Below, one piece after another: positions 1 through 35,961 of a DNA stretch of 35,961 bases. The notes under the pieces are model-generated. The model made no database searches and had not been told where the DNA came from. It saw only the letters and a program-made list of their open reading frames with translations. This stretch comes from Verrucomicrobiia bacterium (lineage in GTDB: Bacteria; Verrucomicrobiota; Verrucomicrobiia; Chthoniobacterales; UBA6821). The stretch covers positions 1-35,961 of the forward strand of contig JAPLTJ010000002.1 of NCBI GenBank assembly GCA_026398175.1, in the 5' to 3' direction. The position numbers and the translations under genes are program-made. Position 1 is the stretch's first letter; every line of letters begins with the position of its first letter.

Positions 1-89
1 CCATCTAATTCTTCCTTGCCTGCTCGCTTTCCTGTTCCTACCCTCAAGTCTAACCTAACAAAAAGTAACACACCTTTGAGTAACCCATA

Positions 90-707
90 ATGCTAGCTTT
101 TCAGAGCAGAGTGTTGCACTTCACTTTTGAAACGGCGAGTAGTAAAAAACTATCAAAGGGGATAGAAGATTTTATTAAGACAAGACTAATGCAACATATG
201 GAGCATCATTTAGAGTCTTATCTGCAGGAACGGCGAGAGTCTGGCCAGTCTCTCTCTCCTCAAGAAGAGGCAATGTTGAGGAATGCGCTGCAACTCAACG
301 CAGAGTCATTGAATAGCGAATCGACCTATCCTACGGTGAAATCTGAGATTATACGTGCAGGCGATCTCTCCATGGAAGGGAATAGTGATGTCCACAATCC
401 TATTGAAGCCATCAATTACATTTTCCTTTCTCCGTTAGAGGGAGTGAGTACTAGTGGAGCCCATAATCGTCTCTTTCGTGATGGAGTGACTGCTATCATC
501 GAAAATTTTAAAAAAATTCAAGAAGCCGTATCCAAAACAGAAACTTCTACTAAAGAGTTATCAAAGATTAAAAAGGCGATTGCTACTGCGTGTGAAGGTG
601 CTGGAACTTGGAGAGATGTCGAAGATCAAGAGCCTGTAAAAATTGACATAGCTCCTACCAAGAAAAAAGAAAAACCTTTTCGAGCCCAGTGGACTAGAGG
701 GCTGTAA
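90..707 (+). CDS. Hypothetical protein, 205 residues
   Basis: I do not recognise a family. The frame is open for 205 codons from an ATG, with no signal peptide and no membrane segment, so the product is probably cytoplasmic. It is charged and looks mostly helical: residues 15-60 are rich in Lys, Glu and His, and residues 140-170 are rich in Lys, Glu, Ser and Thr. The tail is basic (TKKKEKPFRAQW). There is no Shine-Dalgarno sequence upstream of the ATG, but that is usual in this window. The next gene on the same strand, also unrecognised, starts 198 bp downstream. A perfect 7-bp hairpin (706-722) begins at the stop codon but lacks a T-run. The first 89 bases of the window show no gene. That it is a real gene is likely; its function is unknown. 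Confidence 0.55.
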   Translation: MLAFQSRVLHFTFETASSKKLSKGIEDFIKTRLMQHMEHHLESYLQERRESGQSLSPQEEAMLRNALQLNAESLNSESTYPTVKSEIIRAGDLSMEGNSDVHNPIEAINYIFLSPLEGVSTSGAHNRLFRDGVTAIIENFKKIQEAVSKTETSTKELSKIKKAIATACEGAGTWRDVEDQEPVKIDIAPTKKKEKPFRAQWTRGL

Positions 708-905
708 GAGAAGGTTTCTCTTAAAAACTTTGTATTGACTTTTTATTCAAAAACGAGAATCTGCTCGTATCAATAATTTTTTACTTATGATGCAAACATG
801 TTAATTGAAAGTAGCAGAGGGGAAGTGGCCCTTGTGAGACTTACGGTGGTTGGTGTCATAGATCAGTAAAAAAACAAAACCTTAAAACCTAACTTTTTAT
901 TTCTT

Positions 906-1826
906 ATGGGTAACATAGCTGCAATGGCCGAGAGTATGGCCGCTACATCAATGAATAGTCAGCAAGCCGACACAAATGCAAATGCGGCTGCAGATACTGC
1001 ACCTAATAAAGCAGTCATCTCAGGAGCATCTGTAACCGTTGACCCGCCCGGAGAAGGGGCACCTGGACCAGGAGTGACAGCCGGAGGAGCTGGCGTTGGA
1101 CAAAGCGTTGGCATTGGACAAAGCGTTGGCATTGGACAAAGCGTTGGCATTGGACAAAGCGTTGGCATTGGACAAAGCGTTGGCATTGGACAAAGCGTTG
1201 GCATTGGACAAAGCGTTGGCATTGGACAAAGCGTTGGCGTTGGACAAAGCGTTGGCGTTGGACAAAGCGTTGGCGTTGGACAAAGTGGCATAGGGGCTGT
1301 TAACCCTGGAGGCATCGGTGGCGTTGGTCATCCTGGCGGACTAGGAGGAGCCGGCAGCGCTGGAAATTCAGGACATGTTCTGGCTTACATTGGGCGTGCT
1401 GTTGAACAAGTGATGTCTAAACATCCTGCACTACAATCAACATTAAAGCATGTTTATAATTCAGCGGGAGGAGGTGTTGCAGGAATGAAGGCAGTAAAAG
1501 AATGGATGAATGAGCACCCTGAAATTAAGAGTGATGTCGATTCTTCTGTTAAGTTACAAATGAAGTCAGATGTGACAAGTCACCCTGGCGTTGTGGGATA
1601 CGAGATAGGAAAAATAGGGAGCGTTGGAGGTCCCGAACATCAAGAGAGACAAGATGCTGCCTTAGCTGCTTATTACAAAAAAACAGAGCAGACAATGATG
1701 CAACCAGAGATGGAAGAGTACAATCAGGAAGCATCGATGTATGAGATAATTGGTATTCAACCACCACCACCACCGCAGCAGGTCTTGCAGCAAATGGGAG
1801 CTGACCTTAAAGAAAACGCTGCTTAG
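906..1826 (+). CDS. Repeat-containing Gly/Ala-rich hypothetical protein, 306 residues
   Basis: Family not recognised. The N-terminal 60 residues are rich in Ala, Ser, Met and Pro, with no clear signal peptide. Residues 62-127 are eleven copies of a hexapeptide G(I/V)GQSV, followed by a Gly-rich linker to about residue 150. A C-terminal region (about 155-306) has ordinary composition and looks folded: it contains HVLAYIGRAVEQVMSKHP, then HPEIKSDV and SHPGVVGYEIGKIG, and ends with a run of five prolines and a Gln-rich helix. Low complexity plus a compact C-terminal domain would fit a surface, secreted or matrix protein, but nothing proves this. The gene is followed by a convincing terminator (1852-1891), so it ends its transcript. 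Confidence 0.6.
   Translation: MGNIAAMAESMAATSMNSQQADTNANAAADTAPNKAVISGASVTVDPPGEGAPGPGVTAGGAGVGQSVGIGQSVGIGQSVGIGQSVGIGQSVGIGQSVGIGQSVGIGQSVGVGQSVGVGQSVGVGQSGIGAVNPGGIGGVGHPGGLGGAGSAGNSGHVLAYIGRAVEQVMSKHPALQSTLKHVYNSAGGGVAGMKAVKEWMNEHPEIKSDVDSSVKLQMKSDVTSHPGVVGYEIGKIGSVGGPEHQERQDAALAAYYKKTEQTMMQPEMEEYNQEASMYEIIGIQPPPPPQQVLQQMGADLKENAA
1092..1286 (+). repeat. 18-bp coding minisatellite, 11 units
   Basis: Eleven head-to-tail copies of an 18-bp unit (gttggcattggacaaagc) encode GIGQSV. Units 2-8 have ATT (Ile) and units 1 and 9-11 have GTT (Val) at one position; otherwise copies are nearly identical at DNA level, which indicates recent expansion or homogenisation. The unit length is a multiple of three, so copy-number change would keep the frame. 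Confidence 0.95.
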
Positions 1827-1851
1827 CAATTTCTTGTTCTCTGGTTTTAGT

Positions 1852-1891
1852 GTGGCTACTAACGTTAGGTTAGTAGTCACGTAGTCTTTTT
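1852..1891 (+). terminator. Intrinsic terminator
   Basis: A 12-bp stem (1852-1863 with 1869-1880, one G-T pair) closes a 5-nt loop and is followed by gtagtcTTTTT. It lies 26 bp after the stop of the repeat-protein gene. The stem core CTACTAAC/GTTAGTAG recurs in the hairpin at 8405-8427. Confidence 0.75.
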
Positions 1892-1947
1892 CAAAAAGGC
1901 TGGTGCGATTTGTGATGGTGAATGAGCTTTTTCAAAAAAGGCAGAAG

Positions 1948-2511
1948 CTATTTTAAAAAACCTCGATTCTTCCAGAGGCAGCTTGCGCCTGAGGCCACTG
2001 TCAGTAGCAGGGTGATTCCAATCAGCACGGGACCAAGATAGTCCCATGACCAAAGAATCCATCTTGGATCGAGGAAGAAAAATTGTTTTGCGGAGAGCAG
2101 CAGAAGATAAAATAGGATCGCAGCAAACTGCCATCCGGTTTTATGTTTGCCAAATCGATCCGAGGCGATCACGACCCCTTTTTCGCAAGCAAGGAGACGC
2201 AGTCCTGTGATCAGCAGTTCTCGAGCAATGATGATGACGACGGCCCAGGCTGGTAAAGCGTGAAAAGGAATTAAGCAGATGAAAGCTGCTGAGACGAGAA
2301 CTTTGTCTGCTAGCGGATCAAGCAGTCGTCCAACATTGGTGCATTGTTGATAGCGTCGAGCAATAAAACCATCTAGCCAATCGGTAAAAGCCGCAAGGGA
2401 AAAAAGAAAAAAAGCAGCAGGAAGGGACCAGGAAGTGGGGAAGGTCAATGCTCCCACAAAGAGGGCTGTCAAGAATAGGCGTGATAGTGTTAGTTGATTA
2501 GAAAGGTTCAT
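1948..2511 (-). CDS. pgsA: CDP-diacylglycerol-glycerol-3-phosphate 3-phosphatidyltransferase
   Basis: Makes phosphatidylglycerol phosphate from CDP-diacylglycerol and glycerol-3-phosphate at the inner membrane, the committed step to phosphatidylglycerol and cardiolipin. The 187-residue length is normal for PgsA. The CDP-alcohol phosphatidyltransferase signature is complete: D44xxD47G48xxA51R52, then eight residues, G61xxxD65xxxD69. Several hydrophobic segments surround it (about 10-25, 30-43, 73-95, 125-150, 155-180). The N-terminus MNLSNQLTLSRLFLTALF matches the usual start just before the first membrane helix. It is transcribed towards the repeat-protein gene. Its upstream side (2512-2832) holds the inverted heptamer arrays and any promoter shared with the divergent gene at 2833. 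The exact alcohol substrate is assigned from overall similarity; the enzyme class is certain. Confidence 0.9.
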   Translation of the reverse strand: MNLSNQLTLSRLFLTALFVGALTFPTSWSLPAAFFLFSLAAFTDWLDGFIARRYQQCTNVGRLLDPLADKVLVSAAFICLIPFHALPAWAVVIIIARELLITGLRLLACEKGVVIASDRFGKHKTGWQFAAILFYLLLLSAKQFFFLDPRWILWSWDYLGPVLIGITLLLTVASGASCLWKNRGFLK

Positions 2512-2589
2512 GATTAGAGTTTATTCGAGAATCGCTGCTTTCAAAGTTGATGGCCTTCATTGCTTGATCACAACTGGGTGAACAGGAGA

Positions 2590-2752
2590 AGTAATGAGTA
2601 AAGAGTAAAGGGTAAAGGGTAAAGAGTGAATATAAACAGTCAAAAATAGCATGTTTGGTAAAATTCATGTATCATGATAGTGTTCTTTTGGTTTTAATTT
2701 GCCGTAGGCAACAAATGTACTCTTTACCCTTCACTCTTTACTCATTACTTTT
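2590..2752. repeat. Inverted pair of heptamer arrays (AGTAAAG family)
   Basis: The 321-bp gap 2512-2832 contains no gene. Positions 2590-2631 are six consecutive 7-bp words (AGTAATG, AGTAAAG twice, GGTAAAG twice, AGTGAAT). Positions 2718-2752 carry five such words in inverted orientation (TTTACTC/TTTACCC type). About 86 bp of AT-rich DNA lies between, so the arms could pair into a long hairpin. They sit between the divergent starts of pgsA and the gene at 2833. Words vary by single bases while the period of exactly seven is kept. Confidence 0.85.
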
Positions 2753-2832
2753 TCTGTAGCTGAGTGAGTCATCAAAAAATAAATATTCATTTTTAAAAAT
2801 AGTCTACTTGCGTACATCAATTTCTTTTTCCC

Positions 2833-3801
2833 ATGGCTCGTCGCTTTCATTTTCTAATTTTTGCTTTCTTGGCTTTATTTGCTGGGATCAGCTTATGTGG
2901 CGTTGCAGCTTCAGCTGCTGATGAAAAAGACAAATCATCCTCTACTTATAGTGAGAAAGAATTTGAAGCGATGGCGCTGAAGTTGCGTCAGAAGGCTATC
3001 GAATCAACAAGAGTCCCTCGAGTGGAAACGAAGGCACCTCCTTCTTCATTGGGACAAGGATTCAATCGCTACCCTTGGAAGCGCGACGTTGTTACAACGG
3101 TTTTTTGGATTGGAGAACGTCCTACTGCACATAATCCGGTTCCGAATAATAAAAGTACCTGGGATGCTAATTGGGCTCGTAACTTTGGTGGGTATGATAA
3201 TCCAAGTCCATCAGCGCGACAAAATTTTCTTCCGAAGGCATTCACTCCTCGACAGAATCCTTTTTATTGTGCGCTCCCTTACAACGATGTTACCCGAGGA
3301 TCAACAAAACAAGACGCTCGACGGATTATCCCTTGGTTTAAAGACGTTTTTATTAAACCGGGACAATCAGTTCTCAAGGGGCGTTGGATAGCAATCCATC
3401 ATGGAGGTCGAACTTGCTTTGCTCAGTGGGAAGATTGCGGCCCTTTTCGAACAGATCATAGTTCTTATGTCTTCGGTCCCGATCGACCTCGTCCCAATCT
3501 GAACCATGGTGCTGGGCTAGATATTTCTCCTGCTACGCGTGATTATCTTGGGCTCGACCAGAATCAAATTTGTGACTGGAAGTTTGTAGACGCTGCTGCT
3601 GTGCCTGATGGTCCTTGGAAAAACTATGGCGCCAACAATACTTTTTGCCTGCTACGCCAAGGCAAGGATTTAAAAATTTATGATCCTAACAACGCTCATC
3701 GCCCTCCTAGCGGCTCGGGAAGCTGGTTAAAACCAAGCTTGATGGGCACGCCATTGAAGACAAGTCCTGTTGGTGCGAGGGTGAGTCCTCAGTTGAAGTG
3801 A
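2833..3801 (+). CDS. Exported protein, possible double-psi beta-barrel (RlpA-like)
   Basis: 322 residues with a clear Sec signal peptide (hydrophobic FLIFAFLALFAGISLCGVA, likely cut after ASA near residue 29), so it acts outside the inner membrane. The C-terminal half carries GRWIAIHHGGRTCFAQWEDC, GPFRTDHSSYVFG and GAGLDISPATRDYLGLD. The Asp-Cys-Gly-Pro-Phe and Gly-Leu-Asp-Ile-Ser-Pro blocks resemble the core of double-psi beta-barrel proteins such as RlpA. This is pattern recognition, not a search result. If right, a role in the cell wall or envelope is plausible. Four cysteines in the mature part could form disulfides. The gene is convergent with ccsA; the gap between them holds a repeat pair and a MITE. 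The start is the first ATG, just before the signal peptide. Confidence 0.6.
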   Translation: MARRFHFLIFAFLALFAGISLCGVAASAADEKDKSSSTYSEKEFEAMALKLRQKAIESTRVPRVETKAPPSSLGQGFNRYPWKRDVVTTVFWIGERPTAHNPVPNNKSTWDANWARNFGGYDNPSPSARQNFLPKAFTPRQNPFYCALPYNDVTRGSTKQDARRIIPWFKDVFIKPGQSVLKGRWIAIHHGGRTCFAQWEDCGPFRTDHSSYVFGPDRPRPNLNHGAGLDISPATRDYLGLDQNQICDWKFVDAAAVPDGPWKNYGANNTFCLLRQGKDLKIYDPNNAHRPPSGSGSWLKPSLMGTPLKTSPVGARVSPQLK

Positions 3802-3806
3802 AGAAA

Positions 3807-4061
3807 ATTCACAGGGATGGAAGGGATTAGAGCGTTTTAAAAAAAGTTATAGCCGATACAGTGCCAGGAACGAGGCGCGCAGACCCGCAGTGTATAGAGA
3901 TACTCGAGGACGCGAGCACCGGAGTGACGCCGCAATGTGCGGCTATAACTTTTTTGAAAATGCTCTAAAGAAAGTGGCCCTTTCAACCGCGAAGTGCAAC
4001 ACGTAAAAAAAATAGAAAGACTATTTTTCACCATCCCTTCCATCGCTTCTATCCCTGTGAG
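3807..4061. repeat. Inverted repeat pair (ACAGGGATGGAAG family) around a MITE
   Basis: Left arm 3807-3827 (ATTCACAGGGATGGAAGGGAT) and right arm about 4031-4061 are inverted copies of one word family, which recurs at 11792-11856, 11967-11995, 25507-25540 and 33748-33780. The right arm supplies the end of ccsA: its last codons GAC TCA CAG GGA and stop TAG lie in the repeat. If the MITE between the arms is removed, the arm spacing falls to roughly 65 bp, in the range seen for the other pairs. Confidence 0.75.
3828..3967. mobile_element. 140-bp MITE with 28-bp inverted ends and TA duplication
   Basis: Ends 3828-3855 and 3940-3967 are inverted repeats matching at 26 of 28 positions. The left end runs TAGAGC, an AT-rich stretch, then GTTATAGCCG. 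Both ends finish in TA, the target duplication typical of IS630/Tc1-mariner transposons. The interior (3856-3939) is GC-rich and codes for nothing plausible. No transposase is present, so it would need help in trans. It is nested between the two arms of an older inverted repeat. The family assignment rests only on the TA ends. Confidence 0.75.
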
Positions 4062-5767
4062 TCTTCTTTCTTTTTTATTGCAATAGTCGCTGCGACTAAA
4101 ACCAGTTCGAGTCCGACAAATCCGAGCACGAAAGGAAATCCTCCTGTGCTGAAGCCGTAGCTATGAAGGCCAGTTCCGAGGACAAAGTTGACGCCATAGC
4201 ATGCCATGAGAACACTCAAGAAAGCGAGGACAGCGCCAATGGTTAATCCAAACCCCCCCCAACGTCCAGCGATTCTGCCGTGCAGGAGAAAAAGATAGAT
4301 CAAGAGCGTGATGAGAGCCCATGTTTCTTTGGGATCCCAATCCCAGAAACGCCCCCACGAATAGTTAGCCCAGACGCCGCCCAAGATGGTTCCTGTCGCT
4401 AAGAGCAGGACGCCAACTTGCAAGGTGCGATAAAGATAGTTGTAGAGGATGGGTAATGGTTGATGTCTCAACAAGAGCCGAATCAAGATGACATGAGCAA
4501 TTCCAAGCGATAACGCAAATGCGGCATAACTCAAGGTGATCGTTAAAACGTGAATCGTGAGCCAAAAATTATCGCGTAACACTGGCATCAGCGGATTGAT
4601 CGCAGGATTGAGGATCACCGGTTGAGTGTCTGCTAAAATCAGCGAGATAACAGCAACAGGAATGGCGCCCAATAAAAAAATTCCTCCGTGTAAAAAAGAT
4701 TCAAACAGCAGTGCAAAAAAAACAGTGCCAAAAGCTACCCAGATGACCACTTCATACATGTTTGTCACCGGTGGACGCCCTGTAATCAAGATGCGAGCAA
4801 GGAGTCCTGCGACTTGAAAGAAGAATCCACTCCCTGCGCAAAACCAAGCGACTCGATGCAGTGACTGATTATGATTGGCTGGGTTCCCACCTGCGCAGGG
4901 ATGAGACTGTTTTGCAGTGTCAATTTTTTTCTTACGATCTTTTTGTCCAAGGTTTGGAGAAAAGAGGAGAAATATTCCTGCGAGTGCATAAAGAATCCAG
5001 GCCCAACGAAAGGGATGGATTTTTTGGTAAAAAATCTCGAGTTGTAATTTCCAGTGAGGGACTGGTTGGGGGTCGATTTTTTGAAAAAGTGTCTTGAGGT
5101 CTGTTAGGCCTTGAATAAAGTCGATGCTGCTTCCTTGAGTCCATCCTTGCTGTAAGAGTAGAAAAGCTTGCTGGGCACCTTCGCGTTCTTGAGGAGAGGC
5201 CGCTTGCTCCCACTCAGCAAGAGCCCTCCATCGTCCTCCCGCTTTTTCGCTAGGTACAATACGGAAAAGAGAGCCGTCTTGGATTTCTTCAAACAGCGCC
5301 ATGCGCATACCAACATCAGCAGCTTCTTTTAACAATCCTTCAAGGCGATGACTGGGATCAGCGCGTCTAGCTTTAGAGGCTTGATCCATGAGCGTTATAA
5401 GCCCGGAGTTGTGACGGAGTGCCTCGTAGCTAAATAATTTTTGTTCTAGCGGAAGGCCTAATATTTTTTTCAGTGGACCATAAGAAACGAGCAGAAAAGT
5501 TTCCGTTGCCCAGGGCTGCTGGGGCTCGAGCCAGAGCGATGTGATCAATTCAGTAGCGCAGGTTTTTTTTCCAGCAACAATCAAAGAAGTGCGTCCTGAG
5601 AGGGCACGTAACGTCTCTTCCGCAAAAACTAAATAAGGCTTGCGCCGACCATTTTCTTGGATTGGGAGCTCTTCGAGCGCAGCAGGAATCTTAATCAAAG
5701 ATGCATGACTTTGAATCGCTGTGACAAAAAACAATCCTGCTAGGATTTGTGAGATTAATTTTTTCAT
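4049..5767 (-). CDS. ccsA: Cytochrome c biogenesis protein CcsA/ResC-like, with extra N-terminal domain
   Basis: Heme-handling subunit of the system II (Ccs) cytochrome c synthase. The C-terminal half is the CcmC/CcmF/CcsA family domain, with many membrane helices, the tryptophan-rich motif WANYSWGRFWDWDPKETW and conserved histidines (TIHVLT, LLHGRIAG, GLHSYGF). The N-terminal ~240 residues begin with a signal-like segment (MKKLISQILAGLFFVTAIQS) and form an exported domain that simple CcsA proteins lack. I start at the ATG at 5767 because it overlaps the resB stop as ATGA and precedes the signal segment; the frame extends to 5830. The stop and last codons lie in a dispersed repeat. A linker (KQSHPCAGGNPANHN) appears to be a captured palindromic repeat. 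It works with ResB to mature the many cytochromes c encoded at 18.8-30 kb. Confidence 0.87.
   Translation of the reverse strand: MKKLISQILAGLFFVTAIQSHASLIKIPAALEELPIQENGRRKPYLVFAEETLRALSGRTSLIVAGKKTCATELITSLWLEPQQPWATETFLLVSYGPLKKILGLPLEQKLFSYEALRHNSGLITLMDQASKARRADPSHRLEGLLKEAADVGMRMALFEEIQDGSLFRIVPSEKAGGRWRALAEWEQAASPQEREGAQQAFLLLQQGWTQGSSIDFIQGLTDLKTLFQKIDPQPVPHWKLQLEIFYQKIHPFRWAWILYALAGIFLLFSPNLGQKDRKKKIDTAKQSHPCAGGNPANHNQSLHRVAWFCAGSGFFFQVAGLLARILITGRPPVTNMYEVVIWVAFGTVFFALLFESFLHGGIFLLGAIPVAVISLILADTQPVILNPAINPLMPVLRDNFWLTIHVLTITLSYAAFALSLGIAHVILIRLLLRHQPLPILYNYLYRTLQVGVLLLATGTILGGVWANYSWGRFWDWDPKETWALITLLIYLFLLHGRIAGRWGGFGLTIGAVLAFLSVLMACYGVNFVLGTGLHSYGFSTGGFPFVLGFVGLELVLVAATIAIKKKEDSQG
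4881..4905. repeat. Palindromic repeat fragment inside ccsA
   Basis: The perfect 10-bp palindrome CCTGCGCAGG (4890-4899) lies between GGGTTCCCA and GATGAG. On the coding strand it encodes HPCAGGNPA in the hydrophilic linker just before the membrane domain. The sequence resembles dispersed palindromic repeats I recall from other bacteria; it fits a captured repeat better than family sequence. Confidence 0.45.
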
Positions 5768-7587
5768 TTTTTCTTCCCCCAATAAAACATCATTGCGATG
5801 CCGAGGCAAATAGCAAGTGAGCCGACCCATTTAAACAACCATCCTGGATCATAGAGAACTTGCAATGTTGTTTCTTCAAGGTCGCGAGGATTCCACTCGG
5901 CTTGTGAAAATTTATAATTGAAGCCTGTGAAGTTGGCCCAAAATGTTCCGGGAAAACTGGCAGGATGGTTCATGTGGATGAGACCGTCGCGTGTTGCTCC
6001 CGTTTTCAAATTCTTAAAACGAACGGTGGCACAAAAATCGCTTGGCGTTTCGGTTCCTTCATCGCGAGGAACTTCAAAGTTGAGGAGCTCGATGCTGAAT
6101 GGGACTGATTTTAATTCCAGTCCATAAGCGACTCGGACCATTTGATGCTCTAGCATGAGAGGAGTGACGGCGCCCGAGATGACCCATTGTGCCGGTCCTT
6201 GCTGGTGATGCTCTTGATCCGCTAAGTAAGCATGAAAGCCAGGAGAAGCGGAAGAGTGATCAGACTTAGCTTCCGTTTTTTCTTGGAGTGGCACAACAGA
6301 GTAGCCGATCTCTTCGTGAGGACCTGCCGCGAGGAGAGTGCATTCCCAGTCTGCCCATCCCAGTGGCATTGAGGCGTTCATCGCAAGTGCTCCTGATTTT
6401 TGAATCGATGGTCCGCGACCGAGTTGGTATTGGATGCTCTTGAAATCTTGATTTAAAGCCATTCGCAGCCATGGTGTTGTTTTTCCAGCAGGTTGTTCAA
6501 TCGTTGTTGATGAAAAAGTAATCTCAGCACGAAGAGCTGGGTTTTTTGGCTGTTGTGAGAGCGTTGTTGGTTTGCCATCGACTAGTTTAAAATCGGGCCA
6601 ATATTCCTTCACTATAATCGTTGTTGTGCCAAGCGGTAATTTTTGACCCATCAATGCTGCGCGAGGATAGCTTGCAGATGTTCCTTCAGGAGTTGTGATG
6701 GTGACGAGGTTGCCATCTTTGCTCAGCGTGATGTTGATTTCAGAGGGTTGATCTTGGAATACAATCACCGGCGCGAAGTGCATGGCAACAAGCTGAGACT
6801 CGTGATGAGAAGTTGGATGAGAGGCAGGGAGCGTTGAAAAAAATTGAAGCGTCGCAAGTCCAAAAAAGTCAAAGGTTGCAGCGGCTGAATTGGCGAGGGT
6901 CAGCGGTACGATTTGTTCTTGATGCAGCAGGGTGCTGTGGAGGCGTAGCAAAAGAGCCGCTGGTGCTTTGAGATCATTGCTCTCCTGGAGGAATGGTTGT
7001 TGTTCGAGATGCTTGCTCCAATCATCAATGATGAGTTGAAGTTCCGTTCCTGGAATAGAAAGTCTGGTCGGATGTTTTGTGGAAGGATGAGCGACCGAGG
7101 CATCGTAGGGAAGTAGGTAAAGAAAAGTATCGCTGGGACTTTCGATTTGAAGGACGCTTTTGCGCGTCGTTATTTTGGTGAGTGGCATTCCGCGATGAAG
7201 TGTAACATTTCCTTCAAATCCCCAAGTCATCCCAATGATGGCTCCGAGGAGGAGCGTGATGATTCCATAATGAGTGATGATAAAACCGGCATGGTTTTTT
7301 TTCCAAGGCCAGCGAGTCAAGGTGACGGCAAAAAGATTGATGCAGAGAACAGTAAGCCATGCCATGAACCAGGGAGCCTTGTAAATAGCGGCATGGGCGA
7401 CGGCAGTATCAAAATGAGACTCCGCAAAAGTTGCGATGGCACACGCCAGCGCGATTGTTGCGAGAAGAATTAAGGCGAGCTGTAACGAGCCGAGGAGATG
7501 AACAACCTGCCAAAAAAGGGAATTCTTTTTTCGTTCGTTGATCAGCGCGCGACGAGCTTTTTGTTGGGGAGTAATTTCTGTTTTCAA
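5764..7587 (-). CDS. resB: ResB-like cytochrome c biogenesis protein
   Basis: 607 residues. ResB/Ccs1 partners CcsA in ligating heme to CXXCH motifs of exported apocytochromes. Visible features are three N-terminal membrane helices (about residues 32-52, 72-92 and 103-125; the third includes HAGFIITHYGIITLLLGAII), a large periplasmic region of ~450 residues, and a final helix (WLFKWVGSLAICLGIAMMFYW). This is the ResB layout. The start codon is TTG at 7587 (TTG AAA ACA GAA); no in-frame ATG lies between it and the first helix. The stop overlaps the ccsA start by ATGA, so the two are translationally coupled. Upstream of the start is the GCAAAG repeat element. Sequence similarity to classic ResB is moderate, so the name rests on topology plus the ccsA neighbour. 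Confidence 0.8.
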   Translation of the reverse strand: MKTEITPQQKARRALINERKKNSLFWQVVHLLGSLQLALILLATIALACAIATFAESHFDTAVAHAAIYKAPWFMAWLTVLCINLFAVTLTRWPWKKNHAGFIITHYGIITLLLGAIIGMTWGFEGNVTLHRGMPLTKITTRKSVLQIESPSDTFLYLLPYDASVAHPSTKHPTRLSIPGTELQLIIDDWSKHLEQQPFLQESNDLKAPAALLLRLHSTLLHQEQIVPLTLANSAAATFDFFGLATLQFFSTLPASHPTSHHESQLVAMHFAPVIVFQDQPSEINITLSKDGNLVTITTPEGTSASYPRAALMGQKLPLGTTTIIVKEYWPDFKLVDGKPTTLSQQPKNPALRAEITFSSTTIEQPAGKTTPWLRMALNQDFKSIQYQLGRGPSIQKSGALAMNASMPLGWADWECTLLAAGPHEEIGYSVVPLQEKTEAKSDHSSASPGFHAYLADQEHHQQGPAQWVISGAVTPLMLEHQMVRVAYGLELKSVPFSIELLNFEVPRDEGTETPSDFCATVRFKNLKTGATRDGLIHMNHPASFPGTFWANFTGFNYKFSQAEWNPRDLEETTLQVLYDPGWLFKWVGSLAICLGIAMMFYWGKKK

Positions 7588-7631
7588 GTTAGTAAAGAAT
7601 TTAACCGCAAAAAATGCAGAACAAAGAAAAA

Positions 7632-7717
7632 ATTAACCGCAAAGAAGGCAAAGAGCCCAAAGAGCGCAAAGAAAGAGATATTAAATTTTTGCGCTCTTTG
7701 CGTTCTTTGCGGTTAAT
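7632..7717. repeat. Inverted pair of 9-mer arrays (GCAAAGARS family)
   Basis: Left arm 7632-7671 starts ATTAACC and continues with 9-bp words GCAAAGAAG, GCAAAGAGC, CCAAAGAGC and GCAAAGAAA. Right arm 7689-7717 is the inverted copy ending in GGTTAAT. A 13-bp perfect stem (7658-7670 with 7688-7700) closes a loop of 17 nt. A decayed copy lies at 7600-7627. The element fills the gap between the divergent starts of resB and the PAP2 gene. Similar AACCGCAAAG repeats occur in other phyla as far as I recall. Confidence 0.85.
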
Positions 7718-7766
7718 TTTCTTATTTTTGATTTTCTTTATGTTGCTTTGTAGTTAATTCTTAACC

Positions 7767-8423
7767 ATGGATCAATTTCTACAACATTGGATCAATCAGG
7801 AGGCCACGGCACCTTGGCTGGATCAACTCATGGCCGGCATTACAAATTTTTCTGCATGGAAACCTTTTTTACTTGCGGCATTTCTTGTCGGAATGATTTT
7901 TGGGAAGTTTCGTTTGCGAGCGATGCTTCTTTGTCTCATTATTACCTTGGGTTTTACGGATGGTATTTTAGTCAATAGCATCAAGCACGCTGTTGGCCGC
8001 CTGAGGCCTTTCCAGGCTCAAGAGGGGGTTAGGGTTGTTCATTTAAAAAATGCCTCTCCGCAATTTCTTTCAATGGCAACTCCTCCTAAAGTCAAGGTTT
8101 CTGAGCCTCCTCATGCAGGAGAGGTTCTTCAAGGACGTTCGTTTCCTTCTTCTCACTCAGCAAATATCATGCTTTCGGCTACGGTCATTTTTCTTTTTTA
8201 CCGGCGTTGGGGAATGTTGGCCTTTTTGATAGCTAGTCTTGTTTTTTATTCTCGCGTTTACACCGGCGCGCATTGGCCAACCGATGTTCTTGCCGGCGCC
8301 ACCATTGGATGCCTCTCTGCGATCACCATCGTTGCTCTCTTAAATAAAGCGTGGCAGCGTTGGGGTCCAAAGCTCTTCCCTGTGATAGAAGAACGGCATC
8401 CTGGCCTACTAACGGGGCGTTAG
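7767..8423 (+). CDS. PAP2-family phosphatase, membrane-bound
   Basis: 218 residues with about five membrane helices. All three acid-phosphatase/PAP2 motifs are present: K73-x6-R80-P81 (KHAVGRLRP), P127-S-S-H130 (in SFPSSHS) and S162-R-x5-H169-x3-D173 (SRVYTGAHWPTD). The family removes phosphate from lipid phosphates such as undecaprenyl pyrophosphate, phosphatidic acid or phosphatidylglycerol phosphate on the outer face of the inner membrane. With pgsA and plsC nearby, a lipid substrate is likely, but the sequence does not say which. The following gene is a polyisoprenyl-sugar type glycosyltransferase, so recycling of a lipid carrier is one possible link. The stop codon lies inside a perfect 10-bp hairpin (8405-8427). 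Confidence 0.85.
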   Translation: MDQFLQHWINQEATAPWLDQLMAGITNFSAWKPFLLAAFLVGMIFGKFRLRAMLLCLIITLGFTDGILVNSIKHAVGRLRPFQAQEGVRVVHLKNASPQFLSMATPPKVKVSEPPHAGEVLQGRSFPSSHSANIMLSATVIFLFYRRWGMLAFLIASLVFYSRVYTGAHWPTDVLAGATIGCLSAITIVALLNKAWQRWGPKLFPVIEERHPGLLTGR

Positions 8424-8427
8424 TAGG
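8405..8427. repeat. Perfect hairpin spanning the PAP2 stop codon
   Basis: CCTACTAACG (8405-8414) and CGTTAGTAGG (8418-8427) pair perfectly around a GGG loop. The TAG stop (8421-8423) is within the 3' strand. No T-run follows, so it is not a canonical terminator. Its core CTACTAAC/GTTAGTAG is shared with the terminator at 1852-1880. Confidence 0.7.
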
Positions 8428-8575
8428 CAGTTCGCAGTTGTCAGAAAAATTAAAATCGACACTATTTATCTTCATCGTTAGCACCCTATTATTCACAAAA
8501 AGTTGTTATGATTTTTAAATTAACCAACGAGCTAAAATCAACTGACAACCGACAACTGACAACCGACAACTGTAA
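8428..8575. repeat. Inverted pair of heptamer arrays (CAGTTGT / ACTGACA family)
   Basis: Left arm 8428-8444 is CAGTTCG, CAGTTGT, CAG. Right arm 8541-8575 is ACTGACA, ACCGACA, ACTGACA, ACCGACA, ACTGTAA, the inverted word family in strict 7-bp phase. They are separated by about 96 bp. The right arm lies within the open frame of the next gene and would encode its residues 12-22. Confidence 0.85.
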
Positions 8576-10382
8576 TGACCTTGGTCGTTACAACTTTCCT
8601 TGCATTATTTTAAGTCTGCTGACGATCTTGAGATTAGTGCTGGCTGCTTGGGGACATCTGAGTGAAACCGAATCGTACCTCCTGCTTTGTTCTCACCATC
8701 TCGATTGGGGGTTTGTAGAAGGCCCTGCTGGAATTTCTGCGCTGATGCGGTTGAGCGAGGTGCTCTTGGGAAATGCTCCGCTAGCGATGCGGTGGTTCTC
8801 TCCCGTTCTTTTGCTTGGCACTTCTTGGATTCTTTGGAGGTTGACTGTGGCTCTTTACGACAAAAAGAGAGCATTTTGGACGGTGATTATTTTCAATCTT
8901 TTGCCACTCGCTAACGCAGCAGGGACCGTTATGGAAGGGACGATGCTAATAACGCTCTCTTGGCTTGCGGCTTTCTATCTGGCTTGGGAGCTGATCACCC
9001 AACAGCGACAAAAAAATAAAATTTTCCCTTGGTTTCTTTTTGGACTGATCTTGGCTATTGGAACGCAAGTGACTTATCAAATAGGATGGTTGCTGCCGCT
9101 GGTGGTGATCGCATCGTTAGATTATTTTCATAACGCTCTTGATACTAAGAATGCCGAAGTTGTTTCCTCATCGTGGCGGAGAGGTAGTGGTGTTTTGATG
9201 GCCATCTCGCTCTTAGGATTGAGCTGGCTGCCACTCCTCTTTTGGAACAATAATCACGATTGGGTGCAGTGGCAGGGAATGACATGGGATTCGTTTTGGT
9301 CATGGCCTCCTTGCGCGGATGATTATTTTCAATATCTGCCTCTGGTCTGGGCTCTCCTTCTTCTTGGACCGCTTCTCGTTGTTGCCGCTTGTTATTTTTC
9401 AAGGCTCTGGATGTTAGAAAGCCCCTTTTTTCTGCTCCTCTTGGTCCCTTTCTTTTTTGGATTGAATGAACTGGGCCATGCCAAAGTGCCCTTTGCACTC
9501 TTGTTGCTATTGACCGCTCTTTTTCTGCCGAGCACGGTCGATCTTTTTTTTCAAACCAAAAAATGGCAACGAGTGGGGGCGCTCCTGCTCATCGGCATCG
9601 GGTGTTGTTCGGTTTTGTTGTTGTTAGGAAAAATTTCTTCTTCAACAACGCAAGAGTCGCCTTGGAGTTTTCCATCAGCAACGGGCGTGATCGGAACAGA
9701 GGCTGCGGCAACACAGTTGCTCCAGTTGAGAGCAACTTATGCTGAGAACCTGTCTTCAAAGTCTACTGATGCTACGAATAACTGTGTCGCGCCGGTGCTC
9801 GCGCCATCGAGTACGTCAGGTACACTCAGTCGCTGTGCGCCGTCGACTCCTTGTTCTTCATGCAACTCGCTCGCTCCCGCGAGGCTCGCCCCTGCGGGGC
9901 TGCCTTCGGCAGTCGATCCGGCGGCTGCCACGCCGCACGTATTAGCCTCAGCGACTTTGAAGACAGGTTCTAACACCTCTGGAAGGGCGCCGTTCCTTAT
10001 TGCGGAGACGCCAGGTCTTGCAGCAATTTTAGGAGCAGTGTTACCGATCAACTACCCTGAGCTAAAAGATGCCCCATCCGTTTTTATTCCGGAATCTCCG
10101 GCACTAGTGAGTCAGTTTCTTTTTTGGCCTCATTATGCTGATGCCACCACTGAAAATACAACGCCAGACCCCCTCTACACCGAAGAGAAAGAGGTGAGTC
10201 CTTTTTTAGGTCATGATGCTTTTTATATCACCACCGAAAAATTAGAAGAGATTCCGCAAACCATCAGCGGAGCTTTTTCTGCAATCATCCCGCTCAGTGT
10301 CGTTCTCTCTCTTCAGAACAATGGGCAAACTGAAGAGCTAAAAATTTATTTGTGTCAGAGTTATCAGATGCTTTCGTTGTAA
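8508..10382 (+). CDS. Membrane glycosyltransferase, PMT/ArnT-like
   Basis: Resembles the dolichyl-phosphate-mannose mannosyltransferase/ArnT group (GT-C fold), which moves a sugar from a polyisoprenyl phosphate to lipid or protein outside the inner membrane. About ten hydrophobic segments occur in the first ~380 residues. The block SETESYLLLCSHHLDWGFVE with GPAGISALMRLSEVLLGNAP matches the family's first periplasmic loop, though the usual Asp-Glu before Tyr appears as Thr-Glu-Ser. The tail (PFLIAETPGLAAILGAVLP, SQFLFWPHY, GHDAFYI) fits the family's C-terminal domain. Two oddities: residues 12-22 are encoded by a heptamer repeat, so the true start may be a later TTG or GTG near 8628-8640, and residues ~413-488 are encoded by an in-frame GC-rich palindromic element. 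Confidence 0.72.
   Translation: MIFKLTNELKSTDNRQLTTDNCNDLGRYNFPCIILSLLTILRLVLAAWGHLSETESYLLLCSHHLDWGFVEGPAGISALMRLSEVLLGNAPLAMRWFSPVLLLGTSWILWRLTVALYDKKRAFWTVIIFNLLPLANAAGTVMEGTMLITLSWLAAFYLAWELITQQRQKNKIFPWFLFGLILAIGTQVTYQIGWLLPLVVIASLDYFHNALDTKNAEVVSSSWRRGSGVLMAISLLGLSWLPLLFWNNNHDWVQWQGMTWDSFWSWPPCADDYFQYLPLVWALLLLGPLLVVAACYFSRLWMLESPFFLLLLVPFFFGLNELGHAKVPFALLLLLTALFLPSTVDLFFQTKKWQRVGALLLIGIGCCSVLLLLGKISSSTTQESPWSFPSATGVIGTEAAATQLLQLRATYAENLSSKSTDATNNCVAPVLAPSSTSGTLSRCAPSTPCSSCNSLAPARLAPAGLPSAVDPAAATPHVLASATLKTGSNTSGRAPFLIAETPGLAAILGAVLPINYPELKDAPSVFIPESPALVSQFLFWPHYADATTENTTPDPLYTEEKEVSPFLGHDAFYITTEKLEEIPQTISGAFSAIIPLSVVLSLQNNGQTEELKIYLCQSYQMLSL
9745..9971. mobile_element. 227-bp palindromic element inserted in frame in a gene
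   Basis: A perfect 19-bp inverted repeat (AGAACCTGTCTTCAAAGTC at 9745-9763, its complement at 9953-9971) bounds a GC-rich interior in an otherwise AT-richer gene. Similarity extends inward (CTGATGCTA versus CTGAGGCTA). The interior contains small hairpins (GCCCC-TGC-GGGGC, CTGCC-TTC-GGCAG, GTAC-GTCAG-GTAC). It stays open in the host frame and adds about 75 residues of Ser/Pro/Ala/Cys-rich, low-complexity sequence between ATYAENL and RAPFLIAE. This is the pattern of Rickettsia palindromic elements. No transposase and no clear target duplication are seen. Confidence 0.75.
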
Positions 10383-10396
10383 CGATTGAAATCATC

Positions 10397-10424
10397 TTGC
10401 CGCTTGCTTTTTTTCTGCTACGCT
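10397..10424 (+). promoter_or_regulatory. Possible promoter of the CAU tRNA
   Basis: TTGCCG (10397-10402), a 16-bp spacer and TACGCT (10419-10424) lie 11 bp before the tRNA 5' end. Spacing fits a housekeeping promoter; the match is moderate. Confidence 0.35.
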
Positions 10425-10435
10425 GCTTCTCCCAC

Positions 10436-10507
10436 GCCAGGGTAGCTCAGCGGTAGAGCAGGGGACTCATAAGCCCTTGGTCGGGAGTTCGATTCTCCCC
10501 TCTGGCA
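10436..10507 (+). tRNA. tRNA with CAT anticodon (Met elongator or Ile2)
   Basis: 72-nt cloverleaf: acceptor GCCAGGG pairs with CTCTGGC (one G-T), the D-arm reads GCTCAGCGGTAGAGC, the anticodon loop is CTCATAA (CAT at 10468-10470), and the T-arm is CGGGAGTTCGATTCTCCC. The CCA end is not encoded. The anticodon stem has a G-T pair at its base and an A-G apposition next to the loop. CAT tRNAs can be initiator, elongator Met, or lysidine-modified Ile2. The closed G-C first pair argues against initiator. I cannot choose firmly between the other two. Confidence 0.9.
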
Positions 10508-10539
10508 CATGTATCTCGTTTCACATTTAATTTTTCTTT

Positions 10540-10914
10540 ATGGCAAAAGCACCCGTTAAAAAAAGCAACTCTTCGATCAAGCGCGCTAAGCAAAGCGATG
10601 CTCGGCACATTCTCAACACCAGCATTCTCTCTAGTTTGAAAACACAAGAGAAGAAAGTCCTCAAGGCTCTTGAAGTAGAATCAACGGAACTCAAAGATCT
10701 TTTTAAACAATTTGTTTCCATGCTCGATAAAGCTGCAAAGAAAAATGTTCTTCCAAAGAACAGAGCAGCTAGCAAAAAAAGCCTGTTCAACAAACGCGTT
10801 ACAGCTGGGAAAAGCTCCATTGCAAAGGCCCCCGTCAAGGCTAAGGCCGCTCGTGGACAAAGCGCTCAAGAAAAATCTAAAGCTAAAGCAAAGGTTAGAG
10901 CTAAGAAGAAATAG
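10540..10914 (+). CDS. rpsT: Small ribosomal subunit protein bS20 with basic tail
   Basis: 124 residues. Residues 8-90 follow the bS20 pattern: SSIKRAKQSDARHILNTSIL, then SLKTQEKKVLKAL, an acidic turn, KDLFKQFVSMLDKAAKKN and VLPKNRAASKKSLFNKRV. bS20 binds 16S rRNA early in 30S assembly. The family is usually about 85-90 residues; here a Lys/Ala-rich tail of ~35 residues (KAPVKAKAARGQSAQEKSKA and on) is added, which is probably unstructured and RNA-binding. The gene directly follows the CAT tRNA. It is convergent with the ABC permease and shares a strong terminator with it. Overall divergence from model bS20 sequences is clear, but the length, charge and motif order support the call. Confidence 0.85.
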   Translation: MAKAPVKKSNSSIKRAKQSDARHILNTSILSSLKTQEKKVLKALEVESTELKDLFKQFVSMLDKAAKKNVLPKNRAASKKSLFNKRVTAGKSSIAKAPVKAKAARGQSAQEKSKAKAKVRAKKK

Positions 10915-10926
10915 CAACTCACTGCT

Positions 10927-10960
10927 ACTTAAAGGATCACTTAAAGGATCACTTAAAGGA
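10927..10960 (+). repeat. 12-bp tandem repeat, nearly 3 units
   Basis: The unit ACTTAAAGGATC occurs at 10927-10938 and 10939-10950, then ten bases of a third copy to 10960. It lies in the 3' untranslated region between rpsT and its terminator. Confidence 0.9.
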
Positions 10961-10977
10961 GCTCAATTTGAAATTAG

Positions 10978-11019
10978 AACGTAACTGCCAACGAGGGTTG
11001 GCGGTTACGTTTTCTTTTT
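10978..11019 (+). terminator. Strong terminator between convergent genes
   Basis: A 15-bp stem (10978-10992 with 10997-11011; one T-G pair) with loop GAGG is followed by TTTTCTTTTT. It ends rpsT transcription. The opposite-strand permease gene reads into it: its TAA stop (11005-11007) is in the stem. The minus side lacks a clear T-run, so it is best on the plus strand. Confidence 0.85.
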
Positions 11020-11799
11020 GGGATGAGCCACAAGATAGTAACTCACTCCAAAAGTCACTGCTCCAAAAAGTGCCGTGATTAAGAGAGAGAATAAATAATC
11101 GGATAGTGGGACTAAGGGTGTTCCAATCATTAAGGCATCGCGAATGGCAGAGACGCTGTAGCTCACGGGATTGAGAAGGCCAACCCAATAAAGCCAGCCG
11201 CTTCCTACTGGCATCGGGAAGAGCGCACCAGACATCATCCAAAGCGGCATGAGAAAGATATTCATAATCGCATGAAAGCCTTGCGTAGAGTCCATCGGCC
11301 AGGCGACCAGGAATCCGAGGCCGGTCATGCAAAAGCCGACTAAGATAAAAGCTGGCAACAACAAAAGCGCTTGGCCAAAACCGATTGGAATGTGAGCGAG
11401 TGGTGCCAAGAGGCAGAAAAGAATTGCTTGGAGTACGGCTAACGTTGTGCCTCCTAAAAATTTTCCTAGAGGGATCGTGGCTGGAGAGAGAGGGGCTACC
11501 AGAGCTCCTTGGAGAAAGCCTTCGCGGCGATCTTCAATCACCGAGATCGTTGAAAAAATTGCCGTGAAGAGCATGATAAGCACAATTGTTCCTGGAAAAA
11601 AGTAGGCGAGGTAAGTTTCATTCGTGCTGCTGGCAGAATTATGAAACGAGGGGCCAAAGCCTGATCCCACGAGGAGCCAGAAAACAAGCGGAGTTGCGAG
11701 TGCTCCAATGATCCGATTGCGTTGGCGCAAGAAACGAATGACATCACGCCACCAAAGAGCTTTTACAGGGGTCCAGAGAAATTGAGGAGAGTTATTCAC
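11005..11799 (-). CDS. ABC-2 type transporter permease
   Basis: 264 residues with six hydrophobic segments: ALATPLVFWLLVGSGF, AYFFPGTIVLIMLFTAIFS, an ILFCLLAPL region, ALLLLPAFILVGFCMTGLGF, a MNIFLMPLWMMSGALF block and a C-terminal SLLITALFGAVTFGVSYYL. The cytoplasmic loop IEDRREGFLQGALVAPLSPA is typical of ABC2_membrane permeases. It forms an exporter with the ATPase encoded just upstream. The substrate (drug, lipid or polysaccharide) cannot be told. The start is GTG at 11799, which lies within a dispersed repeat (CCCTGTGAATAA); no ATG fits better. The 194-bp gap to the ATPase gene is an inverted repeat. Confidence 0.82.
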   Translation of the reverse strand: MNNSPQFLWTPVKALWWRDVIRFLRQRNRIIGALATPLVFWLLVGSGFGPSFHNSASSTNETYLAYFFPGTIVLIMLFTAIFSTISVIEDRREGFLQGALVAPLSPATIPLGKFLGGTTLAVLQAILFCLLAPLAHIPIGFGQALLLLPAFILVGFCMTGLGFLVAWPMDSTQGFHAIMNIFLMPLWMMSGALFPMPVGSGWLYWVGLLNPVSYSVSAIRDALMIGTPLVPLSDYLFSLLITALFGAVTFGVSYYLVAHPKKKT

Positions 11800-11998
11800 A
11801 GGGATAAAAAAATGGAAGAGAGAGGAGAATTCACAGGGATGGAAGCGATGGAAGGGATAAAAGAAATATTTATAAATTGAAATGGAATTTTAAAAATGTC
11901 GTTAGAACTTGGTGGTATCTTATTCAAAAACTAAAACTAAAACTAAAAAAATGTAAATTTTATAAGCCCTTCCATCGCTTCCATCCCTGTGAATTATT
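11792..11998. repeat. 29-bp perfect inverted repeat between ABC genes
   Basis: Arms 11828-11856 and 11967-11995 are exact inverted copies (AATTCACAGGGATGG, AGCGATGGAAGGG), 110 bp apart. A third, decayed copy (11792-11820) covers the GTG start of the permease gene. The right arm covers the first two bases of the ATPase stop triplet (plus-strand 11994-11996). Both genes should share an mRNA, so the arms would form a large intercistronic hairpin. Confidence 0.9.
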
Positions 11999-12941
11999 CA
12001 TGCTCCTGCTCAGCGAAGAGTCGTCCCGTACGAGCGACGAAGACATCTTCTAGCGTTGGGCGTGCGACGCGCACCGCAGTGATCTCGTCGGAAAATTGCG
12101 CTGCGAGGCGAGCTGCTAGTTCGTGGGCTTGTGGATGTTCAATGCGGACTTCTCCCTCGACGACGGTGGCAACGATTTCATGATGCTGATTGATTTTTTG
12201 GGCCAGTTGGTCTGCGCCGTGGCGTGTGGTAAGGCTTAAGACATCGCCTCCTAATACTGAGGTCAATTCGCTAGGAGTGCCGAGCGCAACTAATTGGCCA
12301 GCGCTCATGATGCCGACGCGGTCAGCGCGTGCCGCTTCATCCATGAGGTGAGTAGTACAGAGGGCGGTGACACCGCGATCGCGACGAAGGTTTTCTAAAG
12401 CGGCCCAGAGATCCAGGCGGGCAGCTGGATCCAAGCCGGTGGAAGGTTCATCCAATAAGAGCACCTCGGGACGAATAAGAAGGCATTTTGCAATTTCAGT
12501 GCGACGTTGCAATCCTCCGGAAAGCGTTTCTACTCGGTCGTTCAGGCGTTCTTCAAGTTGAACAACAGAGACGGCATCACGGAGGCGTTGTTTTAGTTCT
12601 TTGCCGCGGAGTCCATACATGGCTCCCCCGCAGAGCAAGTTTTCACGAATGGTTAATTTTCCATCAAGACTAGGAGCTTGAAAGACAACGCCAATGCGTG
12701 CGCGCACGGCAGCAGCTTCTGAGACGACATTATGACCGAGGATTTCTGCCTCTCCATGATCGGGCTGCATCAGGGTGCTCAAAATGCGAAACAGCGTGCT
12801 CTTGCCGCCACCGTTAGGACCAAGCATGCAGAAGAGCTCCCCGCGTTTAACGCTGAGGGTCAAGTGATCCAGGGCGCGCCGATCTCCAAACTTTTTGGTG
12901 AGGTCGCAAATCGAAATAGCAATGTCGGAAGAAGGATGCAT
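11994..12941 (-). CDS. ABC transporter ATP-binding protein (DrrA/NodI-like)
   Basis: 315 residues. Walker A is GPNGGGKST (41-49), the Q-loop is VFQAP (86-90), the ABC signature is LSGGLQRR (140-147), Walker B is EVLLLDEP (159-166), and the switch His lies in TTHLMDEA. The ATPase core (about 1-230) is followed by a ~80-residue C-terminal extension that ends RVARPTLEDVFVARTGRLF, the block seen in drug-export ATPases of the DrrA/CcmA type. It powers the ABC-2 permease encoded next. It is 17 bp downstream of plsC in a minus-strand run cmk-plsC-ATPase-permease. The stop codon overlaps a dispersed repeat. Confidence 0.9.
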   Translation of the reverse strand: MHPSSDIAISICDLTKKFGDRRALDHLTLSVKRGELFCMLGPNGGGKSTLFRILSTLMQPDHGEAEILGHNVVSEAAAVRARIGVVFQAPSLDGKLTIRENLLCGGAMYGLRGKELKQRLRDAVSVVQLEERLNDRVETLSGGLQRRTEIAKCLLIRPEVLLLDEPSTGLDPAARLDLWAALENLRRDRGVTALCTTHLMDEAARADRVGIMSAGQLVALGTPSELTSVLGGDVLSLTTRHGADQLAQKINQHHEIVATVVEGEVRIEHPQAHELAARLAAQFSDEITAVRVARPTLEDVFVARTGRLFAEQEHE

Positions 12942-12958
12942 GTTTTTAAAATAAAACT

Positions 12959-13585
12959 TTAATGAGGTAATTGCAATTCAGCAATAGCCTTCATCACACG
13001 ATCGGAAAGTTTTTGATAAAGCTCTCGTTCTTGGCCGCGGACGGGAGTGAGTTCTTCTTCGTTAAAATAAATCGGATTTCCTAAAACGACGGTAATGGGA
13101 TGGTGATGAATTTTCTTAGAGTTTTTTGGGAAGGCTTCATGAGCGCCAAAGATGCGCATCGGAAGGACGGGAGCTTTAGTCTTGGCAATGATGAGTCCAA
13201 TGCCAGAGTGTCCTCGTTGCAGGCTTCCATCAGGAGAGCGTGTTCCTTCCGGGAAGAGAACAACGGCGTTGCCAGAACGCAGAAGTCGAATAATGGTTTT
13301 CAGTGAAGAAGAATCCTTTCCATCACGATCTATGGGGATGACGTTAAAGTCAGGAAGTAAACGTCCAAAAAAAGGAAGCGATGATAATGTCTTGCGCGCT
13401 AAAAAATAGACGGCGCGTTTGGAGCAGATGCCAGCGAGCGGAGGATCAAAATAACTTTGATGGTTCATCGCAAGAATCAACGAACCTGATTCGACCATTC
13501 GTTCGGGGTGAATCACGCGGAAGTGAAAGAACGTCCGAGCAACGATTTTCGAGAGAGTGTAGAAAAAATGGTAGGTGAATTTCAT
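12959..13585 (-). CDS. plsC: 1-acyl-sn-glycerol-3-phosphate acyltransferase
   Basis: 208 residues. Transfers a second acyl chain to lysophosphatidic acid to make phosphatidic acid at the inner membrane. The catalytic block is N41-H42-x4-D47 (NHQSYFD), the substrate-binding block is FPEGTRSPDG near residue 115, and VLPMRIFGAHEAFPK follows; all are in the expected order. One N-terminal hydrophobic stretch acts as an anchor. It lies 11 bp after cmk; cmk-plsC adjacency is common in bacteria. Its product feeds the pathway in which PgsA acts. Confidence 0.9.
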   Translation of the reverse strand: MKFTYHFFYTLSKIVARTFFHFRVIHPERMVESGSLILAMNHQSYFDPPLAGICSKRAVYFLARKTLSSLPFFGRLLPDFNVIPIDRDGKDSSSLKTIIRLLRSGNAVVLFPEGTRSPDGSLQRGHSGIGLIIAKTKAPVLPMRIFGAHEAFPKNSKKIHHHPITVVLGNPIYFNEEELTPVRGQERELYQKLSDRVMKAIAELQLPH

Positions 13586-13596
13586 GCAAAACTATT

Positions 13597-14247
13597 TCAC
13601 TTATTTTTATTTTGAAATTTCTCAAGAATTTCATCAATCGCTTGATTGGTGTCGGAGATGCTCAGATGGGTCGTGTCGATAACGATGGCTCCTTCAGGAA
13701 TGACCAGGGGCGCTGCGGCACGGGTTTTGTCTTGTTGATCGCGTTGGGCAACGTTGTCGATAATTCCTTCTTTAGCACGGCGACGTGCTCTCTCTTCGGG
13801 AGAAGCATCCATATAGATTTTCCATGGTGCTTCAGGAAAGACGACGGATCCAATATCACGTCCTTCCATGACCAAATTGCGCTGATCAGCAAGAGAGCGC
13901 AGTCTTGTGAGTAAAAAATTTCTTACCGCAGGAAGTGCCGCGAGTGGTGAGACAAGACTGGTGACAATCGTATTATTTAAATGTGGGGTCACATCATTCC
14001 CATCGATGAAGAGATGCAGTGCGTCTTCAATGATCTGAGGGTGTAATAAAAGTCTATCAAGCCAATGCTGAACAGCGGTTGGTTTTGAAACGTCGATCTG
14101 ATCATGATGCGCCGCCCAAGCCAGCGCGCGGTAGTAGTGACCAGAGCTTACAAAAAGATAGCCAAGTCTGCTAGCCAATCGACGGCCTGCAATTGTTTTT
14201 CCTGAGGCTGCTGGGCCATCGATGGTGATGATGACATTGCTTCGCAA
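13597..14247 (-). CDS. cmk: Cytidylate kinase
   Basis: Phosphorylates CMP and dCMP with ATP. P-loop GPAASGKT follows VIITID directly. The usual DTGAMYRA block reads SSGHYYRALAWAA here, so the normal Asp is Ser, an oddity in the CMP-binding region. Further blocks are NLVMEGRDIGSVVFPEAPWK, MDASPEERARRRAKE and a C-terminal VIDTTHLSISD. The family starts just before IITIDGP. I therefore place the start at TTG 14247 (LRSNVIITID); an ATG at 14337 and a TTG at 14379 are also in frame, but the extra ~44 residues are largely encoded by heptamer repeats. First gene of the run cmk-plsC-ABC ATPase-ABC permease. Confidence 0.85.
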   Translation of the reverse strand: MRSNVIITIDGPAASGKTIAGRRLASRLGYLFVSSGHYYRALAWAAHHDQIDVSKPTAVQHWLDRLLLHPQIIEDALHLFIDGNDVTPHLNNTIVTSLVSPLAALPAVRNFLLTRLRSLADQRNLVMEGRDIGSVVFPEAPWKIYMDASPEERARRRAKEGIIDNVAQRDQQDKTRAAAPLVIPEGAIVIDTTHLSISDTNQAIDEILEKFQNKNK

Positions 14248-14252
14248 CGTCG

Positions 14253-14400
14253 GTTCTAAGTTCGAAGTTCGAAGTTCCAAGCCTGAGTCATTGCTATACG
14301 ATGACAGTTCCAAGTTGTTGTTAGATCGTTCGTTCATTGAATAATTACAATCACAATTTCCCAATGGCACTTTCTTCAACTTTAACTTTTAACTTCAACT
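14253..14400. repeat. Heptamer arrays upstream of cmk (GTTCGAA and TTCAACT families)
   Basis: 14253-14280 is four exact 7-bp words (GTTCTAA, GTTCGAA twice, GTTCCAA), with a partial echo at 14307-14320. 14374-14400 is a CTTCAAC/TTTAACT array ending at the stop codon of the lipoprotein gene (TAG, plus strand 14402-14404). The cmk frame runs open through both. Confidence 0.8.
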
Positions 14401-14401
14401 G

Positions 14402-14830
14402 CTAAGGAACTAAGAAAGTTTTTCCGGAGTAAGGATCCTTCACCTCTGTACCAGGAGGAAAACCGCGAACGTCGACGTAGCCGGCGTTAGGAGAGTGAGG
14501 GCTGGTGACAAAGCCTGGTTTTCCCGGAACAGGAGTTCCATAAGGAAGTTCGTGTGCTGTGTTTGCTGCTGCTGGTTGTGGAGCGGAAGAGAGGAAGGGA
14601 TTTGCTGGAGCGTTCGTGGCCGTAGTCGCATCCCCAGAAGTGGTAGTGTTAGTGGCACTGTCCGTTTCTACATAGGAAGCATCGGCATTAGTGCCGCCAT
14701 ATCCAAAACGACTTGGTGGAGGTGATGCTGAATGTTGTCTTGTAGTATGGTCAGCACATCCAACGATCATGGAGATAGCAAGAGCAACAAGGAGAGAAAA
14801 AAAAGGGAGTGTGCGATTGAAAGATGTCAT
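14402..14830 (-). CDS. Small lipoprotein
   Basis: About 142 residues from the ATG at 14830 (the frame extends to 14863). A signal peptide (FFSLLVALAISMIVGC) ends in a lipobox with Cys near residue 24, so the protein should be lipid-anchored. The middle is Ala/Thr/Ser-rich and likely disordered. The C-terminus GKPGFVTSPHSPNAGYVDVR with GFPPGTEVKDPYSGKTFLVP is a compact block that I have seen at the end of small verrucomicrobial lipoproteins. Function unknown. The stop codon abuts a TTCAACT repeat array. It is upstream of cmk on the same strand. Confidence 0.72.
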   Translation of the reverse strand: MTSFNRTLPFFSLLVALAISMIVGCADHTTRQHSASPPPSRFGYGGTNADASYVETDSATNTTTSGDATTATNAPANPFLSSAPQPAAANTAHELPYGTPVPGKPGFVTSPHSPNAGYVDVRGFPPGTEVKDPYSGKTFLVP

Positions 14831-14943
14831 ATCAAAATGAGATTTGGTTTTATAAAAAATCATTATAACTAGGGCTGATCGGAAGTAAATTGCTTTTCAA
14901 AATGATTGTTTATTTTTGTTTGGTAGCTGTTCCAATTACAAAA

Positions 14944-15020
14944 AAATAACGAGCAAAGAGTAAAGGTCAACGAGTTGTTTTTTCAACTTTTCAACGCTTC
15001 AACTTTTCAACTCAACTAAG
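14944..15020. repeat. Octamer array (TTTTCAAC) in the cmk/RRM side gap
   Basis: Four exact 8-bp units (TTTTCAAC twice, GCTTCAAC, TTTTCAAC) at 14980-15011, then TCAAC. Just before it, 14947-14975 carries AGTAAAGG/CAACGAG words related to the array at 2590. It lies in the 525-bp gap 14864-15388, which has no gene; the rest of that gap is AT-rich and holds the leader RNA described at 15200-15388. Confidence 0.8.
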
Positions 15021-15199
15021 ATTTTCAGCTTGATTGGCATGTTTTTTTTAAAATAACAAAAAAGTAGTTTGTTTTTTTATTTTGACTAATTGAGATATCT
15101 TCAAAGGCTGGAAAAATCAGGCTTTGAGAGCCTCTTCTTTCTTTTTTCTCCTCTTTTTATGGAAAAAATTTAGAGGGAACGCAAAAAGAAAAATACACT

Positions 15200-15388
15200 T
15201 TTATGAAGATTTCTATTGCTAAAATCATCAGTTCCAATCATACGTGCGTGTCGAAGTTCGGTGATAGCGTCCGAGGTAATGCAGGTTCTCCGTGAAACGG
15301 TGGGCTGCTCTGACTCTCTCAGGTGAGAGATTTAGTGCATTCCGAGACAGTGCCATCAGCGTAACGATGAACCAACCCAAAATTAGTT
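15200..15388 (+). promoter_or_regulatory. Candidate structured 5' leader of the RRM gene
   Basis: The last ~140 nt before the RRM gene fold well by eye. A stem of AATGCA (15279-15284) with TGCATT (15336-15341), continued outward by GG/CC, GTC/GAC and GATAGC/GCCATC with small internal loops, encloses two hairpins: CCGT-GAA-ACGG (15290-15300) and TCTCTC-AGGT-GAGAGA (15316-15331). A further CGAA-G-TTCG hairpin sits at 15252-15260. It matches no riboswitch I can name. A 30-codon frame (15203-15295) overlaps it. RRM genes in other bacteria are often cold-regulated, so a cis-acting or thermosensing role is possible. Confidence 0.45.
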
Positions 15389-15748
15389 ATGAAATTATAT
15401 GTAGGCAACCTAGCCTTCTCCGCAACAGATGGTGATCTCCGCGAGATCTTCTCACAATATGGCACCGTTACCGATGCCTCTATCCTCATGGATCGCACTT
15501 CCGGCCGCTCACGCGGTTTTGGATTTATAACGATGAGCAGTCATGAGGAAGGTCTTGCTTCCATTGAAGGACTCAATGGTCAAGAAATCGGCGGTCGTCG
15601 CCTTACAGTCAACGAAGCTCGTCCGATGGAGGAGCGTGCTCCTCGTAGCGGTGGCGGCGGCGGTGGTGGTTATGGCGGACCTCGTCGTAGTGGCGGTGGT
15701 GGTGGTGGCGGTCGTGATGATCGTCGCGGACCTCGTCGCGATTACTAA
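15389..15748 (+). CDS. RRM RNA-binding protein with glycine-rich tail
   Basis: 119 residues. A single RNA recognition motif spans residues 1-80, with RNP2 LYVGNL (3-8) and RNP1 RGFGFITM (42-49) complete. The tail (about 90-119) is Gly/Arg-rich and ends [12 protein letters not shown]. This is the layout of cyanobacterial Rbp and similar small bacterial RRM proteins, which bind single-stranded RNA and are often cold-induced. There is no Shine-Dalgarno sequence before the ATG. The gene stands alone: it has a long structured leader upstream and a hairpin (15766-15788) downstream. Confidence 0.92.
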
Positions 15749-15765
15749 AACTCTGACCAAAACTG

Positions 15766-15788
15766 ACTCTGTCTGTTTCAGGCAGAGT
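15766..15788 (+). terminator. Possible terminator hairpin after the RRM gene
   Basis: ACTCTGTCTG pairs with CAGGCAGAGT (one T-G pair) around a TTT loop, 17 bp after the stop. No T-run follows, so the terminator call is tentative; it also faces the convergent pabB. Confidence 0.45.
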
Positions 15789-15789
15789 T

Positions 15790-15876
15790 AGTTGAAGTTA
15801 CTAGTTTAAGGTGAAGTTAATAATTTGATCACTTCGTGATTAGCAAGGACTTCAACTTCAACTTTCAACTTCAACT
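15790..15876. repeat. Inverted pair of TTCAAC arrays between RRM gene and pabB
   Basis: Left arm 15790-15820 has AGTTGAAG/GGTGAAGTTAA words. Right arm 15849-15876 is a run of ACTTCA and ACTTTCA words, the inverted family. The right arm encodes the last residues (AVEVES) and the TGA stop of pabB. Confidence 0.75.
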
Positions 15877-17162
15877 GCTGTGAAGCATCTTGATCGCGTG
15901 GCGATCAAGATGCCAGCAGCTTTGTGTAAGGTTTCTTCCCATTCCTGTTCAGGAATGGAATTGTTGGTGATTCCAGCCCCAACATGAAATTTGGCTATTC
16001 CATCGCGAAGGTGGAGTGTTCGGATAGCGATGTTGAATTGACTTTTTCCATCAAATCCAAAATAGCCGATCGCGCCTGTAAAAAGTTCGCGAGGCTCAGG
16101 CTCTAGCTGTTGGATGATTTCCATGGCTTTTTTCTTAGGAGCTCCCGAGATGGATCCTCCCGGAAAGCAGGCGGCAAGAGCTTCTACATGCGAAACCTCT
16201 TTTCGAAGTTCGCCCTCAATCGTGGAGACTAAATGAAAAACTTGAGGATAGCACTCCAGGTGGAGGAGCTGCGAAGTGATGACGCTTCCATAGTTGCAAA
16301 CTCGACCAAGATCATTTCGCTCTAAATCGGTGATCATGACCAGTTCTGCATTTTCCTTAGGCGAAGCCTGAAGGAGTGCTGCTTGCTTCGCATCTTCTTC
16401 TGCGGTTTTTCCACGGGGTCGTGTCCCTTTGATCGGACAAGTCAAGATGTGCTTGTCATCGATTTTAAGGAAACATTCTGGAGAGCTGGATAAAATTGTT
16501 TCTTCGCCATCTCGAATTCGCGAAGTTGGGCTCAATTGAAGATAAGCTGCAAAAGGAGCAGGGGAATGCTGGCGAAGGGAAAGATAGAGAGGCCACGGAT
16601 CCTCTTGGCAGGGTGCTTGGAGGGAGTGAGCGAGGCAAATTTGATAAATATTTCCTAAGGCGATTTCATGTTGAGCCTGTTTGACGATGTCGCAAAACTC
16701 GTCACGAGTCATGTTGTGCTTGAAATCGAGAGATTTTATTTTTTTGTGTGATGCTGATTGTTGAATCTCTAGCTTGGGGAGCGGTGTCAACCATTCAGAT
16801 TTTTTTTCAGTTGCAAGATGACGGTAAACTTTTTCATAAAATCCAAAACGAAAAGAGCCATCATAGCGAAAGAAGCCAATGGCGGCGCCTGCTTCGCAGC
16901 CGCAGTTCGTAGTTGGTCGTTGGTAGTTGGCAGAAAAGTTCTGCAGGTTGTTTTGAGAGCGATCGGCTAATTCCTTTTCTAATAGTGGCCAGTCGTTAGG
17001 CCCGCCTTCTATGATGAGGTCAGGTTCCGCAGCAAGGAGCGAGAGGCCTTGTTGGGCTGGTGCTGGCGATGCGCTCGGGACTAAAGAATCAAGCCAGACG
17101 AAATCTTTTTTGTGACGCAGTGACTCTGCGAGCTGGAGAGGAGTGAGGGCGGTTTGATTCAT
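15858..17162 (-). CDS. pabB: Aminodeoxychorismate synthase component I
   Basis: Converts chorismate, with ammonia from a PabA glutaminase, to 4-amino-4-deoxychorismate for folate. Family blocks are in order: GNIYQICLAHSL, SSSPECFLKI, PIKGTRPRG (about residue 243), DLERNDLGRVCNYGSV, FPGGSISGAPKKKAMEIIQ and the GYFGFDGKSQFNIAIRT end block. The Lys of PIKGT separates PabB from TrpE, which has PIAGT. I start at ATG 17162 (MNQTALTPLQ); the frame extends to a TTG at 17207, but those residues come from a repeat. Two other parts are repeat-encoded: ANYQRPTTNCG in the middle and the last six residues. No pabA is in the window. Confidence 0.9.
   Translation of the reverse strand: MNQTALTPLQLAESLRHKKDFVWLDSLVPSASPAPAQQGLSLLAAEPDLIIEGGPNDWPLLEKELADRSQNNLQNFSANYQRPTTNCGCEAGAAIGFFRYDGSFRFGFYEKVYRHLATEKKSEWLTPLPKLEIQQSASHKKIKSLDFKHNMTRDEFCDIVKQAQHEIALGNIYQICLAHSLQAPCQEDPWPLYLSLRQHSPAPFAAYLQLSPTSRIRDGEETILSSSPECFLKIDDKHILTCPIKGTRPRGKTAEEDAKQAALLQASPKENAELVMITDLERNDLGRVCNYGSVITSQLLHLECYPQVFHLVSTIEGELRKEVSHVEALAACFPGGSISGAPKKKAMEIIQQLEPEPRELFTGAIGYFGFDGKSQFNIAIRTLHLRDGIAKFHVGAGITNNSIPEQEWEETLHKAAGILIATRSRCFTAVEVES
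16900..16933. repeat. Heptamer array inside pabB coding sequence
   Basis: On the coding strand 7-bp words ACTACCA, ACGACCA, ACTACGA and ACTGCGG follow each other, related to the ACTGACA array at 8541. They encode ANYQRPTTNCG, just before the conserved GAAIGFFRYDGSF strand. Confidence 0.75.
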
Positions 17163-17188
17163 GGATTCATCGCGAAGCGAGTCTGTTG

Positions 17189-17218
17189 ACTCAAACTTAA
17201 ACTTCAAACACTCAAACT
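17189..17218. repeat. ACTCAA/ACTTAA array at the pabB 5' end
   Basis: Short 6-8-bp words (ACTCAA, ACTTAA, ACTTCAA, ACACTCAA) lie just upstream of pabB. The longest pabB frame starts with a TTG inside them. Together with the 3' array this brackets the gene. Confidence 0.6.
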
Positions 17219-17240
17219 GCCATCGCTTTGCGATGGCTGG

Positions 17241-17314
17241 TGCAGCCGTAGGGATTCGAACCCCAAACCTTCTGATCCGTAGTCAGATGCTCTATCCAAT
17301 TGAGCTACGGCTGC
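17241..17314 (-). tRNA. tRNA-Arg (ACG)
   Basis: 74-nt cloverleaf on the minus strand: acceptor GCAGCCG/CGGCTGC, D-arm GCTCAATTGGATAGAGC, anticodon stem-loop CTGA-CTACGGA-TCAG with anticodon ACG, and T-arm GGGGTTCGAATCCC (with TT before). CCA is encoded (17238-17240 on the plus strand as TGG). It lies between pabB and the DUF192 gene, all on the minus strand. The A at the wobble position implies modification to inosine by TadA. Confidence 0.95.
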
Positions 17315-17374
17315 TTTTTTCCAAAGAGGAAAACGCAATATAGTAGCTTTTTGAACAAATGGGAAATGAAATTT

Positions 17375-17842
17375 TTATTTTGCCGAAGAAAAATCAGGCA
17401 ATCCGACAACAATATCTCCTGGAAGAATCTGATGCGCCGCAAACCATCCGTGAGGTGTTTCAAGTGCATAAACAATAGCAGGGGAGCTGCTCAAAATAGA
17501 ATGCTCGTTAAAAGGTTCTAGGTCGTGCATTTCAAGAATGCGCCCGCTGCTGTTGAGATAAGCAATGCTGAGGGGGAGCGAGGTATCTTTCATCCAAAAA
17601 GCGACTTGCTGCGGACAAGGAAAAACAAAGAGCATTCCTTCATTGGCTCCTAATGTTTTTCGCTTCATTAATCCCTGTTCGCGAGTGGCTTGATCCGAAG
17701 CCAACTGCACGTCGAGCTGATTTTTTCCGATGGAGAGCGAAGTGCGAGGCAATCGTTTTGCGGGCGAAGGCGGTGTTGTCGTTCCCGAAGAGAGGTCTGC
17801 TCCCAAGAGGAATAATAAAATAAGCAAACGAAAGTAGGGCAT
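17375..17842 (-). CDS. DUF192-family exported protein
   Basis: 155 residues. A short N-terminal hydrophobic segment (MPYFRLLILLFLLGADLSSG) suggests export. The DUF192 core follows: LDVQLASDQATREQGLMKRK, GMLFVFPCPQQVAFWMKDTS, LPLSIAYLNSSGRILEMHDL, ALETPHGWFAAHQILPGDIV. These are the family's conserved strands. No enzymatic role is established for the family. It starts 10 bp after the DUF4239 gene, so the two are probably cotranscribed. Confidence 0.85.
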   Translation of the reverse strand: MPYFRLLILLFLLGADLSSGTTTPPSPAKRLPRTSLSIGKNQLDVQLASDQATREQGLMKRKTLGANEGMLFVFPCPQQVAFWMKDTSLPLSIAYLNSSGRILEMHDLEPFNEHSILSSSPAIVYALETPHGWFAAHQILPGDIVVGLPDFSSAK

Positions 17843-17852
17843 TGCTTTCTTG

Positions 17853-18641
17853 TTATTTGCTTCCTGTGGTCTGTTCCATGGGAATCATATCAAGTGGCAT
17901 GGTGCTCATTTTAGTAAAGCCAATGAACGGAAAGTCGAGGCTGATGATGGCAAAGGTCATGATGCCGATCATGGCTGAGAGAAGAACCGACATGAGGCCA
18001 TGTGTTTGGCCTGGAGAGGAGATCATCAAGAGACTGATGGAAATGAGCGTGGTGGCTCCTAAAAGGAAAAGAATCCAAAGGAGGGGTAACAAGCCAGTAA
18101 AGGAATCTTGAATGCGTTGTTCTCGGTATTTGCGGAGATTTTCTAAATTTTGCACACTCATGTTGAAGTAAACACGTTCATTATCTGTTTTTGGTTGATA
18201 GGAACGGTAGAGATCGGAGAGTTTGGTGACGATACGATCGCCGGCAAGATCATCTTTTCCTTTGATGACAATCTTCCATTCGTTTTCTGTGACGGTCTTG
18301 CGATAGTTGCGACAAAAATTTTGGATTTTATTAGAAAGTTCAGGTGTGAAGGCTTGTGCGTTAAAATAAATATCACGCAAGGCGTTGCTTTCCTCATTGA
18401 GATTGGATTTGGTGGCCATGTATTCATTCCATGTAGTTGCAACCATGAAAGCGGCCAAGATACCAAAAATCGTTGCGGCAGGACCCAGCGTCGCATGCGC
18501 AATGGCGTGGTGAGGATTCCGTTTGTCGGGCTTAATCCATTTGAGCGCCAAAAAATTTCCAAGAAGAGCAAGAGAGACTGGGACTAAGATGCAGATCCAG
18601 ATGAGCCCTGGACATAGAGCAAGGTAATGTTCGAAATTCAT
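17853..18641 (-). CDS. DUF4239-family membrane protein
   Basis: 262 residues with four membrane helices: two near the N-terminus (about 10-30 and 50-72) and two near the C-terminus (about 190-212 and 220-245). A ~115-residue soluble helical loop between them begins NEYMATKSNLNEESNALRDI. This pattern, including the Glu-Ser-Asn-Ala-Leu block, is DUF4239, which has been compared to bestrophin-like channels. Function is not known. It is divergent from actA with a 177-bp gap between the starts, where promoters for both should lie; I could not assign convincing -35/-10 boxes there. Confidence 0.8.
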   Translation of the reverse strand: MNFEHYLALCPGLIWICILVPVSLALLGNFLALKWIKPDKRNPHHAIAHATLGPAATIFGILAAFMVATTWNEYMATKSNLNEESNALRDIYFNAQAFTPELSNKIQNFCRNYRKTVTENEWKIVIKGKDDLAGDRIVTKLSDLYRSYQPKTDNERVYFNMSVQNLENLRKYREQRIQDSFTGLLPLLWILFLLGATTLISISLLMISSPGQTHGLMSVLLSAMIGIMTFAIISLDFPFIGFTKMSTMPLDMIPMEQTTGSK

Positions 18642-18818
18642 CGAACAACCATAATTTAAAAATCAAACTAGGCGAGTCTGAATTTTTTAGAACTAGAACA
18701 AAAAAAGAATTGTTTTCTCTGGTTTTCGGAGTAGACTCACGCGTCACTTTTTGATTGAGCCACTTGCCCGTTTGCGGCATACTGGAGCTTCCATCAGTCA
18801 AAAGTATCAGAAGTCCTC

Positions 18819-19478
18819 ATGTCCAATTTTTTTCCTCGCTGGTCCAATCTCTTGCCGCTAAAACTGCTCGTTTGTTTAGCAGTCATTGGCTGTGCCATTG
18901 TGGGAGGGATTTGGTATTACTTTACACCGAAGTACACGCGTGTCGGTTATCAACCAGATCAACCGATTCCTTTTTCTCACGCGATCCATGTGAAGCAGCT
19001 CGGCATGGACTGTCGTTACTGTCATAGCTTTGTTGAAGTTTCTGGACATTCCAATATTCCTAACACACAGACCTGCATCAACTGTCACGGCCAAGGCAAG
19101 GTAAAATGGGATAGCCCGCGCCTTGCTCCTGTTCAAGAGAGCTGGAAGACGGGACGCCCGATTCAATGGATCAGGATTCATAGACTTCCTGATTATGCCT
19201 ATTTCAATCACGCTGTGCACGTGAACCGCGGGGTCAGTTGTTACAGCTGTCATGGGGCCATTAATGAAATGGCAGTGGTCTATGAAGCTAAGCCGCTCAG
19301 TATGTCCTGGTGCCTGGAATGTCACCGTGCTCCAGAAAATTTCCTTCGTCCTCCTAGCGAGGTGTTCAATATGGATTGGCATCCTAAATCTTTTGATGAA
19401 CAACTGAAAGTTGGCACGAAATTAAAACAAGAGTGGAATGTGAATCCCCCCGTAACTTGCGGTGGTTGTCACAGGTAA
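18819..19478 (+). CDS. actA: Alternative complex III subunit A, pentaheme cytochrome c
   Basis: 219 residues. Electron-transfer subunit of alternative complex III, the quinol:cytochrome c oxidoreductase that replaces cytochrome bc1. An N-terminal anchor helix (15-35) is followed by five CXXCH heme sites at Cys65, Cys86, Cys141, Cys165 and Cys214 (CRYCH, CINCH, CYSCH, CLECH, CGGCH), the number expected for ActA. Additional histidines (for example FSHAIHV and FNHAVHV) are placed to be distal ligands. First gene of the respiratory operon; actB begins 12 bp later. No Shine-Dalgarno sequence precedes the ATG. Confidence 0.95.
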   Translation: MSNFFPRWSNLLPLKLLVCLAVIGCAIVGGIWYYFTPKYTRVGYQPDQPIPFSHAIHVKQLGMDCRYCHSFVEVSGHSNIPNTQTCINCHGQGKVKWDSPRLAPVQESWKTGRPIQWIRIHRLPDYAYFNHAVHVNRGVSCYSCHGAINEMAVVYEAKPLSMSWCLECHRAPENFLRPPSEVFNMDWHPKSFDEQLKVGTKLKQEWNVNPPVTCGGCHR

Positions 19479-19490
19479 TTTTTTTGAGCA

Positions 19491-22400
19491 ATGAAACACA
19501 TTTTTCAACATCCAGCACGCGATGAGCAGCCAACGCTTTGGAGGACTTCTGGCGAACACGAGAACAGTGCTGCTTTTAACGAAGATCTCGGACGTGAGTT
19601 TGCTGCTGGCCTTGATCGTCGTGATGGCGAGGAAAATGTCGCGACCAATGGCATGTCGCGCCGTAATTTTTTAAAACTCACGGGTGCCTCTGCAGCTCTT
19701 GCTGGCGTTGGTCTCACTGCTTGTCGTCGTCCAGAAGCTTATCTGGTGCCGTTTACACGCTCGGCAGAATGGGCGATCCCTGGAAAATTTCTTTACTACG
19801 CGACAACGATGCCAACCCCGCTGGGTGGCATTCCCCTGATTGCAACAACGTTTGAAGGTCGCCCGACGAAGATGGAAGGCAACCCGCTTCATCCGATCAG
19901 CAACGGTTCGACAGATGCCTTTGCTCAGGCTTCCATTTTAGATCTCTACGATCCTCATCGTGCGAAAGCGATCAAGCGTGATGGCAAAGAGGTCAAGCGT
20001 TCGGCGTTGGATTCTTATTTGGCGCAGCTTCGTCAGACCGCTTTGAGTGCTCAAGGAGAAGGATTGCTGTTTGTTGTGGAGAGCGCCCATTCTCCAACGC
20101 GCAATCGTTTGCGCGATGCCTTGATGAAAGAATTTCCAAAGATGAAGTGGGTGGAGTATGAAGCGCTCTCTCGCGAAAACGAGCAGCAGGCTTGCGAAGT
20201 GGCTTTTGGAGATGGAATGAGGCCTGTCTATCATCTCAAAAAAGCAGATGTCATTGTTGCTCTTGATAGCGATTTTCTCAATCCCGTAGAACGCGGAGTT
20301 GGCTTTGCTGCTGATTTTTATACTCGTCGCAATCCAGAGCAGGCCATGAATCGCCTCTATGCTGTCGAGAATAGCTACACCCTGACAGGAGGAATGGCTG
20401 ATCATCGTTTGCGCGTCAAAGCCAGTCAGATCGGAGCTTTTGCGGCAACCTTGGCGCTGCAGATTGCTAAGAAGACCAACAATAGCTCTCTCGATTCACT
20501 CGCCGCAGCCTATTTAAAAAATCATCCAACAGCTAATGTTCCGAAATGGGATGAGTGGATCAAGCCGCTTGCTGATGATTTGATGGCGGCGCAAGGAAAG
20601 AGCCTTCTCCTCACAGGACCTGGACAATCAGAGGCGGTGCAGCTTTTGGTTTTTGGAATCAATGCGGCGTTGGGAAATTTAGGTGCGACCATGGACATGG
20701 TGGCGCTAGGAAAAAAACCAACTTCTTTTCAAGAGGTTGTGGCTGCATTAAAAACGGATTCCATCAAGCAGCTCTTTCTTTTTCAAACGAATCCCGTTTA
20801 TACAGCGTCTCAAGAGGCTGATCTTGCGAAGCTCCTTGCGGCTGTTCCTAACTCGCTTCACCTTACGCTCAACGAAGATGAGACAAGCAAAGCTTGTCAC
20901 TGGATTATTTCAGCTGCTCACTACCTCGAATCATGGGGCGATACTCGCAGTTTTGATGGAACGTTGTGTGCTGTTCAGCCGATGGTGCTTCCGCTTTGGA
21001 ATGGACTCACGGAGATCGAAGTGCTCAACGCGCTTCAAGGCAAGCCTGCTCCCGAAGGTCCAGCGTTGATTCGTGAGACGTTCAACACTTTTTCTAAAGA
21101 CACGTCGGAAGAGGCATGGCATCAATATTTGCACAACGGTTTCTTAGAAAATTCTGCAGCATTGGTCGTCAGGCCCTCTTGGAATGCGGCTGCAGCGCAG
21201 AGTTCCGTTGCTGCTGAGATGCCAGAGCCAGTAGGGCAAGGGGAATTTGAGTTAGCCTTTTTGCCAAGCGCGAGCGTCTACGATGGCCGCTACAGCGGCA
21301 ATGCGTGGTTGCAAGAGACGCCAGACTTTGTAACGAAGTTGACGTGGGATAATGCACTCTTGATGAGTCCTGCGGATGCGAAACGTTTAGGCCTCGCTGA
21401 TGGAGATATGGTTTCGCTCAGTGATGGAAAGAACAAAATGGAGATTGCTCTCCTCATGGCCCCTGGTCATGCGGATGGTTCGGTAAGTGCTGCCCTCGGA
21501 TATGGAAGGAAAGGGCTTTCTCACGTTATCGATCATGTTGGATTTAATGTTTATCCGCTGCGCAGGAATGGAGTGCTTAATTATGTGCAAGGAATTTCGG
21601 TGACACCGCTTCGTGGCAAAAAGTATGACTTTGCACAAACGCAAGAGCATCGCAACATGGAAGGGCGTGACCTTGTCCGTGAAGGAACGGTCGGGCGTTA
21701 TCAAGAAGATCCTTCTTTTGCTCAGACGATGGGAATGGACGCTCACATTCCTCCTAACATCAGCCTTTACAACAATCCTCCTTACACAGGGCAAGAGCAG
21801 TGGGGAATGTCAATTGATTTGAATACTTGCATCGGATGCAATGCTTGTCTCTTGGCCTGCCAGGCAGAGAACAATGTTCCTGTTGTTGGAAAAGATCAGG
21901 TCCGTCGTGGTCGTGATATGGCTTGGATTCGCATTGATCGTTGGTTTGCAAGTCCTGATGGCTCGGAAGAGGAACCCGAGATGTTGCCGCAGGCGATCCT
22001 TTGTCAGCATTGTGAAAATGCTCCTTGCGAGACGGTTTGTCCTGTCAATGCCACGGTGCATAGCGAAGATGGATTGAACTTGATGGCTTACAATCGTTGC
22101 ATTGGGACTCGTTATTGTGCGAACAACTGTCCTTGGAAAGTTCGGCGTTTTAATTTCTTCGATTATAATCAACGTCCGCTCGATGAGCTTTACTACGGAC
22201 CATTAGCGCCGAAGGGCATGGCCGATAGTCTCAAGATGTCCAAAAATCCTAATGTCACGGTTCGGATGCGTGGTGTGATGGAAAAATGCACATTCTGTAT
22301 TCAACGGATCGAAGAGTCTAAGATTGGGCGTCTCGTTAAGGCAGGGGGTAGCGATTCTCATCAGGTCGCCATGGCTCCGTTTAAAACAGCCTGTCAACAA

Positions 22401-22730
22401 GCTTGTCCTTCGGAGTCGATTGTTTTTGGAAACATCGCTGATCCGAATAGTGAGGTTTCACGTCGCAAGGCGAGCGCTCGTGATTACACGATGCTGAAGT
22501 ACCTCAATACGAAACCGCGTGTCACTTATCTTGCTCGCATCAAAAATCCGAACCTCAACATGCCTGGAGCCAAGAACGTAGGTCTTGCCAATGGAGTGCC
22601 TCATCATGGAGCGCATCATGCGCCTGAGGCCTCAGAGCATGCCGACGTAGGACCAACTCATTTTGATGGTCACGGTACAGAAGCCCCTTCTGTGGCCGCG
22701 CCCAAGAAGGAAGCAGCACCTGTGACTTAA
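19491..22730 (+). CDS. actB: Alternative complex III subunit B, fused Mo-enzyme-like/Fe-S protein
   Basis: 1079 residues. A twin-arginine export motif S56RRNFLK sits before a hydrophobic stretch ending LTAC, after a ~55-residue N-terminal extension, as usual for ActB. Residues ~70-740 are a molybdopterin oxidoreductase-like domain, which in studied ActB proteins has lost the cofactor. Residues ~770-1010 are a four-cluster ferredoxin-like domain: CIGCNACLLAC, CQHCENAPCETVCP, CIGTRYCANNCP, and CTFC with a later CQQACP. The His- and Ala-rich tail (HHGAHHAPEASEHADVGPTH) is probably disordered. It carries electrons between the quinol site (ActC/ActF) and the hemes of ActA. Confidence 0.95.
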   Translation: MKHIFQHPARDEQPTLWRTSGEHENSAAFNEDLGREFAAGLDRRDGEENVATNGMSRRNFLKLTGASAALAGVGLTACRRPEAYLVPFTRSAEWAIPGKFLYYATTMPTPLGGIPLIATTFEGRPTKMEGNPLHPISNGSTDAFAQASILDLYDPHRAKAIKRDGKEVKRSALDSYLAQLRQTALSAQGEGLLFVVESAHSPTRNRLRDALMKEFPKMKWVEYEALSRENEQQACEVAFGDGMRPVYHLKKADVIVALDSDFLNPVERGVGFAADFYTRRNPEQAMNRLYAVENSYTLTGGMADHRLRVKASQIGAFAATLALQIAKKTNNSSLDSLAAAYLKNHPTANVPKWDEWIKPLADDLMAAQGKSLLLTGPGQSEAVQLLVFGINAALGNLGATMDMVALGKKPTSFQEVVAALKTDSIKQLFLFQTNPVYTASQEADLAKLLAAVPNSLHLTLNEDETSKACHWIISAAHYLESWGDTRSFDGTLCAVQPMVLPLWNGLTEIEVLNALQGKPAPEGPALIRETFNTFSKDTSEEAWHQYLHNGFLENSAALVVRPSWNAAAAQSSVAAEMPEPVGQGEFELAFLPSASVYDGRYSGNAWLQETPDFVTKLTWDNALLMSPADAKRLGLADGDMVSLSDGKNKMEIALLMAPGHADGSVSAALGYGRKGLSHVIDHVGFNVYPLRRNGVLNYVQGISVTPLRGKKYDFAQTQEHRNMEGRDLVREGTVGRYQEDPSFAQTMGMDAHIPPNISLYNNPPYTGQEQWGMSIDLNTCIGCNACLLACQAENNVPVVGKDQVRRGRDMAWIRIDRWFASPDGSEEEPEMLPQAILCQHCENAPCETVCPVNATVHSEDGLNLMAYNRCIGTRYCANNCPWKVRRFNFFDYNQRPLDELYYGPLAPKGMADSLKMSKNPNVTVRMRGVMEKCTFCIQRIEESKIGRLVKAGGSDSHQVAMAPFKTACQQACPSESIVFGNIADPNSEVSRRKASARDYTMLKYLNTKPRVTYLARIKNPNLNMPGAKNVGLANGVPHHGAHHAPEASEHADVGPTHFDGHGTEAPSVAAPKKEAAPVT

Positions 22731-22762
22731 TTTTGGAGCGACTTTAATACCACCTTTCACTC

Positions 22763-24157
22763 ATGGATTCAGCAACCCTTTCAGCAGAAGAACAAAAGTT
22801 AGTTCGTCCTCCACTTGTCCTTAACAAGCGGACGATGGGCTGGATCAGTAGCTATGTGAGCACGATTGTCGAATCGAAAACGCCTCGTTGGTGGTTCATT
22901 TCGATTGCGATCACGAGTTCCATTGCATTGCTGACACCGCTGATGCTTTGTTACTTGGTCGCAACGGGGGTTGGTGTTTGGGGAAACAATAGTCCTGTTT
23001 TTTGGGCTTGGGATATTACGAACTTTGTTTTCTGGATCGGTATCGGTCACGCAGGGACATTAATTTCAGCAATTCTTTTTATAACGCGGCAAAAATGGAG
23101 GACCTCGATCAACCGTGCTGCGGAGGCGATGACTCTTTTTGCGGTGGTCTGCGCCGGTATCTATCCGATGTTTCACGTAGGACGCATTTGGAAAGTCTAT
23201 TTCTTAGCCCCTGTTCCTAATTCAAATGGAATTTGGCAAAATTTTCGCAGTCCGTTACTTTGGGATGTCTTTGCCGTTTCCACCTACTTCACCGTTTCTG
23301 TCTTATTCTGGTACACCGGACTAATTCCCGATTTAGCAACCTTGCGAGATCGTTGCACCACCAAAATTAAAAAATTCATTTATGGCATTATGGCACTCGG
23401 TTGGCGTGGAGGTAATCGTCAATGGCGTCATTACGAAATGGCCTACATCTTGCTAGCAGGTCTTTCTACGCCGTTGGTGCTTTCCGTTCACAGTGTCGTG
23501 TCTTTTGACTTTGCTACTTCGGTAATTCCAGGCTGGCACGCGACGATCTTCCCTCCTTACTTTGTGGCAGGAGCAATCTTCGGCGGATTCGCCATGGTGT
23601 TGACCATCATGCTTCCAGCGCGAGCCATCTATCCTCAGCTCCACGACATGATCACGCCTGGTCACATTAACAAAATGGCTAAAGTGATTTTGTTGACTGG
23701 TTCGATTGTGGGCTATGCTTACTTGATGGAGCTTTTCATTGCCTGGTATGGAGCTAATCCATACGAGCGAGCAGCTTTTTGGTACCGCGCCTTTGGGCCT
23801 TATTGGTGGGCTTATGCGTGCATGATGTTTTGCAACGTTGTGTCGCCTCAAGTTTTTTGGTTCAAGTGGTGCCGCACCAATGTCTATGCCGTTTTTATTG
23901 TTTGTATGTTTGTGAATGCAGGAATGTGGTTCGAACGCTTTGTCATCATTGCAACAACATTGGCGCGCGACTTTCTTCCTTCTTCCTGGGGGCTCTTTCA
24001 TCCGACTATAGTCGATATCTTGACATTCATAGGAACCTTTGGTCTTTTCACAACACTCTTCCTCCTCTTCGTTCGCTTCTTGCCTATGATTTGTATGTTT
24101 GAAGTAAAAGCTGTCTTGCCCGAAGCGAATCCACACTATGGAGAGGAGCACCACTAA
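22763..24157 (+). CDS. actC: Alternative complex III subunit C, NrfD-like quinol-binding membrane protein
   Basis: 464 residues, about ten membrane helices, NrfD/PsrC family. Landmarks include [20 protein letters not shown], a histidine-bearing helix typical of the quinol site, [11 protein letters not shown], and [20 protein letters not shown]. It oxidises quinol at the outer face of the inner membrane and passes electrons to the Fe-S domain of ActB. The start is 32 bp after actB; actD follows within 1-2 bp. Confidence 0.95.
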
Positions 24158-24158
24158 G

Positions 24159-24734
24159 ATGATGATATCGACGACAACAACAGGTTTTTCAACGGCTCCT
24201 ATTTATGCTGTGGGAGTAGAATTCGACAGCGCTCGTGATCTTTATCACGCTGCTGAGAAAGTCCGTGATGCTGGCTACAAACGTTGGGATACTTTTTCTC
24301 CTTTTCCAATTCATGGAATGGATACGGCCATGGGACTTCCCAAGTCGTGGTTGAGTGCGCTGGTTTTTATTGGTGGTCTGACCGGTTTTAGCACAGCGGC
24401 CTTTATGGAATTTGGTGCTTCCAGTTTTCTCTATCCACTGATTGTCGATGCGAAGCCGACAAACTTGATGACGATTCCTGCTTTCTTCCCGATCATGTTT
24501 GAGCTGACTATTCTTTTTTCAGCGCTTACGGCGACTTTTGGAATGCTCGCTCTCAATGGCCTTCCGCGTTGGAACCATCCGCTTTTTAATTGGGATCGTT
24601 TTAAAAAGGTGACCGAAGATAAATTTTATATTGCGATCGAGGCAACGGATGAAAAATTTTCTTTGGAAGAGACGCGCCAATTTTTACAATCTCTTGGCGG
24701 CAGTCATATCACAGTCATTCATCACGACGAATAA
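24159..24734 (+). CDS. actD: Alternative complex III subunit D
   Basis: About 191 residues, DUF3341 family. Two membrane helices (about 55-80 and 95-120) follow a soluble N-terminal part containing AKERVRDAGYKRWD-like sequence (AEKVRDAGYKRWDTFSPFPI) and the HGMD turn, both typical of ActD. I prefer the ATG at 24159, which clears the actC stop by one base; the frame also opens at 24138 inside actC. ActD stabilises the complex next to ActC. Confidence 0.92.
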   Translation: MMISTTTTGFSTAPIYAVGVEFDSARDLYHAAEKVRDAGYKRWDTFSPFPIHGMDTAMGLPKSWLSALVFIGGLTGFSTAAFMEFGASSFLYPLIVDAKPTNLMTIPAFFPIMFELTILFSALTATFGMLALNGLPRWNHPLFNWDRFKKVTEDKFYIAIEATDEKFSLEETRQFLQSLGGSHITVIHHDE

Positions 24735-24743
24735 TTTCAAATC

Positions 24744-25433
24744 ATGTTACGTTATTTTTTCATTGGATTTACCTTGCTCCTCTTGCTTCTTGTCTCGATG
24801 ACAGGATTGCGTGGATGGAAGTCAAAACGTCCGCCTCTGGAACTTTTTCCTGATATGGTGCGCCAAGCAAAATACAAGGCGCAAACGGAGAGCTCTTTTT
24901 ATGCCGATGGTCGCGCAGCCCAGGCGCATGCGACAGGAACAGTGCCGATGGGGTATTCTGCTCCTCAAGCAAAGTTTGCTGATAGCAACAGTTCGTCGAC
25001 AGACCTTGCTGGTCCTTACAAAAACATTCAGTTTTCTGGATCTCCAACGTATCGCGAGACCGGTCGAATGGGAACGCAGTGGGGAACAGGTATTCCGTTT
25101 GAAGTGACACCTTCCATCATGCAACGAGGACAGGAGCGGTATAATATTAGCTGTGCTGTCTGTCATGCTGCGACGGGTCAAGGAAATGGAATTGCTTCCA
25201 AGTATGGCCTCAATGGTATTGCTAATCAGCATCAGCAACGGATTCGTGATATGGCCGACGGAGAAATTTTTAATACCATCACTTGGGGAAAAAATACGAT
25301 GATGGGTTATGGTTCCAATATTCAAGTTCCCGATCGTTGGGCAATCATCTGTTACTTACGCGCACTCCAACGTTCTCAGAATGCGACTCTTTCTGATGTT
25401 CCAGACGCAGAACAGAAAAAACTTAACCGCTAA
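24744..25433 (+). CDS. actE: Alternative complex III subunit E, monoheme cytochrome c
   Basis: 229 residues. An N-terminal anchor helix (4-22) is followed by a cytochrome c domain with one heme site, CAVCHAATGQGNG, near residue 137, and a candidate Met ligand in TMMGYGSNI. The block MVRQAKYKAQTESSFYADGR, near the N-terminus of the mature part, is characteristic of ActE. It passes electrons from the complex to soluble or oxidase-bound cytochrome c. Its last residues LNR and the TAA stop are made by an AACCGCTAA repeat. Confidence 0.93.
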   Translation: MLRYFFIGFTLLLLLLVSMTGLRGWKSKRPPLELFPDMVRQAKYKAQTESSFYADGRAAQAHATGTVPMGYSAPQAKFADSNSSSTDLAGPYKNIQFSGSPTYRETGRMGTQWGTGIPFEVTPSIMQRGQERYNISCAVCHAATGQGNGIASKYGLNGIANQHQQRIRDMADGEIFNTITWGKNTMMGYGSNIQVPDRWAIICYLRALQRSQNATLSDVPDAEQKKLNR

Positions 25434-25540
25434 ATTCGCTAAAAACCGCTAAATTAAAAAATTCTTTTTCGTGATAGTTCGCGTATTTCGCGGTTTATAA
25501 ATTCTTTTTATCCCTTCCATAGCTTTCATCCCTGTGAATA
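25421..25540. repeat. Repeat-filled gap between actE and actF
   Basis: 25421-25454 (AACCGCTAAATTCGCTAA and more) and 25478-25500 form an inverted pair, with 15 of 18 core positions matching, only 23 bp apart. It is followed at 25507-25540 by a copy of the ACAGGGATGGAAG family in inverted orientation. The first array supplies the actE stop; the second supplies the GTG start of actF (CCCTGTGAATAA). This is the longest intercistronic gap within the act genes. Confidence 0.8.
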
Positions 25541-26727
25541 AATCTTCTTCATCTCCAAGCCCTGAATACTTCGACTACAAGCATGTCGGGGGACGCTTTA
25601 TGGGCCTTGTTTCCGTGGCGATCGTATCATTAGTGGTTTCTTTTCTTCTTGGGATGCACCATCCCAAGCAGTTTGCTTTTTCATGGTTGTTTGCCTTTTT
25701 CTATTTTATGACAATCGTGATTGGGAGTCTCTTTTGGATCCTCGTGCATCATGGTATTGACGTAGAATGGAGCGTCGGAGTTCGCCGACAGATGGAGAAT
25801 GTTGCAAGCCTCTTCCCGGTGATGGCCTTTCTTTTTGTTCCTCTGATTTTTGTAGCGCCTCGACTTTGGACATGGATGACGATTCCTCATGGCGCTGATA
25901 TTCAGCTGATGGAAAAAGCGGCTTATCTCAACCTTCCTTTTTTCTGGATGAGAGCAGCCTTCTATTTTCTCTTTTTTAGCACAGTGGCTTTGTGGCTCCG
26001 TAAACTTTCCGTAGCTCAAGATAAAACGGGTGATCCAAAATATACCATGATGGCCCGGAAAATAACCTTTGCGAGCCTTCCCTTCTTCGCGGTTTGCCTT
26101 ACTTTTGCTGCCGTTGACTGGCTCATGGGGCTTGATTTTAAATGGGTCTCGACGATGTGGGGTGTCTATATTTTTGCTGGTTCTGCATTGAGCTCTCTTT
26201 GTGTCATTCTCCTCATTGTGACAGCACTTCGCTCCGCGGGTTATCTGCAAGGAATTGTTTCAGAGCGACACTATTCTCTCATGGGACAATTGATGACAGC
26301 CTTTACTGTTTTCTGGGCATATATCGGTTTTGACCAATACATGCTGATTTGGTATGCCAACATTCCTGAAGAGACGATTTATTTTTTGCGTCGCAATACG
26401 GAGAGTTGGTGCACGCTCAACATGATTTTGGTCGTCGGACATTTTTTAATTCCTTTCGTGCTTTTGCTGTTTCGTAATCCAAAACGTCGGCCTGCTTATC
26501 TTTGTGGTGTTGCTTTTTGGATTTTGCTCATGCATATGCTCGATATCTATATTGTCGTCTTGCCGATGATCCATCCTGCTGGATTTGCTCCAAGTATTTT
26601 TGATGTTCTGGCTCTTCTTGCCATTGGATGCACGCTTGCAGCTGTTTTTCTCAAACGCTTGGGAGATGTTCCTCTCTGGCCGTTGCGCGATCCACGTTTA
26701 AAGGATTCTATTAACATTGCTGTGTAA
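25534..26727 (+). CDS. actF: Alternative complex III subunit F
   Basis: 397 residues, about ten membrane helices, distantly related to ActC. Diagnostic stretches: FWILVHHGIDVEWSVGVRRQ, ending of the helix WVSTMWGVYIFAGSALSSLC, and TVFWAYIGFDQYMLIWYANI followed by PEET. ActF is thought to contribute to proton translocation. The start is GTG at 25534, lying in a dispersed repeat; the only other candidate (Met near residue 23) would cut into the first helix. Confidence 0.93.
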   Translation: MNKSSSSPSPEYFDYKHVGGRFMGLVSVAIVSLVVSFLLGMHHPKQFAFSWLFAFFYFMTIVIGSLFWILVHHGIDVEWSVGVRRQMENVASLFPVMAFLFVPLIFVAPRLWTWMTIPHGADIQLMEKAAYLNLPFFWMRAAFYFLFFSTVALWLRKLSVAQDKTGDPKYTMMARKITFASLPFFAVCLTFAAVDWLMGLDFKWVSTMWGVYIFAGSALSSLCVILLIVTALRSAGYLQGIVSERHYSLMGQLMTAFTVFWAYIGFDQYMLIWYANIPEETIYFLRRNTESWCTLNMILVVGHFLIPFVLLLFRNPKRRPAYLCGVAFWILLMHMLDIYIVVLPMIHPAGFAPSIFDVLALLAIGCTLAAVFLKRLGDVPLWPLRDPRLKDSINIAV

Positions 26728-26739
26728 ACTTTTGAACTC

Positions 26740-27159
26740 ATGACCTGCTCTTCTTCTCATACTAAATTATCTTGTTGCTTCCCTTGGTCGCGGCTTTGGA
26801 CAGCCTTGGGCATGTTTGTTCTTTTTCTTGCAGCCGTGATTGTTTTGGTGCTTTGGAATCCTCGGCCTCTCGATGAAGATGCTGAGCGAGCCATCCTGAG
26901 GGCTAAAAATTTGAAGGAACTTCGAGAAGCCAATGAGAAGCGTCTGAATAACTATGGATGGGTCGATCAAGCTAAGGGAATTGTTTTTATCCCGATAGCG
27001 CGCGCCATGGAACTGGAAACAGTTTCCCTCAACGATCCTAAATGGAAACCCCACGCAACCTATCCAATTGCACCGATTGACCTTGTTCCCAAACCAGCTG
27101 GCATGCCGGTTCCAGCGCCGGCAGCTGCTCCTAGTGCTTCCTCCACGTCAGCCAAGTAA
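26740..27159 (+). CDS. Small membrane-anchored protein of the act/cox operon
   Basis: 139 residues. One N-terminal helix (about 20-42, ALGMFVLFLAAVIVLVLW) anchors a soluble part that begins RPLDEDAERAILRAKNLKEL. The block NNYGWVDQAKGIVFIPIARA followed by MELE resembles small proteins that I recall from other act/cox operons. The tail is Pro/Ala-rich and probably disordered. It lies 12 bp after actF and 6 bp before the CcoN-like gene, so it is cotranscribed with both. An accessory role in the respiratory complexes is likely, but no function is established. Confidence 0.7.
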   Translation: MTCSSSHTKLSCCFPWSRLWTALGMFVLFLAAVIVLVLWNPRPLDEDAERAILRAKNLKELREANEKRLNNYGWVDQAKGIVFIPIARAMELETVSLNDPKWKPHATYPIAPIDLVPKPAGMPVPAPAAAPSASSTSAK

Positions 27160-27165
27160 TCACTC

Positions 27166-28644
27166 ATGCGTCACGAATCCTCTCTCTCACAAGTTCAAGC
27201 AGCCACTAATTTTAGCGAGCCGGCTCCGCTGCATGCGACGACTCGTGCTGAAATTGATGCCTCGCTTCGTTTTCCAGTATTGCTCTTTTTTAGGACGGCT
27301 CTTTTTTGGCTTCTGCTCGGCTCCATTCTTTGCACGATCACCTCTTTGAAGCTCGTGGTGCCTTGTTTTTTAGATGGCATCAATTTTTTATCTTATGGAA
27401 GACTTCTTCCAGTGGCTCTCGATGCGCTGCTTTATGGATGGGCGATCCCAGCTGGCCTTGGTATCAGCCTCTGGCTCATCGCACGGCTTTGCGGCAGGTC
27501 ACTCCGTTGTACGAAGATATTAGTCGCAGCAACTCTTTTTTGGAACATTGGAGTTTTTCTTGGATCGCTAGGCATCCTTTGCGGTTACGGAACCTCTGTT
27601 CCTTGGCTCGAATATCCTAATTGGGCTTCCATCCCTCTCTTTATCGCCTTTTTGCTGATGGGAGTTTGGGTCGTATTACTTTTTTTAGCACGTCAGCCAC
27701 GTTCTATTTATATAACGCAATGGTACCTTTTGTTAGGGTTGTGTGCTTTTCCTTGGCTCTATGCTACGTCAAATATGCTTTTGACATGGGGGTCGGTACA
27801 GGCTTCTGCTCAAGGACCGATCATCGCTTGGTATAGCGCAAATATTTTTGGACTCTTCCTCATTCCGTTAGCGCTGGGGATCATCTACTATTTAATTCCT
27901 AAAATTACAGGAGCCGCCATTTACAGCTACTATCTCGCGGTACTGGGATTTTTCTCGCTGTTGCTCTTGGCTGGCTGGTCTGGAATGACTCTGTTTCTCG
28001 GCGGACCCATTCCTGTTTGGATGGTCAGTGCCAGCGTGGTGGCAACGATGTTGATGATGATTCCTGTCGCGGCAGTAATTTTGAATTATGCCAAGATGAT
28101 CCAAGGACAAGCTGCTGCACTCAAAGAAAGTCCGGCCCTTCGCTTTATTGCTTTTGGAATTATTGCTTATTTCGTGGCTACGCTGTTGAACTTGGCCTAC
28201 GCCATTCCAACTTGGAATGGAATTCTTCACTTCACGCATTACTCTAATGGTGTCGTGCTCCTCACGCTCTTAGGCTTTGTGAGTATGGTTCTCTTTGCGG
28301 GAATGTATTACATCGCGCCGCGGCTGTTTGGTTTTTCGTGGCTCTGTGCTTGTTCCATTCGATGCCATTTTTGGTTTGCGGTTGTTGGTCTTTCGCTGAT
28401 GGTTACTTCTATGACGCTGGGTGGACTCATTGAAGGCCTCGCCTTGGATGATGCGGCTATTACTTTTGTGAATGTTCTCTCTTTTGCGGCACCATGGCGT
28501 TGGCTGAATGTGATCGCTTGGATGTTGCTACTGCTCTCTTACGTTTCTTTTGTTAGACTTTTTGGTAAAATGCTTTTTCGTGCTACTCATCCTGATCAAA
28601 AAGCATCAGCTTGTTCCTTTAATCCACTTGCTTCCGTTTCATGA
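27166..28644 (+). CDS. CcoN-like protein without heme/copper ligands
   Basis: 492 residues, twelve or so membrane helices; by sequence a cbb3-oxidase subunit I (CcoN) relative. Helix landmarks align well: YGRLLPVALDALLYGW (77-92), WYSANIFGLFLIPLALGIIY (222-241), WSGMTLFLGGPIPVW (271-285) and FTHYSNGVVLLTLLGF (356-371). In active CcoN the matching positions are His in RPLHT, WYGHN, WTG-x-HH and GHxHL. Here they are Ala84, Ala225, Thr275/Leu276 and Val363/Leu365, so all six metal ligands look absent. It cannot be a working oxygen-reducing subunit. The next gene, a complete CcoO-like cytochrome, overlaps it by ATGA. It is probably a scaffold or quinol/cytochrome-docking subunit of the ActABCDEF-oxidase assembly; that is inference. 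Confidence 0.82.
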   Translation: MRHESSLSQVQAATNFSEPAPLHATTRAEIDASLRFPVLLFFRTALFWLLLGSILCTITSLKLVVPCFLDGINFLSYGRLLPVALDALLYGWAIPAGLGISLWLIARLCGRSLRCTKILVAATLFWNIGVFLGSLGILCGYGTSVPWLEYPNWASIPLFIAFLLMGVWVVLLFLARQPRSIYITQWYLLLGLCAFPWLYATSNMLLTWGSVQASAQGPIIAWYSANIFGLFLIPLALGIIYYLIPKITGAAIYSYYLAVLGFFSLLLLAGWSGMTLFLGGPIPVWMVSASVVATMLMMIPVAAVILNYAKMIQGQAAALKESPALRFIAFGIIAYFVATLLNLAYAIPTWNGILHFTHYSNGVVLLTLLGFVSMVLFAGMYYIAPRLFGFSWLCACSIRCHFWFAVVGLSLMVTSMTLGGLIEGLALDDAAITFVNVLSFAAPWRWLNVIAWMLLLLSYVSFVRLFGKMLFRATHPDQKASACSFNPLASVS

Positions 28645-29264
28645 ATCGTTTGCGACCACTCTTCATCACTATTGCCCTTCTCTTTTTTGCAGGATGGCTT
28701 GGATTCGTTGCTTATTCCTATTTGCAATTGGGGCGTCTCGCTCCGCAAGTAGAGAGCGATGGCAGTTTGCCGCCACTGCAAAGTGGGAGTGCCATTCGCG
28801 GAGCTAAGGTTTATGCGGCTGAGGGATGTATGACCTGCCATAGCCAGCAAGTTCGTCAAACGAGTGTGACACCCTCTGATATTGATCGCAACTGGGGGAA
28901 ACGGCCTTCGGTGGCGCGCGATTATTTGAGAGATCAAGTTGCTTTTCTTGGAACATCGCGAATCGGTCCTGATTTGAGCAATGTGGGAGTTCGTTTTACA
29001 GATCCTATTTGGTATTATCGTCACCTCTATGAACCAACGGCCGTGGTTCCTGGATCGAACATGCCTGCTTATCGTTATCTTTTTAAAATGCAAAAAATCC
29101 AGGGGCAACCTTCTGAAGAGGCGATCGTTCTAACAGGTCCTCATGCTCCCAAGGAGGGGTATGAAGTTGTTCCCACCGAGGAAGCTAAAGACCTCGTCGC
29201 TTACTTGCTCTCTCGGAAACAAGATTATACCTTGCCAGAAGTTCCTCCTGTTCCTGAAAAATAA
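28641..29264 (+). CDS. ccoO: CcoO-like membrane-anchored monoheme cytochrome c
   Basis: 207 residues. An N-terminal helix (7-28) anchors a cytochrome c domain with C63MTC66H67 followed by SQQVR, then GPDLSNVGVR and GSNM141PAYRYLF, with Met141 the likely sixth ligand. All are standard CcoO (cbb3 subunit II) blocks. It is translationally coupled to the histidine-free CcoN-like gene. In a normal cbb3 oxidase CcoO hands electrons to CcoN. Here it more likely relays electrons from alternative complex III towards the aa3 oxidase encoded downstream. Confidence 0.88.
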   Translation: MNRLRPLFITIALLFFAGWLGFVAYSYLQLGRLAPQVESDGSLPPLQSGSAIRGAKVYAAEGCMTCHSQQVRQTSVTPSDIDRNWGKRPSVARDYLRDQVAFLGTSRIGPDLSNVGVRFTDPIWYYRHLYEPTAVVPGSNMPAYRYLFKMQKIQGQPSEEAIVLTGPHAPKEGYEVVPTEEAKDLVAYLLSRKQDYTLPEVPPVPEK

Positions 29265-29279
29265 ACATATTCTGTTGTT

Positions 29280-29993
29280 GTGAATCCATCTAATACCCAT
29301 CATTCTTCCGACGACTTGCAGCTCGAGCGTGACCTTGTTGAGATCAATCATGCTCCGGCATCGCTTCATAACGCTGATAAGAACGGCTTCTTGCAGCCAT
29401 TGCCGCTTTGGCTGATGACCTTTTCGATGTTCCTTTTTTTCTGGGCAGGAATGTACTTGGCTTACAATAGTGGTGGTTTTAAGGCAAATGTCTTTGATGC
29501 TTCGGTGGTTTCTTGGAGTGGGGGAGGAAGTGGCGGTGCCGCTGCTCCAGTTGATATGAAAGTTCTTGGGAAAAAAGTGTTCACGCAGACATGTGTGATT
29601 TGCCATCAAGCAACAGGGCTTGGCGTTCCTGGACAATTTCCTCCACTAGTCGGAACAGAGTGGGTTCTTTCTCAAGACTGGCATGGCGATAATCATCTTG
29701 TGAAGCAAGTGTTGTATGGAATGCAAGGTCCTATCACGGTCAAAGGAATGCCATTCAACAATGCGATGGCTGCTTGGAGTCAATTAACAGATCAACAAAT
29801 TGCTGCCGTGCTAACGTACGTTCGTTCGGAATGGGGTAATAATGCACCTCCGATCACAACGGAATTTGTAACGAAAGTTCGTGCCGACACCAAACCTCGC
29901 ACTGAGGCTTGGAATCTGGCTGAAATGAAAGCGATTCCTAAAGAAATGTGCTCTGGTTCCGCTGCCCCTGCAACTCCGCCCGTGAAAAAATAG
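29280..29993 (+). CDS. Membrane-anchored monoheme cytochrome c
   Basis: 237 residues from GTG 29280. One membrane helix (about 43-61) is followed by a Gly/Ser/Ala linker and a cytochrome c domain with C105VIC108H109 and QATGLGVPGQFPPLVGTEWV, the class I pattern seen in CcoP-type and caa3-associated cytochromes. The likely Met ligand is in KGMPFNNAMAAW. CoxB in this operon lacks a fused cytochrome domain, so this protein is a good candidate for the separate electron donor to CuA. It lies 15 bp after ccoO and 2 bp before coxB. Confidence 0.87.
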   Translation: MNPSNTHHSSDDLQLERDLVEINHAPASLHNADKNGFLQPLPLWLMTFSMFLFFWAGMYLAYNSGGFKANVFDASVVSWSGGGSGGAAAPVDMKVLGKKVFTQTCVICHQATGLGVPGQFPPLVGTEWVLSQDWHGDNHLVKQVLYGMQGPITVKGMPFNNAMAAWSQLTDQQIAAVLTYVRSEWGNNAPPITTEFVTKVRADTKPRTEAWNLAEMKAIPKEMCSGSAAPATPPVKK

Positions 29994-29995
29994 TC

Positions 29996-30850
29996 ATGAA
30001 GTTCTCAATTAAAAATTTCCCTCTTCAAAAATGCATCGCTCTTGTTGCGACGTTTTTTCTTTTGTCAGTCAGCGTTATGGCGGAAGTACGGTCCGGTAAT
30101 ATTTATTGGACGCCTCGCAATGCGACACTCAATGGGATTGAAACAGATCGTCTTTTAACCTTTATTTTTTGGCTCACAGCAATTGTTTTCTTTCTCGTTC
30201 AAACAGTTTTTGTTTATTATTTGATCAAGTATCGTCGCCGTCCTGGGGTAAAGGCTCACTACAGTCATGGAAATAACACGCTGGAAATTATTTGGACCAC
30301 ATTGCCAACGCTTATCTTTCTTGGATTAGCCATTTACGGTAATCGTGTATGGTATGAAATTCATCAGCCTGCGCCTCAGAATGCTTTAACCGTCGAAATC
30401 ACAGGTTATCAGTTTGCATGGGATTTTCGCTATCCTGGCTCCAGCGGTACGTTAGCGCGTTCGGATGTACGTGACATCACACCTATGAATAAATTTGGTG
30501 TCGACATGACGGATCCTCGTGCTAAGGAAGATTTTTCGACAACAGAATTGGTTGTTCCTATTGGAAAACCAGTTCATGTTCTGCTCCGCTCCCGCGATGT
30601 TATTCACTCTTTTTATGTTCCTGAGTTTCGTATTTATCAAGATGCGGTTCCTGGACGGACTATTGGATGGATTTGGTTTAAGACACTTCGCTCAGGAAAT
30701 TTCCAACTTGCTTGCAGTCAACTTTGCGGTAAGGGTCACTACAACATGAAGGCTCCTATTCGGGTTGTTAGCCAAGAAGAGTATGATAAATGGTATGCTG
30801 AGAAAGTGATAAAGCCGAATGTCTTCATCGAGCTTGCTGCAAAAAAATAA
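29996..30850 (+). CDS. coxB: Cytochrome c oxidase subunit II (CuA)
   Basis: 284 residues from the ATG at 29996. A signal sequence (about 13-29), two helices (53-77 and 98-117) and a periplasmic cupredoxin domain are visible. CuA ligands are complete: H204, C240, C244, H248 and M251 (VIHSFYVPEF, CSQLCGKGHYNM). The residue between the cysteines that is usually Glu (CSELC) is Gln242; its carbonyl binds copper, so function can survive. No cytochrome c domain is fused at the C-terminus, unlike classic caa3 subunit II. It receives electrons and passes them to CoxA. Confidence 0.94.
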   Translation: MKFSIKNFPLQKCIALVATFFLLSVSVMAEVRSGNIYWTPRNATLNGIETDRLLTFIFWLTAIVFFLVQTVFVYYLIKYRRRPGVKAHYSHGNNTLEIIWTTLPTLIFLGLAIYGNRVWYEIHQPAPQNALTVEITGYQFAWDFRYPGSSGTLARSDVRDITPMNKFGVDMTDPRAKEDFSTTELVVPIGKPVHVLLRSRDVIHSFYVPEFRIYQDAVPGRTIGWIWFKTLRSGNFQLACSQLCGKGHYNMKAPIRVVSQEEYDKWYAEKVIKPNVFIELAAKK

Positions 30851-30872
30851 GAAAAATTTGATCTAGATATTT

Positions 30873-32657
30873 ATGAATGCTGTAATGACCTCCACTTCTG
30901 CTGAAACAGTTCATGCTAAGGCTCCTCATCATGATAATGACCATGCTTCTCCTGGCGTTATGAAATATCTCTGGACCTATGATCACAAGATGATTGGACT
31001 TCAGTATCTTTGGACCGCGTTTTTTTTCCTAGCTATTGGTGGAGCGTTAGCTTTAGCAGTTCGTTTTCAACTAGGATTTCCTAATCATCCCATTCCTTTG
31101 ATTGGCAAACTTCTTCCTGCAACGCTGGCTACAGATGAAGGAGTAATTATCCCTGGAGGTTATAATATGTTAGTGACAATGCATGCCACTATCATGGTCT
31201 TCTTTGTGGTCATGCCTTTGTTAATCGGAGCTTTTGGAAATTATCTTATCCCTCTCAAGATTGGTGCTGGCGATATGGCATTTCCACTTTTGAACGAATT
31301 AAGCTATTGGCTCTATGTCCTTTCAGGAGTTTTTATTCTTGGAGCTTTTTTTGCCCCAGGTGGCGCTCCGGGTACTGGATGGACGGCCTATGCTCCTTTG
31401 AGCGTAGTTGCGGCTTATAACCAAACACAAATGGGTCAGAGTTTGTGGGGAGCTGCCATTTTCATCAATGGACTTGCTTCCATTGCAGGCGCAACTAATT
31501 ACATTACGACTGTTATTACGATGCGGGCTCCAGGCATGACGATGTTCCGTTTGCCTTTGACCGTTTGGTCGCTCTTCATTACTTCGATTCTTCTCATTTT
31601 TGCAGTGCCGGTGCTTTCAGCCGCAGCAGCGATGCTCTTCTTTGACCTCAATATGGGAACGAGCTTCTTCAAGCCTGCTGGCAACGGACAACCGTTACTT
31701 TGGCAGCATCTCTTTTGGTTTTTTGGGCATCCTGAAGTTTACATCATGATCTTGCCGGCAATGGGGATTGTTTCTGAGATCATGCCTGTCTTCGCTCGAA
31801 AGCCAGTCTTTGGATATAAGGCTATGGTCTACGCCATGGGCGCGATTGGTTTTCTTGGTTTTATTGTCTGGGGACATCACATGTTTGTCAGTGGTATGAA
31901 TCTGACGTTGAGTGCTACTTTTGCTGTTTCAACGATGGTCATAGCTGTTCCTTCAGCGATTAAGACCTTCAACTGGCTTGGCACAATTTGGAAGGGTTCG
32001 ATTGAGTATACTGTTCCGATGTGCTTTGCATTGGCGTTTGTCATGATGTTTGTCATTGGAGGCCTCAGTGGTATTTTCATGGCATCAACGCCGGTCGATC
32101 TTTTTGTTCATCATACTTATTTTATTGTTGCTCATTTCCATTATGTTCTTTTTGGAGGCAGTATCTTTTCTATTTTTGCCGGAATCTATTTTTGGTTTCC
32201 AAAAATGTTTGGGCGGATGTTGAATCACAGACTCGGTATGATTCATTTCTTTGCAACTTTGTTGTTCTTTAATCTCACTTTTTTTCCGATGCACAATTTG
32301 GGACTCGGAGGAATGATGCGGCGTATTTCTGACCCGACCGTTTATGAGCACTTGCGTCAGTTGCAACCGCTCAATGTGCTTTGTACCATCGGAGCTTTTG
32401 GTTTGGGACTCTCGACCTTGGTTTTTGTCATCAATGTCATTTACAGCCTCCGCTATGGTCCTAAGGCTCCGAATAATCCTTGGCGGTCTACGACGCTTGA
32501 GTGGACATTGCCATCACCGGTAACGCTCCATGGAAATTTCCCAGTAACTCCTACTGTTTACAATGGTCCTTACGAATATAGTGTTCCAGGGATGGAAGAA
32601 GATTATCTTCCTCAAAATGTCAAAGCGCCGGAAACAGCAAGGATTGAGCTGCATTAA
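30873..32657 (+). CDS. coxA: Cytochrome c oxidase subunit I, A1 type
   Basis: 594 residues, twelve helices. Heme a ligands H104 and H423, heme a3 ligand H421 and CuB ligands H286, H335 and H336 are all present. H286-P-E288-V-Y290 carries the Tyr cross-linked to His and the D-channel Glu of type A1 enzymes. It reduces O2 to water and pumps protons. There is no fused subunit III, and no coxC or coxD follows: the next gene is ctaA. The TAA stop is followed at once by a GGTAACG repeat array. It is the only oxidase subunit I in the window with an intact active site. Confidence 0.96.
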   Translation: MNAVMTSTSAETVHAKAPHHDNDHASPGVMKYLWTYDHKMIGLQYLWTAFFFLAIGGALALAVRFQLGFPNHPIPLIGKLLPATLATDEGVIIPGGYNMLVTMHATIMVFFVVMPLLIGAFGNYLIPLKIGAGDMAFPLLNELSYWLYVLSGVFILGAFFAPGGAPGTGWTAYAPLSVVAAYNQTQMGQSLWGAAIFINGLASIAGATNYITTVITMRAPGMTMFRLPLTVWSLFITSILLIFAVPVLSAAAAMLFFDLNMGTSFFKPAGNGQPLLWQHLFWFFGHPEVYIMILPAMGIVSEIMPVFARKPVFGYKAMVYAMGAIGFLGFIVWGHHMFVSGMNLTLSATFAVSTMVIAVPSAIKTFNWLGTIWKGSIEYTVPMCFALAFVMMFVIGGLSGIFMASTPVDLFVHHTYFIVAHFHYVLFGGSIFSIFAGIYFWFPKMFGRMLNHRLGMIHFFATLLFFNLTFFPMHNLGLGGMMRRISDPTVYEHLRQLQPLNVLCTIGAFGLGLSTLVFVINVIYSLRYGPKAPNNPWRSTTLEWTLPSPVTLHGNFPVTPTVYNGPYEYSVPGMEEDYLPQNVKAPETARIELH

Positions 32658-32776
32658 AGAGTAACGGGTAACGGGTTTTTAATTAATCTTCTGATGAAAC
32701 CTGTTTTTTGAAAAACTCACCACAGAAAATGTTGTCTCAAGATTCATCACCCGTTACTCGTTACTCCTTACCCGTT
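32658..32776. repeat. Inverted pair of heptamer arrays (GGTAACG family) between coxA and ctaA
   Basis: Left arm 32660-32676: AGTAACG, GGTAACG, GGT. Right arm 32749-32776: ACCCGTT, ACTCGTT, ACTCCTT, ACCCGTT, the inverted words in exact 7-bp phase, 72 bp away. The right arm is inside the ctaA frame and encodes SPVTRYSLPVT just before the first membrane helix. Confidence 0.85.
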
Positions 32777-33829
32777 ACTTTACTTCATGTTTTCGCGCTG
32801 GTGACGACGGTGCTGACATTCGTGCTCCTCTGCAGCGGCGGTTTGGTAACATCGAAGGGCGTTGGGATGTCGGTGCCTGACTGGCCGACAACTTACGGCT
32901 ATAACATGTTTGCTTTTCCACTCTCGCAATGGGTGGGTGGGGTTTTTTATGAACATACGCATCGGCTGCTCGCCTCTGGGATTGGGCTTCTCACGGTGAT
33001 CTTGAGTGTGATGACTTTTTTTTTAGAAAAGCGGCGTTGGGTGCGACGCTTGGCGCTCGGCCTCTTGGTTGGTGTCATCTTGCAAGGAGTTCTTGGTGGG
33101 CTTCGCGTCACGCTCTACAAAGATGAGCTCGGAATTTTTCATGCGATTGTGGCGCAAACTTTTTTTGCGCTCTTGCTGATTTTCTCTGCGGCTACAAGTC
33201 GTTCTTTTTTCGAAGGAAAATGGTCGGGAGAAGCCCCTGCTGCAAAGCTCCGTTGGCTCGGGCTTGCTGGAGTGGTGCTGACTTATTTTCAACTCATCAT
33301 TGCAGCGACGATGCGTCATGCTCACTTAGGATTGGCGATTCCTGATTTCCCGACCGCTTATGGAACTGTTCTTCCTGATCTTTCAGAAACAGCAGTCGCA
33401 ACCATCAATGCTGCACGCTTGGCTCAAGCGATGATGCCCACAACAGCAACACAAATTGAATTGCAACTCATTCACCGAGGTGGGGCTTTGCTCTTAATGG
33501 GAGTCGTACTCTTGTTGATGATTCGAGCTCGAGAGTTATTGCCAGAGCGGCACTGGGTTCATCGCTGGTCATTTATTTGGGGAATTTTGCTAGTGCTGCA
33601 AGCAGCGCTGGGAGCTTGGACCATCTGGTCCAACAAGGCAGCTGATCTTGCGACAGCGCATATGGCGCTCGGAGCGCTCTTACTAGGGGGGGCTCTCCTC
33701 CTAACTTTCCGGCTTTTTGTAGCGAATAAAATGGAAGAACAAATGATTTGCAGGGATGAAAACGAAGGAAGGGATGAAGCATATGAGGAACAAGGCAACG
33801 AGCCTCTCTCACTTCCAAACGTGAGCTAA
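32729..33829 (+). CDS. ctaA: Heme A synthase (COX15/CtaA)
   Basis: About 366 residues, eight membrane helices. Oxidises the C8 methyl of heme O to make heme A for CoxA. Landmarks: SVPDWPTTYGYNMF, YEHTHRLLASGIGLL, MRHAHLGLAIPDFPTAYG, IHRGGALLLMGVVL and TAHMALGALLLGG, with the conserved helix histidines. I start at ATG 32729; a TTG at 32708 is also in frame. The N-terminal tail (SPVTRYSLPVT) comes from a heptamer array, and the C-terminal tail (CRDENEGRDEA) from a copy of the ACAGGGATGGAAG repeat at 33748-33780, so both ends of the protein are repeat-derived. Confidence 0.9.
   Translation: MLSQDSSPVTRYSLPVTLLHVFALVTTVLTFVLLCSGGLVTSKGVGMSVPDWPTTYGYNMFAFPLSQWVGGVFYEHTHRLLASGIGLLTVILSVMTFFLEKRRWVRRLALGLLVGVILQGVLGGLRVTLYKDELGIFHAIVAQTFFALLLIFSAATSRSFFEGKWSGEAPAAKLRWLGLAGVVLTYFQLIIAATMRHAHLGLAIPDFPTAYGTVLPDLSETAVATINAARLAQAMMPTTATQIELQLIHRGGALLLMGVVLLLMIRARELLPERHWVHRWSFIWGILLVLQAALGAWTIWSNKAADLATAHMALGALLLGGALLLTFRLFVANKMEEQMICRDENEGRDEAYEEQGNEPLSLPNVS
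33748..33780. repeat. Dispersed repeat copy inside the ctaA 3' coding end
   Basis: The stretch GCAGGGATGAAAACGAAGG then AAGGGATGAAGC is a diverged copy of the family at 3807, 11828 and 25507. It is read in frame as CRDENEGRDEA, after the last membrane helix of CtaA. Confidence 0.65.
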
Positions 33830-33833
33830 TTTT

Positions 33834-34748
33834 GTGAAACAGCATTCTGTAAAAACAGCGAATTCAGTGAACGACTTCATGGAGCTCATCAAGGCTCGCT
33901 TGTCGTTGCTTGTACTGATCACGACACTCGTAGGATTTTTGTTGGGATGGAATGGGCCGCTCGATTATTTTTTGTTGGGAGCAACCTTGCTTGGAACGGC
34001 GCTTTCTGCCTGTGGTGCCTCAGCATTGAACCAATGGTGGGAAAGGGCCCTGGATGCTTTGATGAAGCGGACGGAAGATCGGCCCCTTCCTGCAAAAAGG
34101 TTGCATCCTCGAGATGCACTTCTTTTTGGATTGCTCTGCTGTTTTGTTGGAACGGCGCTTTTATTTTTTTTCGTGAACTTACTGGCTGCACTTTTGGCAG
34201 CAGCCACCATCGTCATTTATGTCTTGGTCTACACACCCATGAAACGACGAACGACCCTGAATACCTTGCTGGGAGCTGTTCCTGGCGCCTTGCCTCCTCT
34301 GATTGGCTGGGCAGGGGCAACGAATGATATTGGAGTGGGGGGAGCTGTTCTTTTTTTGATCCTCTGGTTTTGGCAGATGCCTCATTTTTTAGCGATTGCT
34401 TGGCTCTATCGAGAGGACTATGCCGCAGCAGGTTTTCGGATGCTCAGCGTGGATGATCCGGAAGGCTTCATGACCTCGCGCCAAGCCTTGCTCTATGCTC
34501 TAGGCCTGCTTGCGGTCTCACTTCTTCCTACGCTGCTTGGAATGGCCTCGCCATTTTATTTTGTAGCAGCATTGATATTAGGAATTCTTTTTGCGCTAGC
34601 AGCTTTCTTATTCGTGAAAGATCGTACTCGAAAAAATGCTCGCAAACTTTTCTTCGCGTCGATTATTTATTTGCCGCTCATCTTGGGAGCGCTGGTAATT
34701 TTCAAAAGCTCAACGCTTCAACCTTTTAATCTTTTACCCATCCCATGA
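33834..34748 (+). CDS. ctaB: Protoheme IX farnesyltransferase (heme O synthase)
   Basis: 304 residues, about eight to nine helices, UbiA-type prenyltransferase. Adds a farnesyl group to heme B, giving heme O for CtaA. The first motif NQWWERALDALMKRTEDRPL carries the Asp-rich N-x-x-x-E-x3-D-x2-M-x-R-T-x2-R-P-L-P signature; the YTPMKRRTTLNTLLGAVPGA block follows. The start is GTG at 33834, 4 bp after ctaA. The last ~12 residues (SSTLQPFNLLPIP) are encoded by an octamer repeat (GCTTCAAC family, 34701-34731). The stop overlaps the next small ORF by ATGA. Confidence 0.93.
   Translation: MKQHSVKTANSVNDFMELIKARLSLLVLITTLVGFLLGWNGPLDYFLLGATLLGTALSACGASALNQWWERALDALMKRTEDRPLPAKRLHPRDALLFGLLCCFVGTALLFFFVNLLAALLAAATIVIYVLVYTPMKRRTTLNTLLGAVPGALPPLIGWAGATNDIGVGGAVLFLILWFWQMPHFLAIAWLYREDYAAAGFRMLSVDDPEGFMTSRQALLYALGLLAVSLLPTLLGMASPFYFVAALILGILFALAAFLFVKDRTRKNARKLFFASIIYLPLILGALVIFKSSTLQPFNLLPIP
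34701..34731. repeat. TTCAAC-family repeat at the ctaB 3' coding end
   Basis: GCTCAAC, GCTTCAAC and CTTTTAAT follow each other in frame and match the octamer array at 14980-15016 (TTTTCAAC, GCTTCAAC). They encode the extreme C-terminus of CtaB. Confidence 0.55.
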
Positions 34749-34858
34749 TGTCCAAAAAAACTCGTCTTGCGATTGGTCTCGCGATTTTTGTTTTCGCCAT
34801 CTCCCTTTGTGCTCTAGTCATTTGGCTGATGCTCTTGCGTGGACCTGCGTTGGCGTAG
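34745..34858 (+). CDS. 37-residue single-pass membrane peptide
   Basis: The ATG overlaps the ctaB stop (ATGA), a coupling seen at two other junctions here. The product starts MMSKKTRLAIG, has one hydrophobic helix (FVFAISLCALVIWLMLL), and ends RGPALA. Positive residues before the helix place the N-terminus inside. It is the last gene of the respiratory operon and ends 3 bp before the convergent hipA-like gene. Tiny one-helix subunits occur in cytochrome oxidases, and assembly peptides are often that size; neither role is shown here. Coupling and a clean membrane pattern argue that it is real. Confidence 0.55.
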   Translation: MMSKKTRLAIGLAIFVFAISLCALVIWLMLLRGPALA

Positions 34859-34861
34859 TCA

Positions 34862-35806
34862 TTAACCAAGAAGTCGGGCGAGTGATTCTTTAAGGCGCAA
34901 TTTTCCTTTTTGAATGTTGGCGGCTCTACATTCTGCTTGTTCAGCCCATTCTGGCCAATGTTCAATGCTGGTGATGACTTCTTCTAGAATTTTATCTAAT
35001 GATGGTATTCCAAAATTTTCAGCAAAAATTTTCAGATCTTTTTGTTGAGGCTTTCTTGCTCCATTGACCGACATAGCATGAATATTCATTTTATTCATCC
35101 CCGCGCTCAGCGTCAGATCAAAGGCCGGAGCTAATTTCCATTCGCCTGAAGTCTTCATGAGAAAACTATGATTCTTGGCATGATCATCATAATTTCCAAC
35201 AGCGACATTAAAAACGAGACGGCGTAAGACCTGCTCTAGTTGAGAAAAATCTCCAGTGAGCTTCAGGGTCACAGAAGCTAAATCTTCGTAACTAATTTCA
35301 CAGGTGCGAAAATCTTTTTGGAGAAGAGCTGCTAGCGAATGAATGTGGATTTTTTCTGAGTTGTTTCGATCAAAACGATGTGTGCCAAAAAGACCGCGCT
35401 TTATTTTTTCTTTGGGGCTATCAATTTCAAACAGTCGTGAAAGTGGCACCTCAATCTTTGCTGCTTGAGCCATGAGTGAACAAGCGTACTCCATGCGGCC
35501 TTCTTGTTTGGAGTCTTTATGCTCTGTTGGAACATTGGATAATTTGATGATCCAACCTTCCCAGCCTGAAGAAATCTGAGGGCCAATACGAAGAGTATCT
35601 CCTTGGAGAGAGGTTAGTACTTTTGGTTTTGCTCCGCCTGCTGAACAGCCGGCTTCAAATAAAGTGAGAATTTCTTCAGCTTTTCCCTCAATCGGTTTCC
35701 CTTCAAGGATGAAGCTGGCTTCGCGGTCCATGCTTGCTAGGGAAACAGCTTGGAGGATTTTTTGCTGCTCTAAATCTGCATCAGGAAAATAGCTGAGAGC
35801 GCCCAT
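34862..35806 (-). CDS. HipA-like Ser/Thr kinase, N-terminally truncated
   Basis: 314 residues from ATG 35806. The kinase core of HipA toxins is present: the Gly-rich SAGGAKPKVL (55-64), Lys88 in GWIIKLS, FNVAVGNYDDHAKNHSFL with catalytic Asp207 and Asn212, and APAFD230LT. HipA proteins normally have ~100 further N-terminal residues. In-frame homology continues upstream of the ATG (IPWRLADTLYLGNRG), but a TAG at 35873-35875 interrupts the frame and no start codon lies between, so the gene seems to have lost its 5' part. A minus-strand terminator lies just upstream. No hipB antitoxin is in the window. Alternatively it could be a HipT-type short kinase; the absence of a gene start makes a broken gene more likely. 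Confidence 0.75.
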   Translation of the reverse strand: MGALSYFPDADLEQQKILQAVSLASMDREASFILEGKPIEGKAEEILTLFEAGCSAGGAKPKVLTSLQGDTLRIGPQISSGWEGWIIKLSNVPTEHKDSKQEGRMEYACSLMAQAAKIEVPLSRLFEIDSPKEKIKRGLFGTHRFDRNNSEKIHIHSLAALLQKDFRTCEISYEDLASVTLKLTGDFSQLEQVLRRLVFNVAVGNYDDHAKNHSFLMKTSGEWKLAPAFDLTLSAGMNKMNIHAMSVNGARKPQQKDLKIFAENFGIPSLDKILEEVITSIEHWPEWAEQAECRAANIQKGKLRLKESLARLLG

Positions 35807-35874
35807 TCCTCGATTCCCTAGATAGAGCGTGTCCGCTAAGCGCCAAGGGATCTTTTTAAGCGGATCAGAAGTCT

Positions 35875-35917
35875 AAAAAAATTGGGCACAACAAGCGTAA
35901 AATGCTGTTATGCCCAA
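35875..35917 (-). terminator. Intrinsic terminator or palindrome upstream of the hipA remnant
   Basis: Inverted repeat 35882-35893 with 35906-35917 pairs 11 of 12 positions (TTGGGCACAACA side). On the minus strand it is followed directly by seven T (35875-35881), the form of an intrinsic terminator for a gene beyond the window edge. It abuts the stop codon that interrupts the hipA frame. Confidence 0.65.
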
Positions 35918-35961
35918 AATTGATAGGTTATAGTGAGGTGTGAAGATCGAAACAACCGTAC

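Follow-up and report, generated by a model that had tools for sequence, protein, structure and literature searches.

A family of palindromic hairpin elements located in frame in protein-coding genes of a verrucomicrobial genus and resembling Rickettsia palindromic elements

The glycosyltransferase gene and its insert

The window analysed here is a stretch of 35,961 nucleotides (contig JAPLTJ010000002.1, positions 1 to 35,961) belonging to a draft verrucomicrobial genome of 1.97 Mb in 186 contigs, which is designated below as G000. To judge from neighbouring gene content and the best ActB matches, this genome probably belongs with uncultured relatives of the Chthoniobacterales/Spartobacteria. 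Between 8508 and 10382 it contains an open reading frame uninterrupted by stops, which according to the ORF list encodes 624 amino acids including an insert of 76 residues. The product matches Pfam PF13231 at residues 73-201 and has orthologues in 24 of the 27 other genomes searched. The features considered in the text are the following (basis of assignment in brackets):

8508-10382, plus strand: host gene, membrane glycosyltransferase, PMT_2/GT39-like (ORF, Pfam PF13231, orthologues)
9743-9745, no strand: left target triplet TGA (TNA duplication seen on comparing sister species with and without the insertion, target-duplication table)
9746-9970, plus strand: composite in-frame insertion, outer 144-bp hairpin plus inner 81-bp element (repeat family, orthologue in genome G005)
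9746-9861, plus strand: outer element, 5′ portion comprising left terminal arm and core (alignment, covarying fold A2)
9862-9942, plus strand: inner nested GC-rich element, 81 bp, about 27 extra residues (copies elsewhere, absence from the G005 orthologue)
9943-9970, plus strand: outer element, 3′ portion including the right terminal arm (repeat search, alignment of copies)
9971-9973, no strand: right target triplet TAA (target-duplication table)
3825-3970, minus strand: diverged intergenic member of the hairpin family (covariance model, local alignment, inverted repeats)

The initial annotation of this locus described a perfect 19-bp inverted repeat around 189 nt, lying in a host frame that stays open and gains about 75 residues, and both statements proved accurate: the arms occupy 9745-9763 and 9953-9971 with a spacer of 189 nt, and the frame is enlarged by residues 413-488. 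Empty sites and other copies refine the boundaries of the element proper to GAACC...GGTTC at 9746-9970, and this composite together with one triplet of target duplication accounts for the 76 codons gained. The 19-bp arm has no further match in the window at up to 3 mismatches (0.02 expected by chance), folding of 9745-9971 as single-stranded DNA gives z = -4.6, and an Rfam scan of the window copy recognised neither an intron nor any other known RNA family. Structure modelling shows residues 424-489 as all coil with pLDDT of about 30, bordered on either side by better-predicted parts.

Size and distribution of the family

A DNA search with 9735-9981 revealed 50 places in G000 among the matches listed, and these fall into two parts of the query: segments 11-127 and 209-237 represent an outer element, and segment 127-208 an inner element of 81 bp. 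Thus the interior enclosed by the arms is GC-rich, as initially described, but it is not a single unit, being for the most part a second, nested element. The outer element is 144 bp long with terminal arms of 16-19 bp and contains no transposase gene. Its peptide consensus finds 84 matching places in G000 among the matches listed, and with a covariance model there are at least 80 matches in G000 and at least 80 in G005, followed by 56 in G002, 26 in G003, 25 in G001 and 7 in G004, so that the family is present in 6 of 6 genomes of the verrucomicrobial genus and the glycosyltransferase copy is by no means solitary. The same model has zero matches in 32 further genomes from the family and order, and a peptide search over 387 genomes of the phylum gave outside the genus one marginal match (G286, E = 4e-4) with a stop. 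Side by side with these dispersed copies, a Rpn/PD-(D/E)XK-like gene present in multiple copies in G003 and G004 carries the element (L164, L167, and L171), which therefore may also spread with that gene.

Another member lies within the window itself. The element at 3828 had been assigned to a separate family, and this opinion is overturned: the covariance model matches 3825-3970 on the minus strand with E = 1.7e-23, and a local alignment scores 70, shuffled sequences reaching at most 31. This copy is nested in a different palindromic repeat (3807-4060).

Other repeats of the window may be mentioned here. The 3807-4060 repeat (TTCACAGGGATGGAAGG.../...CCATCGCTTCTATCCCTGTGA) recurs at 11828-11995 and 25500-25544. 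One more long imperfect palindrome, AACAAAGAAAAAATTAACCGCAAAGAAGGC..., occupies 7620-7729; other members of its family are present in the genome, and the family likewise harbours the 81-bp element (L009, L018, and L023). An array of 18-bp tandem repeats at 1055-1306 encodes a (GVGQS)-like repeat in ORF 906-1826.

Empty sites and target duplication

The mode of insertion is best seen in one GT4 gene, whose three orthologues in G000, G005 and G002 each have the element in a different position. The empty site of G000, CTTTC-TGA-AGAACC, corresponds to CTTTC-TGA-[GAACC...GGTTC]-TGA-AGAACC in G005, and the filled site of G002, CC-TCA-[GAACC...GGTTC]-TCA-GCG, is empty in G005; for the third site, which has a different arm type, a 3-bp duplication of ATT is the preferable reading. 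An element of 144 bp with a 3-bp TNA duplication produces a net gain of 147 bp and therefore of 49 codons. Among 18 GAACC-type copies the target triplets are identical in only 9, a point against the origin proposed below, and the lengths keep the frame in all 18.

Nested acquisition of the inner element

Comparison of the glycosyltransferase with its relatives, proposed along with the initial annotation, separates the two components. Neither insert is present in the orthologues of G001, G003, G004 and eleven genomes of the sister genus, residues 413-488 being missing from the latter, while the G005 orthologue has the outer insert only: 49 residues at a site identical to that of G000, where 76 residues are found because the inner 81-bp element sits within the outer one. 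In the G002 orthologue this loop is occupied by a short, unrelated stretch of low complexity. An analogous pair is provided by a Sua5-type gene, where the inner element is present in L197 and missing from the orthologue L280 at the identical site, and two more nested copies reside in hosts of G005 (L291 and L292). The inner element comprises 27 codons, is stop-free in all six frames and is also found alone and within other palindromic repeats.

Several unrelated palindromic repeat families contain it (matching loci L007, L008, L011, L012, L014, L015, L018, L023, L024, and L026), and it therefore seems to favour repeats as landing sites. Shorter relatives of it occur in the sister genus. A membrane protein gene of G000 (L062) contains an outer copy with an additional in-frame insertion of 78 bp, which in the frames examined is unlike the 81-bp element and is possibly a third nested element.

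Conservation of the hairpin and low divergence of shared insertions

Alignment of 56 copies defined 40 base pairs, formed in 92.9% of cells, with double compensatory changes in 28 of the 40; the covariation score is 0.437, whereas shuffles give 0.153 and slid partners no more than 0.089. The arms differ strongly between copies, and the two arms of one copy have a mean match score of 10.25, the largest of 2000 permuted means being 6.61. Since the arms match within a copy far better than between copies, they change together and the core stays.

Most insertions of G000 and G005 are not common to both genomes. Three that are differ by 3, 6 and 0-1 of 146 nt, the dS of their host genes being 0.36-0.72; differences between the two genomes amount to 10/438 in the elements versus 120/897 in the flanks (p = 3e-12), and the orthologous inserts are closer to one another than to their own paralogues. 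Gene conversion was considered as the source of this near-identity and is weakened by the nearest G000 paralogues being at least 9 differences away. Possible explanations are constraint at the nucleotide level or short-tract exchange between species. In the pairs L046/L155, L049/L177 and L197/L280 the inserts are several-fold less diverged than the surrounding host codons.

Both the compensatory changes maintaining the pairing and the 0-6 differences at such dS values could mean that the inserts are beneficial, i.e., domesticated by the host as regulatory mRNA hairpins or functional loops and kept by selection, instead of being selfish DNA that is tolerated. We regard this as unlikely, since the majority of insertions are unshared, one gene carries the element at different sites depending on the species or lacks it altogether, the insert is predicted to be disordered, and the low divergence is also explicable by the short-tract exchange.

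Positions in coding genes

Inside long ORFs with flanks on both sides lie 29 of the 49 confident copies of G000, while weak copies in the -0 frame having no flanking homology (L209, L210, and L217) were excluded from the genic count. All 29 use two frames, 19 one sense and 10 one antisense, which are the only ones of six that the outer element generally leaves open; because genic copies are recognised through open frames, 29/29 describes these copies and cannot serve as independent proof. According to NCBIfam, the hosts include SecA, MetRS, LeuRS, DnaX, HolA, PurF, Tgt, MiaB, IspH, NuoG, aconitase AcnA, threonylcarbamoyl-AMP synthase (TsaC/Sua5-type) and UDP-galactopyranose mutase, and the insert peptide of the family includes STDAANNCVAPVLASSS. 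Alignments with PDB entries place the insert between contiguous homologous stretches, with 50 residues versus 5 in Tgt, 57 versus 1 in LeuRS and 56 versus 9 in PurF; in SecA the homologous stretches adjoin across the insert, and in aconitase the gap relative to the structure is larger than the insert because a poorly aligned linker precedes it. Protein models and annotations from this genus should thus be used with the awareness that they include foreign loops of about 49 residues.

Every indel scored in genic copies (9 of 9) is a multiple of three, as against 2 of 21 in intergenic copies (p = 4e-6), a statistic that is partly circular for the same reason of recognition and from which L217 and L281, proved not genic, and L286, of misdetected length, were left out. 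No genes split out of frame were found among the candidates inspected in G000 and G005. Those that looked broken (L059, L185, L187, and L188 in G000 and L281 in G005) are really neighbouring genes.

A stable covarying hairpin within coding regions, interrupting the cores of enzymes many of which are essential, might suggest removal of the insert ahead of translation or in its course, either by RNA splicing or by translational bypass of the kind mediated by byp elements. This is very improbable, because an open frame would then be unnecessary: removal creates no need for in-frame location, absence of stops and indels in multiples of three, whereas genic copies display all three, and Rfam recognised no known intron or RNA family in the window copy.

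Two further explanations have a negligible chance: ordinary low-complexity expansion of a loop in a single glycosyltransferase, for which the unrelated stretch at the same loop in G002 might speak, is refuted by the recurrence of this DNA, arms included, at 80 or more places and by target duplications and empty sites, and misjoining of repeats into genes, conceivable for a fragmented metagenome assembly in 186 contigs, is contradicted by three insertions that an independently obtained genome from another species has at identical sites and by dozens of host frames open on both sides in six genomes.

Proposed origin and mobilisation

We therefore consider the insert as a non-autonomous, MITE-like hairpin element of about 144 bp with TNA duplication, spreading through genes as Rickettsia palindromic elements (RPEs) do, and estimate the probability of this reading as roughly 0.9. 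The hairpin would be mobilised in trans and enter at TNA. With a net gain of 147 bp and stop-free sense and antisense frames, an insertion in the right phase would keep the gene readable and add a flexible loop of 49 residues. Insertions in permissive phases would survive at the price of a disordered loop in the product, and those in other phases would break the gene and presumably be purged by selection. Within G000 the window copy has in addition received the second element of 81 bp with six open frames. The insert is probably translated, and its influence on the host protein may be close to neutral.

As to the enzyme, terminal inverted repeats, short length, lack of a transposase gene and target duplication are features of MITEs, and TNA duplication with GAACC/GAGCC-like tips is known for the IS5 family (IS1031-type); an IS5-type, TNA-duplicating transposase may act in trans. 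Here, unlike IS5-family MITEs, no matching autonomous IS was found in the genus: among the transposases inspected after a PF01609 search of six genomes those with clear ends are IS4-like with non-matching CACTACTGTCCGG ends, a PF13586 search gave fragments only, and a search with arm patterns in G000-G005 yielded no long pair of terminal inverted repeats and no autonomous partner. The strong difference of arms between copies is odd for one transposase.

A bolder and rather doubtful proposal is that the hairpin has become a routine component of the proteome throughout the genus, being kept as an mRNA/DNA hairpin by compensation, translated in essential enzymes, slower to change than the host gene and serving as a landing place for other in-frame elements. 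If so, coding mobile elements would here form a nested system in which selection acts at the nucleotide level after insertion.

Comparison with known systems

In-frame palindromic DNA spread through essential genes is described chiefly in Rickettsiales, and our literature searches found no report of such elements in Verrucomicrobiota. Among non-autonomous hairpin repeats, ERIC, YPAL/RU-2 and Correia/NEMIS have open frames able to fuse to host ORFs (PMC2229807). They are primarily intergenic with occasional fusions, whereas here core housekeeping enzymes are the common case. About 50 MITE copies, some of them in frame, are described for QMITE1/QMITE2 of Coxiella burnetii (PMC5896051); the in-frame cases in the excerpted account concern hypothetical proteins or gene ends, with neither nesting nor a comparable set of essential hosts. 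The byp elements of Magnusiomyces mitochondria, which the ribosome skips (as cited in PMC6649704), are likewise palindromic inserts inside genes, but here the frame and the stop-free state are kept.

RPEs are small palindromic repeats of 105-146 bp found in intergenic regions and in frame in unrelated conserved genes (PMC10969869; PMC2229807), with 44 copies in R. conorii, nearly half of them in ORFs (PMC10969869), and a target duplication entered as “?” (PMC2229807). They provide the closest parallel, the likeness being one of architecture and genic behaviour with RPEs taken as reviews describe them. Translation of an RPE insert is reportedly exemplified by gmk. Similarly to RPEs, which are palindromes of about 100-150 bp with a long stem-loop, and to Wolbachia palindromic elements, the present element has 144 bp and 40 covarying pairs; as with RPEs, its copies are both genic and intergenic, about half genic (29/49), add a flexible peptide and lie in frame in many unrelated conserved genes, 29 genic copies being counted in G000. 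The initial suggestion that a PVC-group genome harbours an RPE-like family of in-frame genic elements is supported by the presence of at least 80 copies and by the absence of residues 413-488 from sister-genus orthologues.

Thus a distant phylum offers an independent and larger case, in which several species supply natural before/after pairs, together with precise empty sites and target duplications. On this material one can test how proteins are enlarged by selfish DNA while the cell survives, why some element sequences stay free of stops in two frames and whether the inserts are truly neutral. Besides the phylum, the present family differs from RPEs by a clear 3-bp TNA duplication, more copies per genome, two usable frames, one sense and one antisense, arms that have diversified around one covarying core and the nesting of a second mobile element in frame, which, with two genes having a single-element orthologue here, is to our knowledge undescribed for RPEs.

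Follow-up and report, generated by a model that had tools for sequence, protein, structure and literature searches.

Why should a bacterium keep, between the genes of two respiratory complexes, a protein that resembles the catalytic subunit of a cbb3-type oxidase along its whole length and has lost every residue by which that subunit holds its metals? The question is raised by a stretch of 35,961 nucleotides from a Verrucomicrobiia bacterium (contig JAPLTJ010000002.1), which we refer to as the window. It carries a complete actABCDEF set with its genes in order (18819-26727), as in the operons of alternative complex III (ACIII), and, further on, an aa3-type oxidase whose CoxA sequence contains the HPEVY, HH and HFH motifs (Table 1). 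A first-pass annotation had placed a CcoN-like/CcoO-like pair between ACIII genes and an intact aa3 oxidase, and we find exactly this arrangement, the pair being flanked by a 139-aa one-TM gene on its upstream side and by a cytochrome c gene on its downstream side. Elsewhere in the window, ResB-like and Cytochrom_C_asm (CcsA-like) genes for system II maturation of cytochrome c, at 4049-7587 on the minus strand, share the contig with this haem c rich operon, and a HipA_C-domain protein (34862-35806, minus strand) adjoins ctaB.

Table 1. Features of the respiratory locus, in window positions
Feature	Position	Strand	Basis
ActA, multihaem cytochrome c of alternative complex III	18819..19478	+	Pfam Cytochrome_C7; operon position
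ActB, Fe-S/molybdopterin-like subunit	19491..22730	+	Pfam Fer4_7, Molydop_binding, TAT_signal
ActC, NrfD-like membrane subunit	22763..24157	+	Pfam NrfD
ActD	24138..24734	+	Pfam ActD, 196 bits
ActE, mono-haem cytochrome c	24744..25433	+	Pfam Cytochrome_CBB3/Cytochrom_C
ActF, NrfD-like membrane subunit	25534..26727	+	Position and act-locus homologues; without Pfam match
Small one-TM protein, 139 aa, between ActF and CcoN-like gene	26740..27159	+	Homologues in same place in most relatives; without Pfam match
6-bp gap where intact relatives carry ccoS; ccoS absent here	27160..27165	+	
Pseudo-CcoN, 12-TM CcoN-fold protein without metal ligands, 492 aa	27166..28644	+	
A84, site of low-spin haem b ligand H60	27415..27417	+	Alignment to P. 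stutzeri CcoN
A225, site of CuB ligand H207	27838..27840	+	Alignment to P. stutzeri CcoN
A269, site of cross-linking Tyr Y251 (helix VII)	27970..27972	+	Alignment
T275-L276, sites of CuB ligands H257-H258	27988..27993	+	Alignment to P. stutzeri CcoN
V363, site of haem b3 ligand H345; L365, site of low-spin haem ligand H347	28252..28260	+	Alignment
CcoO/FixO-like mono-haem cytochrome c; ATGA overlap with pseudo-CcoN at 28641-28644	28641..29264	+	
CMTCH haem c site of CcoO-like subunit	28827..28841	+	
Met141, aligned axial haem ligand of CcoO-like subunit	29061..29063	+	
Membrane-anchored cytochrome c; CxxCH and Met conserved in all relatives	29280..29993	+	
CoxB (CuA subunit)	29948..30850	+	TIGR02866, 174.8 bits
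CoxA, aa3-type subunit I, ligand motifs intact	30873..32657	+	TIGR02891
CtaA/COX15 haem a synthase	32708..33829	+	
CtaB-like (UbiA) haem o synthase	33834..34748	+	

The 492-aa protein, here called pseudo-CcoN, aligns colinearly with CcoN of P. stutzeri (3mk7; E 2.5e-33, residues 42-440 aligned) and matches Pfam COX1 with 158.8 bits. Its 134.8 bits with the curated ccoN model TIGR00780 lie below the cut-off of 583, a score that is not decisive on its own because two intact relatives likewise fall short (245-254 bits). The P. stutzeri ligands H60, H207, H257, H258, H345 and H347 align to A84, A225, T275, L276, V363 and L365, so that none of the six histidines is present; these are the very residues that the first-pass annotation had named, although it had overlooked that the catalytic cross-linking tyrosine, Y251, is replaced too (A269). 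The same annotation had allowed for the possibility that other conserved histidines occupy the metal sites. No conserved substitute was found there among the degenerate homologues, whose sole conserved histidine, H401, is shared by every intact member and corresponds to H384 of P. stutzeri CcoN. Chance or assembly error as the source of the loss is ruled out by an orthologue from a second species (L158, 92% identical) and by 83 further act-linked homologues in the same state.

While the metal sites are gone, a full CcoN fold is predicted. An AF2 model built on 75 homologues reaches a pLDDT of 92.2 and a pTM of 0.92, and its top Foldseek matches are CcoN structures (TM 0.86/0.90, 2.1 A to 3mk7), followed by NorB (TM 0.76/0.83) and then ba3 oxidases (about 0.73/0.66). 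The superfamily fold is therefore shared with NorB of cNOR, but the ranking of CcoN above NorB and the missing ligand histidines led us to reject a NorB identity. Conservation is divided accordingly between pocket and frame: 46 columns that are invariant in intact members are mostly lost in degenerate ones, comprising all ligands, Y251 and their neighbours and centred on the haem/Cu pocket, whereas 29 structural columns rich in Gly, Trp, Pro and Arg are retained. Pseudo-CcoN thus has in common with CcoN of cbb3-type (C-family) oxidases the 12-TM fold, the colinear sequence and the mono-haem CcoO-like gene that follows, and differs from it by the absence of metal ligands, cross-linking tyrosine and ccoS and by a score far under the ccoN cut-off. 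It is near certain that O2 reduction has been lost, and the protein could not serve as an oxidase through any known haem-copper chemistry. To our knowledge, subunit I of a haem-copper oxidase has not been described before in a form that lacks every metal ligand.

This state is not peculiar to the window. Our homologue search was positive in 122 of 388 genomes of the phylum and in 184 of 213 genomes of the order, the weakest matches being ordinary CcoN, and 123 of the 140 stretches fetched held an act-linked homologue from the class Verrucomicrobiae. All six histidines and the tyrosine are present in 37 of these 123 (intact forms), five histidines and the tyrosine in one (L163), and zero to three histidines without the tyrosine in 85 (degenerate forms). 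The tyrosine is lost in 85/85 degenerate copies and kept in 38/38 others. The degenerate set shows 54 distinct combinations at the six positions, among them AATLVL in the window and AGSALF in the same genus, ASAQLQ, S[GA]SRLL and QEGSAL in one genus of a related family (f4) that includes intact members too, and HSQKFI, QQRHQQ, AHSRRW and SESHFV. Intact proteins from the window's order share 38-49% identity with pseudo-CcoN, and the order of the act, CcoN-like and CcoO-like genes is held across loci. Since the corresponding operon slot is filled in related families by relatives with six histidines, tyrosine and ccoS, and the intact form is the only haem-copper oxidase in two genomes, the earlier proposal that the window protein descends from an oxidase core is strongly supported. 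The intact ACIII-linked oxidases of IMCC26134, Geminisphaera TAV2 and Opitutaceae EW11 share the operon of the window and represent the ancestral type, but their six histidines, tyrosine, ccoS and CxYCH in CcoO are absent from the window pair.

The ccoS (fixS) gene, which is needed for an active cbb3 oxidase in the bacteria tested (PMC7558416), follows the same division. It lies directly upstream of ccoN in 38/38 intact act-linked loci (L163 included) as against 0/85 degenerate ones, and also in three intact loci without act linkage in the fetched DNA. When whole genomes were searched with PF03597, 17 of 21 intact ones proved to carry ccoS, always immediately ahead of ccoN, and no credible copy turned up in 27 degenerate genomes, in which one weak match lay inside a 656-aa frame; in the window genome (G000) the search gave no match, and no ccoS lies upstream of pseudo-CcoN. 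Intermediate states (INTERMEDIATES) are graded. L274, the single four-histidine case, which comes from a separate named collection and has no counterpart among the 123 act-linked homologues, has lost the tyrosine and two CuB histidines and kept four histidines and ccoS; L163 carries a single change, H207R, with ccoS present; in L038, L182, L186 and L187 the two low-spin haem ligands are the only ones left and ccoS is gone. The gradation of these loci suggests that decay began at the active site and reached the low-spin haem later. The HSQKFI group retains H60.

Has the oxidase been dismantled once or many times? A tree of ActB, ActC and ActF, built from 114 rows and 1885 columns, cannot accommodate the intact/degenerate label in fewer than 14 changes, all of them imposed by starred branches. 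If six histidines, once lost, are assumed never to return, the tree calls for 19 losses, a figure that falls to 16 when its weak branches are collapsed. When trees are built from the CcoN-like protein without its ligand columns, most degenerate copies fall together and 3 losses suffice, as would be expected had the degenerate form arisen a few times and then spread or been swapped as a cassette, with 16-19 an over-count, a history compatible with any function. In these trees, however, the long degenerate branches meet, and we judged them distorted. In a tree-free comparison from which the pocket columns had been removed, the intact copies closest to a degenerate one mostly belong to its own family or to a related one (f7 with f7, f10 with f10, f1 and f4 with f4), and similarity to intact copies follows act identity (median rank correlation, rho, 0.70). 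A separate test, within the window's order, rejects the placing of all degenerate copies in one clade (p 0.015). A smaller set without pocket columns does unite the degenerate copies of f1 and f4 (94/99), and holding genus g5 together is there neither rejected nor favoured (p 0.09); shared derived sites in g5, at 1-5 per test, are too few to decide. We regard few origins as unlikely on this balance. Because degenerate copies resemble their family-mates, in line with act similarity, several independent losses are well supported by the comparisons, the exact count being uncertain.

The partner of pseudo-CcoN has changed as well. The CcoO-like reading frame, coupled to the ccoN-like gene by the ATGA overlap, matches Pfam FixO (79.4 bits) and, as the first-pass annotation had it, keeps its haem c site (CMTCH) and the aligned Met141. 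Across act-linked loci CxxCH is present in 37/37 intact and 85/85 degenerate partners, whereas the form CxYCH drops from 37/37 to 9/85, and the aligned methionine, kept in 100% of intact loci, is kept in 72% of degenerate ones (28% lost, with Cys in family f8). The surroundings of haem c thus drift too, and the drop of CxYCH together with the Met-to-Cys change of f8 suggests that CcoO co-evolved with the metal loss of CcoN. The cytochrome c gene that follows keeps CxxCH and Met in all loci.

Is the protein then still of use to its host? Among close degenerate pairs dN/dS is 0.06-0.25 (0.108 between the window and L158), and on these ratios pseudo-CcoN is under purifying selection, far from neutral. 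Degenerate copies do evolve more quickly than most intact pairs, and they also outpace ActC, in most pairs by 2-5 fold, so part of the pseudo-CcoN surface may be free. The same rate is what a decaying pseudogene, kept only through its operon position, would display; but reading frames open throughout, the high-confidence predicted fold and persistence across genera and families after old losses make this scarcely credible, and we rejected it on dN/dS. The degenerate genomes examined carry at least one other haem-copper oxidase family protein in 46/46 cases; in the window genome it is only the CoxA of the same operon. In two small genomes of 1.3-1.7 Mb, G146 and G001 (loci L036 and L042), we found no haem-copper oxidase besides the intact cbb3-like protein linked to ACIII.

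We propose, with a probability of roughly 0.6, that pseudo-CcoN is a pseudo-oxidase that anchors the haem c of the CcoO-like subunit in the electron path from ACIII to a separate oxidase. The ancestral module would have been an ACIII-linked cbb3-type oxidase encoded as actABCDEF, small TM gene, ccoS, ccoN, ccoO and cytochrome c. Conversion has removed the ligands of haem b, haem b3 and CuB together with the catalytic tyrosine and ccoS, and with them O2 reduction, while the 12-helix body would still hold and position the mono-haem CcoO-like cytochrome at ACIII. Quinol electrons would then pass from ActA/ActE through the CcoO haem c to the next cytochrome c and on to a separate oxidase, in the window presumably the aa3 oxidase encoded downstream. 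Starting from the loss of ligands, tyrosine and ccoS, the predicted fold, the haem c motif, the operon, selection and recurrence, we infer that the protein associates physically with ACIII, that it anchors CcoO and that electrons flow in the direction given. The idea of a structural or electron-relay module had been put forward in the first-pass annotation, and its agreement with the retained fold, the haem c partner, purifying selection and operon linkage is good, whereas the role itself stays a proposal. A scaffold of this kind might also hold ACIII and aa3 together as a supercomplex, as that annotation suggested; because coxA/coxB are absent beside 39/85 degenerate loci, within the stretch fetched, bridging to an adjacent aa3 oxidase cannot be the general reason for retention.

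The absence of neighbouring aa3 genes from about half of the degenerate loci would equally suit a protein that only aids the assembly of the operon's complexes, or binds lipid or quinone, with the CcoO haem as a side branch off the main electron path, and so would the fact that the axial Met of CcoO is not universal. The universal CxxCH of the CcoO-like partners and the keeping together of the pair in the degenerate act loci studied speak against it, and we hold this alternative to be rather unlikely. More improbable still is that haem is bound through other ligands for a new kind of redox chemistry: some lineages do keep one or both low-spin haem ligands (the L038 group, and H60 in the HSQKFI group), but the window has six non-coordinating residues and no new conserved histidine, and both the rest of the pocket and ccoS are lost. 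A dead enzyme reused as a scaffold is probably what we are seeing, because the protein is kept beside other respiratory genes despite repeated loss of ligands and ccoS. The broader picture is about evenly poised: verrucomicrobial ACIII may be a larger holocomplex with a CcoN/CcoO module that began as a working cbb3-type oxidase and repeatedly became a structural and relay module without metals. The converted protein would then be the first subunit I in the haem-copper superfamily to be described without ligands.

Among known assemblies, the ACIII-aa3 supercomplexes of Flavobacterium johnsoniae and R. marinus combine ACIII with an aa3-type oxidase, as the genes of the window do; the descriptions consulted mention no CcoN/CcoO-like pair. 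In F. johnsoniae the two complexes touch through a five-helix COX3 (PMC8361435). The window genus encodes COX3 outside the operon (G000:C127:2881-3573; L158 561-1196), in a short form that lacks most of the family's N-terminal part, as in the F. johnsoniae supercomplex. A suspected internal stop in this COX3 was dismissed, since in L158 it coincides with the opening codon of the match and precedes the gene itself.

These results bear on how verrucomicrobial respiration is read from genomes. Among ACIII clusters, a review found a C-type oxidase beside act only in methanotrophic Verrucomicrobia and Opitutaceae and treated it as cbb3 (PMC8498564); cbb3 beside ACIII has been invoked for high oxygen affinity (PMC6688271), and the assignment in verrucomicrobial methanotrophs has been repeated (PMC10205796, PMC11102522). 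In five methanotroph genomes, recognised by their pmo genes (G042, G054, G072, G152 and G266; loci L112, L121, L123, L124 and L127), the CcoN-like protein is of the SESHFV or ADAHQT type, with 1/6 ligands and no ccoS, and the ccoN model found no other CcoN in them. Judged by its residues, the published 'cbb3 oxidase' of verrucomicrobial methanotrophs is the degenerate form in the five genomes examined. Where an automated annotation calls 'cbb3 present' in Verrucomicrobia, the presence of the ligands and of ccoS should be verified. A literature search, which most subscription papers (including the ACIII survey Refojo 2010) lay beyond, gave no relevant report of a ligand-free CcoN or a pseudoenzyme haem-copper oxidase. 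A ligand-free subunit I that is common across a bacterial class, evolved repeatedly and left graded intermediates amounts to a natural experiment on the non-catalytic needs of a respiratory complex.

Outside the main set, a contig scan built on the intact alignment favours intact forms and says little on degenerate forms outside Verrucomicrobia. Seven MAGs labelled Planctomycetota, Omnitrophota, Isosphaeraceae, Gemmataceae or Blastochloris (L222, L227, L229, L239, L250, L264 and L275) carry the locus at 53-60% identity to the verrucomicrobial query and are probably misbinned or mislabelled. Divergent CcoN-like proteins with six histidines and no act linkage occur in two sizes, about 455 aa with a 194-aa CcoO (L114, L115, L118-L120, L125 and L126) and 546-618 aa with a 334-340-aa CcoO (L116, L117 and L122), and both groups are possibly separate C-type subfamilies.
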